Source: Litchfieldia alkalitelluris (GTDB lineage: Bacteria > Bacillota > Bacilli > Bacillales > Salisediminibacteriaceae). Taken from it: a DNA stretch of 64,000 bases. Below are positions 1 to 64,000 of this stretch, piece after piece. Made by a program: the position numbers and the translations under genes. Where the stretch lies: positions 378,835-442,834 of the forward strand of contig NZ_KZ119600.1 of the NCBI RefSeq assembly GCF_002153425.1, written 5' to 3'. How positions within the stretch are numbered: position 1 is the first letter of the stretch; each line of letters begins with the position of its first letter. Under the pieces are notes generated by a model. That model had not been told where the DNA came from and did no database searches. It worked only from the letters and a program-made list of their open reading frames with translations.

Positions 1-140
1 CAGTTTACTAGAATTTGAGGTGAAAACAGTCCAAGGAAACGAGTATCAAGGACAGTTTACTAGAGTTTGAGGTGAGAACTGTCCAAGGAATCGAGTATCA
101 AAGACAGTTTTCTAAATTTAGAGGTAAAACCTGTCCAAGC
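1..140. repeat. Tandem hairpin repeats, period about 51 bp
   Basis: Three successive units each contain GGACAGTTT, an A/T-rich loop and AAC(T)GTCC, followed by a spacer like AAGGAATCGAGTATCAA. The two arms are complementary, so each unit can fold as a hairpin. The array is cut by the window edge. Units with the same arms recur at 8785-8935. No coding frame is supported here. Confidence 0.75.
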
Positions 141-180
141 AAAGCAATAAGTCATGCATAACAGGTACTCATTTGCAGCT

Positions 181-290
181 GAAGAATAGAAACTGTCCGT
201 GCTGCGCTACCCAGAACATCATTCCCCAAAGAATAGAAAATGTCCGTGCCCCGCACCAAAAACATCATTCCCCCAAAAATGAAAAAGTCC
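181..290. repeat. Two-unit direct repeat upstream of yeaC
   Basis: Two copies, about 52 bp apart, carry AGAATAGAAAA then TGTCCGTGC, a CGC block and AACATCATTCCCC; a third, weaker unit follows. It shares the CTGTCC element with the preceding array, so it may be a diverged member of the same family. From 300 to 515 I see only A/T-rich DNA that presumably holds the yeaC promoter. Confidence 0.55.
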
Positions 291-531
291 ACACCACCTC
301 ACCCCTAACCGAAATCAACCATTCCACTTTGAAAAATCATTATAGTAATTTGGTAAAAAAAGTTGTTTTTTCAAAAAAAATACGGACAAATTAACTCATT
401 TTTCTGCATTGTTCATGTTATGATAGGCTTATGCAACTATCAGATAAATAGATTGATAGGATGCCGATATTATGTAGTAATAATATATAAGTTAACCTTA
501 TTGGTTTGTAAATACAAAGGAGGGCGTTGTC

Positions 532-1506
532 TTGAGGAGTCGTTCAGAACAATCTGTGGTGAGAGAGCCACAGGTAGCTAGCATGATAGAGAATGTAGAA
601 AAAGTAGTAGTTGGGAAACGAAAAGAAATTGAATTAAGTGTCATTGCACTCTTAAGCGGTGGGCATGTTTTGTTAGAAGATGTCCCTGGAGTAGGAAAAA
701 CGATGCTGGTGAGGGCGATCGCAAAGTCATTAGGTGCGAACTTTAAACGAATTCAGTTTACACCAGATTTGCTACCATCTGACGTAACAGGTGTTTCTGT
801 TTTTAACCAAAAGACAATGGAGTTTCAATTTAGACCAGGTCCTATCATGGCAAATGTTGTTCTTGCAGACGAAATTAACAGGACTTCTCCTAAAACACAA
901 GCAGCTTTATTAGAGGCTTTAGAAGAGGGCAGTGTTACAACTGACGGACAAACGCGGGAACTTGATTCTCCTTTCTTCGTCATGGCTACGCAAAACCCAA
1001 TTGAATATGGGGGAACATACCCATTACCTGAAGCGCAATTAGATAGATTCTTGTTTAAGTTTAAAATAGGGTATCCAACAAAACAGGAAGAATTAGATGT
1101 ATTAAATCGTGTTGAAAAGAAGCACCCAATTGAGGGTATTAAACCTGTTCTTACATTAGCAAACTTAGTGGAAATGCAGAAGAAGGTTGTTGATGTCTAT
1201 GTGGATGAAACAGTGAAAAGATATATTATCAACCTAGTAAATTCTACAAGAAAGCATCAATCTGTTTATTTAGGTGCAAGTCCACGTGCCTCCATCGCAT
1301 TGATGAAGGCTGCTCAAGCTTATGCTTATATCCAAGGACGTGACTTTGTCGTGCCAGATGATGTTAAGTATTTGGCGCCATACACTTTGCAGCACCGAAT
1401 TCTTCTTAATTCAGATGCAAAGCTTTCGAATCAAACGAATGAACGGATTGTTCAAGATGTGATTGATCAGGTATCAATTCCTGTTGGGAATGAGACTGCA
1501 AGATGA
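532..1506 (+). CDS. yeaC: MoxR-family AAA+ ATPase
   Basis: This is a MoxR-type AAA+ ATPase of 324 residues, presumed to act as a chaperone-like partner of the next gene product. Walker A reads DVPGVGKT, Walker B LADEINR, and the sensor region ATQNPIE. The TTG start at 532 has an AAAGGAGGG Shine-Dalgarno about 9 nt upstream; an in-frame ATG at 583 would still keep the whole ATPase core. The stop overlaps the next gene by ATGA. The order MoxR, DUF58, transglutaminase-like protein and guaA matches yeaC-yeaD-yebA-guaA of B. subtilis. The family is certain, the substrate is unknown. Confidence 0.9.
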   Translation: MRSRSEQSVVREPQVASMIENVEKVVVGKRKEIELSVIALLSGGHVLLEDVPGVGKTMLVRAIAKSLGANFKRIQFTPDLLPSDVTGVSVFNQKTMEFQFRPGPIMANVVLADEINRTSPKTQAALLEALEEGSVTTDGQTRELDSPFFVMATQNPIEYGGTYPLPEAQLDRFLFKFKIGYPTKQEELDVLNRVEKKHPIEGIKPVLTLANLVEMQKKVVDVYVDETVKRYIINLVNSTRKHQSVYLGASPRASIALMKAAQAYAYIQGRDFVVPDDVKYLAPYTLQHRILLNSDAKLSNQTNERIVQDVIDQVSIPVGNETAR

Positions 1507-2753
1507 GCAGGAAAAAACAGATTTGGTACGGGCTAAAACTAGTTTTCAGAAGCCTATTCGTCCTGGGGCTGTTTGCTGCATTGTTTAGCTATGCCATGTT
1601 CCAAGGTGGATTTGTAAGCTGGTTTTTATTCTACAGTATTATGACACTAGTGGTTCTAATGCTTCTTTACGCTTTAATCCCCCTTGGGAGCTTTATGGCG
1701 GAGAGAGAATTTGGTGACGGTGTCCTTTTAGCAGGTGCGATAACGCAGGTGAAGGTGACAATCAGGAGAAAATGGCCATTTCCATTTTTATACTTATCAG
1801 TGGTTGATGATATTGACCAAAAGCTACTTAAGCAAATGCCCCGTTACCATAACAAGATGATATTTTACCCAACGATGAAGCGGGAGATAACGTTCACGTA
1901 TGAAATTCCTGAAATTAAGCGTGGGGAATATGAGCTTCATGGTGTGTGGTTGGAAACAAGTGATATGTTCGGTTTGTTTGAAAAACAAAAGTACGTTTCC
2001 TTGAAAGAAACGGTTCTCGTGTACCCGAATTATCATAATATCGAACACTGGTCGGCATATGAAAAGCATGAAGCTGAGACACATATGTCCTCCCTTGATT
2101 TTGTAGAAGACGTTACATCAATTGCAGGAGCGAGGGAGTATGTTCCAGGAGATAAATTAACGAGTATTGATTGGAAAGTCACTGCAAGGTCCAATAAGTT
2201 AATGACCAAGGAATTTGAGGACCATTACGGTCAAAACTTTTTAGTGATTTTAAACAACCACCTTCCTGATAATCACTATCAAACACTAGAAGCTTACGAA
2301 AAATCAATTGAGCTTGCAACGTCCATTGTCATGCTTTCTAATCGTACACACTTGAAAATGAGCCTTTGGACGATAGGGGAAACAAGTAAAGCATTTTCAA
2401 TGGATGCTGGTGCAGATCATCAAAAAAATATTGTAAAACACTTATCTAAGATTGAGGCGGATTTCCAAGGAGAGTTTGGAGCATCATTGAAGGAGTATGA
2501 GGATCATATTCCGCAGGGCATCACGATGATCATCGTTTCAACTGAAGTAACAGACGACATGTTAGAACGAGTTAGAATCTACCTATCTAGAAGAATAAAT
2601 GTGTATTTCTGTTTAATGGATCGTGGGAAAAAAACAGATGCATGGGAAGAAAAGCGATTTGAACAACTTAAGCGATATGGTGCCGAAGCTTACATTCTAT
2701 CAGGTAGTAATTTGGACCATGCAATACCAACCTACGCAAGTGCAGGTGATTAG
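1503..2753 (+). CDS. yeaD: DUF58 membrane-anchored protein
   Basis: A 416-residue DUF58 protein with two hydrophobic helices at about residues 12-60, followed by a cytosolic region. The DUF58 signature is clear around residues 210-230 (REYVPGDKLTSIDWKVTAR). DUF58 proteins are usually encoded beside MoxR ATPases and are thought to work with them at the membrane, but no biochemical role is established. The start overlaps the yeaC stop by 4 nt and the stop abuts the next ATG, so the three genes are very probably translated as one operon. Confidence 0.88.
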   Translation: MSRKKQIWYGLKLVFRSLFVLGLFAALFSYAMFQGGFVSWFLFYSIMTLVVLMLLYALIPLGSFMAEREFGDGVLLAGAITQVKVTIRRKWPFPFLYLSVVDDIDQKLLKQMPRYHNKMIFYPTMKREITFTYEIPEIKRGEYELHGVWLETSDMFGLFEKQKYVSLKETVLVYPNYHNIEHWSAYEKHEAETHMSSLDFVEDVTSIAGAREYVPGDKLTSIDWKVTARSNKLMTKEFEDHYGQNFLVILNNHLPDNHYQTLEAYEKSIELATSIVMLSNRTHLKMSLWTIGETSKAFSMDAGADHQKNIVKHLSKIEADFQGEFGASLKEYEDHIPQGITMIIVSTEVTDDMLERVRIYLSRRINVYFCLMDRGKKTDAWEEKRFEQLKRYGAEAYILSGSNLDHAIPTYASAGD

Positions 2754-5045
2754 ATGAAACGACTGAATGGACAACAATCATTCTCTATTACACACTTATT
2801 TATATATGTATTAGCATTTCTACTTTTATGGGAATGGCTCCGTCCAATTCCGACGGTTTCAGATACAGGGCATATTGATGTATTTGTATGGTTTGCATTT
2901 TTTAGCGCCGTACTAATCTATTTGCGTTTCCCATTTAAAGTTACACTTCCTGCACTATTTGTCGGGACGATCTTTTGCTTAAATTTTATTTTCACCCAGG
3001 AAAGCTTTTTTAGCCGAGAAGGTGGTTTGGAAACACTCCGTATTTTTGTTTCTGATGTGATTTATAATTTTCAGCTTATATTTAGCTGGGAACTTGCCTC
3101 TTTAACAAATTCATTCCGTACCTTCTTATTATTCATGCTGTTAGCGTTAATTTGTTATTTATTATACTTTTGGATTTTTCATACTAAAAAAATCTTTTTC
3201 TTTTTACTATCAACGGTTATCTACATTACAGTGCTAGATACATTTACACCAGTAGATGCTTCTATGGCAATTATCCGAATTATCGTGATCGGATTCTTTA
3301 TTCTAACCTTACTCCACATGTTGAAAGTACAGGAAGAAGAGAAAGCGATCAAAAGGAAAAGTGGTACGTTTATTTCGACGTCGTGGATGTATACGTTAAT
3401 TTTTATGGTCTTAATAGCTACAGCTGTCGGATATGCTGCACCAAAATATGAGCCACAATGGAGTGACCCAGTTCCAACGTTGCAGAGATATGTTCTCGGA
3501 GAAAGTGGTAGTGGTACAGGTTCCATCAATCGTGTGGGTTATGGTGAAGATGATGAGCGCCTTGGTGGTGGTTTTATTCAAGACCACAATACAGTGTTTT
3601 ACGCAATTGCACCAGATTCTTCTTATTGGAGAGGGGAGTCTAAACATGAATATACAGGACATGGGTGGACATCAGAACCGCTGGAATATGAGTCTACCTC
3701 CCTTTTTGAAGAAGGAAATGTAGATTATTACATGTTCTTTGATTCAGTGGAGGTTGAGGAGCGGGAAGTAAGGATCATGATGGAAGAAGACGTTTCATTT
3801 AACCACCTTTTCTACCCGGGACAATTGATAAATGTCAACGTTGGTTCTATAGCTTTTGATGTGGAAGTTGATAATGCTAATATGGAAGACCATTTACCCC
3901 TTACATTTATGACGGACGCTAACTCTGGAAAAATCACGTCGTACTCTCGTTTAGAGGAGAGGGTCATGCTAAAGGAGTATCAACTGTATTATGAATATCC
4001 AATGTTCTCATTGAATGATCTAAGGAACAGTACTGGAGAGGATCCAGAAAGAATCCAGGAACTCTACTTACAGCTTCCAGATGATTTGCCTGCACGGGTT
4101 GGGGAGCTTGCTGAAGAAATTATAGCTGATTATGATAACCGTTACGATCAAGCTGTAGCTGTCGAACAATTCTTTTCTGAAAACGACTTTGAGTATGAAA
4201 CGGCAAATGTACCAATTCCTGACGATGGTCAAGATTATGTGGATCAGTTTTTATTCGAGACGCAATATGGATACTGTGATAACTATTCAACTGCCATGGC
4301 TGTTTTACTAAGGTCGGTTGGGATTCCAACACGTTGGGTGAAGGGGTTTACTGCTGGTGAGGAAATAGAAGAACTTGGTGGCGGGATGAACAGATATGAA
4401 ATATCTAACTCCAATGCCCACTCCTGGGTAGAAGTTTATTTTCCAGAGGTAGGCTGGGTTCCATTTGAGCCCACTCAAGGTTTTAGTAATAACGTCGAGT
4501 TTTACGAAGAGGAAGAAGAGGATCTTGAGATTGATGTAGGTAGTATTGAAGAAGAGGAGTCAGACGAAGAAACTCCTGATCGTGATGATTTACTACCTGA
4601 ATTTGACGACATGTTAGAAGAATCGGAAGAAGCAATGGCACCTGGTACTGGTGGTACACCAACTTCAGAGGAATGGTTTACACCTAAAAATGTAATTATC
4701 TCCATTGTTATACTGATTATGGTCATGCTTTTTTACCAAAATCAGAACAAGTTTCAGAACAGATATTTTATCATGAAGTATAACCTGCTAGGTAAAGATG
4801 AGAAATTCATGACAGCTTATGACCGATTACTCTGGATTTTAGAAAACGAAGGGTTACCTCGTGGAGAGGGCGAAACCCTTAGGGAATATGCTTCTCGGGT
4901 TGATCTTGTCCTAAGTTTGAGGGCGATGCAACAATTAACAGAAGCCTATGAAAAAGTGTACTACGGTGGAAAAGAGGCAAGTGGTGACTGGAAGAAACAA
5001 AAGAGCCAGTGGGAAGAAATTATTAAGACATTAAATAAACATTGA
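2754..5045 (+). CDS. yebA: Transglutaminase-like (TgpA-type) membrane protein
   Basis: A 763-residue protein with several N-terminal transmembrane helices (to about residue 230), an extracellular transglutaminase-like domain, an acidic Glu/Asp-rich stretch near residues 583-625, one more helix near 645-660 and a cytosolic tail. The catalytic Cys is visible in YGYCDNYST (C508) and the His in NAHSWVEV (H556). The third position reads PFEPTQGF, with Glu where many papain-like transglutaminases have Asp. It starts directly after yeaD. The family may act as a thiol protease or cross-linking enzyme at the envelope; its actual reaction is unknown. Confidence 0.88.
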   Translation: MKRLNGQQSFSITHLFIYVLAFLLLWEWLRPIPTVSDTGHIDVFVWFAFFSAVLIYLRFPFKVTLPALFVGTIFCLNFIFTQESFFSREGGLETLRIFVSDVIYNFQLIFSWELASLTNSFRTFLLFMLLALICYLLYFWIFHTKKIFFFLLSTVIYITVLDTFTPVDASMAIIRIIVIGFFILTLLHMLKVQEEEKAIKRKSGTFISTSWMYTLIFMVLIATAVGYAAPKYEPQWSDPVPTLQRYVLGESGSGTGSINRVGYGEDDERLGGGFIQDHNTVFYAIAPDSSYWRGESKHEYTGHGWTSEPLEYESTSLFEEGNVDYYMFFDSVEVEEREVRIMMEEDVSFNHLFYPGQLINVNVGSIAFDVEVDNANMEDHLPLTFMTDANSGKITSYSRLEERVMLKEYQLYYEYPMFSLNDLRNSTGEDPERIQELYLQLPDDLPARVGELAEEIIADYDNRYDQAVAVEQFFSENDFEYETANVPIPDDGQDYVDQFLFETQYGYCDNYSTAMAVLLRSVGIPTRWVKGFTAGEEIEELGGGMNRYEISNSNAHSWVEVYFPEVGWVPFEPTQGFSNNVEFYEEEEEDLEIDVGSIEEEESDEETPDRDDLLPEFDDMLEESEEAMAPGTGGTPTSEEWFTPKNVIISIVILIMVMLFYQNQNKFQNRYFIMKYNLLGKDEKFMTAYDRLLWILENEGLPRGEGETLREYASRVDLVLSLRAMQQLTEAYEKVYYGGKEASGDWKKQKSQWEEIIKTLNKH

Positions 5046-5236
5046 TAGATGTAGGTTGTTCCAACAACACCTTTTATCAGGGGAGCCGTGCAAATGGAAT
5101 TTTGCACTTTGGAAGATGAAAAAATGATATATTCCTTGTTGGAATAACAATTGGATAAACTATCCCCTTGACCATTTCGAAACTATACTGATAAAATTAT
5201 CTCCGTGCTTATAGAGAAAAATTTACTATTATATTT

Positions 5237-5307
5237 CCTTCATATATCCTTAGGAATAGGGCCTAAGAGTTTCTACCGGGTTGCCGTAAACAACCTGACT
5301 ATGAAGG
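5237..5307 (+). promoter_or_regulatory. Purine riboswitch aptamer (guanine type) upstream of guaA
   Basis: P1 is formed by CCTTCAT and ATGAAGG. Between them lie the conserved purine-aptamer elements GTTTCTACCGGG, CCGTAAA and CTGACTATG. The specificity base in GACTAT is C, which selects guanine or hypoxanthine; adenine sensors have GATTAT. The 3' P1 strand GAAGGCAG (5303-5310) is exactly complementary to CTGCCTTC (5345-5352) inside the terminator, giving a ready-made antiterminator. Guanine binding would therefore terminate transcription before guaA. Confidence 0.93.
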
Positions 5308-5333
5308 CAGATGTTTATTTGTATTTGTAATGC

Positions 5334-5384
5334 AACTAGAAATTCTGCCTTCGTGTCTTCGGAGGGAGATTTCTAGTTTTTTTT
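5334..5384 (+). terminator. Riboswitch-controlled terminator of guaA
   Basis: An AACTAGAAAT arm and an ATTTCTAGTT arm flank a 30-nt loop and are followed by a run of T. The 5' part of the loop carries the CTGCCTTC that can pair with the aptamer P1 strand instead. Confidence 0.88.
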
Positions 5385-5475
5385 CTAGTAACTGTCTTTA
5401 AAAACAAGGCAGGAAGATCATACTTAAAAGTAACAAAGAAATTGGAAGAATATATTTAGTAAAGGTGGATGTACA

Positions 5476-7014
5476 ATGCAGGAAATCAGCGAGAAAATTA
5501 TTGTCCTGGACTTTGGTGGTCAATACAATCAGTTAATTGCCCGTCGAATTCGTGATTTAGGAGTATTTAGTGAGTTATTAAGTCATAAAATTACTGCGGA
5601 AGAAATTAAAGAAATGAACCCAAGAGGGATCATCTTCTCAGGTGGACCAGGAAGTGTGTATGCTGAAGGTGCTCCAAAATGTGACGAGCGTATTTTTGAC
5701 TTAGGAATTCCTGTATTAGGAATCTGTTATGGTATGCAGTTAATGACTCACCACTTCGAAGGAAGTGTAGAAGCGGCAAATCATCGTGAGTACGGGAAAG
5801 CAATGATAAACATTGAGAATCAAAGTAAGCTTTATGATGGACTAGCTAACCAGCAGTCTGTTTGGATGAGTCATGGTGATTTAGTTAAAGCGCCACCTGC
5901 AGGCTTTACTGTTGATGCGACAAATGTTTCTTGTCCTGTTGCTGCTATGAGTGATGAAAGCCGTAATCTATATGGTGTTCAATTTCACCCAGAGGTTAGA
6001 AATTCAGAGTATGGAAATGAAATGTTGAAGAACTTTGTTTATAAAGTATGTGAGTGCCAAGGTAATTGGTCCATGGAAAACTTTATTGACATGGAAGTGG
6101 AGAAAGTACAACAACTTGTTGGAGATAGAAAAGTCCTTTGTGCATTAAGTGGTGGAGTAGATTCATCTGTTGTTGCAGCACTACTTCATAAGGCTATCGG
6201 CGATCAGCTTGTATGTATGTTCATTGATCACGGTTTGTTGCGTAAAGGGGAAGCGGATAGTGTTATGAAAACTTTCTCTGAAGGCTTCGATATGAATGTC
6301 ATTAAAATTGATGCACAGGAAAGGTTCTTATCTAAACTTGAGGGTGTGAAGGATCCTGAGCAAAAACGTAAGATCATTGGAAATGAATTCATCTATGTTT
6401 TTGAAGAAGAGGCTGGAAAGCTTAAAGAGGTAGACTTCCTAGCACAAGGAACACTTTACACGGATATTATTGAAAGTGGAACTGATACAGCACAAACAAT
6501 CAAGTCACACCATAACGTAGGTGGACTTCCTGAAGATATGAAATTCGAACTCATTGAGCCGTTGAACACATTATTTAAAGATGAAGTACGAGAAGTTGGG
6601 GCAGAGCTGGGACTTCCAGATGAAATCGTTTGGAGACAGCCTTTCCCAGGCCCAGGACTTGGAATTCGTGTGTTAGGGGAAATTACAGAAGAAAAATTAG
6701 AGATTGTTCGTGAATCTGATGCGATTTTACGTGCAGAAATTAAAAAGGCTGGATTAGATCGTGAAATTTGGCAGTATTTCACTGCATTACCTGACATGCG
6801 TAGTGTAGGTGTTATGGGTGATGCTAGAACATATGATTATACAGTTGGAATTCGTGCAGTAACGTCTATTGATGGTATGACATCTGATTGGGCGAGAATT
6901 CCTTATGATGTTTTAGAAATAATCTCTACTAGAATTGTTAATGAAGTGAAACACGTAAACCGTGTTGTTTATGATATTACTTCTAAGCCACCTTCAACAA
7001 TCGAGTGGGAATAA
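5476..7014 (+). CDS. guaA: GMP synthase (glutamine-hydrolysing)
   Basis: Converts XMP to GMP using glutamine and ATP, the last step of guanylate synthesis. The 512-residue length is typical. The N-terminal class I amidotransferase has the nucleophile in GICYGMQ and the His/Glu pair in QFHPEV. The ATP-pyrophosphatase domain has the P-loop SGGVDSS at about residues 226-232, followed by the C-terminal dimerisation domain ending in TIEWE. The ATG has a GGTGG-type ribosome binding site. The gene stands alone between two riboswitch leaders, so both its own transcription and that of pbuG should fall when guanine is plentiful. Confidence 0.98.
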
Positions 7015-7026
7015 GTAAAATACTGT

Positions 7027-7070
7027 AAAAGACGAACGAAATTCACTATTTTAATTTTAATATTCGCTTT
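7027..7070 (+). promoter_or_regulatory. Candidate PurR box pair upstream of pbuG
   Basis: A forward element (AAAAGACGAACGAA) and an inverted element (AATATTCGCTTTT) match the PurBox consensus AWWWCCGAACWWT imperfectly. Their CG centres are 32 bp apart, nearly the same as in the clear purE pair (33 bp), and the pair ends just upstream of the -35 box, as at purE. It is supported by geometry more than by sequence. Confidence 0.5.
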
Positions 7071-7075
7071 TAGGG

Positions 7076-7104
7076 TTGACATTACGGTGGCACGTTGGTA
7101 AACT
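7076..7104 (+). promoter_or_regulatory. Sigma-A type promoter of pbuG
   Basis: A perfect -35 TTGACA (7076-7081) and a -10-like TAAACT (7099-7104) are separated by 17 bp and lie about 30 bp upstream of the riboswitch. Confidence 0.7.
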
Positions 7105-7133
7105 GAACAATGTAAGTAACATAGAAGATTAAT

Positions 7134-7202
7134 GTTCGTATAATTTCGGGGATAGGGCCCGACAGTTTCTACCGAGCTACCGTAAATGGCTTGACTACGA
7201 AT
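7134..7202 (+). promoter_or_regulatory. Purine riboswitch aptamer (guanine type) upstream of pbuG
   Basis: P1 pairs GTTCGTA with TACGAAT. The core shows AGTTTCTACCGAGC, CCGTAAA and TTGACTACG, with C at the ligand-discriminating position, so it should bind guanine or hypoxanthine. pbuG encodes a transporter for these bases, so the ligand represses its own importer. Confidence 0.92.
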
Positions 7203-7285
7203 GATGATAGATTTGGAAATAGCTTCAGATACATTTAATTGCTATTTTTTATATATCGTCGTTATGTCACATTTACTCTCTTTAG

Positions 7286-7321
7286 CTCTGGGCCCAATGA
7301 ATTTGGTTCAGAGTTTTTTTA
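7286..7321 (+). terminator. Terminator in pbuG leader
   Basis: A CTCTGGGCC arm and a GGTTCAGAG arm are followed by seven T residues, 70 bp upstream of the pbuG start. It is the likely expression platform of the riboswitch. Confidence 0.75.
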
Positions 7322-7389
7322 TAGTTTGAAAGACTATAAGGTTTCAGGTTTTTGAAAAAATATGATTTTTAAAAAGGAGAGTTTAAGAG

Positions 7390-8700
7390 ATGGATCGTTA
7401 TTTCCAGTTTCAAGAATTAGGCACTAACTACAAAAGAGAAATAATGGGTGGTATTACAACCTTCTTAGCGATGGCGTATATTTTGTTTGTAAATCCTGAT
7501 ATCTTAAGCGCAGCAGGAATGGATTCAGGGGCTGTCTACGTTGCGACAGCTTTAGCAGCAGCAATTGGTACCATTATCATGGGTCTTGTCGCTCGTTATC
7601 CTATCGCCCTTGCACCAGGTATGGGATTAAATGCTTTCTTCACTTTTTCTGTTGTCCTTGGAATGGGAATTCCTTGGCAGACAGCTTTACTAGGTGTGTT
7701 TATTTCAGGTATTATCTTTATTATTATAACTGTAGTTGGAATTCGAGAATTAATTATCAATGCAATTCCTGCAGAATTGAAATATGCAGCAGCAGCTGGT
7801 ATAGGGTTGTTTATTGCATTTATTGGTCTTCAAGGAGCAGGTATTGTAGAGGCAAATCCAGATACGTTAGTACAAATTGGTGATTTAACGAATGGACTTA
7901 CATTATTAGCAGTTTTTGGTGTTGTCATTACAACTATACTAATTGCTTTAGGTTTACGCGGTGGTATTTTTTATGGAATGATTATCACATCACTGGTTGG
8001 AGTAATCTTTCAGCTTATCCCAATGCCAAGTGCTATTATTGATTTTTCAATTCCTAGTTTAGAACCAACATTTGGAGCATTTTTGCAGCCATTTGCAGAA
8101 CAATCTTTTTCTGAAATTTTCACAATCAATTTGATTGTTGTTATTTTGACGTTTCTATTTGTTGACTTTTTTGACACAGCTGGAACATTATATGGTGTTG
8201 CAAATCAAGCAGGGTTAGTTAAGGACAATAAATTACCACGTGCTCAGAAAGCTCTATTGGCGGACTCATCTGCAACTGTTGTAGGGGCAGTTCTTGGTAC
8301 ATCTACGACTACTGCATATGTTGAATCTGCATCAGGGATTGCAGCAGGTGCAAGAACAGGTTTCGCTTCCCTAGTAACGGGCTTGATGTTCTTGCTTGCT
8401 TTGTTATTCTCGCCATTACTCGTAGTCGTTACATCGCATGTAACTGCACCAGCATTAATCATTGTCGGAATTATGATGGCTGGAGCGTTAGGGAATATCG
8501 AATGGAAAAAATTCGAAATTGCTGTTCCGGCATTCTTAACAGTGATTGCAATGCCATTAACGTACAGTATCGCAACTGGTATTGCATTAGGTTTCGTCAT
8601 GTACCCAATCACAATGCTTGCTAAAGGTCGTGTGAAAGAAATTCACCCTATCATGTACGGATTATTCTTCGTGTTCATTGCATACTTTATTTGGCACTAA
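7390..8700 (+). CDS. pbuG: Guanine/hypoxanthine permease, NCS2 AzgA type
   Basis: A 436-residue polytopic membrane protein of the AzgA branch of the nucleobase-cation symporters. The N-terminal GGITTFLAMAYILFVNPDIL and the internal FVDFFDTAGTLYGV are family hallmarks, and the hydrophobic profile suits 12-14 helices. It imports guanine and hypoxanthine for salvage. An AAAAAGGAG ribosome binding site precedes the ATG. Its position after guaA and the guanine riboswitch and possible PurR boxes upstream all agree with the assignment; a closely related adenine permease is the only real alternative and the guanine-type switch argues against it. Confidence 0.95.
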   Translation: MDRYFQFQELGTNYKREIMGGITTFLAMAYILFVNPDILSAAGMDSGAVYVATALAAAIGTIIMGLVARYPIALAPGMGLNAFFTFSVVLGMGIPWQTALLGVFISGIIFIIITVVGIRELIINAIPAELKYAAAAGIGLFIAFIGLQGAGIVEANPDTLVQIGDLTNGLTLLAVFGVVITTILIALGLRGGIFYGMIITSLVGVIFQLIPMPSAIIDFSIPSLEPTFGAFLQPFAEQSFSEIFTINLIVVILTFLFVDFFDTAGTLYGVANQAGLVKDNKLPRAQKALLADSSATVVGAVLGTSTTTAYVESASGIAAGARTGFASLVTGLMFLLALLFSPLLVVVTSHVTAPALIIVGIMMAGALGNIEWKKFEIAVPAFLTVIAMPLTYSIATGIALGFVMYPITMLAKGRVKEIHPIMYGLFFVFIAYFIWH

Positions 8701-8719
8701 AATTATATTAAAACAGAAG

Positions 8720-8749
8720 CTCACTCGTTTTTATGCGGGTGAGTTTTTT
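8720..8749 (+). terminator. Intrinsic terminator after pbuG
   Basis: Arms CTCACTCG and CGGGTGAG enclose a TTTTTATG loop and are followed by six T residues. Confidence 0.88.
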
Positions 8750-8784
8750 ATTGTTGAGTGAGTTGTTTTAAGAATGAGTTCGGT

Positions 8785-8935
8785 TCAAGGACAGTTTACT
8801 AGTTTTATCAAATGAACCTGTCCAAGGAAGGTCGTTTCAAGGACAGTTTCCCGTTTTTATCAAATGAAACTGTCCAAACAAGAGCAGTTCAAGGACAGCT
8901 TCCCGATCATAGCAATTGAAACTATTCCCCATAAG
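8785..8935. repeat. Three GGACAGTTT hairpin units
   Basis: Three tandem units of about 50 bp, each with GGACAGTTT or GGACAGCTT, a loop containing TTTATCAAATGAA, and ACTGTCC, joined by spacers such as AAGGAAGGTCGTTTCAA. The arms are the same as in the array at 1-140. The third unit has decayed (ACTATTCC). Confidence 0.75.
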
Positions 8936-8994
8936 CGCAATGAATGTGATTAATTTCACAATATGAAGGTTTTCAGAACTTACACTATACTCCA

Positions 8995-9044
8995 TTTACT
9001 TGAGAATGATTCTCAACGTATACTCTAAGTGAGAATGAATTTCA
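8995..9044 (+). promoter_or_regulatory. Two Fur-like boxes at the feo operon promoter
   Basis: TGAGAATGATTCTCA (9001-9015) is a perfect 7-1-7 palindrome of the Fur-family type, and TGAGAATGAATTTCA (9030-9044) is a second, partial one. A plausible promoter, TTTACT (8995-9000) with an 18 bp spacer and TATACT (9019-9024), has the first box between -35 and -10 and the second near the start of transcription. This geometry suits iron-dependent repression. The metal specificity (Fur, rather than PerR or Zur) is inferred from the iron transporter downstream. Confidence 0.87.
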
Positions 9045-9064
9045 ATTAATAGGTGGTGGCCGTA

Positions 9065-9301
9065 ATGAAATCATTATACGACTTGAAAAAGTGTGAAACA
9101 TGCGCTGTCATTCAAATACCTGAATGCCCAGCATTACATAGTTTAGGTGTACATAAAGGTTGTAAATTATCTTATGTTATGAAATCTCCTTGGAAAGGAC
9201 CGTTGGTAGTTGCAACGAATGGATCTAGAGAGCTAGCCATTGATTATGTTTTAGCAAAACAAATTATGGTTGAAGAGGTAAGAACGAATGAAATGCCATA
9301 G
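9065..9301 (+). CDS. feoA: Ferrous iron transport protein A
   Basis: A 78-residue SH3-like FeoA protein; the segment from GVHKGCKLSYV to the hydrophobic ALAIDYVLAKQIMV-type end follows the family pattern. FeoA binds and modulates FeoB at the inner face of the membrane. The ATG at 9065 has AGGTGGTGG six bases upstream and is preferred to the in-frame GTG at 9053, which overlaps that site. Cysteines at residues 10 and 13 (CETC) and further on are more frequent than usual for FeoA. It is the first gene after the Fur-like boxes and overlaps feoB by 14 nt. Confidence 0.82.
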   Translation: MKSLYDLKKCETCAVIQIPECPALHSLGVHKGCKLSYVMKSPWKGPLVVATNGSRELAIDYVLAKQIMVEEVRTNEMP

Positions 9302-11048
9302 TGAGGAAATTGGAATGACAGAGTTTAGCGGGAAAAAAAGAGTGTTGTTAATGGGAAATCCTAATGTGGGAAAAAGTGTCATCTTTTCTGCATTAACGAA
9401 TAAAGCAGTAATGACTGCAAACTATGCAGGTACAACAGTCTCAGCATATAAAGGAAACCTAATTGGCGTAGATGATATAGAAGTTATTGATGTGCCTGGT
9501 ATCTATTCCCTTGATGCAACTTCTGAAGCAGAAATGGCTGCAGTAAAAATGTATGAAGAAAAAACAGATTTAGTTGTTTGTGTGCTAGATGCAACGAACC
9601 TCGAGAGAAACTTAAAGCTTGGATTGGAATTAAGGAAGAAGCAATGTCCTGTTATCTATTTATTAAATATGTGTGACATTGCAGAGCGTAAAGGAATTAG
9701 GATCGATAAGAAAAAATTAGAAGAGCGTCTTCAAGCTCCAGTTATTCCAACTGTAGCAGTAAGACGTGCAGGTTTTCAAAGGCTGTTTCTATTAATTAAG
9801 AAGTATTTGAAAGATCCAGGTTCTTATCCATACAGTATAAATGCTAGTTTCACCACATCTATAGAGGAGATCTCTTATATTGCTGAAAGTGTACAGGAAA
9901 GGATAGAACCGCAGCCAAGCAAGATAGACCGATGGGAAAAGTGGACATTACAACCATTAACAGGGGTGCCAATTGCATTAATAGTTGTTATTTTGTCACT
10001 CGGATTTGTTGTTGGAGTTGGAAAAGCTATTCGTGCTGTCCTTCTTCTTCCATTGCTAAATAATTATTACGTTCCATTTGTGGAGAGTTTGGCTGGATTG
10101 CTAGTGAGTGATGAGTCTATGATCTATCAAATTTTAGTAGGAGAATTTGGTGTATTAATCAAAGGGATTGAATGGCCCTTTGCCCTCATCTTACCTTATG
10201 TCATCTTATTTTATATCGTTCTCTCAATATTAGAGGATAGTGGTTATCTGCCTAGATTAGGAGTTTTAATAGATGGCGTGTTTAAGAAAATAGGTTTACA
10301 TGGAGGTAGTGTCATTCCTGTAACAATGGGCTATGGGTGCGCAGTACCTGCAATCATTGGGACAAGAGCTTCTTCAAGTAGAAAAGAGCGTATTATCATC
10401 GCTTCTTTAGTGACCCTTGCAGTTCCTTGTATTGCTCAGACAGGGGCATTTATTGCTTTATTAGGAGATCACTCAATCCTATTATTATTTGCAATATTCC
10501 TTGTATCTTTCTTTATTATGTTTATTAGTGGAACGATCCTTAATAGGAAAATTTCAGGAGTTTTAGAACCGACGTTAATAGAAGTTCCGAACCTTCTAAT
10601 GCCTAGTAAACAAGCCCTTTGGAGAAAAGTATGGATGAGAACGAAACACTTTATGATAGAAGCTGAAATCCCAATGATTATAGGGATTCTTGTTGCTGCA
10701 TTAACAATTGAAACAGGTGTACTAAATTATTTTAGCGTGATACTAGAGCCAGTAGTAGTATCTTGGTTGGGTCTTCCTCCAGAAGCAAGTGTCGCTCTCG
10801 TATTAGGGGTGATCAGAAGGGAGCTTGCCGTTCTCCCACTCCTTGGAATGGACCTTACAGTTAACCAAATGTTTGTTGGAGCTCTTATTGCCTTATTATA
10901 TTTACCTTGTATGAGTGTGTTTTTTGTTTTGATAAAAGAATTTCGAATCCGCATAGCTGCAACGATAACTGCAGCCACAATTATATTAGCGTTTCTAGTC
11001 GGGGGATTAGTCAACCAATTACTTCGTTTATTTGGAGGGCTACTTTAA
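9288..11048 (+). CDS. feoB: FeoB-type ferrous iron transporter, divergent
   Basis: FeoB couples an N-terminal G domain to a membrane channel for Fe2+. The G domain shows GNPNVGKS (G1), DVPGIYSL (G3) and NMCD (G4). The membrane part has two gate regions; the first contains GYGCAVPAI with the conserved Cys and the second is centred on VPCIAQTG. At 586 residues it is shorter than most FeoB proteins, and the gate motifs deviate from the common GFGCNVPA form. Start at 9288 gives an MKCH N-terminus and overlaps feoA; ATG 9315, with GAGGA upstream, is an alternative. The next gene starts within its stop codon (TAATG). Confidence 0.85.
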   Translation: MKCHSEEIGMTEFSGKKRVLLMGNPNVGKSVIFSALTNKAVMTANYAGTTVSAYKGNLIGVDDIEVIDVPGIYSLDATSEAEMAAVKMYEEKTDLVVCVLDATNLERNLKLGLELRKKQCPVIYLLNMCDIAERKGIRIDKKKLEERLQAPVIPTVAVRRAGFQRLFLLIKKYLKDPGSYPYSINASFTTSIEEISYIAESVQERIEPQPSKIDRWEKWTLQPLTGVPIALIVVILSLGFVVGVGKAIRAVLLLPLLNNYYVPFVESLAGLLVSDESMIYQILVGEFGVLIKGIEWPFALILPYVILFYIVLSILEDSGYLPRLGVLIDGVFKKIGLHGGSVIPVTMGYGCAVPAIIGTRASSSRKERIIIASLVTLAVPCIAQTGAFIALLGDHSILLLFAIFLVSFFIMFISGTILNRKISGVLEPTLIEVPNLLMPSKQALWRKVWMRTKHFMIEAEIPMIIGILVAALTIETGVLNYFSVILEPVVVSWLGLPPEASVALVLGVIRRELAVLPLLGMDLTVNQMFVGALIALLYLPCMSVFFVLIKEFRIRIAATITAATIILAFLVGGLVNQLLRLFGGLL

Positions 11049-11620
11049 TGATTCCTTATTGTACGAGAACGTGTGAGAAACTGTTGTGTAAATCAGGTAT
11101 TTGTCAGAGAGTAGCTTCTTTATACTATGACCATGTAATTGAGAAAGAAATCGCCTTGGCTAACATCACATCCGAGGATAAAGTCGTTTGTATTGGTGGA
11201 GGTTCTACTCCATTTACAGCATGCTTAATCGCAGAAAAAACTGGGGCACAAGTGACAGTAATTGATTATGATAAGTGTGTCATGGAAAAGGCTAGAAACT
11301 TTATATTAAAGTGGAATCTTGACACCAAGGTTACATTAGAGTGTGTAGATGGGTTAGTCTATAATGTTAGCAAATATACTGTCGTTCATGTTGCAATGCA
11401 AGTAACTCCCCAAAGGGCAGTCTATCAACGTATGCTACATTCTATGAGTGTTGGTGGGCGGCTTATATTAAGAAGACCTAGAGTGTTTTTATCGCCGTTT
11501 TATGAAGCTCTTCCTGTAGCTGAATATGAAAAGGCATATGAGAACGTTTGGCACCCATTCTCCATGATGAAAGGCTCATGCTTGTTTCTCAAAAATGAAG
11601 TGAGATTAATAGGGGCATGA
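11048..11620 (+). CDS. Nicotianamine-synthase-like methyltransferase-fold protein
   Basis: A 190-residue Rossmann-fold protein. The SAM-binding loop reads VCIGGGSTPFTA (about residues 48-59), followed by an acidic strand end VTVIDYDKC. Further on, VVHVAMQV and GGRLILRRPRVFLSPFYEAL line up with the region of plant nicotianamine synthase and staphylococcal CntL that ends in an LLMLRS...RAFLYP-type segment. Such enzymes transfer aminobutyrate from SAM rather than methyl. A Cys-rich N-terminus (CTRTCEKLLCKSGIC) is unusual. The ATG overlaps the feoB stop, so it belongs to the iron operon. It may make a small metal ligand; an ordinary methyltransferase is the main alternative. Confidence 0.6.
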   Translation: MIPYCTRTCEKLLCKSGICQRVASLYYDHVIEKEIALANITSEDKVVCIGGGSTPFTACLIAEKTGAQVTVIDYDKCVMEKARNFILKWNLDTKVTLECVDGLVYNVSKYTVVHVAMQVTPQRAVYQRMLHSMSVGGRLILRRPRVFLSPFYEALPVAEYEKAYENVWHPFSMMKGSCLFLKNEVRLIGA

Positions 11621-11814
11621 AGATAATCAAATATATATTATATGCTTTGTTGATTGTCCTTGTGGGAGCACTGCTTATTTTTATTGATGACAGTTGGATT
11701 TATTATATAAAAGAAGTGAATCCATTACTTTGTTTTAAAAAAAGAGAGGCTTCTACATATTTAATTCGTTGGGATAAAATTCCTTTCATGAGGAAAAATA
11801 CTGGTAACTATTGA
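11617..11814 (+). CDS. Small single-pass membrane protein
   Basis: A 65-residue protein with one hydrophobic helix at residues 4-24, then a soluble tail containing LLCFKKREAS and a basic C-terminus. I do not recognise a family. The ATG overlaps the stop of the preceding gene (ATGA) and the next gene starts 26 bp later, so it is co-translated within the feo-bps operon. It could anchor or assist one of the neighbouring enzymes, but nothing in the sequence shows this. Confidence 0.65.
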   Translation: MKIIKYILYALLIVLVGALLIFIDDSWIYYIKEVNPLLCFKKREASTYLIRWDKIPFMRKNTGNY

Positions 11815-11839
11815 AAAAAGTTACTGGAGGTAACATATC

Positions 11840-12934
11840 ATGCCTGCAATTGTATCCGTCAGCACAGAAATACCACCGTATACAATAGATCAAAAAGACA
11901 CAGAAAATGTCGTTAGGGAACTCTTTAAAGAACCTTTCCAAGATATTGATAGGCTCTTAAAAATATTTGATAATGGTCAAATTGAAAAGAGAAATTTCGT
12001 CGTACCTAAGGAATGGTTTGAACAGGACCATTCCTTTAAAGAGAAAAATGACCTCTATATACAAGAGTCGGTGAACTTAGGAGTAGAAGCAGTTCAGACT
12101 TGTTTAGGTAATAAAGAATTTTTACAGAAAATGCTTGATCCAGCTGATATTGACGCGATTTTTTATATATCAAGTTCTGGACTTTCAACTCCTACCGTCG
12201 ATGCCAAAATAATGAATGTTCTTCCATTCTCGCCAAACACAAAGCGCATTCCAATATGGGGGCTTGGTTGTGCTGGGGGAGGGGCGGGAATTGCGAGAGC
12301 TTATGAATACTGTATGGCATATCCAAATGCTAAGGTGTTAGTCTTGTGCAGTGAACTCTGTAGTCTCACCTTTCAGCGGAATGACGTTAGAAAAAGCAAT
12401 TTAGTTGGAACCTCCTTATTTGCTGATGGGGTTGCTTGTGCGCTAGTAGTTGGTGATGATGTACTGAAAAAGGACTCTCTTGCAAAAGGGGCGCTTCCAT
12501 TTATAAAAGGGGTTCAATCAACGCTCATGCCGCAATCGGAGGATGTCATGGGGTGGGACGTTACAAATGAAGGTCTTCAAGTCATCTTCTCACGGGATAT
12601 TCCAAACGTCATTAAAGAATGGTTGAAACCTAATGTGGAGCAATTCTTAGAGAAACAGGGTATAGAGTTAAGAGATATTAAACATTTTGTTGCACACCCT
12701 GGTGGAAAAAAAGTGTTGGAAGCATATGAACAAGCTTTGGATTTCACACCTGAGATGACAGATATTCCCCGTCAAGTTTTAAAAGAAAATGGAAATATGT
12801 CTTCCCCAACAGTCCTGTATGTGCTAAAAAAATTCATGGAATCAGCACCTGAGGATGGGGATATTGGTTTAATGACAACACTAGGACCAGGCTTTAGCTC
12901 CGAATTAATACAGTTAAAGTGGAGGGAAGTGTGA
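11840..12934 (+). CDS. bpsA: Type III polyketide synthase
   Basis: A chalcone/stilbene-synthase-type condensing enzyme of 364 residues. The catalytic triad is visible: Cys in LGCAGGGAG (C144), His in VAHPGG (H286) and Asn in NGNMSSP (N319). In B. subtilis, BpsA extends fatty acyl-CoA with malonyl-CoA to alkylpyrones and alkylresorcinols, and BpsB methylates them; the same gene pair occurs here. A CTGGAGG ribosome binding site precedes the ATG. The pair lies at the end of a Fur-controlled operon, not at the B. subtilis location, which suggests that iron limitation triggers synthesis of these membrane lipids. Confidence 0.88.
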   Translation: MPAIVSVSTEIPPYTIDQKDTENVVRELFKEPFQDIDRLLKIFDNGQIEKRNFVVPKEWFEQDHSFKEKNDLYIQESVNLGVEAVQTCLGNKEFLQKMLDPADIDAIFYISSSGLSTPTVDAKIMNVLPFSPNTKRIPIWGLGCAGGGAGIARAYEYCMAYPNAKVLVLCSELCSLTFQRNDVRKSNLVGTSLFADGVACALVVGDDVLKKDSLAKGALPFIKGVQSTLMPQSEDVMGWDVTNEGLQVIFSRDIPNVIKEWLKPNVEQFLEKQGIELRDIKHFVAHPGGKKVLEAYEQALDFTPEMTDIPRQVLKENGNMSSPTVLYVLKKFMESAPEDGDIGLMTTLGPGFSSELIQLKWREV

Positions 12935-13458
12935 TGTTCATATTTTGGGTAGTCATTGTGCTGATTATTGTACAAAGGGGATTTGAATTATGGATAGCAA
13001 AACGTAATGAAAGATGGATGAAGGGGCGAGGAGCTGTGGAGTTTGGGCAAGATCATTATAAGTGGATTGTCCTCATGCATGGCGGCTTTTTTCTATTTCT
13101 TATAGGAGAAGTAGTGATAACAGGGGGAGAATTAATCCCCCGGTGGCCCGTCATTATAAGTTTATTTTTAACAGCGCAGGTGGGACGAATATGGGCGTTG
13201 ACCTCCCTCGGGCGATATTGGAACACGAAAATCATTGTATTGCCTGGTGAAAAACTAGTGAGGAAAGGTCCATATCAATGGGTGAATCATCCAAACTATT
13301 GGATCGTGGCAATTGAATTACTAACTCTCCCTATTCTGTTTCAAGCATGGATCACTGCTGTAGTCTTTACTGTTCTTAATGGGTCTATATTATTGCTTGT
13401 AAGAATTCCGAAAGAAGAGGAAGCATTAAAGTGGCTAACAAATCAAGAGATTGAGTAA
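12934..13458 (+). CDS. bpsB: Isoprenylcysteine carboxyl methyltransferase-like enzyme
   Basis: A 174-residue integral membrane methyltransferase of the ICMT family. The C-terminal motif GPYQWVNHPNYW matches the family's RHP-NY cofactor site, and the preceding helices fit a four-to-five-pass protein. In B. subtilis the homologue O-methylates alkylpyrones made by BpsA. The ATG at 12934 overlaps the bpsA stop (TGATG), with GGAGGGAAG upstream; a GTG at 12919 lies inside that site and is less likely. It is the last gene of the operon. Confidence 0.87.
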   Translation: MFIFWVVIVLIIVQRGFELWIAKRNERWMKGRGAVEFGQDHYKWIVLMHGGFFLFLIGEVVITGGELIPRWPVIISLFLTAQVGRIWALTSLGRYWNTKIIVLPGEKLVRKGPYQWVNHPNYWIVAIELLTLPILFQAWITAVVFTVLNGSILLLVRIPKEEEALKWLTNQEIE

Positions 13459-13540
13459 AAAAGAAGTAGGAGTTCCTCGATATAATAACGGGTTTACTTT
13501 ATATGATATGGTCAAACCGGACTGTAGCAAGCATTATTAT

Positions 13541-13624
13541 GATAAAAAACAAGACAAATTCACTATGTGAAAAAGTCTCGTTTTGTATAATTTTTAGTTT
13601 TCTCACGCTAAACGGAACTACTTA
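13541..13624. repeat. Dispersed hairpin repeat, copy 1
   Basis: The segment from GATAAAAAACAAGACAAAT to AACTACTTA matches 41677-41759 over about 84 bp with few differences. Its core pairs ACAAGAC with GTCTCGT. It follows bpsB and faces a convergent gene, so it may serve as a bidirectional terminator. The short frames in it have no ribosome binding site. Confidence 0.75.
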
Positions 13625-13667
13625 TCAATATAGATTTAGCTTTGATAATGGGAGACCGTTGCTCCGC

Positions 13668-13985
13668 TTAATGAAAGAAATATGGGAAGGAAAAGCTAAC
13701 TAGCAGGTAAATTCCAGATCCTAAAAGAATAGGATTAAAGATAATTCCGAGTGCTTCATGCTTAAATGTGTGAGAGCTATCATTGAATGTCTTTTCTTCC
13801 ATGTCAACTTGCCAGGAAGCAGCGTCTCCCTGTAATGAAAAAAAGAAAATGATACCGAAAGCAACAATACTAATTGTTGTGGCAAGGTCTGTCCAATGGT
13901 ACAAAGGAATTGTGCTACTTATGAACAGGACGAGCCCATGTAAAACGACCATCGTTAGTAGAAAAAAAACAATTTTAGCCTTCAT
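13668..13985 (-). CDS. Small membrane protein, unknown function
   Basis: A 105-residue protein with three hydrophobic helices (about residues 4-24, 34-52 and 83-101) and a polar loop between the second and third. The family is not recognised. The start at 13985 has AAAGGGAGG eight bases upstream on the minus strand and is preferred to an ATG 24 bp further upstream. It converges on the bps operon. Confidence 0.65.
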   Translation of the reverse strand: MKAKIVFFLLTMVVLHGLVLFISSTIPLYHWTDLATTISIVAFGIIFFFSLQGDAASWQVDMEEKTFNDSSHTFKHEALGIIFNPILLGSGIYLLVSFSFPYFFH

Positions 13986-14118
13986 CCTTACTTCCTCCCT
14001 TTCATTCATGTTAAAATCATAAAACGTAAGTATCTATCAAAAGATATTATTGTATATTTTACCACAATATCACATATGAGGAAGCGAGATTTCCAAAAAA
14101 AACAGGTTGGTAGAGGTC

Positions 14119-14200
14119 CTAGCCGCTCACAGCAAAGTAGACACTACGTTGACTGAGCAGATATCGTAGTTTACTATGTGGTAAAAGCGAGCGGACTGTA
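14119..14200 (+). repeat. Structured Bacillus repeat, partial copy
   Basis: AGCCGCTCACAGCAAAGTAG, then ACACTACG, TGAGCAGATATCG and AAAAGCGAGCGGACTG resemble positions 35896-35980 block by block. It is a 3'-part copy of the dispersed repeat that also occurs three times in the purine operon region, and it lies 60 bp upstream of yebG. Confidence 0.65.
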
Positions 14201-14262
14201 ACAATTACCACTACTAGTTAAGTCTTTTCATGGTAGCATAAAGTAAGGGAGTGAGCTTAAGT

Positions 14263-14463
14263 ATGTCGAAGAAAAGAGCAAAACAGAAATTCTACGTAGA
14301 AGATGGAGAAACAATCGATGACTGCCTTAACCGTATGAGAGCAGAAGGATATGTACCTGTGCGGAGGATGGAGGAGCCGATTTTAAAAGAAGTGAAAAAA
14401 AACGGTAAAACAGAGGTGGAAGTTGCAAAACAACAAATTGTTTTTGAAGGAAAGCTTTTATAA
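14263..14463 (+). CDS. yebG: NETI-motif protein
   Basis: A 66-residue basic protein matching the small NETI-type proteins of bacilli: residues GETIDDCLNRMRAEGYVPVRR, with an invariant-looking C-terminal half. The function is unknown. The ATG at 14263 has AAGGGAGTGAG upstream; a GTG at 14251 overlaps this site. yebG also lies between pbuG and purE in B. subtilis, which supports the call. Here about 9 kb of extra genes separates it from purE. Confidence 0.82.
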   Translation: MSKKRAKQKFYVEDGETIDDCLNRMRAEGYVPVRRMEEPILKEVKKNGKTEVEVAKQQIVFEGKLL

Positions 14464-14487
14464 AGAAGTTTGGATATAAGTTAGGGT

Positions 14488-14534
14488 GACTAAGACGCGA
14501 AGGAACATGAATAGCAGCGCTTCGCGTTCTAGTC
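14488..14534. other. Imperfect inverted repeat in a 365-bp gap
   Basis: GACTAAGACGCGAAG and CTTCGCGTTCTAGTC are inverted copies with two mismatches. It follows yebG by 25 bp but has no T-run, so a terminator role is uncertain. Between 14535 and 14828 I see only A/T-rich DNA. Confidence 0.5.
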
Positions 14535-14828
14535 GAAGCGAATAAGAAACGAAGGAGAATCCCCACTTTTGTTTGTCTACATGCAACGGATGCTATTGCC
14601 ACATTAACAACCTCAAAAAAACATTTACTATATCATCTTCCCCATTAATAAATGACTTTTCTAACGATTAGGTGTTTAATAAAATGTTAAAATTTGAAAT
14701 AATAGACTAATAAATAATAGGAAAAGTATGAATCGGTATGTGTATTACTAAATATTTGAGAAGAAAAAGTTGATTAACCCCCTCACCCTGTACTGTTGAA
14801 ATAAATTGATATATGGGAGAAACCAAAC

Positions 14829-15533
14829 ATGGAAAAAATAATGATCGTTGAAGATGACATTAAGATTGCTAATTACTTAAGGTCCTATATTGAAAAATAC
14901 GGGTATGAAGTGGTCATTGCTAAAGAATTTGATAAGATCATGGATACATTTCAAAGGGAGATACCCAGACTTGTACTACTCGATATCAATTTGCCTAGTT
15001 TTGACGGTTATTACTGGTGCAGGCAGATTCGAAAAGAGTCCATCTGCCCAGTTATTTTTATATCGGCCCGTACAGGTGAAATGGACCAAGTTAGGGCACT
15101 TGAAAATGGTGGAGATGATTTTATTACGAAGCCTTTCCATCCTGACATAGTCATTGCGAAAATCCGAAGTCAGCTGCGTCGTGCATATGGGGAATATGCA
15201 GTGAAGTCCGAAGAAAGGATATTAATACAAGACGGATTACAATGTTATCCGGAGAGGTTAGAGCTACGTTTTGAAAACAATGTAACTACTTTAACAAAAA
15301 AAGAAGCGGACCTTATCGAAATATTGATGGAGCGGTATCCACGAGTTGCTGGGAGACAAGATTTGTTAGCCAAGCTATGGGATGATCAAGTATATGTCGA
15401 TGAGAATACATTAAATGTTAATATAACTCGTGTTCGGAAAAAGTTTCAAGAGTTAGGGATTGAGGGTGCGGTGGAGACAGTGAGAGGTGCAGGATATCGC
15501 TTGTGTGTTACATGGAATGAGGAAAAGCAATGA
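14829..15533 (+). CDS. OmpR-family response regulator (BceR-like)
   Basis: A 234-residue regulator with an N-terminal receiver domain and a C-terminal winged helix. Acidic residues EDD lie at the start, the phospho-acceptor Asp in LLDINLP near residue 52, and Lys in FITKPF near residue 101. The C-terminal half ends in the typical VRGAGYRL. Followed by an intramembrane-sensing kinase and a BceAB-type transporter, so it very probably activates the transporter genes in response to cell-wall-active peptides. The stop overlaps the kinase start. Confidence 0.9.
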   Translation: MEKIMIVEDDIKIANYLRSYIEKYGYEVVIAKEFDKIMDTFQREIPRLVLLDINLPSFDGYYWCRQIRKESICPVIFISARTGEMDQVRALENGGDDFITKPFHPDIVIAKIRSQLRRAYGEYAVKSEERILIQDGLQCYPERLELRFENNVTTLTKKEADLIEILMERYPRVAGRQDLLAKLWDDQVYVDENTLNVNITRVRKKFQELGIEGAVETVRGAGYRLCVTWNEEKQ

Positions 15534-16531
15534 AACTTTTTATTCGTGATCATTTGTTATACATTGTTTTCCAACTTATCATAAGTCTTTTAGTACCGAT
15601 TCTCTTTTGGTTGGATGGTTATCGGGGGATTGGTGTAAGTTTGTATGCCATTTTTTTATCACTGGTATTATTTTCGGTATTTCTTATTTACCGTTATATT
15701 ACAAGAAAGAATTTTTACCAAAAGCTTCAGAATCCAATGGAAAACTTGGATAGTTCTCTTGAAACTACCGAAGGAGCGCCAATATCTGGTGCACTCGATC
15801 AATTACTTAGGAAACAATATCGGTTATATCAGACAGAACTTCTACAAGGGGAAGAAAGACAGGGGGAACATTTATTATTTATGGATCGATGGGTCCATCA
15901 GATGAAGACGCCCCTTTCAGTGATTGAATTAACGGCACAAACGCTTGATGAGCCAGAGTCATCTAGTATTCGTGAGGAAACAGAGCGAATGCGGAATGGT
16001 TTGAATACCGTCCTTTATATGGCAAGACTTAGGACTGTTGAAGAAGATTTTCACATTAAGCAGGTAAAGTTAGCCAAGCTGATACATGAAGTGAATAAAG
16101 AAAACAAAAGATTTTATATCCGTCATGAAGTGTATCCACAATTCAAGGAGGAGAGGCCCGGGATCACGGTGGAGACTGATGAAAAGTGGCTTTTTTTCCT
16201 TATTACACAATTGGTACATAATGCTGTGAAATACTCTGTCGGAAAAAAGAACTACCTTGTCATATCCATTTATGAAAGGGATAGGGAAGCAGTACTTGAA
16301 GTGAGAGACTTTGGAGTTGGTATCCCCGTTGTCGATCAAAAACGTATTTTTAACAAATTTTATACCGGAGAAAATGGTCGGAAGTACCGGGAATCAACAG
16401 GGATGGGGCTTTATTTAGTGAAAGAAGTTGCTGAAAAGTTGGAGCACCGCATTGAATTGGAATCAGAGGTCGGAGAAGGAACAACTATCCGGCTTATTTT
16501 TTCCGAAACTCAAAACCTTACATCGATGTAA
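15530..16531 (+). CDS. Sensor histidine kinase, intramembrane-sensing BceS type
   Basis: A 333-residue kinase with two closely spaced transmembrane helices (residues 10-30 and 36-55) and almost no extracellular loop, the mark of intramembrane-sensing kinases. The H-box is WVHQMKTPLSVIEL, the N-box LVHNAVKYS, followed by VRDFGVGIP and STGMGLYLVKEV. These kinases sense flux through a partner Bce-type ABC transporter, which is encoded downstream. It overlaps the regulator gene by ATGA. Confidence 0.9.
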   Translation: MKLFIRDHLLYIVFQLIISLLVPILFWLDGYRGIGVSLYAIFLSLVLFSVFLIYRYITRKNFYQKLQNPMENLDSSLETTEGAPISGALDQLLRKQYRLYQTELLQGEERQGEHLLFMDRWVHQMKTPLSVIELTAQTLDEPESSSIREETERMRNGLNTVLYMARLRTVEEDFHIKQVKLAKLIHEVNKENKRFYIRHEVYPQFKEERPGITVETDEKWLFFLITQLVHNAVKYSVGKKNYLVISIYERDREAVLEVRDFGVGIPVVDQKRIFNKFYTGENGRKYRESTGMGLYLVKEVAEKLEHRIELESEVGEGTTIRLIFSETQNLTSM

Positions 16532-16614
16532 GGTTTGTGAAAGCATAATCGATAGTTTAATGCTCAATGCTCGGGCTATACTTCTTATCAGAAGGCTTTG
16601 AGAGGAGAATGATT

Positions 16615-17379
16615 ATGCTAAAAATTAAAAAAGTAAGTAAGGTTTACGAAGGGAAAGTAGCTTATCGTGCCCTGACAGATATTGATTTAGAAATAGAAAA
16701 AGGTGAGTTTGTCGCGATCATGGGTCCATCTGGAAGTGGGAAAACGACGTTACTAAATATTATTTCCACTAATGATGTACCTACTACAGGAGAAATTAGT
16801 ATTGAAGGGAATAATCCACATACACTGAAGAAAAATGATTTAGCTAAATTTCGTAGAAACGAATTAGGATTTATCTTTCAGGATTTTAATTTACTTCACA
16901 CATTAACGGTTGAAGAAAATATCGTTTTGCCACTCACGTTAGACGGTACTCGTGTAAGAGTAATGAAAGAAAAGGCACAGGAAATTGCTAAGAGTCTAGG
17001 GATTTCATCTATTATGAATAAACGTACGTATGAAATATCTGGAGGGCAGGCGCAGCGGGTAGCTATTGCGAGAGCGATGATTCATGAGCCAAAACTATTG
17101 TTAGCCGATGAGCCTACAGGGAATCTTGATTCGAAAGCTTCAAAAGATGTTATGAAAATGCTCGTTTCCATCAATGAAAAGGAAAAAACAAGTTTGTTAA
17201 TGGTCACACATGACCCACAGGCAGCAAGCTATTCAGACAGAGTCGTTTTTATTCGAGATGGTAAGCTTCATTCTGAAATTAACCGTGGGGAAAGCAGACA
17301 AGCATTTTTCCAAAAAATCATTGACATGCTTTCGTTGATGGGAGGAGATGGCAATGACTTTTCGTCAATTCGCGTTTAA
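16615..17379 (+). CDS. ABC transporter ATPase, BceA type
   Basis: A 254-residue ATPase with Walker A GPSGSGKT, Q-loop FQDFNLL, signature SGGQAQRVAIARA, Walker B LLLADEPTGNLD and the switch His in MVTHD. Start at the ATG at 16615 places the AGAGGAGA site at the right distance; the ATG at 16609 touches that site. It overlaps the permease start by 26 nt. Together with the kinase and regulator it forms a Bce-like detoxification module against antimicrobial peptides that bind undecaprenyl pyrophosphate carriers. Confidence 0.92.
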   Translation: MLKIKKVSKVYEGKVAYRALTDIDLEIEKGEFVAIMGPSGSGKTTLLNIISTNDVPTTGEISIEGNNPHTLKKNDLAKFRRNELGFIFQDFNLLHTLTVEENIVLPLTLDGTRVRVMKEKAQEIAKSLGISSIMNKRTYEISGGQAQRVAIARAMIHEPKLLLADEPTGNLDSKASKDVMKMLVSINEKEKTSLLMVTHDPQAASYSDRVVFIRDGKLHSEINRGESRQAFFQKIIDMLSLMGGDGNDFSSIRV

Positions 17380-19249
17380 TAATGTAATGCGTAACAAAAG
17401 GTTGTATCTTGCGTATTTCCTAAGCAGTATGTTTACGGTGATGGTGTTTTTCACCTTTGCTATCTTTGCATTTCATCCTGCATTTTCGGAAGGGTCTGTG
17501 CATAATTATGCGCTGGTCGGAATGGCCGCTGCAGGAGGAATCATTTATGTCTTTTCATTCTTTTTTGTCTTGTATTCTATGAGTTCATTTTTACAGTCTA
17601 GAAAAAAAGAGTTTGGTCTGTTAATGATGATGGGAGCCTCGAACAGGCAAATTCGTCTGATGGTTTTTTTGGAAAATATTTTTATAGGAATTGCTGCAAC
17701 CGTTGGTGGAATCTTGATCGGTTTATTGTTTGCAAAAGCCATTCTACTAACTGCTGAGAATGTATTAATTATTAATGAATCATTGTATTTCTACTTTCCA
17801 ACGCTGGCAATTGTCATCACTTTAATTAGCTTTATATTTCTATTTTTTTGTATATCTTTATTTTTGTCGTTTATTCTGCGAACAAGTAAATTAATTGAAT
17901 TGATTAAAGGGGAACAGCAATCAAAAGGAGAACCGAAAGCTTCTATTATTTTATCGGTTATTGCTACCGTATTACTACTAATCGGGTATGGGACAGCGCT
18001 CTACGTGAGAGGCGCTGGCGTTGTCTATGCGATGATACCAGTTATTATCGTTGTAATACTTGGAACATACCTTTTATTTACGCAATTGAGTGTATATTTT
18101 GTCCGTCTATTAAAAAATAACACATTGGTTTTTTGGCATAAAACAAATATGTTATTGTTCTCAGACCTTTCCTTTCGTCTGAAGGATAATGCAAGGACAT
18201 TCTTTATGGTGGCAGTCATTTCAACAGTTGCATTTAGTGCAATTGGAACTTTATATGGATTTCAATCCTACCTGTTTAAAGGGGGAAGTGAGATTAGTCC
18301 ATATTCTATCACGTATAATCCTTGGGCAGATTCTAGTAAAGAAGAGATCGCAGCAGATGTGGATAGAATTAATGGCATTTTGCAGGAAGAAAATGTCGCT
18401 GCAAATTACGAAGCGATGGATATGAATTACTATGATATGCCTGAACAAGATATGAGAGTGTTAATTGCAAGTGCTTCTGACTACAATCGTTTTGCAGCTT
18501 TAATAGGGGAGGAAAGCGTACACCCTGAAAAAGATGAAGCAATCATAGTTGAACAAAGTGGTGCTGTAATAATGCAGGGACCGAAAGCCAGTGAGGTCTT
18601 AATGCAGTCCAATATTACACTTGAAAACGGAGATGAACTCCAACCAGGTCGGATCATCGAGACGGAAGTGTTATCAGCAATAAATGGTTATTATATTGTA
18701 GCAGATGAGGTTTATGACCAGCTTGGATCGCCATCGTATAACGATATGAGTGTTGTTTGGAAAGTGGAAGAATGGCAAACGGAGCAAATCATAGAAGTGG
18801 GTAGGAAATTAAGTGAGGAACTGGAGTATAAGGCGTTTTCTGTAGAATATACACTTTATGAAATCAGTAAAGCATACGGTCCAATTTTATTTATCGGTTT
18901 GTTTATTGGTATCGTGTTTTTTGTATCGGCTGGAAGTTTCCTTTATTTCCGACTATTTACGGATTTGGAAGGGGAAAAACAAAAGTTCCGTTCTATAGCA
19001 AAAATTGGATTGAAACAATCTGAGTTGAAAAAAATTGTGAACAGGCAAATAGCCATTTTATTTTTCTCACCAATAATTGTCGCGTTACTCCATGGTGCCG
19101 TTGCACTCACAGCATTATCTCGTTTATTTGATTACAATTTAATGGTAGAATCCTCCCTCGTATTAGGAAGTTTTGCTTTGATTCAAATCATTTACTTTTC
19201 CATTGTTCGGTTTTTCTATGTGAAGCAGGTAGAGAGAATGGTTTATTAA
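17354..19249 (+). CDS. ABC transporter permease, BceB type
   Basis: A 631-residue FtsX-type permease. Hydrophobic helices cluster at the N-terminus, in the middle (to about residue 305) and at the C-terminus, and one large hydrophilic segment of about 210 residues lies between helices 7 and 8, as in BceB, where it is extracellular and recognises the peptide target. The ATG at 17354 has GGAGGAG seven bases upstream. No strong terminator follows; CCGGGGGC/GCCCCCGG arms at 19326-19371 can pair but lack a T-run. The exact peptide substrate cannot be read from sequence. Confidence 0.9.
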   Translation: MTFRQFAFNNVMRNKRLYLAYFLSSMFTVMVFFTFAIFAFHPAFSEGSVHNYALVGMAAAGGIIYVFSFFFVLYSMSSFLQSRKKEFGLLMMMGASNRQIRLMVFLENIFIGIAATVGGILIGLLFAKAILLTAENVLIINESLYFYFPTLAIVITLISFIFLFFCISLFLSFILRTSKLIELIKGEQQSKGEPKASIILSVIATVLLLIGYGTALYVRGAGVVYAMIPVIIVVILGTYLLFTQLSVYFVRLLKNNTLVFWHKTNMLLFSDLSFRLKDNARTFFMVAVISTVAFSAIGTLYGFQSYLFKGGSEISPYSITYNPWADSSKEEIAADVDRINGILQEENVAANYEAMDMNYYDMPEQDMRVLIASASDYNRFAALIGEESVHPEKDEAIIVEQSGAVIMQGPKASEVLMQSNITLENGDELQPGRIIETEVLSAINGYYIVADEVYDQLGSPSYNDMSVVWKVEEWQTEQIIEVGRKLSEELEYKAFSVEYTLYEISKAYGPILFIGLFIGIVFFVSAGSFLYFRLFTDLEGEKQKFRSIAKIGLKQSELKKIVNRQIAILFFSPIIVALLHGAVALTALSRLFDYNLMVESSLVLGSFALIQIIYFSIVRFFYVKQVERMVY

Positions 19250-19443
19250 GAATCATGGAGGAGCGTCCAAAGGTTCCTGCCCATAAAAAAGTGTCTGTCT
19301 CGCAGCTGAGCAATGTATTCATTTGCCGGGGGCAAAATGGGTGATGACACGATCATGTCTCAAGCCCCCGGAATTTATATTATTCTGTAGTGGTTCTTTC
19401 GTAAAACTATTATATTCCTTGATGGAAGATCGAATCCGTTTGT

Positions 19444-20025
19444 TTACCTTCTATTAGCAATTTTATCGTTTTCAGTGATAGACCTAATTACTTTACATGG
19501 AACACCTGCTGCAATCACATTGGAAGGCACATCTTTTGTTACCACACTCCCAGCCCCAATGATAGTATTATCACCAATCTTCACGCCGGGAACGATCGTA
19601 ACAGATCCACCAATCCATACGTTCTCACCTATAGTAATTGGCAGAGAAACCTCATATCCTTGTTTACGCTCTTCTGCATCAATGGCATGATTTGGTGTGT
19701 AAAGACTTACGTTGGGTCCGATCAACACATTGTCTCCTATAGTAACCTTAGCGCAGTCCAGAATGGTACAATTCGTGTTTGCATAGAAGTTATCCCCAAC
19801 CGTAATGTTATAACCATAATCACAGTTAAAAGGTGATTCAATCCAAGCGTTTTCACCTACAGAATGAAAAAGTTTATGAATAATTTGGTTTCTTTCAACG
19901 CGCATGGAAGGTTTTAAATTGTTTAATTCAAACAACAAATCCTTGGCTCTTTCCCTTTCATTGGTCAACTCGTCGTCCCAAGGTATGTAGTATTCTTGAT
20001 TCAACATTTTATCTTTTGCACTCAT
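19444..20025 (-). CDS. maa: Maltose O-acetyltransferase-like hexapeptide acyltransferase
   Basis: A 193-residue left-handed beta-helix acetyltransferase. The N-terminal Mac domain is followed by hexapeptide repeats, with FYANTNCTILD, IGDNVLIGPNVSLYTPNHAID (His of the active site) and IGAGSVVTKDVPSNVIAAGVP. It transfers acetyl from acetyl-CoA to a sugar hydroxyl; maltose or glucose acetylation is the family name, but the true substrate is often unknown. On the minus strand GAAGGAG precedes the ATG. It is a single gene. Confidence 0.9.
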   Translation of the reverse strand: MSAKDKMLNQEYYIPWDDELTNERERAKDLLFELNNLKPSMRVERNQIIHKLFHSVGENAWIESPFNCDYGYNITVGDNFYANTNCTILDCAKVTIGDNVLIGPNVSLYTPNHAIDAEERKQGYEVSLPITIGENVWIGGSVTIVPGVKIGDNTIIGAGSVVTKDVPSNVIAAGVPCKVIRSITENDKIANRR

Positions 20026-20058
20026 TGTATTTTCTCTCCTTCAATTACTGAATTATTA

Positions 20059-20139
20059 GGCTCTGTTAAACTTTGCTGTAGATGTTCGCTACAATCAACT
20101 CAGGCGTCAATAATCAAGACTGTCTTTTTTAACAGAGTC
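20059..20139. mobile_element. MITE-like 81-bp element
   Basis: Terminal inverted repeats GGCTCTGTTAAA and TTTAACAGAGTC bound an 81-bp segment without coding capacity. The flanks AATTATTA and AATTATAA match at 7 of 8 bases, like an 8-bp target duplication. The termini resemble those of IS6-type elements, but I could not search for a parent. Confidence 0.6.
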
Positions 20140-20160
20140 AATTATAATAGTGACCAGGTT

Positions 20161-21084
20161 TTACATAAAGTCAAAAAAGTATCGGATGATATGGAAAAAG
20201 ATCGGTGAAGTGTAAGTTAAACTATCAACTATTGAAATATAGTTTGCTCTTGAACTTCCATTATGATGCCGACCTCCAAGGGACAAATCTCTTCTCAACA
20301 CGGATATGGTCAAGCTTCCAAAATAGCCTGAAATGCTGATGATTACCCCCGACAAGATGCCGAATGTTAATCCGAATGGTGTTAAATACGGATACAAAAT
20401 AAAGGATATCAATGTTGTGAAAAGGAATCCCCCGAGGAATCCTTCCCAAGTTAGATTTGAATTAGCAGATGGTACAACTGATTTTTTTCCAATAAAAATA
20501 GAAATAAGGTTATGTATCATGTCGTTAACTTGTGTCAGGATAATCAAAAACAGAACAAGATTTGCGCCATATTCCGGTGTGGCAAACTGAAAATAAGCAA
20601 GATGACTCAGTCCGAAGACCATGAGCATCAGACCCCATTGCGTAGTACTGACGGAACGTAAAAAACCGACAGTCCCTTTACCAATAATTCTAGGCAAGGG
20701 AAGCAAGAGAAAGACATATACAGGAATAAAGATGATAAACATACCGTACCAATCAATTAAGATCCAATAAAAATGCACAGGAATAACAAGATAACACCAG
20801 AGGTAGAGTCTTCTATCCTGTCTCCTCGATTCAATCATGGAGAAGTATTCTTTCAAGGCAAAAAAGCTCAATACCATGATAGAAACTAAGGATACGACAG
20901 GGTTAAATAAAGTTGCAAAGCAGAAGATGACAAACATCCCCCACCATGTTTTTAGACGTAAAAAAATACTTCTAAAATCTTTTTCTGAAGTTAATTTGTT
21001 TAATATTAGAATGATGACTGTTGCTGTCAATAAAACTTTGAAAATTGCAGTTAAGATCCATATTGTTTCAGCCAAAGTGTTCAC
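20161..21084 (-). CDS. CdsA-family phosphatidate cytidylyltransferase-like protein
   Basis: A 307-residue membrane protein with eight or more hydrophobic helices. The C-terminal part SVLRRDLSLGGRHHNGSS...SIVDSLTYTSP corresponds to the CTP:phosphatidate cytidylyltransferase signature, which ends in a DRxDS segment; here the key region is altered (SIVDS), and the usual KD is RD. It may make CDP-diacylglycerol or act on a different polyprenol or lipid. The GTG start has only a weak ribosome binding site. It is not the housekeeping cdsA, which sits beside dxr and rseP in bacilli. Confidence 0.75.
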   Translation of the reverse strand: MNTLAETIWILTAIFKVLLTATVIILILNKLTSEKDFRSIFLRLKTWWGMFVIFCFATLFNPVVSLVSIMVLSFFALKEYFSMIESRRQDRRLYLWCYLVIPVHFYWILIDWYGMFIIFIPVYVFLLLPLPRIIGKGTVGFLRSVSTTQWGLMLMVFGLSHLAYFQFATPEYGANLVLFLIILTQVNDMIHNLISIFIGKKSVVPSANSNLTWEGFLGGFLFTTLISFILYPYLTPFGLTFGILSGVIISISGYFGSLTISVLRRDLSLGGRHHNGSSRANYISIVDSLTYTSPIFFHIIRYFFDFM

Positions 21085-21165
21085 CTAGTTTCATTATTTC
21101 GAATTGCATTCATTTTACAAAAAATACGGTATAATTGGAAGATGGGAATGAAAGGGGGAATCGGT

Positions 21166-21738
21166 TTGGAAGGGAAAAAACACGTATACATCATGCTTTC
21201 TGATACAGGAACTTTATTTACTACGGTTATTAAAAAGTATACAAAAGCGCCATATAACCATGCCTCCCTTGCCTTTGACCCAGAGTTGACAGAGATGTAC
21301 AGCTTCGGCCGAAAAAATCCTCGAAATCCCCTTTACGGTGGATTTGTAAAAGAAGATATTTTAAAGGGCACATATAGTAGATATAAAAAGACGACCTGTG
21401 TTGTGTACAGGTTGGAAGTGACTGAGCGGGACGTTGTAAAAATGAAGCGGGTTCTAAATGTTTTTATCAAAAACAATGGAAAGTACTTATACAATTTATT
21501 AGGGGTTATTGGTGTCTCTATCAATGAACCTGTGGAATTCAGCAATTCCTATTTCTGTTCCCAGTTTGTTGCAGATGTTCTCCGGCGCTCTGGAATTGTG
21601 CTGTGGGATAAACTCCCAGCTTTAGTGACACCTGATGATTTTCGGAAAAATGAACGGTTGGAGCTTATATATGAAGGGAAGCTCTTTGATTTTGGACCAA
21701 TTAAGCGGAAGTTGGAGAATTTAGAGGGGGAAATCTGA
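21166..21738 (+). CDS. Permuted papain-fold (C92/YiiX-like) protein
   Basis: A protein of about 190 residues with NHASLAFD near the N-terminus and YFCSQFVADVLRRSG in the C-terminal half. His followed later by Cys is the circularly permuted order of NlpC/P60-like peptidases and amidases. The substrate is not known. TTG at 21166 has AAAGGGGGAATC upstream; the in-frame ATG at 21142 would add eight residues but has a weaker site. TATAAT at 21129 may be its -10 box. Confidence 0.7.
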   Translation: MEGKKHVYIMLSDTGTLFTTVIKKYTKAPYNHASLAFDPELTEMYSFGRKNPRNPLYGGFVKEDILKGTYSRYKKTTCVVYRLEVTERDVVKMKRVLNVFIKNNGKYLYNLLGVIGVSINEPVEFSNSYFCSQFVADVLRRSGIVLWDKLPALVTPDDFRKNERLELIYEGKLFDFGPIKRKLENLEGEI

Positions 21739-21816
21739 TAAATCTCCATTTTATGAGATAAGAAGAGTGGATTGGAACGTCTCATCCCACTCTTCTCGTG
21801 CATCTTCCTTTTCTGA

Positions 21817-23274
21817 TTAATTCATAGCTGGATTTTTTCTCATTTTAGTCCCTTGTTCATACGCATAAGCAAGCTTTATTAGGGTTGCCTCTGAGTAAGG
21901 AGTGCTAGTGAAGGTGATTCCAACAGGCTCTCCTTCAGCTGAATATCCTGCAGGAACAGTAATCGATGGATAACCTGCTTTTGCTGGAATAGCTGCACCG
22001 AAATTATTTGGAAAAACAATGGCATCGAGATCGTGCTCCTGGAGGGTAGCGTCGATCCCACCTTCCTTAGATAAATATTGATCTTGTTCTAGGCTAGTTA
22101 AGTAGTCAGTTTCAGTTAGGTTTCCACTCGTTTTTTCAGCTTCAAGCAAGATAGATTGTCCGTATTTCAGCATGGCACCAGCATGTTCGAAGTTATAGGA
22201 TATAACGTCTTTTAACGAACGGATACTTGTTTGATCGGTATATTCCTTTAAATATGCATTGATCCCAACCTTAAACTCGTGAGTAAGTACGTCGTAAGTC
22301 CATTTTGTTTTTGTGGAAGGGATTGTCACATCAATTACTAGTGCCCCTTGGTGTTCCAACTCCTTGATTGCCGCGTTTAAAACTTCTTTTTTGTCATCGG
22401 AAAGGTAGTCAAAATAAAACTCCCTAGCTATTCCGATCTTCGTTCCCCTTAAGCCGTCTTTATTTAGCACTGAAGTATAGTCGTAGTTACTCCAGCCCGC
22501 ACTTGTTTTTGTGATCGGGTCAACTTCATCAATTCCTGTAATAGCATTGAGGAGAAGTGCTGCATCCGCCACAGTCTTTGTCATTGGCCCTGCTGTGTCT
22601 TGTGTATGGGAGATAGGGATAATTCCCGTACGACTAATGAGTCCAACTGTAGGTTTAATTCCCACAAGTGAGTTTTGACTTGCAGGACTTAAGATAGAGC
22701 CAGACGTTTCTGTTCCGATAGCAACTGTCGCGAAGTTTGCTGCGATGGCCGATCCAGATCCGGAGCTAGATCCTCCACAATCGAATTCTCCATAAGGGTT
22801 CTTTACTTGGCCACCACGACTGCTGTACCCACTAGGCATACCTTGTGTCATGAAGTTTGCCCACTCGGTCATGTTTGTTTTACCAAGGATAATAGCACCG
22901 GCTTCGCGAAGTTGTTTCGCAACGAAGGAATCCTTATTGGCGTAGGAATCAGCAAGTGCTAACGATCCTGCGCTCGTATGCATTTTATCGTTAGTTGCAA
23001 TATTGTCTTTGATGAGCACGGGAACACCATGCAAAGGTCCTCGTGATCCCTTTTCCTTTCGTTCAGTATCGAGGCTCTCCGCAATTTGCAATGCGTCAGG
23101 ATTCACTTCAAGTACAGCTTTCATTTGTTCATTAAAAACAGCAATTCTGTTTAAGTACATGAGTACAAGTTCCGTTGATGTGAGCTCTTCATTTTTGAAC
23201 TTTTCTTGTATATCACTGATGGTGGCGTAAGGAAGCCAGTTTTGTTGAAGCTCTTTGAGTTTTGGGTTTTTCAT
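21817..23274 (-). CDS. Amidase-signature family amidase
   Basis: A 485-residue amidase with the Ser-cisSer-Lys triad in view: Lys in VLIKDNIAT, then [15 protein letters not shown] and [12 protein letters not shown]. The length is typical for stand-alone amidases similar to GatA that act on free amides or peptides. The ATG at 23274 has GAGGGGGA on the minus strand; a TTG 18 bp further upstream falls on that site. It is a single gene, transcribed away from the purine operon. An inverted repeat (GAAGAGTGG/CCACTCTTC, 21762-21795) lies in the convergent gap and may terminate it. Confidence 0.88.
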
Positions 23275-23542
23275 GGTTTTTCCCCCTCGCAAAAGTAGTC
23301 AATATTTAGATTGTCTAAATAATACCATAAGTGTTATGTAGTGGGTAGAGTGGGGGCAATATGTCCCGGAAACAAAACTGAAATTCTATCATTCTCCTTA
23401 CCTCTTGTTACTTGCGCAAAAACAACTACACCAGTCTCCTGCTCCCCTTCATAGTAAATGAATATTTTGAAAACCCTACCATTGCCCGTCTATAAGGGGT
23501 AAATATAAATGAAAAGGCTATCATTTTACCTGGGAATGTCAT

Positions 23543-23589
23543 AAAAGCCGAACAATATCTTAAATAACGATATATATTGTTCGAATTTT
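23543..23589 (+). promoter_or_regulatory. PurR box pair upstream of purE
   Basis: AAAAGCCGAACAAT (23543-23556) and its inverted partner ATTGTTCGAATTTT (23576-23589) match the B. subtilis PurBox consensus AWWWCCGAACWWT in opposite orientation with the usual spacing. PurR would repress at high adenine-nucleotide state and be released by PRPP. Confidence 0.9.
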
Positions 23590-23591
23590 GA

Positions 23592-23620
23592 TTGACTATG
23601 ATTTTTTATCTTGTTATGAT
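23592..23620 (+). promoter_or_regulatory. Promoter of the purine operon
   Basis: A -35 TTGACT (23592-23597) and a -10 TATGAT (23615-23620) are spaced 17 bp apart, starting 2 bp after the second PurR box. The leader to purE is about 500 nt long. Confidence 0.85.
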
Positions 23621-23648
23621 AGAGTAAGGAAATCTAACAATTATATAA

Positions 23649-23717
23649 CCTCATATAAAGTTGGGAATATGGCCCAAAAGTTTCTACCTGATGACCGTAA
23701 ATCGTCAGACTATGAGG
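23649..23717 (+). promoter_or_regulatory. Purine riboswitch aptamer (guanine type) in the purE leader
   Basis: P1 pairs CCTCATA with TATGAGG. The core carries AGTTTCTACCTGAT, CCGTAAA and TCAGACTATG, with C as the discriminating base. TGAGGG (23713-23718) can pair with CCCTCA (23794-23799) in the terminator loop, a plausible antiterminator. The operon thus has both PurR and guanine control. Confidence 0.93.
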
Positions 23718-23778
23718 GTGACTGACGCGGTGGTGCAAAGACCTAGGATTGGGCTTTGTCTGTTCTCCGAGGTATTTC

Positions 23779-23824
23779 ACGTGTCCGTTTGTCCCCTCAA
23801 AGGCCAAGCGGACACGTTTTTTTT
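23779..23824 (+). terminator. Riboswitch terminator in the purE leader
   Basis: ACGTGTCCGTTTG and CAAGCGGACACGT form a long stem with one G.T-type mismatch, followed by eight or more T residues. Confidence 0.9.
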
Positions 23825-23868
23825 CGCGAAAAAGTTCTGTTAAACGTTGATGTTGATTTTTCGTTACA

Positions 23869-23960
23869 GGCACTCGCTTTCCGCGGGCGGCTGGTAAGCC
23901 TCCTCGATGCTGTGCATCTGCGGGGTCTTACCCCTGCCTTTGATTCCGCAGGAACGAGCG
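23869..23960 (-). repeat. Structured Bacillus repeat in the purE leader, reverse copy
   Basis: Read on the minus strand it contains TCCTGCGGAATCAAAGGCAG, GACCCCGCAG, GAGGAGGCTTACCAGCCGC and GCGGAAAGCGAGTGCC, the same ordered blocks as in 35758-35988. It lies between the riboswitch terminator and purE, so it is transcribed as part of the untranslated leader. Confidence 0.8.
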
Positions 23961-24130
23961 TTACATCACGAATATGCTTCGAGTTGTCTCGACGGATACG
24001 CTTCTTAGCAAATTCTCGTAGAGGAAGAGACAGGTGTACCTTTCACGATAAATCAACCGTAATTTATAAACATGAACCTTTGGCAGAAGTTGCAAAAAAT
24101 AAGATATGTTTTATAAAAGGAGGCATTTAG

Positions 24131-24613
24131 ATGGCGAAGGTTGGTGTCATCATGGGTTCCACATCAGATTGGGAAACAATGAAGCATGCAGTAGAGACGT
24201 TGGAAGAGCTCCAAGTACCTTATGAGAAAAAGGTAGTATCTGCACATAGAACGCCAGATTACATGTTTCAATATGCAGAAACGGCAAGAGAACGGGGGTT
24301 AGAAGTAATTATTGCAGGTGCAGGAGGAGCAGCTCATCTGCCCGGCATGGTTGCAGCAAAAACGACTTTACCTGTGATAGGTGTTCCAGTTCAATCTAGG
24401 GCACTGAATGGCATGGACTCCCTTTTATCCATCGTTCAAATGCCAGCAGGAGTGCCTGTTGCGACTGTTGCAATTGGAAAAGCAGGAGCAACAAATGCTG
24501 CTCTTTTAGCAGCACAACAATTAGCTGTACACGACGAGGCATTGCATGAAAGATTAAGTGAGCGGAGAGCGGCGAAAGAAAAAGAAGTGTTAGAAAATGG
24601 GGATTTACAATGA
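24131..24613 (+). CDS. purE: N5-carboxyaminoimidazole ribonucleotide mutase
   Basis: Moves the carboxyl of N5-CAIR to give CAIR, step 6 of purine synthesis in bacteria with PurK. The 160-residue length is standard. [10 protein letters not shown] near the N-terminus and [13 protein letters not shown] carry the substrate-binding Ser, Asp and His residues; [13 protein letters not shown] follows. An AAAGGAGG site precedes the ATG. It is the first of twelve purine genes and overlaps purK by 4 nt. Confidence 0.97.
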
Positions 24614-25737
24614 CAGATATGTGGATTGAACCAGGGAAAACAATAGGAATTCTCGGTGGTGGACAGCTCGGGAGAATGATGGCCATCTCTGCAAGAGAAA
24701 TGGGCTATGGGGTTGCGGTATTAGAGCCTGCACCAAATTCACCTTGCGGACAAATTGCTGATGTGGAAGTGATTGCAGCTTATGATGATCTCGATGGAGC
24801 AAAGAAGTTAGCAAAAGCTTGCCATGTCCTCACATACGAATTTGAAAATATTAACTCATCAACAGCGTCGTTTCTAGAGGAAAACCTTTACTTGCCACAA
24901 GGTAGTGACCTTCTGTCTATTACACAGGACCGTATTCTTGAAAAGAGAGCAATTCAATCCTTTGGGGTGGAAGTTGTACCATTCAAAGAAATTTTAACAT
25001 TGGAAGATTTGAAAAATGGATTAAAGGAATTAGGTCTTCCAGCAGTGTTGAAAACAACGCGTGGTGGGTATGACGGAAAAGGACAACATGTTTTTAAAGA
25101 AGAAGGGGAACTGGAATCGGTTTGGGATGAAATGGGTGAAAATGGCCCCTTTGTATTAGAAGCGTGGGTCCCGTTTGAAAAAGAAATTTCCGTGATTGTC
25201 ACGAGGAGTGTCCATGGAGAATTAAAGACATTCCCTGTAGCAGAGAATATTCATATCAACAATATTTTACATCAATCTATAGTACCAGCAAGAATTAGTG
25301 GGGCAACGGAACAGGATGCAATACGAATTGCAACTAAGTTAGCTGAGTCCTTCAATCTTATTGGGACACTTGCAGTAGAAATGTTTTTAACGAAAGATGG
25401 GAAGATATTTGTAAATGAATTAGCGCCACGGCCTCATAACTCAGGGCATTATACTATCAATGCTTGTGTCACTTCTCAATTTGAACAACATGTTCGGGCA
25501 ATTTGTGGCTGGCCATTAGGGAGTACGGAGTTACTAAAACCTGCCGTAATGGTGAATCTATTAGGAGAGCACATTCCATCTGTGAAGCAACACATTAGGG
25601 AATTGAACGGAGCCCACCTTCATTTATACGGTAAGACTGAAGCTAGAATGGGCAGGAAGATGGGGCATGTTACTGTTTTAGGTAATTCTGTAGAAGAGAT
25701 TCTACATGACATAAATGAATCAACCATTTGGAAGTAG
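24610..25737 (+). CDS. purK: 5-(carboxyamino)imidazole ribonucleotide synthase
   Basis: ATP-grasp enzyme (375 residues) that carboxylates AIR with bicarbonate to N5-CAIR. The N-terminal [12 protein letters not shown] is the family's glycine loop, [12 protein letters not shown] lies in the ATP-grasp fold, and [15 protein letters not shown] holds the metal-binding acidic and substrate residues. The ATG overlaps the purE stop. Confidence 0.96.
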
Positions 25738-25780
25738 AAAATAGAAAAAAACGAAGTAACCCTAGGAGGAAGAAAAACTT

Positions 25781-27079
25781 ATGATCGAACGTTATACGAG
25801 ACCAGAAATGGGCGCCATTTGGACAGAAGAAAATCGTTTTCAAGCGTGGTTAGAAGTGGAAATACAAGCATGTGAAGCATGGGCAGAGCTAGGTGATATT
25901 CCAAAAGAAGATGTAAAGAAAATTCGTGACAACGCAAGCTTTGACGTTTCAAGAATCCTTGAAATTGAAGCAGAAACTCGTCATGATGTTGTTGCCTTTA
26001 CACGTGCAGTATCTGAAACATTAGGTGAGGAACGAAAGTGGGTCCATTATGGTTTAACATCTACAGACGTTGTGGATACGGCATTATCCTACCTACTCAG
26101 ACAAGCGAATGAAATTATAGAAAAAGATATTTTAAACTTCATTGATATTTTAAAAGACAAAGCAAAAGAGCACAAAATGACAGTCATGATGGGACGTACC
26201 CACGGTGTTCATGCAGAGCCAACGACCTTTGGATTAAAGCTTGCACTTTGGTATGAGGAAATGAAGCGAAACTTAGAGCGTTTCCGTCAAGCAGCAGAAG
26301 GGGTTCGTGTTGGGAAAATCTCTGGTGCTGTTGGAACATATGCAAACATCGATCCTTTTGTTGAAAAATATGTGTGTGAAGGATTAGGACTTGAAGCATC
26401 TCCAATCTCCACACAGACATTACAACGTGACCGTCATGCACACTACATTGCGACATTATCATTGATTGCTTCTTCTATTGAAAAAATGGCAGTAGAAATC
26501 CGTGGTCTACAAAAAAGTGAAACTCGCGAAGTAGAAGAGTTTTTTGCAAAAGGTCAAAAAGGTTCATCGGCAATGCCTCATAAGCGTAACCCAATCGGTT
26601 CAGAAAACATGACTGGTCTTGCGCGTATCCTAAGAGGTCATGTCGTGACAGCATATGAGAATGTAGCGCTATGGCACGAAAGAGATATTTCTCACTCCTC
26701 TGCAGAACGAGTGATTTTACCAGATGCAACAATCACATTGAACTATATGTTAAATCGTTTCGGGAATATTGTGAAAAACTTGACTGTTTTCCCAGAAAAC
26801 ATGAAGCGCAATATGACAAGAACATACGGTTTAATATACTCTCAACGAGTGTTGTTAACTTTAATTGATAAAGGTATGGTGAGGGAGGAAGCATACGATC
26901 TTGTTCAACCAAAAGCAATGGAAGCTTGGGAAAAAGGCGTTCAGTTCCGTACGTTAGTCGAAGAAGATGAAACAATCATGAAGCATCTTTCAAAAGGAGA
27001 ACTAGACGACTGCTTCGACTACAACCATCACCTTAAACATGTAGATACAATATTCGAAAGACTAGGCTTGAACGACTAA
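25781..27079 (+). CDS. purB: Adenylosuccinate lyase
   Basis: A 432-residue fumarase-superfamily lyase. It removes fumarate from SAICAR and from adenylosuccinate. The superfamily signature is [16 protein letters not shown], and the catalytic histidines lie in [11 protein letters not shown] and the preceding TSTDVVDTA region. CCTAGGAGG precedes the ATG. It stands 43 bp after purK; after it the operon is interrupted by a 126-bp inverted-repeat element before purC. Confidence 0.97.
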
Positions 27080-27117
27080 CGGATTTCAATCAAACAGAAC
27101 TACTTAATTTAAGGGAA

Positions 27118-27243
27118 GTTGATGAGATTGGCGCAAGCGAGACTCCTGTGGAAAAGGAAGGCAGGGCAAGACCCTGCAGAGCGTAGCTCGAAGCGGCTTG
27201 CCGGCTTCTCCACGGAAAGCGAGTTTGCGCAAGTCTCATCAAC
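27118..27243 (+). repeat. Structured palindromic repeat between purB and purC
   Basis: GTTGATGAGATTGGCGCAAG at the left end is inverted at the right end (GCGCAAGTCTCATCAAC). Inside are GCGAGACTCCTGTGGA, GGCAGGGCAAGACCCTGCAG, CGGCTTGCCGG and CCACGGAAAGCGAG, the block order of the family seen at 23869 and 35758. As RNA it should fold into a long multi-stem hairpin within the polycistronic message. Confidence 0.85.
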
Positions 27244-27272
27244 CTCAAAATTTTATATTGGAGGGGCCTGCT

Positions 27273-27995
27273 GTGAATACATTAACGAAGGGCGAATGTC
27301 TCTACGAAGGAAAAGCAAAGCGAATCTATGCCACAGAAGAACCAGAAGTGCTTTGGGTAGAATACAAGGACGATGCAACTGCTTTTAACGGAGAAAAGAA
27401 AGACGTGCTCGAAGGGAAAGGTCTATTAAATAATGAAATTAGCTCTATAATTTTCTCAAGATTAAAAGAAGTCGGAATTGACAGCCATTTCATTAAGAGG
27501 CTCTCCTCTAATGAGCAGCTAGTACAAAAAGTAGAGATTGTACCAATTGAAGTTGTTGTAAGGAATGTGGCTGCAGGGAGCTTAGTAAAGCGACTTGGAA
27601 TTGAAAGAGGGACAGCCTTTTCCCCAGCAATTCTTGAATTCTATTATAAAGATGATGATCTCGGTGATCCGCTAATGACCGAAGAACATATTCGAGTAAT
27701 GGAGCTTGCAACGCCAGAGGAGCTTGCCCAAATAAAAGAAATTGCTTTACATGTAAACGATCGTTTAAAAGAGATTTTCAAAGACATTGGCATTCAATTA
27801 GTAGATTACAAATTGGAGTTTGGTAGAGATCATACTGGTGAAATCTTATTGGCTGACGAAATCTCGCCAGATACATGTCGCCTTTGGGACGAAAAGACAG
27901 GAGAATCCTTTGATAAAGATTTATTCCGTTTTGAGCAAGGGAACTTGCAGGATGGCTATACAACTATACTATCAAGACTTGGGGGAAATGAATAA
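27273..27995 (+). CDS. purC: SAICAR synthetase
   Basis: Joins CAIR and aspartate with ATP to give SAICAR. The protein is 240 residues. KGECLYEGKAKRIY is the N-terminal substrate loop, EVVVRNVAAGSL and LVDYKLEFGRD the conserved internal motifs, and LADEISPDTCRLWD the metal-binding region. GTG at 27273 with GGAGGGG six bases upstream is chosen; longer in-frame starts run into the repeat element. Confidence 0.96.
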   Translation: MNTLTKGECLYEGKAKRIYATEEPEVLWVEYKDDATAFNGEKKDVLEGKGLLNNEISSIIFSRLKEVGIDSHFIKRLSSNEQLVQKVEIVPIEVVVRNVAAGSLVKRLGIERGTAFSPAILEFYYKDDDLGDPLMTEEHIRVMELATPEELAQIKEIALHVNDRLKEIFKDIGIQLVDYKLEFGRDHTGEILLADEISPDTCRLWDEKTGESFDKDLFRFEQGNLQDGYTTILSRLGGNE

Positions 27996-28249
27996 TGTTC
28001 AAAGTAAAAGTGTACACAACATTAAAAGCAGGTGTTCTAGATCCACAAGGTTCGGCAGTGACAAACTCTCTTCACCATTTAGGGTATGAAGGGGTAGAAG
28101 ACGTTCGTATTGGTAAAGTTATGACTCTTACAATTAACAGCACGGAAGATAAAATCGAAGGTCTTGTTAAAGAGATGTGTGAGAAGCTGTTAGCTAATCC
28201 AGTCATTGAGGATTACCGCTATGAAATTGAGGAGGTAGTCGCACAATGA
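27995..28249 (+). CDS. purS: FGAM synthase subunit PurS
   Basis: An 84-residue small subunit that bridges PurQ and PurL in the Gram-positive three-part FGAM synthase and helps ammonia transfer. [17 protein letters not shown] is the family start and [18 protein letters not shown] the end. It overlaps the last base of purC and is followed by purQ with a 4-nt overlap. Confidence 0.96.
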
Positions 28250-28929
28250 GGTTTGCAGTCATCGTATTTCCAGGCTCCAACTGTGACTTAGATATGTACC
28301 ATGCAGTGAAAGATGAGCTTGGTGCAGAAGTAGAATATGTTTGGCATGACGAGACGAGTCTAGAAGGTTTCGATGGTGTACTACTACCAGGAGGCTTCTC
28401 GTATGGAGACTATCTACGTACAGGAGCTATTGCGAGGTTTTCCCCAATCATGAAAGCAGTTGTGGAAGCTGCTGAAGCTGGAAAACCTGTACTGGGTGTT
28501 TGTAACGGATTTCAGATTTTACTAGAAGCAGGCCTTCTACCAGGTGCAATGCGTCGCAATCAAAACTTAAAGTTTATTTGCCGCCCAGTAACACTAGTAG
28601 TAGAAAATAATGAAACACTGTTTTCAAATGGCTACCAAAACGGTGAAGAAATTACAGTTCCAGTGGCGCACGGAGAAGGAAACTATTATTGCGATGAGGC
28701 GACACTCGCACAGCTTAAAGAAAATAATCAAATTGTTTTCACATATAAAGACAACATTAACGGTTCTGTTGATAGTATCGCTGGCATAACAAATGAGGCA
28801 GGAAATGTGCTTGGTATGATGCCTCACCCAGAGCGTGCTGTTGATAGTTTACTAGGATCAGCAGATGGTCTTACTTTATTTAAATCGATTTTAACTCACT
28901 GGAGGGAACGACATGCAATTACTTCATGA
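28246..28929 (+). CDS. purQ: FGAM synthase, glutaminase subunit
   Basis: A 227-residue class I amidotransferase that supplies ammonia to Pur[10 protein letters not shown] at the N-terminus, the nucleophile in GVCNGFQ and the His/Glu pair in [10 protein letters not shown] are complete. It overlaps purS (ATGA) and purL (17 nt). Confidence 0.97.
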
Positions 28930-31147
28930 ACCATCACCGCAACAAATTAAGGATTTGCGCGTCTATGCTGAAATGGGCGTCACAGACGAAGAGTTTGCTT
29001 TAGTGGAAAAAATTATGGGGAGACTCCCTAACTATACAGAATTAGGTTTGTTCTCGGTGATGTGGTCAGAGCATTGTAGTTATAAAAACTCTAAAGTTTT
29101 ACTCAAAAAATTCCCGACAGATGGACCTAAAGTACTTCAAGGACCAGGGGAAGGTGCTGGGATCATTGATATTGGTGACGAGCAAGCAGTCGTGTTCAAA
29201 ATTGAAAGTCACAACCACCCATCAGCGATTGAGCCATACCAAGGCGCAGCAACAGGTGTAGGTGGGATTATCCGAGACATTTTTTCCATGGGAGCTCGTC
29301 CAGTTGCAATTCTTAATTCCTTACGTTTCGGTGAGTTGACGAAGCCACGGGTGAAATTCCTATTTGAAGAAGTAGTTGCAGGAATCGCGGGCTACGGTAA
29401 CTGTATTGGTATTCCTACTGTTGGGGGAGAAATTCAATTTGACCCTTGCTATGAAGGAAATCCACTAGTCAATGCCATGTGTGTTGGATTAATCGACCAT
29501 AAAGATATTCAAAAGGGCCAAGCAAAAGGTGTAGGAAACTCTGTCATTTATGTTGGGGCGAGCACTGGTCGCGATGGGATTCACGGTGCAACGTTTGCAT
29601 CGGAGGAATTGAGTGAAGCGTCTGAAGCAAAACGTCCAGCAGTACAGGTAGGAGATCCATTTATGGAGAAGCTCCTTCTTGAAGCTTGCTTAGAGGTTGT
29701 GAAAAATGATGCCCTCGTTGGAATTCAAGATATGGGTGCAGCGGGACTAACGTCTTCCTCTGCAGAAATGGCGAGTAAAGCTGGTTCAGGAATTGAAATG
29801 GATTTAGATAAAGTACCGCAGCGTGAAAAAGGAATGACACCATATGAAATGATGCTTTCTGAATCACAGGAGAGAATGCTTCTTGTGGTGGAAAAAGGAA
29901 GAGAGCAGGAGATCATCGACTTATTTGAACATTGGGATCTTCATGCAACAGTTGTTGGGAAAGTAACAGATGATAAGCGTCTTCGTCTTCTTCATAAGGG
30001 GGAAGTTGTGGCGGATGTACCAGTTGACTCATTGGCTGAAGATGCGCCAGTGTATCACAAGCCGTCTGCGGAGCCAGCTTACTACCGTGAATTTCAACAG
30101 CAAGGTTCATATCGACCTGCAGTTACAGATATGAAAGATACATTACACAATCTATTAAAACAACCTACAATTGCTAGTAAAGAGTGGGTTTATGATCAAT
30201 ATGATTATATGGTGCGAACGAATACGGTTGTTGCTCCAGGCTCTGATGCGGCTGTTCTTCGGATTCGCGGTACGGAAAAGGCAGTAGCCATGACAACAGA
30301 CTGTAACTCCAGATATCTATATTTAGATCCATACGTAGGTGGCCAATTAGCGATTGCTGAAGCGTCAAGGAACCTTGTCTGCTCTGGCGCAAAACCCTTA
30401 GGTGTAACGGACTGCTTGAACTATGGGAATCCAGAGCGCCCTGAGATCTTCTGGCAGCTTGAAAAATCAACAGATGGCTTAAGTGATGCATGTAGAGTTT
30501 TAGAAACGCCAGTAATTGGTGGTAACGTCTCTCTATATAATGAGCGAAGTGGTGTAGCTGTTTATCCAACACCTGTCATTGGGATGGTTGGTCTTGTGGA
30601 TCATGTGGACCACATTACAAGACAGCAGTTCCAACAAGCCGGAGACCTCATCTATGTTGTTGGGGAAGCGGGAGAAGATTTTGGTGGAAGTGAGCTTCAA
30701 AAGTTGATGGAAGCTGGGAAAGTTTTTGGTCAACCACCTGCGTTTGATATACAGGTAGAGAAGCGTCGTCAGGAACAAGTTTTACATGCAATCCAAGAAG
30801 GGACGGTTTCTTCTGCCCATGACTTAGCAGAAGGTGGCTTCCTAGTGGCTTTAGCGGAATGTACATTCGGAACAGCTTTCGGAGCTTCTGTAAAACTAAC
30901 TGGTAGCGATCAGTTAACAGAGTTCTTTAGCGAAACACCGTCACGATATATTATTACTGTTTCAAAAGAAAATCGTGAACAATTTGAAAAGTTCGTTCCA
31001 GATGCAATTCTAGTTGGAGAAGTAACAGAAGAGCCGACATTACAGGTGCAAGATAACCAAGGGAATGTCGTGTTAGAGGAAAATATTGAAATTCTTGAAG
31101 ACACATGGAGAGGTGCCATTGCATGTTTGCTGAAATCAAAGGTTTAA
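28913..31147 (+). CDS. purL: FGAM synthase, catalytic subunit
   Basis: Converts FGAR to FGAM using ATP and ammonia from PurQ. The 744-residue length is that of small, Gram-positive PurL. Two repeated AIR-synthetase-like halves are visible, with [30 protein letters not shown] and [12 protein letters not shown] in the first half and GNVSLYNE and SAHDLAEGG in the second. The ATG has a TGGAGGGA site; its end overlaps the start of purF. Confidence 0.97.
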
Positions 31148-32535
31148 ACGAAGAGTGTGGCGTGTTTGGTGTTTGGGGACATAAGGAGGCAGCACACATT
31201 ACGTATTATGGTCTCCATAGCTTACAACATCGTGGACAAGAAGGTGCAGGGATCGTCGTATCCAACGGTGAAAAACTGCAATGTCATAAAGGATTAGGAC
31301 TCGTTAATGATGTTTTCGGTCATGGAGAACTGGAGCAGTTACATGGGTCAGGTGCCATTGGTCATGTTCGTTATACAACGGCGGGGGCAAGCGACTTAAC
31401 AAACTGTCAGCCGTTTCTATTTAACTCTCAAACTGGCAGCCTTGCGTTAGCGCACAACGGTAATTTAGTAAACGCTAATGCCTTAAAGCACCAGCTTGAA
31501 AGACAGGGGAGTATTTTTCAAACAACATCTGACACGGAAGTTGTGGCACATCTCATTAAACGCAGTGGCTATGAAACGTTAGAAGATAGAATCAAAAATG
31601 CGTTAACAATGGTTAAGGGTGCATATGCTTTCGTTATGATGGAGGAAGACAAACTCATTGCAGCTTTGGACCCTAATGGCCTCCGTCCGTTATCAATCGG
31701 CAGAATTGGGGAAGCGTATGTCATCTCCTCTGAAACATGTGCGTTTGATATTATCGGAGCGACTTATGAAAGGGAAGTAGAACCTGGTGAATTGATCATC
31801 ATTGATGACAATGGACTACGAAGTGAGAAGTTTTCCTTATCACCGAAGCGTGCCATTTGTTCTATGGAATATGTTTATTTTGCCCGTCCAGACAGTAATG
31901 TTGATCAGATCAACGTCCACTATGCTAGGAAAAACCTCGGGAAGGAACTTGCGTTGGAAAAACCAATTGAAGCAGATGTTGTTACGGGAGTACCAGATTC
32001 TAGTATCTCTGCTGCCATTGGCTATGCAGAACAAGCGGGGATTCCTTATGAGTTAGGCTTAATAAAAAATCGTTATGTTGGTCGAACGTTTATACAACCA
32101 TCACAGGAGCTTCGTGAGCAAGGGGTAAAAATGAAGCTTTCTGCAGTACGTGGTGTCGTGGAAGGGAAACGAGTTGTGATGATTGATGACTCGATTGTTC
32201 GAGGAACAACGAGCCGAAGAATTGTTAAATTATTAAGGGAAGCAGGAGCGTTAGAAGTCCATGTTCGAATCAGTTCCCCTCCTATTCAAAACTCTTGTTT
32301 CTACGGAATTGATACTTCGACAAAGGGAGAGTTAATCGCTTCCGATAAATCGGTTCAGGAAATCTGCGATGAGATTGGAGCAGATTCCCTTGAGTTCTTA
32401 AGTGTTGAAGGGTTAATGAGAGGGATTGGAAGGCCAGACACAGAGGAAAATCACGGACAGTGTCTTGCTTGTTTTACAGGTCAATATCCAACAGAGATCT
32501 ACCCAGAATCAGACCACCCATATGAAAAGGTATAA
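31123..32535 (+). CDS. purF: Amidophosphoribosyltransferase
   Basis: Catalyses the first committed step, PRPP plus glutamine to phosphoribosylamine. From the ATG at 31123 the N-terminus is an 11-residue propeptide ending NEE, followed by Cys12 (CGVFGVWG), which becomes the N-terminal nucleophile after self-processing, as in B. subtilis PurF. The PRPP loop is [14 protein letters not shown]. Cysteines for a [4Fe-4S] cluster are present (for example CSMEYVYF and GQCLACFTG). An earlier in-frame ATG at 31105 would lengthen the propeptide and is less likely. Confidence 0.97.
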
Positions 32536-32549
32536 GGAAGGGGCATATC

Positions 32550-33596
32550 ATGTCTAAAGCGTATGAATCGGCAGGAGTTAACATTGAAGCAGGGTATGAA
32601 GGTGTTAGGAGAATGAAAAAGCACGTGGAGTCCACAAGGCGTCCTGAGGTCATGGGTGGTCTTGGAGGATTCGGTGGATTGTTTGATCTATCAGGCTTCT
32701 CATACGAAGAGCCTGTCCTTGTATCTGGAACAGATGGTGTTGGAACGAAGCTTTTGCTTGCACAGGAGATGGGAAAACACGATACAATTGGCATCGATGC
32801 TGTTGCCATGTGCGTCAATGACATTGTTGTTCAAGGTGCTTCACCATTGTTTTTCTTAGATTATCTTGCTTTAGGTGTCAATGACCCTGAAGTGGTGGAG
32901 CAAATAGTTGCTGGTATTGCTGACGGCTGCAGGCAGTCTGGCTGTGCCCTGATCGGTGGGGAAACTGCTGAAATGCCTGGATTATATCAGCCTGAGGAAT
33001 ATGATGTTGCTGGATTTGTCGTCGGGATTGGGGAGAAAAAGCATCTGCTTAATCCTGCCAATGTGGCAGAAGGAGATGTTCTCATCGGTCTTCCTTCTAC
33101 AGGGGTTCACAGCAATGGTTTTTCCCTTGTTAGAAAGATTGTCACAAGCCAAGGCTACAACTGGAATGACTCCTTTGTGGCGTCGGGTGATACGGAAAAA
33201 ACGATAGGGGAGGTTCTTTTAACCCCAACGAAAATTTATGTGAATGCCTTAAAACCTTTTCTCGGAAAAGGGGTTGTAAAGGCGGCTGCACACATCACTG
33301 GCGGTGGTTTTATCGAGAATGTTCCGCGCATGTTGCCTGAGGGTCTTGGGGCTACTATCGACACTTCTAAATGGGATGTTCCTGAGGTGTTCGGTTGGTT
33401 AAAGGAGAAGGGCAATCTCTCGGATCGTGATCTCTACGAAACGTTCAATATGGGGATTGGCCTTGTTTTAACTATTTCTCCAAATGATGTTGATCAAGTT
33501 CTAGGTTTATTGGAAGAGGCTGGGGAGACGGCTCATGTGATTGGTCAGGTTACTCGTGGTTCTGGGATTGTTCTTGAAGGGGTTGACGTGGAATGA
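32550..33596 (+). CDS. purM: AIR synthetase
   Basis: Closes FGAM to AIR with ATP. The 348-residue protein has [37 protein letters not shown] and [10 protein letters not shown] in the expected order. GGAAGGGG precedes the ATG. It overlaps purN by 4 nt. Confidence 0.97.
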
Positions 33597-34177
33597 AGCT
33601 TGCCGTGTTTGCTTCTGGCAGTGGGAGTAATTTTGAAGCAATTGTAGGGGCTGTGCATGCAGGTGATATAGCTGGAACGGTGCAGGTGCTCATTTGTGAT
33701 AAGGGGGATGCGTTTGCTCTAGAGCGGGCTGAAAGGCTTTGCATCCCTGCTTATGTTTTGGAGCCTAGGAAGTATGGCTCTAAAGTGGAATATGAGGAGG
33801 CTGTGCTCCAGGTGCTGCGTTCCTACGAGGTGGAGCTCATTATCCTCGCTGGCTATATGAGGCTAGTAGGAGACACCCTGCTTTCGGCGTATGAAAACAG
33901 GATTATTAATATTCACCCATCACTTTTGCCTGCATTCCCTGGTTTAGATGCAATTGGGCAAGCTTTTGATGCGGGGGTCAAAATAACTGGTGTTACAGTA
34001 CATTATGTAGATGCTGGAATGGACACTGGCCCGATTATCGCACAGGAAGCGGTCAAGGTGGAGGATTCGGATAACAAGGAAGCGGTGCAGCGAAAAATCC
34101 AAGCGGTGGAGCATTCGCTGTATCCAAAGACGGTTCAGCATGTAATAGAAGATTTGGGTAGGAGGATTAATCAATGA
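33593..34177 (+). CDS. purN: GAR transformylase (formyl-THF dependent)
   Basis: Transfers formyl from 10-formyl-THF to GAR. The 194-residue protein shows [31 protein letters not shown] with the catalytic Asn and His, and [16 protein letters not shown] with the catalytic Asp. The end overlaps purH by 4 nt. Confidence 0.97.
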
Positions 34178-35709
34178 ATAAACGGGCGTTAGTAAGTGTA
34201 TCTGATAAAACAGGTATTGTGGAGTTTGTACAAAAGCTAGAGGCACTTGGTGTTGAGATTATCTCTACTGGGGGAACGAAGAAGGCGCTTCAAGATGCAG
34301 GTGTGAAGGTGATTGGTATTGAAGAGGTGACTGGTTTTCCAGAAATGATGGATGGGCGTGTGAAGACGTTACACCCTGTCATTCATGGTGGTTTGTTAGC
34401 TGTGAGGGATAATGAGGAGCACATGGCTTCCGCAAAGGAACATAGTATCGGATTGATTGACTTTGTTATCGTCAATTTATATCCATTCCAGGCGACGATT
34501 GAGCGTCCTGACGCAACTTTTGCTGATGCCATTGAAAATATCGACATTGGTGGACCTTCAATGATTCGTTCTGCTGCGAAAAATCATGCATCTGTTTCTG
34601 TTATTGTAGATGCTGCTGATTATGGTGTTGTTGTGGAGGAATTGGAAACTGCTGGAGAAGTATCGAGTGACTTGAAGCGCAAGCTAGCTGCTAAAGCGTT
34701 CCGTCACACAGCTGCTTATGATGCGCTCATTGGAGAATACTTAACAAAACAGGTGGGAGAAGATGCACCTGAAAAGTTAACGATCACGTATAACCGCAAG
34801 CAAATGCTTCGTTATGGAGAAAATCCTCATCAGATGGCAGCATTTTACGAGCGTCCATTAGGAAATCCTGCTTCCATTGCAAATGCAAAGCAGCTTCATG
34901 GAAAAGAGCTTTCTTACAACAATATTAACGATGCTGATGCGGCTTTAGCTGTGGTGAAGGATTTTAAAGAGCCTGCTGTATCCGTGATCAAGCATATGAA
35001 TCCTTGTGGAGTAGGTACAGGGGAAACGGTTTATGAAGCTTTCATGAAAGCATATGAGGCTGATCCTGTTTCTATTTTCGGGGGCATCGTGGCCTCTAAC
35101 CGTACGATTGATGGTCCTACTGCAGAGAAATTGAAGGAGATTTTCCTTGAAATTGTTATTGCACCTGATTTTACGGAGGAAGCCCTAACTATTTTAACGG
35201 AGAAAAAGAATATCCGCTTATTGACAGTTAATGTGAAGGACAACCAACCGTTTGAACAGCGTATTACTACTGTTTCAGGTGGGGCGTTAATGCAGGAGAC
35301 TGACACGTTAAGTTTTGAAGATGTAACGGTGACAAATCCTACGAAGCGTGAGCCTTCTGAGGACGAATGGAATCAACTGAAGATGGCGTGGAAGGTTGTC
35401 AAGCACGTGAAATCCAATGCCATTGTTTTAGGTAAGGCTGATCAAACAATCGGAATCGGAGCAGGTCAGATGAATCGTGTAGGTTCTGCGAAGATTGCTA
35501 TAGAACAGGCTGGAGAAAAAGCTCAGGGTTCTGTTCTAGCATCCGATGCATTTTTCCCAATGAGCGATACAGTAGAAACGGCTGCTAAAGCTGGAATAAC
35601 GGCAATTATTCAACCAGGTGGATCGAAGCGTGACCAAGAATCTATCGATATGGCAGATAAGTACGGAATTGCAATGGTGTTTACAGGCGTACGCCACTTT
35701 AAACATTAA
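34174..35709 (+). CDS. purH: AICAR transformylase / IMP cyclohydrolase
   Basis: A bifunctional enzyme that performs the last two steps to IMP. The 511-residue protein has an N-terminal MGS-like cyclohydrolase domain ([26 protein letters not shown]) and the transformylase domain ([38 protein letters not shown]). After it a 345-bp gap with a structured repeat separates purD. Confidence 0.97.
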
Positions 35710-35757
35710 AGAAATTAGGTTATTTAAAACTTCAACTCAGTAGTCATAATGCAGTGA

Positions 35758-35988
35758 TTGGAGTGGAAGACACGAGACTCCTGCGGGATAAAAGGCAGGG
35801 GTGAGACCCCGCAGAAGCAGGAGGCAGGACGCCGACATTACGCCGTTGCCCACAGGACGTGGGCATGTACTTAGGCGGAATTTGGAGGAGGCTCACCAGC
35901 CGCCCGCGGCAAAGTAGACACTGCGAAGAATGAGCAGATGTCGCACTTGTACCTTGCGTGAAAGCGAGTGTCTGGAGCGTAAATCACA
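35758..35988 (+). repeat. Structured Bacillus repeat between purH and purD
   Basis: The longest copy. It runs from GTGATTGGAGTGGAAGACACG through GAGACTCCTGCGGGATAA, CAGGGGTGAGACCCCGCAG, GGAGGAGGCTCACCAGCCGC and CCGCGGCAAAG to GAAAGCGAGTGTCTGGAGCG and AAATCAC, with partly complementary ends. No open frame with a ribosome binding site lies in this 345-bp gap. The tail (35896-35980) is shared with 14119-14200. Confidence 0.82.
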
Positions 35989-36054
35989 ACTATAGACTAT
36001 AGTGAATCCTATTAAAATCAAGAGTTTAAATATAACGTAAGGGGGGCGATGGCG

Positions 36055-37365
36055 ATGAAGCTTTTAGTTGTTGGTAGTGGTGGACGAGAACACGCAATGT
36101 GTTGCAAGCTGATGGAATCAAAGAAGACTACAAAAGTTTTCGCAGCACCTGGCAGTGATGGTATGTCCTTGGATGGTGTTTCGTCCACTGGGATTTCAGA
36201 ATTAGATCATGTTAGATTGGTTCAATTTGCGAAGGAAGAAGGCATTGATTTAACGATTGTAGGCCCCGAAGTTCCTTTAGTAAATGGGGTCGTAGATGAA
36301 TTTGAAGCGGAAGGGCTAAGAATTTTTGGTCCATCAAAAGCAGCGGCTCAACTTGAAGGAAGTAAAGAATTTGCTAAGAAAATCATGGTTGATTACAATA
36401 TTCCAACTGCAAAATATCAGGCTTTTTCAGACTTGGAAGCAGCAAAAGCATATGTTGTTGAAAATGGTGCGCCTATAGTGGTTAAGGCTGATGGTTTAGC
36501 TGCAGGAAAGGGAGTAGTTGTGGCGGAAACAGTGGCGGACGCCCTTACTGCACTAGATGAAATTATGGGTGATCGAGCATTCGGTGAAGCTGGTTCTATG
36601 GTTGTCATTGAAGAGTGTCTTCGTGGTGAGGAACTTTCCCTTATGGCTTTTGTAAGTGGAGAGACAGTTGTTCCAATGGTTCCTGCACAGGATCATAAAC
36701 GAGCTTTTGACGGAGATGCAGGTCCTAATACTGGTGGAATGGGTGCATATTCTCCAGTTCCACATATTGATGCTGCGATTGTTGAAGAAGCAGAGCGTAC
36801 AATTCTTCGACCGATGGCAAAGGCAATGGTAGCAGAAGGTGTTCCTTTTACTGGCATTTTATATGCAGGTTTAATGGTCACAGAGGACGGTCCGAAGGTA
36901 ATTGAATTTAACGCTCGTTTTGGTGACCCTGAAACGCAAGTTGTCCTTCCACGTTTAGAGTCTGATTTAGTTGATGTGGTGGAAGCTGTTATGTCTGGGG
37001 AAGAACTCGCGCTTTCATGGACGGAAGAGGCTTGTGCTGGCGTCGTATTGGCATCAGAAGGATATCCAGGTTCCTATGAAAAAGGAGTTTCCTTTGATGT
37101 ACCAGTTAATTTAAGTCCTGGGCAAAAATGGTATCATGCTGGTACGAAGGAAGTGGTTGGCCAAAAGGGGCAGTGGGAGACAAACGGAGGAAGAGTAATC
37201 CTTCTATCAAGTTTAGGTGTGGACTTTAAAGATGCCCTAGAGCGTACTTATCGCGTTCTTGATAATTCAACCTTTAATGGATTATTTTATCGTAGTGATA
37301 TTGGTAGTCGCGCACTTAATGCGTCTATCGAGAACGGGAACGCTTCTTTGTCCAAATTAATATGA
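36055..37365 (+). CDS. purD: Phosphoribosylamine-glycine ligase (GAR synthetase)
   Basis: An ATP-grasp ligase of 436 residues that joins glycine to phosphoribosylamine. VVGSGGREHAM opens the protein; KADGLAAGKGVVVA, DHKRAFDGDAGPNTGGMGAYSP and EFNARFGDPETQ are the family blocks. ATG at 36055 is preferred because the GGGGGG site is then eight bases away; the ATG at 36049 is only two away. Last gene of the operon; a small gene on the other strand overlaps its 3' end by 41 bp. Confidence 0.96.
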   Translation: MKLLVVGSGGREHAMCCKLMESKKTTKVFAAPGSDGMSLDGVSSTGISELDHVRLVQFAKEEGIDLTIVGPEVPLVNGVVDEFEAEGLRIFGPSKAAAQLEGSKEFAKKIMVDYNIPTAKYQAFSDLEAAKAYVVENGAPIVVKADGLAAGKGVVVAETVADALTALDEIMGDRAFGEAGSMVVIEECLRGEELSLMAFVSGETVVPMVPAQDHKRAFDGDAGPNTGGMGAYSPVPHIDAAIVEEAERTILRPMAKAMVAEGVPFTGILYAGLMVTEDGPKVIEFNARFGDPETQVVLPRLESDLVDVVEAVMSGEELALSWTEEACAGVVLASEGYPGSYEKGVSFDVPVNLSPGQKWYHAGTKEVVGQKGQWETNGGRVILLSSLGVDFKDALERTYRVLDNSTFNGLFYRSDIGSRALNASIENGNASLSKLI

Positions 37366-37432
37366 GAGCAATAATACTTCCAAATACTAAAAAGAATAAA
37401 AAGAAAAAGTCAGTAATCAATTCCATTAACAT
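37325..37432 (-). CDS. Tiny single-pass membrane protein
   Basis: A 35-residue protein: MLMELITD, a helix FFFLFFLVFGSIIALILIW and a basic tail KKRSRSR. AAGGAG lies nine bases upstream of the ATG on the minus strand. The form resembles tiny bacillar membrane proteins with an E-x-x-x-D start motif, which are often annotated near this locus, but I cannot confirm the family. Its 3' end overlaps the purD coding end convergently. Confidence 0.6.
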   Translation of the reverse strand: MLMELITDFFFLFFLVFGSIIALILIWTKKRSRSR

Positions 37433-37459
37433 ATTTTCTAACTCCTTAACTTTAATATA

Positions 37460-37494
37460 GTATGGGGCTAAGTATGCCCCATACTTATTTTTTG
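37460..37494 (+). terminator. Terminator of the purine operon
   Basis: GTATGGGGC and GCCCCATAC pair around TAAGTAT and are followed by TTATTTTTT. Confidence 0.85.
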
Positions 37495-37573
37495 ATGAAA
37501 AGTTCAGTTCTGATTGAACTTCGATGTTAGACTGTAGCGAGTTCAATTACATTTATGCCTATTTTCAGTGCAT

Positions 37574-37837
37574 TTACGAAGGATTCAGTGGTGCGTAGTC
37601 TTCGTAATGTTCATCTTCATGATCATCATAGTACTCCCTTGTTTCTTCAAACAGATAAACGATCGGGCAGAAGCGCGTAATCCCTTCTGCTATTTTCATC
37701 CCGCCAAGCATTGCTACAATAAATGGCATTGTATCATTGTTTCTGCGCCGGACTAATTTTGATGTTGCCCAAGCTAAAACAGTAAAACCACAAGTTATTC
37801 TAATTAACGCATTTACTAGACCGATATTAGGTCTCAT
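37574..37837 (-). CDS. YgaP-like two-helix membrane protein (DUF2892 type)
   Basis: An 87-residue protein with two hydrophobic segments (about residues 10-25 and 38-48), FCPIVYLF and an acidic, Tyr-rich tail (YYDDHEDEHYEDY). The MRPNIGLVNALIRITCG start is characteristic of the inner-membrane domain family that includes the tail of YgaP. The function is unknown. A GGGGGCA site precedes the ATG. Confidence 0.75.
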   Translation of the reverse strand: MRPNIGLVNALIRITCGFTVLAWATSKLVRRRNNDTMPFIVAMLGGMKIAEGITRFCPIVYLFEETREYYDDHEDEHYEDYAPLNPS

Positions 37838-37939
37838 CTGAATGCCCCCATTTTTTTTGTAATTTACAATCTTTTCTTTAATAATTTAAAGCAGATGTAT
37901 GGTAACATAGGAAATAATACTAAAAATTGGGTGATGGAA

Positions 37940-39685
37940 ATGGTGAAAGGGTTCTCGCATTACTGGAAACGAAAAGAAATTAGACAGCAACTCGATGTCA
38001 TTAAAGGAAATAGGCCTCCAACAAAGGTCATAACGAATGCCAAATGGTTAAATAGTGTCAGAAAATCCTGGATGGAAGGGAATATATGGATCAGTCATGA
38101 CCGTATTGTTTATGTGGGTAAAGACATGCCTATAAACATGACAGGTACGGAAGTGATTGACGCTGCTGATTCCTATGTTGTTCCAGGTTATATAGAACAT
38201 CACTCACACCCTTTTCTGTTATATCATCCCCTTACCTTAGCGCAATATGCATCGGAGCGTGGAACAACAACTTTGATTAATGATAATTTAATGCTTCTTT
38301 TATATTTGAATAAAAAGAAAGCGCTTACTTTATTAGATGATCTACAGAAAACGCCAACAACGATGCTTTGGTGGGCAAGGTATGACTGTCAGACGGAATT
38401 GATAAACGAGGCAGATGTTTTATCTTATTCAAATATGAAAGCATGGCTAGATCACCCTTATGTGGTGCAAGGTGGAGAACTCACTGACTGGCCTAGTGTC
38501 CTTCAAGGTGATGATTCTATGCTCCACTGGATGTTAGAGACAAAGGACGTAAGGAAACCAATCGAAGGGCACCTTCCTGGGGCAGGGGAGAAGACTTTAA
38601 CTAAAATGGCCCTTCTTGGAGTGGATGGAGATCATGAGTCCATGTCTGGGGAAGAGGTGTTGAGAAGACTGGATGTTGGGATGACAGCTTCCATTAGATA
38701 TTCTTCTATCCGCCCAGACCTATCCCGCATTATTAATGAATTACACGAACTAGGGTTACATGATTATGATCGTCTACTCATGACGACAGATGGCTCCTCA
38801 CCTGAATTTTTGGAAAACGGTATGATGGACCATTTAATTAAGCTTGCAATGGAGCAAGGAGTGCCGTTCATTGATGCTGTTGGCATGTGTACGTACAATG
38901 TGGCAAGGCATTATCATATGGACGATGTTGTTGGAATGATAGCACCTGGTAGGCTTGCGAACATTAATTTCCTAAGCTCACTTTCTAACCCATTACCAGA
39001 CCATGTTTTGGCAAAGGGGGAATGGGTGCGCAAAAATGGAATACCATGTTTTCCAGATATTCAGTTTCCTTGGGAAAAATACGGTTTTGAGCCACTAAAT
39101 TTAGATTGGGATTTAACAGAAAAAGACTTTCATTTTTCTATCCCAGCAGGACTAGATATGGTTAATGAAGTTATATTAAAGCCATACCGAATAGAGCATG
39201 ATCTTACGGTAGAACGTCTTTCAGATGATAGCGATGAATTGTATTTTATGTTGATTGACCGAGCGGGTGAGTGGACGGTAAGCACTGCTATTAAAGGGTT
39301 TGGGAAAAACATTGAGGGGCTGGCTAGCTCATATTCTAATACAGGGGATATTATTTTAATCGGAAAAAGTAAAAAAGGTTTGATGAGTGCCTTTCAAGAG
39401 TTGAAGAAGCAAAAGGGTGGTATTATTCTTGTGGATCAAGATGGACCCGTAACTCAAATACCCCTAACTCTAAGTGGAGGTTTATCCTCTGCTCCAATGG
39501 AAACACTTATTAATCAAGAACGAAAATTGAAGGAAGCATTAAAACAAAGGGGCTACAAATTTAATGATCCTATATATAGTCTGCTGTTTTTCTCTTCTAC
39601 ACACCTACCTTATGTACGTGTGACTCAAAAAGGGATTTTTGATGTAAAACAGAAAAAAGTACTCTTTCCTTCTATTATGCGTTAA
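37940..39685 (+). CDS. yerA: Adenine-deaminase-like metal hydrolase
   Basis: A 581-residue amidohydrolase-superfamily protein resembling adenine deaminase (Ade). YVVPGYIEHHSHPF contains the first metal ligands but reads HHSH, GHLPGAGEK and DHESMSGEEV follow as in Ade, and TTDGSSPEF carries the catalytic Asp. The C-terminal domain is also Ade-like. The start at 37940 aligns best with the B. subtilis homologue and has GGGTGATGG upstream; longer starts to 37895 are open. yerA follows the purine operon in B. subtilis too. Activity on adenine is not proven for this branch. Confidence 0.88.
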   Translation: MVKGFSHYWKRKEIRQQLDVIKGNRPPTKVITNAKWLNSVRKSWMEGNIWISHDRIVYVGKDMPINMTGTEVIDAADSYVVPGYIEHHSHPFLLYHPLTLAQYASERGTTTLINDNLMLLLYLNKKKALTLLDDLQKTPTTMLWWARYDCQTELINEADVLSYSNMKAWLDHPYVVQGGELTDWPSVLQGDDSMLHWMLETKDVRKPIEGHLPGAGEKTLTKMALLGVDGDHESMSGEEVLRRLDVGMTASIRYSSIRPDLSRIINELHELGLHDYDRLLMTTDGSSPEFLENGMMDHLIKLAMEQGVPFIDAVGMCTYNVARHYHMDDVVGMIAPGRLANINFLSSLSNPLPDHVLAKGEWVRKNGIPCFPDIQFPWEKYGFEPLNLDWDLTEKDFHFSIPAGLDMVNEVILKPYRIEHDLTVERLSDDSDELYFMLIDRAGEWTVSTAIKGFGKNIEGLASSYSNTGDIILIGKSKKGLMSAFQELKKQKGGIILVDQDGPVTQIPLTLSGGLSSAPMETLINQERKLKEALKQRGYKFNDPIYSLLFFSSTHLPYVRVTQKGIFDVKQKKVLFPSIMR

Positions 39686-39725
39686 ACTATAAAAGTAGAA
39701 TTGAATAGGAAAGGTGAGCATGACA

Positions 39726-40820
39726 ATGAAAAAAAGGAGAGCCTTAGCAATTGTTACTTTCGTTACTCTATTTATGTTCACGATGTTTCTCCTTGGTTGC
39801 TCGGATAAAACAAAAGGCACGTTGACGAATGCGGAATTAGATGAAAGGACGGTCCTTTTAGACATAAGGGAAAATCCTAAAGAAAAGGCTCCGTATGGGT
39901 ACTTTCCATTAACTGGGGAAGTGGTTCCTGAAGCACTTGCTTCTGACTATCGTGCATTTGGAGTGATGATTGAGAACTCCTTGTCAGCACGTCCTCAGTC
40001 AGGGCTATATCAGGCTGATATAGTATATGAAGTTTTATCTGAAGGGACGATCACAAGGTTTTTAGCTATTTTTCATAGTCAACAGCCAGAAAGAATTGGT
40101 CCCATCAGGAGTGCCCGTAGTTATTACGTGCATTTGAATAAGGGTTATGATGCCATTTATGTGAATGCAGGTGGCAGCCCAGGAGGATTAAATCTAGCAC
40201 AGAGCAGCTACGTGGATGATATATCAGGTTTAGCATATGATGGCCGGTTTTTCACACGTTCGCGAGATAGGTCTGCTCCACATAATATGTATACAACGTA
40301 TGATGATTTAGTTTCTGCTGCTAATCAAATTGGTTATGAGATGGACAGGAAGCCACCTGAGTTATATATTGAGCAAGAAGCTAGAGCTGGTGACAAGGTC
40401 GCAAGTACGGTTGAGATAAACTATGGAAGTTCGAGTAATAACGTCCGCTATAATTATGATGAAGATACGAGGAAGTACAGTAGATTCGTAGGAGGGCAAC
40501 CTTCCCTTGATTTAGATACGAATGAACCAGTTATGCCGAAAAATATATTTATTATTGAAGCAAACCATAGGGTAATCCCTAAAGGGGAAGATCATATTGA
40601 TGCTGGTTCTAATCGAAGGGAAATTAATATTGAGTCTGGTGGAAAAGGCTACTTAGTTCAAGAAGGATCAGTTACTGAGGTTGAATGGAAAAATGAAGAT
40701 GGGCTAATCCTTCCGTATAAAGATGATGAACTCCTCCCGTTTTTACGTGGACAAACATGGATTAATATCGTTCCATCAGGGAATGGTGGACTAGAAGCGA
40801 AAGTAAATTTCGCCGATTAG
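39726..40820 (+). CDS. yerB: DUF3048 lipoprotein
   Basis: A 364-residue lipoprotein with basic start MKKRR, a hydrophobic helix and the lipobox LLGC (Cys25). The rest carries DUF3048 features such as GVMIENSLSARPQSGLYQAD and ERIGPIRSARSYYV. The molecular role is unknown. ATG at 39726 is chosen for its distance from GGAAAGGTGAG. It follows yerA by 40 bp and precedes yerC, as in B. subtilis. Confidence 0.9.
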   Translation: MKKRRALAIVTFVTLFMFTMFLLGCSDKTKGTLTNAELDERTVLLDIRENPKEKAPYGYFPLTGEVVPEALASDYRAFGVMIENSLSARPQSGLYQADIVYEVLSEGTITRFLAIFHSQQPERIGPIRSARSYYVHLNKGYDAIYVNAGGSPGGLNLAQSSYVDDISGLAYDGRFFTRSRDRSAPHNMYTTYDDLVSAANQIGYEMDRKPPELYIEQEARAGDKVASTVEINYGSSSNNVRYNYDEDTRKYSRFVGGQPSLDLDTNEPVMPKNIFIIEANHRVIPKGEDHIDAGSNRREINIESGGKGYLVQEGSVTEVEWKNEDGLILPYKDDELLPFLRGQTWINIVPSGNGGLEAKVNFAD

Positions 40821-40867
40821 AATAAAGCTTTGTTGGATAAAACTTTGTTGGAAGGATGGATACGAGA

Positions 40868-41164
40868 ATGCAGATTGATAAATTACGCGGTAAAGAACTA
40901 GATCAGCTATTTAATGCAATTTTAAATTTACGAGACTTGGAAGAGTGCTATCAGTTCTTTGATGATCTTTGTACAATGAATGAAATCCAGTCCCTTGCTC
41001 AGCGTTTGGAAGTTGCTCGTATGCTGATGGAAGGCTACACATATCAAAGGATTGAGAAAGATACTGGAGCTAGCACAGCCACGATTTCTCGCGTGAAGCG
41101 CTGTATAAATTACGGGAATGACGGCTACCAAATGACACTAGAACGAGTACATAAAGAAGAATAG
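40868..41164 (+). CDS. yerC: TrpR-like/YerC DNA-binding protein
   Basis: A 98-residue protein of the TrpR-like YerC/YecD family. MQIDKLRGKELDQLF, AQRLEVARMLMEG and the recognition-helix segment TGASTATISRVKRC are all in place. Presumed transcription regulator with unknown targets. The start at 40868 matches the B. subtilis protein; an ATG at 40856 touches the GGAAGG site. Confidence 0.9.
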   Translation: MQIDKLRGKELDQLFNAILNLRDLEECYQFFDDLCTMNEIQSLAQRLEVARMLMEGYTYQRIEKDTGASTATISRVKRCINYGNDGYQMTLERVHKEE

Positions 41165-41231
41165 CTAAGATACTTCCTATTCACTGTGCGAAGCATGTAG
41201 GTGAAGTAATAAGGTGGAGTATTATAATGAG

Positions 41232-41279
41232 AAATCCCTGCGAGTATCAGCTGATCTGATAGTCATAGGGATTTTTTTG
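41232..41279 (+). terminator. Intrinsic terminator after yerC
   Basis: AAATCCCT and AGGGATTT close a 28-nt loop that can itself pair (GTATCAGCTGAT), followed by seven T residues. Confidence 0.88.
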
Positions 41280-41355
41280 TTAAAAAGATATGAAGTCTTT
41301 ATGATTGATTCGAGCTCGTCCAACCATAAAAGAGTGGAATCACTGGACCGAGGAG

Positions 41356-41401
41356 TGATCAGGTATGAGATTTAGATTTTTGAGTTTTTCGTACCTGATC
41401 A
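41356..41401. other. 10-bp inverted repeat
   Basis: TGATCAGGTA and TACCTGATCA are perfect inverted copies 26 bp apart, with a TTTTTC before the second arm. It could be a terminator remnant or a protein-binding site. Confidence 0.55.
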
Positions 41402-41421
41402 GTAACCTGGGTTGATATTAT

Positions 41422-41612
41422 AAAGGGAGAAACTACCCTTATTTAAGTAATGGCACTAAAAATCGTGAAAATAGATGGAGAAATTCCCGTTATTTACTTG
41501 GAAACAATGATATTTTGGTTTTAGAGTGCTCTTAAAGGGAAAACCTACCCTTATTCTCCACTAACGAAGATATGTTCTGCAGTTTAATGGGAATTCCTCC
41601 CCTTAATTTTGG
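41422..41612. repeat. Four imperfect direct repeats, 51-60 bp period
   Basis: AAAGGGAGAAACTACCCTTA, ATGGAGAAATTCCCGTTATT, AAAGGGAAAACCTACCCTTA and AATGGGAATTCCTCCCCTTA start at about 41422, 41475, 41534 and 41586. Each unit contains a short GGG...CCC palindrome. The 640-bp stretch around it holds no convincing gene. Confidence 0.65.
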
Positions 41613-41676
41613 ATTTCCTTGGTCACACAATTAAGGAGAATGAGCTAATTTAAAGTATATTTAATATGTTTTTTTA

Positions 41677-41759
41677 GATAAAAAAACGAGACAAATCCAC
41701 TATGTCAAAAAGTCTCGTTTTGGCTACATATAGTTTCTCCCTCAAAACGTAACTACTAT
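41677..41759. repeat. Dispersed hairpin repeat, copy 2
   Basis: Matches 13541-13624. Here the stem is perfect: AAAACGAGAC (41683-41692) pairs with GTCTCGTTTT (41712-41721). The element ends with the shared AACGTAACTACTA-type tail. Confidence 0.75.
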
Positions 41760-41806
41760 CTGTTTTTAACTTAGTTTATATAAATAGTATCCTCCATAGT
41801 GTGAAC

Positions 41807-42249
41807 TTAGTAATAATAATAAGGGCGTTTACTTCTTCTCTCTATCCTCATATAATCTTTCGTTTTTTCAGTGATAATATTATGTTTCTCAGCAAAAAAC
41901 AAGAGATGGTCATAAGCTACTGCCGGACCATATTAGCTAATCTAATATTCAACCCTTTTTTTAACCGAAGAATCGCAGCCTTTTTAAGCCACCCTACTCG
42001 GAAAAACTTAATTTCGTTAATTTGATTTGGGTAAATTACTCTGTTAAAAATAGGTACTTTAAACAAGATGTAAACTTGATATTGTACGTGATCATCGTGA
42101 ATGGAGAATTTAGATTGAAATGAACCGAAGAATATAACGGTTGAAATTAGGGCGATAAGAGGAATAAAAGAACCAGTTATAATATTCCACACTAAAATAG
42201 TAGCTGCAATACCGAAAGTAGGTAGATTTAATCGTTGCACTTGATACAT
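41807..42249 (-). pseudogene. Frameshifted small membrane protein gene
   Basis: From the ATG at 42249, with GGGAGGAG upstream, a 110-codon frame encodes a protein with two hydrophobic helices (about residues 13-40) and a PH-like soluble part, ending early in NMVRQ. A shift near 41925 opens a second frame that continues PAVAYDHLLFFAEKHNIITE...KRPYYYY to a stop at 41807, which reads like the natural C-terminus. So the intact protein was about 147 residues. The family is not recognised; the break is a real mutation or a sequencing error. Confidence 0.65.
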
Positions 42250-42471
42250 GTAAACTCCTCCCAAACAACTAAGTGGCTTCTAAGGATTAGGTAACAATTT
42301 AAGTTTAACATAAATTACCAACACCCTCACATATACTTCTCTAAATATCTATGTACCTTGTAACTAAAAAGTCTTAAGTAGAAGTAGAAAAGAGGTTATG
42401 AGCAACGTCCTATTTTTTGATATACTATCATAGTGAAATAATAGTTAAAATGAGTTTGGGGGATTAGTATC

Positions 42472-43164
42472 ATGCTGGAGTATAACGAATGGAAGCATGT
42501 CTTTAAATTAGATCCGAATAAAACGATAGATGATGATGCGTTGGAAGCATTGTGTGAATCAGGCACCGATGCCATCATAGTTGGTGGAAGTGATGGTGTT
42601 ACAGAAGAAAATACAATAGATTTACTCATGAGAGTGCGCAGGTATTCTGTAGCTTGTGCTATGGAAGTATCAAATCTCTATTCGATTGTTCCAGGATTTG
42701 ATTACTATTTAATCCCTTCTGTGCTAAATTCCCGTCACGCGACTTGGATAAACGGCTTACATCATAGGGCCTTGAAAGAGTATGGTCATATCATCAATTG
42801 GGATGAGGTACTTGCTGAAGGATATTGTGTTTTAAATGAAAAATCAAAAGTAGCTCAGTTGACAGATGCCTATACAGACCTAGGAGAAGATGATATTGTA
42901 GCGTATGCAAGAATGACGGACAAGCTATTCAAGATGCCGATTTTTTATCTTGAATATAGTGGAGAATACGGAGATCCACGAGTGGTGGAAAGGGTAAAAC
43001 GAGAATTAGAATCTGTACAGCTTTTTTACGGCGGTGGTATTACGAATGAAACGAAAGCGTCGGAAATGGCCATGTATGCAGATACGGTTGTAGTTGGTAA
43101 TATCATTTATGATGACTTGAAAGCTGCCCTTAAAACCGTAAATGCCGTGAAAAAAAGAGTATAA
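42472..43164 (+). CDS. pcrB: Heptaprenylglyceryl phosphate synthase
   Basis: A 230-residue TIM-barrel enzyme that joins sn-glycerol-1-phosphate and heptaprenyl diphosphate to an archaea-type ether lipid. [15 protein letters not shown] begins the protein, [14 protein letters not shown] binds phosphate, [11 protein letters not shown] and [16 protein letters not shown] are conserved C-terminal blocks. It precedes pcrA as in other bacilli. Confidence 0.95.
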
Positions 43165-43240
43165 ATAAAATATACAAAGACAAGTTGTTGAGGTAAAATA
43201 GAGAGTAATAAAAGAACGTACGTTTGGATGGTGAAAAGGG

Positions 43241-45535
43241 ATGCAACATCAATTATTAGAAGGATTAAACCCTGAACAAGGGAACGCAGTCAAGCATGGT
43301 GAAGGCCCTCTTTTAATTATGGCAGGTGCAGGAAGTGGAAAAACTAGAGTTTTAACACACCGTATTGCTTACTTGATTGAAGAAAAAGGTGTGCCGCATT
43401 GGTCCATTTTAGCAATAACCTTTACAAATAAAGCGGCTAGGGAAATGAAGGATCGTGTTGCTAGAATCGTGCAGGGAACGGCAGATGATATATGGATCTC
43501 CACCTTTCACTCCATGTGTGTACGCATTTTGCGCAGGGATGTTGACCGAATAGGGATTAATAGAAACTTTACGATTCTTGACTCGACAGACCAACTGTCG
43601 GTTATTAAGCGTGTCATGAAAGATCTAAATGTGGATGCGAAGCAGTTTGAACCTAGAACCATCCTTGGTACAATCAGTTCTGCAAAAAATGAGTTGAAGA
43701 CACCGAAGGATTATGAGAAATCTATTGGGGATATTTATGCTCGCACTGTACACAAAGTTTATGAAGCGTATCAAAAGGAATTAGAAAAAAATCAATCGAT
43801 GGATTTCGATGATTTAATTATGAAGACGATACACCTCTTTAAGAAGGTACCAGAGGTATTGGAGTATTACCAAAGGCGTTTTCGATACGTCATGGTTGAT
43901 GAGTATCAAGATACTAACCGCGCTCAGTATATGTTAGTAAAACTAATAGCTGAACGTTTCAAGAATATATGTGTGGTAGGTGACTCGGATCAGTCGATCT
44001 ACCGTTGGAGGGGGGCAGATATCCAAAATATCCTGTCCTTCGAAAAGGATTATCCGAATGTAACAACGATCATGCTCGAACAAAACTACCGTTCTACGAA
44101 AACAATTCTTGATGCTGCTAACAAAGTTATTGAAAATAACCCAGATAGGAAGCCGAAGAAGCTTTGGACTGAAAACGAAGATGGGGATAAAATAAATTAT
44201 TATGAAGCTGCTGATGAACATGATGAAACAAGGTTCGTAGCAGGGAAAATAAAAGAAATGACAGAATCAGGTAGGGTAAGTCCATCTGATATTGCCATTT
44301 TATATCGAACAAATGCCCAATCCCGTGTCATGGAGGAAATGTTGATGAAATCAAACATTCCTTATACGATTGTTGGGGGCATGAAGTTCTATGATCGTAA
44401 AGAAATTAAAGATTTATTGGCTTATTTACGACTTGTTTCCAACCCAGATGATGACATTAGTTTACGTCGGATTATCAACGTTCCTCGTCGTGGGATTGGC
44501 CCAACGACTTTAGAAAGAGTAGAAGCCTATGCAGCTCAGCATGGATTATCTATTTTTAAGGCACTAATGGAAGTGGAGAAGATTGGTCTAAGTGCCCGTT
44601 TTACGAAAACTTTAGGTGATCTCGCAATTCAAATTCATGGCTGGGTCCAAATGCAAGACTTATTGGCAGTTACAGAATTAGTAGAAGAATTATTAAATAA
44701 AACTGGATATCGGGACATGCTAAAAAATGATAAAAGCATTGAAGCGCAAGCCCGTTTAGAAAATATTGATGAGTTTTTATCCGTAACAAAAGAATTTGAA
44801 AAAACAAATGAAGACAAGTCCCTCATCGGATTCTTAACAGATTTGGCCCTTGTCGCGGATATTGATAAAGTGAATGATGATGACGATGACCCCGCAGATC
44901 ACGTGCTCTTAATGACACTCCACTCTGCAAAAGGTCTTGAATTTCCTGTTGTATTCCTTCTAGGATTAGAAGAAGGGGTCTTCCCACATAGCCGTTCCTT
45001 AATGGAGCAAGCGGAAATGGAAGAAGAGCGTCGACTAGCTTATGTAGGGATTACAAGGGCAGAGGAAGAATTATATCTTACTAGGGCGAGAATGAGGACA
45101 TTATTTGGCAGAACGAACAGCAACCCAGCTTCTCGTTTCTTGAAGGAGATACCTGAGGAATTAATGGAATCCATCAATATGAGACAAGAGGCTTCGACAC
45201 CGCCTTGGGCAAAAACGAAGACTTCTATTGGTGGTCAAGGGAATCGTTTTTCTACAAACACCTCTCATAGCAAGACCGTGGGATTTGGTCGTGGGCGTGC
45301 TGAAGCAAGCGCAAGCACTACTGTATCGAGAACAAAGGAACGTCCGACAACAACGAAAACAGGCGGTGATTCATTCAGTTGGGGTGTTGGTGATAAAGCT
45401 TCCCATAAAAAGTGGGGAGTGGGAACGGTAGTGAGTATCAAAGGGGAAGGGGAAAATATCGAATTGGATATTGCCTTTCCGCAGGTTGGTGTTAAACGAC
45501 TGTTTGCTAAGTTTGCACCAATAACGAAAATGTAA
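43241..45535 (+). CDS. pcrA: ATP-dependent DNA helicase PcrA
   Basis: A 764-residue SF1A helicase for repair and plasmid replication. The helicase motifs are in order: GAGSGKT (I), [10 protein letters not shown] (Ia/Ib), VDEYQDTN (II), [13 protein letters not shown] (III), EQNYRST (IV), [17 protein letters not shown] (V) and [13 protein letters not shown] (VI). The C-terminal tail ends in a Tudor-like region ([15 protein letters not shown]) that contacts RNA polymerase. Followed by ligA after 12 bp. Confidence 0.98.
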
Positions 45536-47548
<2,013 letters not shown>

Positions 47549-47713
47549 GGAAAGGCTTGTTGCGTGTAGATCAGAGTTTGTTCTAACAAAACCTTTTTTT
47601 ACGGTAGCATAAATGAAAGCTAATGTTACAGGCGGATATGCTTTTAGTTAGAGAAGCTTGTATACTATTAATTAGTGATGTGCCCAAATCATTGATGGGC
47701 GAGGAGTGTGTGA

Positions 47714-48970
47714 ATGATGTATAAAAAATTCTTTTTCGCGTGTATAGGGCTTCTTTTGTTTTTAACCGGCTGTATCCCTTCTTTAGATCAAGAAGAAGAA
47801 GAGATTATCATCGTAGAGGAAACGGATGATGTGGACGAACAGCAGTTTATCCTAACACCTACAATCGATACTCCAGAAAACTTCTATCGAACGGTTTTAT
47901 TGGATGGGGAGTATCAACGAAGTCCTGCTAGGGGAGTAGTAGCTAGTGCAATGACCAATAGAATAGACATCAACCAATTTGAAGTAGGACTAATGGAAAT
48001 TGCATCTGCATTTTACGAACAAAGTGAGTATTATTTTCAAGAAGGAACTTACTTAAGTGGTGATACAATTAATAGCTGGATTAGGCGATATAATCCTGCA
48101 GAGTCCAGATATGCACGTGGTTTAAATCCTTCTCTAGGTGAACTTGAGGTAGAAGAAAATGAAGATGGGGAAGAAATAGAAGTAGGACTTGCAGAGGATG
48201 TGGATTCCTTGTCAGTACCTGAATTATCGGAACTTATGAGGGAAAATCCATTAGTATTATCAAATGTTTTGGAGCATAATTACGTATATGGTAGTGCTGA
48301 AGAAGGTGTCAATTTAGGGGGAATGGTTATTGGGTTATCCCTCCGTGCAGTCTATTACTTTCAGTTATATGATGATGATGGGAAAATGTATCAGTATGAA
48401 CAACCTCTTGAACTAGACGAAGTTGAAGAAAAAGGGAAAGAGATAGCTCAGCAGGTCGTAAATCGAATTCGTACCCATCATGAGGATTTAGCGGAGGTTC
48501 CAATTACAATTGCACTATTCCAGGAACGCCCAAGAGGCTCAATTGTACCTGGCTCATTCATTGCTATGACTCATGTAGAAGAAAATGAGACTGGAATTCA
48601 AGAGTGGGAAGCGATTAATGAGGAATTTTACTTTTTCCCATCAAGGGCTGCCAGACAGGCTTATCCCAACCATTCTAATGCTTTTGAGCAGTTTAAAGAT
48701 GAAATGGAACAATTCATGGGAAGGTCAATTGGAATTGTCGGGAAAGGCCGCTTTAAGAATGGGGCAATAGATGAATTGACAATTGAATTCAACATGCAGT
48801 CTCACGGTAAGGCAGAGATTATCGCCTTAACGCAGTTTGCAAGTGGACGCATAGAGGAAATATTTAATCTACAAGTACCTATTAGTGTTTATATTAACTC
48901 TATCAATGGTCCAGAAAGCATTGTCGTTAAGTATCCTGATCACGATCCGTTTATTCACGTATATAAATAA
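47714..48970 (+). CDS. camS: CamS family sex-pheromone lipoprotein
   Basis: A 418-residue lipoprotein with lipobox LTGC at about residue 20 (FLTGCIPSLDQ). The family is named from staphylococcal CamS, whose signal peptide yields a conjugation pheromone; in bacilli (yerH) the cellular role is unknown. The body contains the conserved YRTVLLDGEYQRSPARG and PRGSIVPGSFIA. It follows ligA as in B. subtilis. AGGAG lies upstream of the ATG. Confidence 0.92.
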   Translation: MMYKKFFFACIGLLLFLTGCIPSLDQEEEEIIIVEETDDVDEQQFILTPTIDTPENFYRTVLLDGEYQRSPARGVVASAMTNRIDINQFEVGLMEIASAFYEQSEYYFQEGTYLSGDTINSWIRRYNPAESRYARGLNPSLGELEVEENEDGEEIEVGLAEDVDSLSVPELSELMRENPLVLSNVLEHNYVYGSAEEGVNLGGMVIGLSLRAVYYFQLYDDDGKMYQYEQPLELDEVEEKGKEIAQQVVNRIRTHHEDLAEVPITIALFQERPRGSIVPGSFIAMTHVEENETGIQEWEAINEEFYFFPSRAARQAYPNHSNAFEQFKDEMEQFMGRSIGIVGKGRFKNGAIDELTIEFNMQSHGKAEIIALTQFASGRIEEIFNLQVPISVYINSINGPESIVVKYPDHDPFIHVYK

Positions 48971-48980
48971 ATTGTTTGGA

Positions 48981-49013
48981 AAGACAACCAATACAACGTT
49001 GGTTGTCTTTTTT
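48981..49013 (+). terminator. Terminator after camS
   Basis: AAGACAACCAA and TTGGTTGTCTT flank a 7-nt loop, followed by TTTT. A second hairpin, TTCGCCCA-TGC-TGGGCGAA, follows at 49015-49033. From 49034 to 49423 I see no gene. Confidence 0.9.
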
Positions 49014-49423
49014 GTTCGCCCATGCTGGGCGAACAAAAGGACTGGATCATATTAAATCCAGCCCCAAAATTAATATTGACTTTTGATTGAAAAAACCGAT
49101 TGAATACATATTGGTCTGACTGCTGCTCTTCCCGCTTCCTTTACCGTTTGGTTACAAACTATTTAGTTCCCCACACTCTATCCCAATGCCTCAACACCCA
49201 TTTGCACCAATCCATCTAAAATAATGTATTGAGATGAGAAAACCTACGAGAAGGCTGTCATTTAAGGGTACCAAAGGTAAATCCTGAGTCTACTGAGCTC
49301 TTTAAGATAGACGTAAATAGCGAAAAAAGGAATATAACATTGTCCTAATTTATCCCTATTTTCCGAATGGAAAATCATGACAAAAACGCTCTTCATGCGT
49401 TATTTCAGGTATTAATAACTATT

Positions 49424-50889
49424 TATTGACTAGACTCTTGCAAAAAACATGTCATATCGAATTACGTCTATAATTTAGGATTTATTAGAACCTTTGTCGC
49501 ATTAGAAAAATAAAAAAGGACATTCTTACCTATTTGGTGAAATTTTGGTTACCACGCCAAATTCCCAAAGGAGAATGTCCAATATTATGGTAACCTTCTA
49601 TTCACCGATCGTCAACTTTATTTTAGCGTTGAAACTTTGTCTTTCGAAGCCACAAATGAATCACATTTTCACATTTGTTAATGGAATTATTTTGACCGAC
49701 GGAAGAATCAACGTTTCTCAAATTCGTCGATCCACTAATGAAAAAAGAGATCTTAGTTGCATGACTCGTTTTCTTAACGAGTCACCGTGGTGCCCGAACT
49801 ATGTGACCAACAAACGGATTCATTTTGAATCACATAAGGCAAAATCGAACCAGCACAAGTGATACAAGGCCAATCACATTTTTCATTATCGATGATTCCC
49901 AATGTAAGAAGGATCGTTCCACCAAGAAGATGGAAGGGTTGGATAACCACTTTTCTCATTCAGATGGAAAGGCCGTTTGGTCTCATTGTGTCGTGACAGC
50001 TCATGTCGTCAGTGACAATCACTCGTTTGCTTGGGATTTCCGTTCCTACTTTCGTGAAGAATATTGTCAAAATGAAGATATTCCTTTTAAAAGCAAAAAT
50101 GATCTGGCGATCGAGTTAATCAATTCCTATCCAGCCACGGAAAACGAACAGGTATATGTGTTGGTGGATAGTTGGTACACAAGTAAAAAGTTGATTGAAC
50201 ACTGTCTTCAAAGAGGATTTCATCTCATCGGTGGTCTTCGTGCGAACCGAAAGATTTATCCTCATGGAATTGGCATTAAAATCACTGATTTTGCGTCCAC
50301 TTATATAGAGTCATCTGATCTCCACTCCGTTACCGTGGATGATCATTCCTATAAGATTTACACTTATGAAGGAAATTTGAATGACACCGAGTACGCCAAA
50401 GTCCTTTTGTCTTGGGAAGACAAATTCGATTCGAGCAAAACGCCGTTTTGTATCCTTTGTACAGATAGTAGCCTGGATCTCGTAACCATCCTGCGCTATT
50501 ATAATGTGCGTTGGAACATCGAAACCGGATACCGTTATTTCAAAGAATTACTGGGCTTTGACGAATATCAGCTTCTTTCACGCAAAGGAATTGAACGCTT
50601 TTGGACCATTGAATTTATTACTTACAACTACTTGGAGTATCAACGGCAAGAATGGCAAAAGGAGATTCCGATGACCATTGGAGATGTCGTGCGACGTATT
50701 CGTAAGGATCATCTTGGTCAACTTGTCGTTTACACCTATGAACAAGCAATGGCTCAAAAGTCGCTTTTTGATATGTTGAAAGAACTAAAACTGGCAGCAT
50801 AACTGAATTTTTTTCAACTGTCAGTTCATACGCAATCCGTATGCCCTTTTTTAGGAATACTGATTAAAAATGCAAGAATCAAGTTGATT
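49424..50889 (+). mobile_element. IS4-type insertion sequence, left copy
   Basis: The segment 49433-50889 is nearly identical to 62194-63655; the coding part is the same and the upstream leader differs at a few positions, including a 5-bp length difference. GACTCTTGCA at the left end is mirrored by TGCAAGAATC at the right (one mismatch in the inverted repeat), and the similarity extends a few bases outward on both sides. I place the outer boundaries approximately and saw no clear target duplication. Confidence 0.85.
49575..50802 (+). pseudogene. IS4-type transposase, two overlapping frames
   Basis: Frame one (49575-49862) encodes the N-terminal part, including MTRFLNESPW. Frame two, shifted by +1, begins at or before the TTG at 49825 and encodes the DDE catalytic part: FFIIDDSQCKKDRSTKKMEG, LVDSWYTSKKLI with the second Asp, and NVRWNIETGYRYFKELLG with the Glu. 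IS4-type transposases are normally one frame, so the break looks like an inactivating one-base change, unless rare +1 shifting occurs. The same break is in the right copy. Confidence 0.75.
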
Positions 50890-50922
50890 AACTAAAAGTG
50901 ATGTAGAGAGGGGAATAAAATT

Positions 50923-51132
50923 ATGCAAACTCAAAAACCAACTCAACTTTCTTTATATGATTTCAATTTCTGTGAACCGGATCTAGAAGACAGCATCGAC
51001 AATTTATTTACTGAAAACGATATGATCCGTTTCGGAAAGGGTAGGAAAGGTTGGCAAGAGAATGATATAATGTCACTCATGGTTTTCTACTTTAGTATTG
51101 ATTTCGGTAACAAGCCTATATCTTTACATTAG
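50923..51132 (+). CDS. Short hypothetical protein
   Basis: A 69-codon frame with a GAGAGGGG site and start MQTQKPTQLSLYDFNF, then an acidic segment. No family is recognised. It may be the start of a gene cut off by the rearrangements around it, since the frame ends without any clear domain. Confidence 0.35.
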   Translation: MQTQKPTQLSLYDFNFCEPDLEDSIDNLFTENDMIRFGKGRKGWQENDIMSLMVFYFSIDFGNKPISLH

Positions 51133-51142
51133 GAGATTTTTT

Positions 51143-51223
51143 ATGCCTGTACAATGGTATATATCGCAAACCCCTTATTTTGGAAGTTGTTTGACTAGTG
51201 ATCTTAAGTACCAAAGCGCTTAG
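51143..51223 (+). CDS. Possible 26-residue peptide
   Basis: ATG at 51143 has TAGGAG seven to eight bases upstream and opens a 26-codon frame starting MPVQWYISQ and ending DLKYQSA. It has one Cys and no signal helix. It may equally be a gene fragment, like its neighbour. Confidence 0.25.
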   Translation: MPVQWYISQTPYFGSCLTSDLKYQSA

Positions 51224-51299
51224 TTTTAATTCTAATATTACGAATTTTCTTTAATATTTTATAATAACCTTACTGATGGGAAAGTCGTAGTGTAAAGGA

Positions 51300-52045
51300 C
51301 CATGTACCTTAATTTAAGTATCGCTTTTCCTTTAGTTCAATGTAAAGTTCATTGAGAAATTTCTTTTCACCGTAGACTTGGATATCTTCCAATGACAGCT
51401 CGTCTACACCTCCACTTCCTTTCTTTCGTTTCACTCTTTGCCATGCTTCCAATAAGATATCCGGTCGATAGATGTTATCATATAGAGCGTGAAAAAGACA
51501 TATCTTATTCCTTGGCACAAAGATATAATGTTTCCAGAGTTATTAAGATTTGACATTATTGGCGTAGTTTGCCATTTTCTTGACTGGCATTCACTGACTC
51601 TTACCTCCCTCACACATATGAATAAAGTAGGGCTCCTTCCCTGATAACGTTATGTTGTTGTTATCGTCATTGGTACTATGCCCCCTCCCACCATTCCACC
51701 ATTTCGTTTACACTTATATGTTTCTGCTTTACTTCCATAAAGGTAGTGATGAGTAAGGTATCCCCAGTTCCGTTAAACACTGAACAAACGTATCGTTCCC
51801 CATACCCCGAGGGATTATTCGGTGCTGTACTTCCAAGTTCTTCACACCTTCCGTTGGTTTTTGTCTATTGTCCCGAGGCTCAACTTCCCCTTTTCCTTTA
51901 GTTTAGTTTGCTAGCACTATTTACGAGTTACATTTTCACAGAGTTTCAATCTTAGGGTCTCTCCACCATTTGCCTGTCAACTACTGAGCGTCTTGGTACT
52001 TACTCAAATTGAAATTACACCAGTTAGCAATTAACGGTTTGCTGG
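51300..52045 (-). mobile_element. Truncated group II intron, minus strand
   Basis: Read on the minus strand, an RNA-like segment (GGTGGAGAGACCC, CTCGGGACAATAGAC, GTTTAACGGAACTGGGG) leads into a reverse transcriptase frame. At 51518-51309 it encodes AWQRVKRKKGSGGVDELSLE and ELKEKRYLN, the N-terminal RT-0/RT-1 part of an LtrA-type protein, and then stops. Everything downstream (palm, YADD, maturase, domains V-VI) is missing, so the element is dead. Confidence 0.72.
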
Positions 52046-52051
52046 TTACGT

Positions 52052-52092
52052 AAAAAAAATAGTAGTAAGAGATTATTGCTACTACTATTTTT
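52052..52092 (-). terminator. Terminator of the 52143-52271 peptide gene
   Basis: AAAATAGTAGTA and TACTACTATTTT form a perfect 12-bp stem with A/T runs on both sides, so it works in either direction. It lies 50 bp downstream of the peptide gene on the minus strand. Confidence 0.82.
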
Positions 52093-52142
52093 TCTCTCAT
52101 TATGTACTCTGATTTTTCACTTAAACAAAGAATAGAAATGAG

Positions 52143-52271
52143 CTAATGCTGTTCCGGTAAATCATTAAAAGGTTCAAGTTCGTAATAGTCACTAGCATAA
52201 TCATTAGTAATGTTTATGCTAAACACACTAATGAAACATAAAGTTAAGAAAATCTTTCGACATATATCCAT
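52143..52271 (-). CDS. Candidate secreted pheromone precursor (PapR-like)
   Basis: A 42-residue frame on the minus strand, too short for ordinary gene calling. It starts MDICRK, continues with a hydrophobic helix (IFLTLCFISVFSINI) and ends in a polar tail, NDYASDYYELEPFNDLPEQH. The layout, signal-like N-terminus plus short exported tail, is that of RNPP pheromone precursors, and NDLPEQH recalls PapR C-termini such as SDLPFEH. GTGAGGA lies seven bases before the ATG, and a strong terminator follows. The gene is divergent from a PlcR-type regulator 176 bp away. The function is inferred. Confidence 0.72.
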   Translation of the reverse strand: MDICRKIFLTLCFISVFSINITNDYASDYYELEPFNDLPEQH

Positions 52272-52447
52272 TTGGATTCCTCACTTCGTTTAAATTAATA
52301 TCTTGATAAAATCATAGAACAGATATATATAATGTCCAATACACAAAAATTAGCAATTTTCCCAATAAAAGATTAATAAGATGAACAACCTCCAGTTTTA
52401 TGGTAATATTAAAGTAGTATATTAATTTATTAATAGGTGAGGAAAAG

Positions 52448-53332
52448 ATGGATATAAAATATGGTTCCTTAATAAAGGATGCCCGGATTAAAAAAGGGGT
52501 ATCTCAAAAACAATTATCAGATAATATTTGTTCCCAGGGTCTTATTAGTCAAATTGAAATGAATCAAACAATCCCTACAGTAGATATATTTCTTAAAATT
52601 GCATCGAAACTAGAAATTAATCTTGATGTATTAACCTCAAAGAAAGTTGAATTTGATGATCAATATTATTTTTCAGAGTTTATTTTTTTAGTAAATAAGG
52701 CAAAACGTGACAGAAACTATAGAGAGATTCAATTGATCTTAAACGATGAGGAAAGTAACATAATGAAGAAAGGTAGAGATCAAGTTAAACAATTTTTCTA
52801 TTGGCATAAGGGAATTTGTTTTTTTCACCTATATGATGACTTTATAAAAGCGATTATGTATTACAAAAAAGCATTAGGAATAACAGGAAGTTCAATTGGA
52901 CAAGAGTATTTTATTGGTTTAGAATTAGAAATTCTTATTAGTATTGGGATTACATACAGTGCTATTAAAAATCAACCAAAAGCTATTCACCTATTTAAAA
53001 AGGTAAGTAACTCTTTGAGTAAATCTTCAGATATAAACAACAATAAAAAGTTAGAACTTAAGTTGCTTTATAATCTTTCAAAAGCCCACGGTTTAAATAA
53101 AGATTTTTGTCTAGCCCTTAAATATGCCAAGAAAGGAAGAAATATATGTATTTCACATGGGTATTTATACTTGCTAGGTGAATTTAATTATCAAATAGGG
53201 ATTAATTTAATTGAAACAAAGGAAATTGAAAAAGGGGTGGAATACTTGGAACAAGCTATCACCGTTTTTGATATTGAAGGTAAGAAGGTAATGAGTGAAT
53301 TTGTAAATAATAAAATTGAAAAACTTGAATAA
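52448..53332 (+). CDS. PlcR/RNPP-type peptide-responsive regulator
   Basis: A 294-residue protein with an XRE helix-turn-helix (residues 6-62; KKGVSQKQLSDNICSQGLISQIE) and a C-terminal array of TPR-like helices (for example FIKAIMYYKKALGI and PKAIHLFKKVSNSL). Size and plan equal PlcR, which binds a reimported PapR heptapeptide in its TPR groove and then activates transcription. A candidate peptide gene is divergent. AGGTGAGG precedes the ATG. The nearest functional operon downstream is the peptide cluster at 56.3-61.9 kb. Rgg or NprR relatives are the alternatives. Confidence 0.85.
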   Translation: MDIKYGSLIKDARIKKGVSQKQLSDNICSQGLISQIEMNQTIPTVDIFLKIASKLEINLDVLTSKKVEFDDQYYFSEFIFLVNKAKRDRNYREIQLILNDEESNIMKKGRDQVKQFFYWHKGICFFHLYDDFIKAIMYYKKALGITGSSIGQEYFIGLELEILISIGITYSAIKNQPKAIHLFKKVSNSLSKSSDINNNKKLELKLLYNLSKAHGLNKDFCLALKYAKKGRNICISHGYLYLLGEFNYQIGINLIETKEIEKGVEYLEQAITVFDIEGKKVMSEFVNNKIEKLE

Positions 53333-53352
53333 TATATCTTAAGGAGAAGAAT

Positions 53353-53386
53353 AAAAATCTAGCATAAATGTTTGTGCTAGATTTTT
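53353..53386 (+). terminator. Terminator after the TPR regulator
   Basis: AAAAATCTAGCA and TGCTAGATTTTT form a perfect 12-bp stem with a 10-nt loop. Confidence 0.88.
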
Positions 53387-53387
53387 A

Positions 53388-54710
53388 TGCGCTTGGCAAC
53401 GCATCGAACTAATGGGTGAAAGTACCTAACACGCCGAAATGGCGGAAGTGTATAGCAGGTAGTGCATGTCCGTGAGGAATTGTGTGGAGTACCTAAAGGC
53501 AAATCTCGGAACAGACGACTAACCATCATGTTGGCTGACAGAATCGGAGGATCTTGCAAAGGAGGGGGAAGTCCATTGCCACAAGAAGATTCTGTAAGTT
53601 ATGAGGAATTGGTTCGAGGAATTTGATGACGTGACCCAAGGAGATCTCATCATCTCCACTATCTGGTGGTAACTTTCAAACAAGTCCGTGTTGGGCAAGT
53701 TGGGATTACGGGTGGTGAGAAGTCAGAGCAGTGGATATTAGTGAATAGGATCGTCGGAAAAGTTGTAATGTCGAGTGACTTGATGCGAAGCCTGTCTGCC
53801 CATGAAAGAAAAGTAATTCAATTTAGGAAGACGTCATGTGCCAAGCAGAAGCCAATGACGTAGAGCCTAAGAACTGGGGTCGAATAGTAAGTAGACAGTT
53901 TGGGCGGAGTACTTTAGGTATAACTCGGAAAATGCCGTGTGCTAGTCATCCGAGAGAGCCAAGGGAAGGATAAGAACATGAGTGAGCGATTATATCAGAG
54001 GAGTTTTCGTGATGGAGTAAAGTCTACACAAAAGAGAAAATGGTATAGCTTAATAGATAAGGTATGGGCTATATCCAACATGGTATGGAGGAAGCGTTCA
54101 AAGAGGTAAAACGCAATCGAGGATCTGCAGGAGTAGATGGAGTTTCTATCAAAACTTTTGAGCATTGGGGGAAGGACAATGTACAAGTTCTTCAACGTGA
54201 ATTAAAAGAAAAGATTTATAGACCGAGACCTGTAAAGCGTGTATTTATTCCAATACCATATAGAACGAAAAGACCTTTAGGAATACCTAACGTTAGAGGC
54301 CGTGTTGTTCAGGCAGCTGTACGTCGCATTATAGAGCCGATTTTCGAAGACAAATTTTTGGACTGTAGTTTCGGATTCAGACCGAATAAAAGTGTACATA
54401 TGGCTTTAGAGAAAATCCAAAAGGATTTAATGGATGGATTTGTGCACGTAATTGACGATGATCTAAAGGCCTACTTTGATACAATCCCACAGGATAAAAG
54501 GCGGAGTCATCAGTCCATGAGAAGAAAGTGGAAAGGAGATCTCCCTAGTTTGCGTATGGATAAATGGAGAAGCTCTTTGTCAACCCCAGTACATACTGCT
54601 TTATATAATGAATGGTTTGTAGAAATCGGTCTTATCTCACTTGTGAAGCTTTATAATGATCATCATCTCCAGCGGGGATAATCATGGAGGAGCCGTATGC
54701 GATGACCTGT
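53388..54710 (+). mobile_element. Degenerate group II intron, plus strand
   Basis: The 5' RNA part has typical group II intron character (GGGTGAAAGTACC, GCATGTCCGTGAGGAA, GAACAGACGACTAACC) and starts directly after the regulator's terminator stem, a site favoured by some bacterial introns. The encoded reverse transcriptase is broken (next entry), and the 3' end keeps only GGAGGAGCCGTATGCG before similarity fades. Confidence 0.7.
53979..54681 (+). pseudogene. Group II intron reverse transcriptase/maturase, deleted
   Basis: The frame begins MSERLYQRSFRDGVK, shifts near 54080 next to a TATGG duplication, and continues with EEAFKEVKRNRGSAGVDGVS, RPLGIPNVRGRVVQ, CSFGFRPNKSVHMAL and DDDLKAYFDTI (RT domains 0-3). 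After QDK it jumps straight into a C-terminal LYNEWFVEIGLISLVKLYNDH segment; the YADD motif and most of the maturase domain are lost. Confidence 0.78.
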
Positions 54711-54797
54711 CAGACTGTCCAACAAATAATAACCTTCATTTTAACATGAGAATGGATTTCCTTTGTCGAATTAATATATCAAGGGAGATGAGCTCAT

Positions 54798-55958
54798 ATG
54801 CCATTTATAGAAGTTGAAGATAGACATTAAATTCATTATTGTCAAATACGGGAGACTTTGTAGAAGAAGACAATCCTGTCCGACTAATTGATGCTTAAAT
54901 CGATAGTTTGGCCCTAGAAGAATTGGGTTTTCAAGTGTTTTCAGGTACCGAAGCCGGGCAAAAACCATACAGGCGTGAAGATCTTCTTAAGCTCTAACTT
55001 TACTGTTTTATGAACGGTAACCGTTTCTCTCACAAAGATGGAAAAAGAAACGACAAGGAACATAGGAATAATGTGGTTAATTGGAAAGCTACAGCCGGAT
55101 CACGGCACATTATCTGCTTTTATGAAGAATAACAAAATGGCTATAAAAAAGCTGTCTAAGAATTTTACCTTGATGTTAAAAGGTTTTGAGTGATTGATGG
55201 TCAACTTGTCGCAATTAATGGTACAAAACTAAAAGCAAACTGCTGTAAAAACCATCATTTCAATGCCTATATTGTCAATAAGAAACTAGATCATATCGAT
55301 GAGAAAATCAACTATGTATTACTGATCCGGATGCCAAATCCATGAAAAACAACGGGAAACATGAAGTTTATTTTTAATGTTCAAACAGCGGTGGACAGCA
55401 AATACAAACTGATCGTGGACTGCGATACGGTAATGATGTTAACGATCAAGGCTAGCTATCTAATATGGTGAAAAAAACAAAGCAAGTTTCCCATGATCAA
55501 AAAACCAAAATCCTTGCTGATAAGGGCTATTATAATTGCTTTGAAATTATTGAAGTTGTCGACGGAAGCACCGAACTCTTAATTAAGCAAAAAAAAGGAA
55601 AGAAAAACAAAGTAGCAAGCGGATTTGATAAAGAGAACTTTGAATATGATACCATTAACGATCAATATATTTGCCCGTTGGGTTATGAGTTACCTTTTAA
55701 ATGGAATGGAAAACAAGATGGGAAAGAGTATAAGCGTTACACTTTCGAGTCTTACGATATTTTCTGTCAAAAAGAGTCTTGCACTTCTGCCAAAAACGGA
55801 AGGGCGGTAATCTCGGCTATACATACTTTTTAACACGAGGGTTGGCCTCAGTAGGTACTGAGACCACTCTAATTTTTCTTGCTTATAATCTCAAGAGAAT
55901 GATCAAAATAAAGGGATTGAAGGAGCTCGTAGGTCTCTTCAGAAGCCTATATGCATAA
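54798..55958 (+). pseudogene. IS1182-type transposase remnant
   Basis: Reading across several stops and shifts recovers NTGDFVEEDNPVRLIDA, GTEAGQKPYRREDLLKL, the intact stretch 55465-55833 with KTKILADKGYYNCFEI and YICPLGYELPF, and the C-terminal end NLKRMIKIKGLKELVGLFRSLYA. These are IS1182-family transposase parts. No full frame survives. Confidence 0.75.
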
Positions 55959-56220
55959 CACTTCTTTGAGCAAAGTGCATAAACCCATGTTTTCAAGTGT
56001 ACTCCGAATTCAATTGTTAGACTGCCTGATGTCCGGATCACCGAGAGGTGCATGAATAATTTCATTCGCCTACTCTATTTTATTGAGACTATAAATCTTA
56101 CAATACTTAAAGAGATTATAAATATTAATATATTATTTCTTTATTTAATAATAAGAAGTGTAAGTGTTTATACATTGGCTTTTCGTAATGGAAACTTAAG
56201 AAACTGTCTATTTCGGAGGT

Positions 56221-56249
56221 TTAATGAAGGATGTGTTATAGCCTATAAT
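56221..56249 (+). promoter_or_regulatory. Candidate promoter of the peptide operon
   Basis: A perfect -10 TATAAT (56244-56249) lies 17 bp after a poor -35 TTAATG (56221-56226). The predicted start is about 35 bp before the precursor ATG. A weak -35 fits dependence on an activator. The 55959-56220 stretch is A/T-rich without a supported gene. Confidence 0.5.
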
Positions 56250-56257
56250 TCATTGTA

Positions 56258-56401
56258 TAGGAGAGGGAATCGTAGAGGGAGGTGATAACATGAAATTCGA
56301 ATTAAAAGATTCAGTTGCTTTAACTGAGAATTCTAAGTCTTCCGACACAGCTTGCTAATATTTGATATGTATATTTATATTTAATGTTCCCCCCTCTCCT
56401 A
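56258..56401 (+). other. Long-range inverted repeat around the precursor gene
   Basis: TAGGAGAGGG (56258-56267) is exactly complementary to CCCTCTCCTA (56392-56401), extended by one flanking A.T pair. The stem would enclose the ribosome binding site and the whole 22-codon frame and end just before the site for the next gene. Possible roles are message stability or uneven expression. Confidence 0.5.
56290..56358 (+). CDS. 22-residue candidate precursor peptide ending in Cys
   Basis: The frame reads MKFELKDSVALTE followed by NSKSSDTAC and a stop. It has one of the best ribosome binding sites in the window, GGGAGGTGAT six to seven bases before the ATG, and is followed 73 bp later by the carrier protein gene. 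There is no signal helix. The only Cys is the last residue. In context with a MccB/ThiF-like enzyme, which acts on the C-terminal carboxylate of short peptides, it is the likely substrate: MKFELKDSVAL could be the recognition part and SSDTAC the modified end. It is not similar to any precursor I know. Confidence 0.7.
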   Translation: MKFELKDSVALTENSKSSDTAC

Positions 56402-56431
56402 TTAATATCTTTATAAGGAGGTAATGATATT

Positions 56432-56713
56432 TTGATTTCCCTGGAGATCCTAAAAGAGAGAATTATCGATATACTAAAATTACAAATAGACCCATCTTCT
56501 ATATCATTAAAAACTAAATTAATTATGTCAGATCAGTTAGAAATTGATTCATTAGATTTGGTTGACTTAATAGTAACTTTAGAAAGTGAGTTTGACATCG
56601 ATTTAACTGATTTAGATAATAAAAACCTTTATACAGTTGGGGATTTACTTGATACCATTAATAGTAAACTTGAAGATAGGAGTACAGGTTTATATGATGA
56701 TACCAAAATTTAA
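56432..56713 (+). CDS. Acyl carrier protein
   Basis: A 93-residue carrier protein with the phosphopantetheine site EIDSLDLVDL (Ser40) and a four-helix plan; the acidic helix II after DSL is typical. TTG is the start codon, ten bases after AAGGAGG; an ATG nearer that site is out of frame. Its last 20 nt overlap the next gene. As a dedicated carrier in a peptide operon it may present a fatty acyl group to the acyltransferase or hold the activated peptide. Confidence 0.88.
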   Translation: MISLEILKERIIDILKLQIDPSSISLKTKLIMSDQLEIDSLDLVDLIVTLESEFDIDLTDLDNKNLYTVGDLLDTINSKLEDRSTGLYDDTKI

Positions 56714-57830
56714 GAGTACTATAGAAGTAAGAGTTGCTCATAATGATATACATTTTATTGATAATATCAAAAGCACTATAAAGATATTTGAAAGTGAAGA
56801 AAAAGTAGTTGAATTAATAAAGGAAATTGACGGCAGAAATAGTGAAGATGAAATCTATTATAAACTAAAACAAAACTTTGAAGATATTACTTTAGAAGAT
56901 GTCAAAGAAACTTTAGATTCTATGCTTAAATTTGGTCTGATTTCTGATGAATATAAGAATAGTCATCAATATTCCAATCCTATTTTTGAAAAATGGAATA
57001 GACAAATTCTGTTTTGGGATGCCTATGGTCAAGAAGGGATTTCAGGTATCGATATACAAGAAAAACTCTTTAACTCAAATGTATTAATTGTAGGGGTTGG
57101 GGGACTAGGTTCGTGGGTTGGTATGTATTTAACTCAAATTGGTTTAGGGAACATTACAATAATTGATTATGATCATGTAGAAAAAAGTAACTTAAACAGG
57201 CAAGTTCTGTTTTGTGAAAAAGATGTTGGCAAACTTAAAACTGTTGCTGCGAAAGAATCATTATTAAATATAAACTCTTCTATAAATGTTACTACCTATA
57301 ATACTAAGATAGACGATTACATTGTATTAGATGAATATCTAGATGGGATAGATTTTGTTATAAATTGTGCGGATGAACCAAATGTTTTTGATACGGGAAT
57401 GATTGTTGGAAAGGCATGTATGGAAAGAAGTATCCCTCACATTATAGGTGGTGGGTATAATCATCATATAGGAATGTTAGGTCCCACTGTAATACCATAT
57501 AAATCTCCATGTTGGGGATGTTATGAACTCCAACTTAAACTTCCCGAGTGGAGCAGTTATGAAGTGATAAAAAACAGAACCAAAGGGGAAGCGCCAAGTC
57601 TAAATATTTTGACAAGTCACATTGCAAACATTCAATCTTTTGAAATTATTAAAGTACTTACAGGAATAACTCCCCCCACAATGATGGGAAAAAAAGGAGA
57701 AGTCAACTTAAATACTTTAGATACTTCTTATGAAGTATTTAGAAGGCAACCGAATTGTAAAATGTGCGGGAAAGGAAATACATCAGGCAAAAGTGGTAGG
57801 GAAAGGATGTTTACAAATGAAAGAATTTAA
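56694..57830 (+). CDS. MccB/ThiF-type peptide-adenylating enzyme
   Basis: A 378-residue E1-like enzyme. Residues about 8-90 form a small winged-helix-like domain resembling the RRE/peptide clamp of MccB. The E1 core has WNRQILFW (100-108), VGVGGLGSW for ATP (133-141), IIDYDHVEKSNLNRQ (156-170), KLKT (180-183), NCADEP (224-229) and two zinc pairs, CWGC (273-276) and CKMC (355-358). MccB adenylates the C-terminus of a heptapeptide; here the 22-residue peptide two genes upstream is the obvious candidate. Start 56694 has AGGAG eleven bases upstream. It overlaps the next gene by 14 nt. Confidence 0.87.
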   Translation: MMIPKFKSTIEVRVAHNDIHFIDNIKSTIKIFESEEKVVELIKEIDGRNSEDEIYYKLKQNFEDITLEDVKETLDSMLKFGLISDEYKNSHQYSNPIFEKWNRQILFWDAYGQEGISGIDIQEKLFNSNVLIVGVGGLGSWVGMYLTQIGLGNITIIDYDHVEKSNLNRQVLFCEKDVGKLKTVAAKESLLNINSSINVTTYNTKIDDYIVLDEYLDGIDFVINCADEPNVFDTGMIVGKACMERSIPHIIGGGYNHHIGMLGPTVIPYKSPCWGCYELQLKLPEWSSYEVIKNRTKGEAPSLNILTSHIANIQSFEIIKVLTGITPPTMMGKKGEVNLNTLDTSYEVFRRQPNCKMCGKGNTSGKSGRERMFTNERI

Positions 57831-58806
57831 TACAAGGGAGTCAGACTTTTCAACGGGCTATTTTTCTGTAGATAATTTGATCGATAACTATGAATTATCT
57901 AAAAAGCTGAACAGTGTATTAACTTCGGACGAGCTTTTCTGTCACTTCCAAAGAATACAAAAGAGTGAAAATGATTTATTAAGTAATTACTATTTAGAAT
58001 TTTTCAACATAGTTTATGAAAGAATGTATGACACAGACTTGTTTGATAAAGGTTACGATTTAACAGAGTTAGCACGTTTAAATACAGAGTTGCATAAACA
58101 AAAATCATATTTACTTCAATACTATTTGTTAAAACTTACCGAAGAAGAGTTTATAAAAAGTAATTTAAATATTAATGGGTTTAAGTCATTAAAAAAAGTG
58201 TTAGATTCTAATTCAGGAGCTGTATTGTCCTTTTATCACTGGGGTATATTTCAATTGATGATTTTTGCTTTAATAGTGGCTTTTGAAAAACCCGTAGCTC
58301 TATTTGCTAGTAGGGAAGCAACTGAATATCAGCAAAAAGTTTTGGAAATCTATTTTCCTTCAAAGAAACATTTATTTAAAACTCTTCCTATTAGCTTTTC
58401 TTCTATTCGAGAATCTATAAACTTAATAAAACAAGGATATCTTGTCTGTATTTTGCCAGAGTTGAGTGGTTGGGCTGATTCTATACCAATAAAGAATAAG
58501 AAGAACTTTATGGGTTCTAGCGTGGTTACACCTGAAGGAGCCGCTACTTTAAGTGCATATGGAAAAGTTCCTTTATTTAGAGGTTATTTGGAAATATCAA
58601 ATGAAAAAAAAATTTTAATTGATTTAAAACTTATCTCTCCTAAAGTTGAGTTATCAAAGGAAAATATTAGAGAAAACACCTTAAACATTTGGAATGATTT
58701 AGAAAAATTATGCTATCAAAAACCAGCCATGTGGGGTGGCTGGGAGATTTTTGATAGAATTCAAGGGAAAGCTACTGAGGAGAATTTATCCAATGCATAT
58801 AAGTGA
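57817..58806 (+). CDS. LpxL/HtrB-like acyltransferase
   Basis: A 329-residue protein whose C-terminal two thirds follow the lipid A acyltransferase (LABLAT) family: LSFYHWGIFQL (His141), LPELSGWAD, KNFMGSSVVTPEGAATLSAYGKVPLFRGYLE. The family uses acyl-ACP. The catalytic H-x4-D/E motif reads H-x4-Q here, so the acidic partner is missing. A helical N-terminal segment of about 110 residues is not recognised. Bacilli lack lipid A, so the acceptor must differ; the cluster's peptide is the candidate. GGAAAGGA lies ten bases before the ATG; 14-nt overlaps on both sides. Confidence 0.75.
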   Translation: MKEFNTRESDFSTGYFSVDNLIDNYELSKKLNSVLTSDELFCHFQRIQKSENDLLSNYYLEFFNIVYERMYDTDLFDKGYDLTELARLNTELHKQKSYLLQYYLLKLTEEEFIKSNLNINGFKSLKKVLDSNSGAVLSFYHWGIFQLMIFALIVAFEKPVALFASREATEYQQKVLEIYFPSKKHLFKTLPISFSSIRESINLIKQGYLVCILPELSGWADSIPIKNKKNFMGSSVVTPEGAATLSAYGKVPLFRGYLEISNEKKILIDLKLISPKVELSKENIRENTLNIWNDLEKLCYQKPAMWGGWEIFDRIQGKATEENLSNAYK

Positions 58807-60046
58807 GTTTTTCCATTTGTTTAAGAGTATTGCTTTAAGAAATATTATTTTGTGTTACAGTATCTCAAGAATGGCTGTAACGATAAATATAGTAGTTACC
58901 TATTGGTTTGTTTGGGAATTAACAAATTCAGCTACCGTGTTGGGATTTTTGGGGTCTATTACAGTTGTTGCAACTTTAACTGGTTTGTTTTCCGGTATTA
59001 TTGTAGACCGATATAATAAATTTAAATTACTTATTATATCAGATATCTCGAGGTTTCTAATCCTTTTACTTGTACCTATAGTTTATTTTAATGATCTGGT
59101 ATCATGGGGATATTTTAGTATTATGCTATTACTAATGAATGTCGTCAGTCAATTTTATTCCCCAACAATTAGGTCCATTTTATTAGAGAGAGCTAACGAA
59201 AAAAATCTATCATCAATTAACAGTAGTTTGTTTATTATTGAACAAGTTTCTTTAATAATGGGAGCATCAATTGCAGGGATCTTGTTTATTCCATTAGGAA
59301 TTACCAATGCTTATTTATTAACTGCCACACTTTTTATTTTTTCATTTCTATTAATACTATTTACAAAGAAAACTATGTCGGATAAAAGTTCTATCAATAC
59401 TACTTCAACGAAAGAAAACTCGAGAACTATACTAACTGATTTCAAAGAAACCTATATCTTTATATTTAAAACACCTGTATTAGCTCATTCAACTCCACTT
59501 ATTTTATTTTTGTTTTTCTCTTTTGCTCCGGTGTTTATTTTATTAAGTGTCTGGTCAGACGAAGTATTAGGAAAAGGAGCATTTGGATACAGTATGATGG
59601 AAATTGCGTATCCAATAGGGATGGCAATAGGTGGAGTATGTTCTAACTATTTTTATAAAAAATTTAGTACTAGAACATTAATTACCTTTTGCTTGATTTT
59701 TGCTGGTATCTCAACACTTTTCTTTTCTTTTTCAAGAGAATTAGTACTTTCTCTCTTTTGTCTTATGGTATTAGGTTCTTGCTTAGCAGTCGCTAACGTA
59801 TCATTAGTTAATATTCAAACAAAGGTAGTGCCAGAGTATTTAAGAGGGAGATTTTTTGCTACAACTCAAACCTTTATTAGTTTAGTTCTTCCCTTAGGTT
59901 ATTCCTTATCTGGTTACTTAACAAGCTTTTTTGGCATCACATCAATATTTATATTTATCAGTGTATCTTTTTTACTTTCGTCGTTGATATTTTTTAATCT
60001 AAATTCCATCAAGGTTTACGAGAAAAGTCTACAATTGAGTAATTAA
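58793..60046 (+). CDS. MFS exporter
   Basis: A 417-residue transporter with twelve predicted helices and the MFS loop GIIVDRYNKFKLLI between helices 2 and 3 (normally G-x-x-x-D-R-x-x-R/K). It is most like the macrolide/peptide-efflux branch of the superfamily. TGAGGAGA precedes the ATG at 58793, inside the acyltransferase gene. In this operon it probably exports the finished product or protects the producer. The substrate cannot be read from the sequence. Confidence 0.87.
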   Translation: MHISEFFHLFKSIALRNIILCYSISRMAVTINIVVTYWFVWELTNSATVLGFLGSITVVATLTGLFSGIIVDRYNKFKLLIISDISRFLILLLVPIVYFNDLVSWGYFSIMLLLMNVVSQFYSPTIRSILLERANEKNLSSINSSLFIIEQVSLIMGASIAGILFIPLGITNAYLLTATLFIFSFLLILFTKKTMSDKSSINTTSTKENSRTILTDFKETYIFIFKTPVLAHSTPLILFLFFSFAPVFILLSVWSDEVLGKGAFGYSMMEIAYPIGMAIGGVCSNYFYKKFSTRTLITFCLIFAGISTLFFSFSRELVLSLFCLMVLGSCLAVANVSLVNIQTKVVPEYLRGRFFATTQTFISLVLPLGYSLSGYLTSFFGITSIFIFISVSFLLSSLIFFNLNSIKVYEKSLQLSN

Positions 60047-60068
60047 TTTTCAAAAGGTGGCTTAGAAT

Positions 60069-61850
60069 ATGCTCTCAAAAATGAACTTGATTAGTGATGA
60101 AATTAATTTTGATAAATTCTCAGAGAATATTTATTATATGGTTGAAAAGGATGGTATCAATTGTCTATACTCATATAATTTAAGTACAAAAGAAATAAAA
60201 AGCGAGTATGTACCTTCTAGTCCTTGGAAGTTAATTAATTATTATAAGCGAACTGGTGAAGATACATTACTTCTTTTAATGCGACAAAAAAAAACAACAC
60301 ATTCAGAACTATGGATGCAGAATTGTGAAGGCGAATTAAAATTTCTGGGACCGGAAGAAAGTGAAATATGCAATCAAGGAATCTATTTAGAAAAAGTAGC
60401 AGGAGTTATTTCAAATATAGTCAATAAAATAAGTGGAGAAAGTTATTTAAGGTATATAGATTTATCATCTGGAATGGAAGAAGATTTAATAAAACATGAT
60501 GGACTAATCTCGATTCAGACTATTTCCCCTTGCGGTAATTATGTAGTTATTATTTTTTCTGAAAAAGGATTCAAAGTAAAGATAGGGGTATTAGATCTTA
60601 GAAATAGAAAATTGATTTTCAATTCTTCTTTTTCGCTTCGAGTTGAAAGTGTTGTATGGCATTTTAATAATGAGGGTTTTTATATATTAACTAATGAATT
60701 AACTGAATATATATCAATATATTATGTGAGTTTAGACAATTTTTTGAAGGGTAACTTTCTTAATAGTATGGAGGAAGTCTATGTCGGGAAAAATGACATA
60801 GAACAGTTAGTTTCCTTAAAAGATGGGGTAATATTCACATCAAACACCAATGGTTATAGTACGATAAGTCATCTTAATTCATCTAGTAAGATTGAGGAAA
60901 TATACACAAACATAAAAGGAGTAATTACGGGATTTTCACTTTCAAATGACAATAGGAAATTAGCTTTTAAAATAAGTACTATAAATTCTCCAGGTGATAT
61001 ATGTATATATAATCTAAACTCTAAATGTATTGATAGATTAGGATTAAATAAAAGTAAAACATTTTATGAGATTTCATTATTACAAAAATCTCTTACATCT
61101 ACAGGGCCTTATTTAAATAATTACTCATCTAATATTATCGCAAAGAAAAAATATCCTGCTATAATACTCTTGCATGGCGGCCCACATAAACAAGATAGAC
61201 CTAGCTTTAATCCGTTAAAGAAACTCTTAGTTAAACAAGGGTTTGTAGTAATCTGTCCTAATATATCAGGAAGTACTGGATATGGAAAAACATACGAGGA
61301 AAGTATTTTAGGTGGATGGGGGGGGCAGGATCTAGATGAGATTAAACAAATCTATAACTGGTTACAGAAACAAGAATGGGTTATAAAAGATAGAATCTTT
61401 TTATGTGGTTTTAGCTACGGTGCCTATTTAACATTATTGGCTGTATCTAAATTAGAATGTAAATTCTATAAGGCTATAGCAATATCTGGTCCAGTAAATT
61501 TGTTAGATTTTATTAATAATATGCCTTTAGAAACACAGAATATTTTACAAAAGAATGTAGGAGATTCTTCATCTGAAGATAAAAGGAAGTATTTACTATC
61601 TAATTCTCCGAGTACTTATATAACTTCAATATCTTGTCCAATTCTAATAGCTCATGGTAGTCAAGATGACAAGATTAATAGAGACTCAATATTTAAATAT
61701 GTTAAGAAAGCTATTAGTTTTGGCAAAGATATGACATATTATGAAGTAGAGGGAGAAGGACATTCACTAAGTTACTCTAATACTGATATCAATAGTTTAT
61801 TAACCGATTGTTTAAAGTTTATGGATAGTAATAAATATTCAAATACCTAA
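60069..61850 (+). CDS. S9-family (prolyl oligopeptidase-type) peptidase
   Basis: A 593-residue protein: an N-terminal beta-propeller-like region (to about residue 340) and a C-terminal alpha/beta hydrolase. The catalytic triad is Ser449 in CGFSYGAYL, Asp533 in HGSQDDKI and His565 in GEGHSLS; HGGPH forms the oxyanion hole. No signal peptide is seen, so it is cytosolic. Such enzymes cut short peptides. It could trim the precursor or degrade product for self-protection, as the unrelated MccF does for microcin C. AAAGGTGG precedes the ATG. Last gene of the operon. Confidence 0.88.
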   Translation: MLSKMNLISDEINFDKFSENIYYMVEKDGINCLYSYNLSTKEIKSEYVPSSPWKLINYYKRTGEDTLLLLMRQKKTTHSELWMQNCEGELKFLGPEESEICNQGIYLEKVAGVISNIVNKISGESYLRYIDLSSGMEEDLIKHDGLISIQTISPCGNYVVIIFSEKGFKVKIGVLDLRNRKLIFNSSFSLRVESVVWHFNNEGFYILTNELTEYISIYYVSLDNFLKGNFLNSMEEVYVGKNDIEQLVSLKDGVIFTSNTNGYSTISHLNSSSKIEEIYTNIKGVITGFSLSNDNRKLAFKISTINSPGDICIYNLNSKCIDRLGLNKSKTFYEISLLQKSLTSTGPYLNNYSSNIIAKKKYPAIILLHGGPHKQDRPSFNPLKKLLVKQGFVVICPNISGSTGYGKTYEESILGGWGGQDLDEIKQIYNWLQKQEWVIKDRIFLCGFSYGAYLTLLAVSKLECKFYKAIAISGPVNLLDFINNMPLETQNILQKNVGDSSSEDKRKYLLSNSPSTYITSISCPILIAHGSQDDKINRDSIFKYVKKAISFGKDMTYYEVEGEGHSLSYSNTDINSLLTDCLKFMDSNKYSNT

Positions 61851-61965
61851 AAGGGCTGTTAGGAAAAAAAGTTCCTGACCCAATGGCTTTGTGCGATTTG
61901 AAGAATCAAATTAAAAATATGTTTTATTTTTATATTTGTATTTAATTGTAAAATAAAAAGACGGC

Positions 61966-62001
61966 GAACAGGGTTTATTTCTACCTTGTTCTCATTTTTT
62001 T
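61966..62001 (+). terminator. Terminator of the peptide operon
   Basis: GAACAGGG and CCTTGTTC pair around a 10-nt loop, followed by TCA and seven T residues. The rest of 61851-62184 is A/T-rich and shows no supported gene. Confidence 0.82.
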
Positions 62002-62184
62002 ATTAATGTTATATTATACGACTATTTGTAATATGTTTATAAACTGCGACGGTTCCGACAAACAAATTTTCTGGATTGTGAACTTTAGAATTACTACTTA
62101 TTATTACTGTACTGATAGTAATGTAGCAATAATTATTATTTTTATACCGTTTATAATAAAGATAATTACTTTTATTTTTAATTT

Positions 62185-63655
62185 AATTTACTTGACTCTT
62201 GCAAAAAACATGTCATATCGAATTGCGTCTATAATTTAGGCTTTATTAGAACCTTTGTCGCATTAGAAAAATAAAAAAGGACATTCCTACCTTTTGGGTG
62301 AAATATAAGGTTACCACAACCAAATCCCACAAAAAGGAGAATGTCCAATATTATGGTAACCTTCTATTCGCCGATCGTCAACTTTATTTTAGCGTTGAAA
62401 CTTTGTCTTTCGAAGCCACAAATGAATCACATTTTCACATTTGTTAATGGAATTATTTTGACCGACGGAAGAATCAACGTTTCTCAAATTCGTCGATCCA
62501 CTAATGAAAAAAGAGATCTTAGTTGCATGACTCGTTTTCTTAACGAGTCACCGTGGTGCCCGAACTATGTGACCAACAAACGGATTCATTTTGAATCACA
62601 TAAGGCAAAATCGAACCAGCACAAGTGATACAAGGCCAATCACATTTTTCATTATCGATGATTCCCAATGTAAGAAGGATCGTTCCACCAAGAAGATGGA
62701 AGGGTTGGATAACCACTTTTCTCATTCAGATGGAAAGGCCGTTTGGTCTCATTGTGTCGTGACAGCTCATGTCGTCAGTGACAATCACTCGTTTGCTTGG
62801 GATTTCCGTTCCTACTTTCGTGAAGAATATTGTCAAAATGAAGATATTCCTTTTAAAAGCAAAAATGATCTGGCGATCGAGTTAATCAATTCCTATCCAG
62901 CCACGGAAAACGAACAGGTATATGTGTTGGTGGATAGTTGGTACACAAGTAAAAAGTTGATTGAACACTGTCTTCAAAGAGGATTTCATCTCATCGGTGG
63001 TCTTCGTGCGAACCGAAAGATTTATCCTCATGGAATTGGCATTAAAATCACTGATTTTGCGTCCACTTATATAGAGTCATCTGATCTCCACTCCGTTACC
63101 GTGGATGATCATTCCTATAAGATTTACACTTATGAAGGAAATTTGAATGACACCGAGTACGCCAAAGTCCTTTTGTCTTGGGAAGACAAATTCGATTCGA
63201 GCAAAACGCCGTTTTGTATCCTTTGTACAGATAGTAGCCTGGATCTCGTAACCATCCTGCGCTATTATAATGTGCGTTGGAACATCGAAACCGGATACCG
63301 TTATTTCAAAGAATTACTGGGCTTTGACGAATATCAGCTTCTTTCACGCAAAGGAATTGAACGCTTTTGGACCATTGAATTTATTACTTACAACTACTTG
63401 GAGTATCAACGGCAAGAATGGCAAAAGGAGATTCCGATGACCATTGGAGATGTCGTGCGACGTATTCGTAAGGATCATCTTGGTCAACTTGTCGTTTACA
63501 CCTATGAACAAGCAATGGCTCAAAAGTCGCTTTTTGATATGTTGAAAGAACTAAAACTGGCAGCATAACTGAATTTTTTTCAACTGTCAGTTCATACGCA
63601 ATCCGTATGCCCTTTTTTAGGAATACTGATTAAAAATGCAAGAATCAAGTTGATT
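62185..63655 (+). mobile_element. IS4-type insertion sequence, right copy
   Basis: Same element and same orientation as 49424-50889. Its left end ACTTGACTCTTGCA is a better inverted match to the right end (TGCAAGAATCAAGT) than that of the left copy. The two copies frame the regulator and the peptide operon. No target duplication was found by eye. Confidence 0.85.
62341..63568 (+). pseudogene. IS4-type transposase, two overlapping frames
   Basis: Frame one is 62341-62628, frame two runs from the TTG at 62591 to 63568. Both translations are identical to those of the left copy, including the +1 offset after HKAKSNQHK. The catalytic DDE residues lie in frame two. Confidence 0.75.
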
Positions 63656-63723
63656 GAGAAATAAAAGGGGATTGGAACTTATTAATTGAATAGTAATTAT
63701 TAATTTGAAAACGGAGGCATAGA

Positions 63724-64000
63724 ATGAAAAAAATGTTATCTGTTTTCATTGTTTTGTTTTTATCACTTATTTTTACAGGGGGCGTGTTTGCAGAAGAGGA
63801 TATTGTCATTCTCTCGGAAGATGAAGAAGGCCTATTTTTGCATGATGGGGATGTCGTTACGGCTGTTTACGAGGTAATAGATGGGGAATGGACAGAACTT
63901 ACAGTTGATGAGTATTTGGACATTGTAGAGGAGTCTGCAGAAGAAGGATTTGAGGCAACTTATGAAAAAGAAAGAAGCTTACAAACTACTCCTTTTGCTC
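63724..64000 (+). CDS. Secreted protein, 5' part
   Basis: The frame starts MKKMLSVFIVLFLSLIFTGG and VFAEEDI, a standard signal peptide with a probable cleavage after VFA, then an acidic region with EEGLFLHDGDVVTAVYEV and YLDIVEESAEEGFEATYEKE. ACGGAGGC precedes the ATG. It is cut by the window end after 92 codons. No family is recognised. It is the first gene beyond the composite element and should belong to the chromosomal backbone. Confidence 0.8.
   Translation, partial: MKKMLSVFIVLFLSLIFTGGVFAEEDIVILSEDEEGLFLHDGDVVTAVYEVIDGEWTELTVDEYLDIVEESAEEGFEATYEKERSLQTTPFA

Follow-up and report, generated by a model that had tools for sequence, protein, structure and literature searches.

Microcin C is encoded by an operon with a short precursor, an RRE-fused E1 enzyme and an MFS pump, a layout shared by the locus described here, in which the E1 has the same fold; however, the precursor MccA ends in Asn and the product is a peptide-nucleotide. 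GRC-type RiPPs likewise combine a ThiF-like enzyme carrying an RRE (GrcB of Streptococcus pneumoniae) with a Cys-ended precursor but also involve a pair of radical SAM enzymes plus a separate RRE, and Glu35 is joined to Cys39 (reviewed in PMC12250964). In the case of IndF and EnfB (enterofaecin), an RRE-ThiF enzyme adenylates the C-terminus of the precursor and a macrocycle forms; unlike the present peptide, which ends in Cys, these precursors terminate in hydrophobic motifs that contain Trp (NWYFI and WIVI), and the passages covered describe no acyltransferase or ACP, both of which are encoded here (PMC12250964, PMC12150305). The selidamides, nostolysamides, lipolanthines and goadvionins, as far as the partial sources describe them, are fatty-acylated ribosomal peptides, the type of product proposed below. 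The present operon differs from these systems in having a LABLAT acyltransferase together with a TLAT enzyme. The lipidated RiPPs named above are made with GNAT-type transferases or PKS/FAS partners.

In this study, an operon was analyzed in a 64,000 nt stretch of Litchfieldia alkalitelluris DNA (NZ_KZ119600.1, 378,835-442,834; GCF_002153425.1), referred to as the window, and all coordinates are positions within it. On the basis of sequence comparisons, a probability of about one half is given to the reading that the operon is a RiPP pathway of an undescribed TLAT subclass, in which the E1 would activate the C-terminal Cys, the LABLAT would lipidate the peptide and the MFS protein would export the product or protect the producer. 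As an earlier note on this DNA had supposed, no described pathway with this gene set was found in the open literature, from which most subscription papers are absent.

Operon structure and surroundings

The operon consists, in order, of a 22-codon peptide frame, an ACP gene, a gene for an RRE-fused E1 of the ThiF/MccB type, and genes for an LpxL/PatA-like LABLAT, an MFS protein and an S9 peptidase. The features of the region are as follows.

49421..50889, + strand, left IS copy of a composite-transposon-like island
52448..53332, + strand, RNPP-family (peptide-sensing) HTH-TPR regulator (HTH_3 9e-11, RNPP_C 1e-10)
56257..56402, + strand, predicted RNA hairpin enclosing the peptide gene, 5' of the ACP gene (11-bp outer stem)
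56290..56358, + strand, precursor peptide gene (ATG start, 22 aa, C-terminal Cys, MKFELKDSVALTENSKSSDTAC)
56432..56713, + strand, ACP gene (TTG start; PF00550 25.9 bits against a cut-off of 20.8)
56694..57830, + strand, E1/ThiF-like adenylyltransferase, RRE-fused, MccB/PaaA type (PF00899 1.3e-50)
57817..58806, + strand, LABLAT acyltransferase homologue of the LpxL/LpxM/PatA fold (family profile and fold)
58793..60046, + strand, MFS exporter, perhaps also for self-immunity (export/immunity predicted)
60069..61850, + strand, S9 family peptidase (PF00326 3.4e-29)
61966..61991, + strand, terminator-like hairpin with a T run at the operon end
62181..63655, + strand, right IS copy of the island

All six genes that the earlier note had placed at 56221-62001 were located, with overlaps of 20, 14 and 14 nt as it had described and gaps of 73 nt (peptide to ACP) and 22 nt (MFS to S9); its terminator was also found, as the hairpin and T run listed above. 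The promoter-like element that it had assigned to the operon is not distinguishable from background: the region contains 41 promoter-like sites against 35.7 +/- 5.7 in shuffled sequence, and a distinctive promoter was rejected. The hairpin enclosing the peptide gene has z = -2.4, and the corresponding Oceanobacillus locus (L033) folds alike (z = -2.1); five other loci carry a stronger hairpin 3' of the peptide. The RNPP-family protein is a candidate that could possibly regulate the peptide operon. The two IS copies are in the same orientation and share 98.8% identity over 1475 bp.

Recurrence in other genomes

The whole operon, in the same gene order, is present on the Oceanobacillus contig, and six further loci pair an E1 with a LABLAT (lactobacilli, streptococci and two from the host's order), several of these bacteria being only distant relatives of one another. 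Among the eight E1 + LABLAT loci, MFS genes occur in all, a dedicated ACP in four and an S9 peptidase in two; one relative has an M3 peptidase. Searching the genome contigs with the window E1 as a single sequence returned no relative; a two-sequence E1 alignment returned 11 loci, comprising two complete pairs (L033 and L034), a remnant (L042), two E1 fragments (L041 and L043) and six E1s without LABLAT. A broader alignment (A8) returned 60 loci, the matched ranges of which look like generic ThiF/E1 cores, and the viral contigs gave no match to the LABLAT search or to E1 alignment A1. Furthermore, no E1 was present in 35 stretches around weak LABLAT matches (L020-L024, L026-L030, L053-L065, L070, L071 and L074-L083), which mostly span only 1.5 kb per side and in some cases are two stretches of one place; most of these matches look like ordinary acyltransferases. 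The matches followed up comprise two of the three Lactobacillaceae ones (all but L050) and those in 12 of the 36 class-level genomes that gave one.

Related loci outside the eight include a second L. plantarum plasmid (L032), where the Cys-ended frame is not the nearest, an overlapping out-of-frame SD-led frame being closer, and L042 of Streptococcus ovuberis, which has two GSC peptides but a truncated E1 and LABLAT. A third L. plantarum plasmid (L031), placed neither among the eight nor among the 16 controls described below, has a full-length E1 and MFS gene with an IS3 element directly upstream; a LABLAT is absent from its record, no frame ending in Cys was found upstream, and the plasmid was counted against the RiPP reading. 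Two L. plantarum plasmids retain a full-length MFS gene adjoining an E1 fragment; neither record contains a LABLAT, and the 800 nt upstream contain no SD-led frame ending in Cys. Such retention of the pump is as expected if the MFS protein were to confer immunity. In the E1 tree, seven E1s of the system fall into three groups on one open fork, and L069, on a long branch, joins another group. This placement requires at least two changes, and it is therefore not established that all eight share one origin.

The precursor peptide

The sequence GGGAGGTGA precedes the start codon at 56290. The Oceanobacillus homologue is MKFEIEETVELVEASKSSDTAC, also of 22 aa (L033, 9592-9660), and comparison of the two gives a variable leader followed by a conserved core, SKSSDTAC. 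Four codons are identical, 12 differ synonymously (stop included) and seven non-synonymously. All seven non-synonymous changes fall in codons 5-14, whereas codons 15-22 and the stop (SKSSDTAC*) have changed at 9/9 positions, each time synonymously, which indicates that the short frame is coding and under selection.

When the nearest upstream SD-led frame of 10-60 aa was taken without filtering on its last residue, it ended in Cys in 8/8 E1 + LABLAT loci. The earlier note had asked whether a short Cys-ended frame and an ACP recur beside the E1; the frame does, the ACP was found in half of the loci, and a homologous cluster lacking the short frame, set beforehand as the refuting outcome, was not encountered among the eight. 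Of 16 control E1 loci without LABLAT, ten have a candidate frame within the same limits and none of these ends in Cys (0/11 with limits of 6-60 aa). The background in the window is 5/159 distinct SD-led frames, or 6/164 when starts are counted. The short Cys-ended frame is the likely substrate of the E1. That the neighbourhood arose by chance, the short ORF having a regulatory role or none at all and the other genes being unrelated cargo, would suit an IS-flanked island, but it is contradicted by the Oceanobacillus gene order, the synonymous-only core and the recurrence of the Cys-ended frame, and is barely credible.

The C-terminal Cys is the sole fixed-position residue common to all peptides. 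At position -4 from it, the eight loci have S, S, K, K, K, C, C and D, that is, a nucleophile in seven and an acidic residue in one (Asp in L069); this pattern applies to four E1 groups, breaks down in one (L069) and by itself is not significant. A GRC-type pathway was rejected, as its Glu at -4 is absent from this series and no radical SAM gene was found among the operon genes of the window or the scanned ORFs of the relatives (part of the flanking ORFs). The -4 nucleophile would also suit a pathway of cyclization only, in which the E1 closes a C-terminal thiolactone, lactone or lactam and the LABLAT adds a small acyl group or is another accessory. In the partial sources, GrcB, IndF and EnfB make rings from an adenylate (PMC12250964, PMC12150305) and GrcA is likewise Cys-ended (PMC12250964). 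However, this leaves a lipid-acyltransferase fold in eight clusters and an ACP in four unexplained, and the odds are clearly against it.

The E1 enzyme

The best fold matches of the E1 are MccB (4.9e-26) and PaaA (2.2e-22), which upholds the MccB-type assignment in the earlier note. At full length, the modelled match extends over 363-384 columns for MccB and 300-349 for PaaA, with PF00899 at 102-356; by these matches the enzyme appears to combine an RRE-like N-terminal domain with a ThiF fold, as TLAT enzymes do. The GxGGxGS motif, K182 and D227 are invariant in 8/8 loci and R169 is present in seven. Judged from spacing, the ATP/Mg residues of the window E1 would correspond to R167, K180 and D225, the adenylation residues of EnfB in the part of the source covered (PMC12250964).

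The label microcin-C-like holds for the enzyme and not for the product, since the C-terminal Asn of MccA occurs in 0/8 loci. A microcin C variant, with a nucleotide phosphoramidate built by the E1 at the C-terminal residue and decorated through the other genes, could draw on MccB being the nearest E1 structure and on the common MccA-MccB-MFS layout. The E. coli control (L084) yielded MRTGNAN, with no LABLAT and no ACP at that locus. However, the phosphoramidate nitrogen derives from the C-terminal Asn, according to the passages covered (PMC12250964); microcin C itself was rejected, and a variant is very improbable.

The acyltransferase, carrier protein and peptidase

The LpxL-like nature of the acyltransferase, also claimed previously, is supported by the family profile, although the window protein scores below the curated cut-off (PF03279, 18.6 bits, E = 1.1e-3, against 22.3), and by the fold: at E <= 1e-3 there are 14 PDB matches, every one of them to LpxM or PatA, the substrates of which are, by name, lipid A or mannosides. 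PF03279 is matched at E <= 0.01 by all seven LABLAT members scanned (a set without L004), with 9.8e-15 as the best value. In the window LABLAT, His141 is retained, as is a P-E/D motif at 214-215, and Gln replaces the acid of HX4[D/E]. Whereas LpxM has this acid, the motif is incomplete in 8/8 LABLATs here (His present; Q, M or S for the acid), and an ordinary acyltransferase mechanism is therefore not assured; six ordinary LABLATs of Bacilli also lack the acid.

The phosphopantetheine motif of the window ACP is EIDSLDLVDL. General fatty-acid-type models lead the matches of all four ACPs, all under the NCBIfam curated cut-offs, and an HMM built from the four detected none in the retrieved stretches (9.2-16.5 kb) of the other four loci. 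The ACP gene runs into the E1 gene by 20 nt in the window, by 8 nt in L067 and by 20 nt in L068 (first start codon), and in L033 it ends 16 nt before the E1 gene; the overlap in three of four loci might be a sign that E1 and ACP are direct partners.

Such a partnership would fit the first of two models in the earlier note, in which the E1 adenylates the Cys carboxylate and loads the peptide onto the phosphopantetheine thiol of the ACP, the LABLAT then passing the peptidyl group to a hydroxyl or amine. E1-type enzymes form thioesters in other pathways and LABLATs take thioester donors. However, the ACP is optional and resembles fatty-acid ACPs most, which weakens peptidyl-ACP as an obligatory intermediate and favours lipidation, the second model, with acyl-ACP as the fatty-acyl donor. 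The peptidyl-ACP route is unlikely, and it is rather doubtful that a ribosomal peptide enters thiotemplate chemistry here as a Cys-linked peptidyl-ACP with the LABLAT as peptidyl transferase, but if true this would be a direct bridge from RiPPs to carrier-protein biosynthesis.

The best solved relatives of the S9 peptidase are acylaminoacyl peptidases, and its best NCBIfam match, below the cut-off, is the dipeptidyl-peptidase Dpp5 rather than an acyl-peptidase; its role may be leader removal or immunity/turnover.

Proposed pathway and significance

In the favoured lipidation pathway, the N-terminal RRE of the E1 would bind the leader (approximately residues 1-14) and the enzyme would adenylate the carboxylate of the C-terminal Cys. 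The acyl-adenylate would most likely be resolved inside the peptide, for example by the -4 nucleophile (Ser here, Lys in the GSC group and Cys in the CNNNC/CDANC group), closing a ring of five residues, the size of those in AIPs. The LABLAT would then take a fatty-acyl group from the dedicated ACP or, where the cluster encodes none, from the AcpP of the cell, and attach it to the peptide through the thiol of the invariant Cys or through a Lys close by. The peptidase (S9 here and M3 in one relative) may cleave the leader or degrade stray product, and the MFS protein would export the product and confer self-immunity. What results is probably a lipopeptide with an antibacterial or signalling role, under the control of the peptide-sensing regulator.

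TLAT enzymes increasingly yield new peptide chemistry, including phosphoramidate, imide, thiolactone and indolylamide formation. Where a TLAT enzyme is paired with a lipid-type acyltransferase, often with an ACP, a new modification is to be predicted, and possibly a lipopeptide of a new kind. The precursor, its likely core boundary and the enzyme set are defined well enough for in vitro work, and the C-terminal Cys provides a handle for genome mining.

The operon and its peptide gene

All six genes of the operon lie where the earlier note had placed them, and the overlaps measure 20, 14 and 14 nt. As had been claimed, the operon ends in a terminator-like hairpin, at 61966-61991. The promoter of its own that had also been proposed is indistinguishable from chance (41 promoter-like sites versus 35.7 ± 5.7 expected). 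The peptide gene is as follows.

56290-56358, peptide gene, 22 codons

The same six-gene set, in identical order, is found on a contig of Oceanobacillus sp. J11TS1 (L033), in which the peptide is a 22-codon frame, MKFEIEETVELVEASKSSDTAC. Comparison of the two peptide genes gave 4 identical, 12 synonymous (including the stop) and 7 non-synonymous codons. All seven amino-acid changes fall within codons 5-14; in the stretch formed by codons 15-22 plus the stop, each of the nine codons has changed, always synonymously. Because this segment changes synonymously only, the core SKSSDTAC is, on the codon evidence, under selection behind a freer leader; the same pattern confirms the earlier view that the short frame is a real gene.

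The operon is held in a composite-transposon-like island (49421-63655), located 3' of pcrA-ligA-camS-like genes and bounded by IS copies that are 98.8% identical, in the same orientation and 12.8 kb apart. Within the island, 53466-54681 matches the group II intron family RF02001 at 46.1 bits and is followed by a short ORF for a reverse transcriptase.

Distribution of complete loci

Two L. plantarum plasmids carry an E1 homologue and a homologue of the LpxL/PatA-like acyltransferase (LABLAT), with an adjoining MFS gene. Five further loci were obtained from LABLAT-based genome searches and an E1 scan (L034, L066, L067, L068 and L069), and eight loci were treated as complete.

Complete loci: host, C-terminal end of the peptide frame and residue at position -4
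Window: Litchfieldia alkalitelluris; DTAC; S
L033: Oceanobacillus sp. J11TS1 contig; DTAC; S
L004: L. plantarum plasmid; NGSC (two copies); K
L034: Streptococcus gallolyticus; MGSC; K
L066: plasmid-like contig with Rep3 and Mob_Pre genes, another genome of the Streptococcus gallolyticus family; TGSC; K
L067: genome of the Lactobacillus garii family; CNNNC; C
L068: genome of the order of the window's organism; CDANC; C
L069: second genome of that order; KKC; D

In the Streptococcus family, LABLAT searches matched 3 of 295 genomes (complete E1-LABLAT pair in two), in the lactobacillus family 3 of 397 (complete pair in one of the two examined, L050 being the third match) and in the window's order 16 of 397 (complete pair in three, including the window's own); in the window's genus, the only match among nine genomes was the window's own. 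The system is rare. It also seems to be mobile, since three complete loci are plasmid-borne or on a plasmid-like contig, and that of the window has an IS copy on either side.

A Cys-ended precursor

The precursor search took in every SD-led frame of 10-60 aa located up to 800 nt 5' of the first biosynthetic gene, irrespective of the C-terminus. In all eight complete loci, the closest of these frames terminates in Cys; of the recurrences beside the E1 that the earlier note had proposed to check, that of a Cys-ended short frame is therefore borne out throughout and that of an ACP only in part (four of eight). Three loci (L034, L067 and L068) contain an additional, more distant SD-led frame that is not Cys-ended. 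Among 16 control E1 loci without LABLAT, ten have a frame at 10-60 aa and 11 at 6-60 aa, none of them Cys-ended (0/10 and 0/11). The eleventh is the microcin C precursor MRTGNAN, which shows that the test recovers a known precursor. As background, 5 of 159 distinct SD-led frames in the whole window end in Cys. An exact p-value is withheld because the eight loci fall in four groups of the E1 tree, with five core types.

A hairpin enclosing the peptide, or located between it and the next gene, was found in all seven loci folded (all but L066), with z-scores of -3.6 to -7.3 in five loci, -2.4 in the window and -2.1 in L033. Hairpins placed in this manner would commonly favour precursor over enzyme levels.

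Adenylating enzyme and acyltransferase

The structure model of the window E1 (mean pLDDT 83.4) has MccB as its nearest match (4.9e-26), followed by PaaA (2.2e-22). All eight loci retain the glycine motif, K182 and D227. R169 is conserved in seven, as are both Cys pairs of the presumed zinc site, L069 being the exception in both cases.

For the LABLAT model (mean pLDDT 85.2, pTM 0.85), all 14 matches at E<=1e-3 are LpxM or PatA. The His of the HX4[D/E] motif is conserved in 8/8 loci, the acid is replaced by Q, M or S in 8/8, and Glu or Asp directly follows the conserved Pro214 in 8/8. The title of LpxM entry 5knk names a catalytic substitution of E127, and in the profile alignment the wild type and 5knk differ at the fifth residue after His, the site of the missing acid. 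Generic LABLATs retain HX4E in five cases (L020-L024) and have Phe there in six (L074-L077, L080 and L083), so that loss of this acid does not by itself imply a dead enzyme.

Role of the ACP and proposed mechanism

An ACP with a DSLD motif is present in the window, L033, L067 and L068; an HMM search of the sequence retrieved around L004, L034, L066 and L069 gave none. The four ACPs exceed the Pfam cut-off for phosphopantetheine domains, and in NCBIfam they match general fatty-acid-type ACP models best, in each case below the curated cut-off. A peptidyl-ACP made by the E1 as an obligatory intermediate, the first model of the earlier note, is best argued for by the ACP-E1 gene overlaps of 20, 8 and 20 nt (the genes are 16 nt apart in L033), but it is less favoured given the absence of an ACP hit in half of the loci and the fatty-acid-type matches. 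The ACP is instead read, from its sequence and occurrence, as a probable acyl donor that some clusters supply and others take from the cell, and lipidation of the peptide, the note's second model, is favoured for this reason.

The comparisons establish, at the level of sequence, a Cys-ended precursor under selection and the nature of the enzymes. The E1 likely adenylates the carboxylate of the C-terminal Cys, since carboxylate adenylation is the step common to characterized ThiF-like adenylyltransferases (TLATs; PMC12150305 and PMC12250964). The adenylate would then be captured within the peptide, perhaps by the residue at -4, which would yield a five-residue ring, the size of the staphylococcal AIPs (five-residue AIP thiolactones are mentioned in PMC12250964). 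The LABLAT would move an acyl group onto the thiol of the Cys or onto a Lys close by.

Relation to known systems

Microcin C and the TLAT class with radical SAM enzymes (GRC) were rejected as the class of the window system, which is filed as a variant among TLAT RiPPs. TLAT products named in the accessible parts of PMC12250964 and PMC12150305 are phosphoramidate, pantocin, thiolactone, imide and indolylamide; the words 'acyltransferase', 'acyl carrier' and 'lipid' are absent from the main text of the review PMC12250964. Judged by title and opening of the abstract, none of the papers found in searches of the open literature describes a TLAT/ThiF cluster with ACP, acyltransferase or LpxL. The subclass may already have been noticed elsewhere, since the open literature excludes subscription papers and supplements, and PMC12150305 refers to further unannotated clusters in a supplementary figure.

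Tandem E1-E1 pairs occur at L035 8207, L036 7975, L037 3803 and L039 8413, in Lachnospiraceae, Veillonella, Leptotrichiaceae and Ignatzschineria. They are preceded by a frame of ~60 aa with a common Cys-rich RSxCCTRVCT and a G-V-x-Q-Y end, and look like a separate two-E1 ThiF-type RiPP family; in Pseudomonas L040 and Acinetobacter L086 the tandem pair is present and this frame was not seen.

Peptidases, regulators and the pump

The S9 peptidase occurs in the window and L033 (2/8); a similarity search of the other six loci found none, and L069 has an M3 peptidase in its place. Among solved structures, those closest to the S9 peptidase are an 'amino acyl peptidase' (1.9e-32) and several acylamino-acid-releasing enzymes, which fits an acylated peptide substrate without proving it; the best NCBIfam match, Dpp5, is below cut-off.

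The window, L034 and L066-L069 were scanned for regulators by family profiles. HTH regulators were found close to the operon in L067, in L069 and, 3 kb upstream, in the window, in two cases with RNPP- or TPR-type sensing domains; in L034, L066 and L068, a scan of five flanking ORFs gave no regulator. At L067 5796, directly 3' of an HTH regulator gene, an SD-led hydrophobic frame of 11 aa, MVIVVLPVLSN, resembles the SHP pheromones of Rgg regulators.

In Streptococcus ovuberis (L042), two tandem GSC-ended peptide genes (9768-9952) adjoin a truncated E1 and LABLAT, with an MFS-like ORF of 410 aa at the same locus. An L. plantarum 2025 plasmid (L031, 1957-4415) has full-length E1 and MFS, with an IS3 element directly upstream; its record contains no LABLAT, and a Cys-ended frame was not found upstream. 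Lactobacillus plasmids or contigs L150, L151, L152, L041 and L043 carry only a C-terminal E1 fragment and an MFS gene, which in L150 and L152 is of full length. Two of the three L. plantarum remnant plasmids examined have a full-length MFS beside an E1 fragment, their records containing no LABLAT and no Cys-ended SD-led frame within 800 nt upstream; in the third, an IS256 element separates the E1 fragment from a shorter MFS. It is as if the pump had been kept and synthesis lost in these lactobacilli. Because the remnant plasmids keep the MFS gene beside an E1 fragment, the pump is suggested to confer immunity, and the product would harm neighbouring cells.
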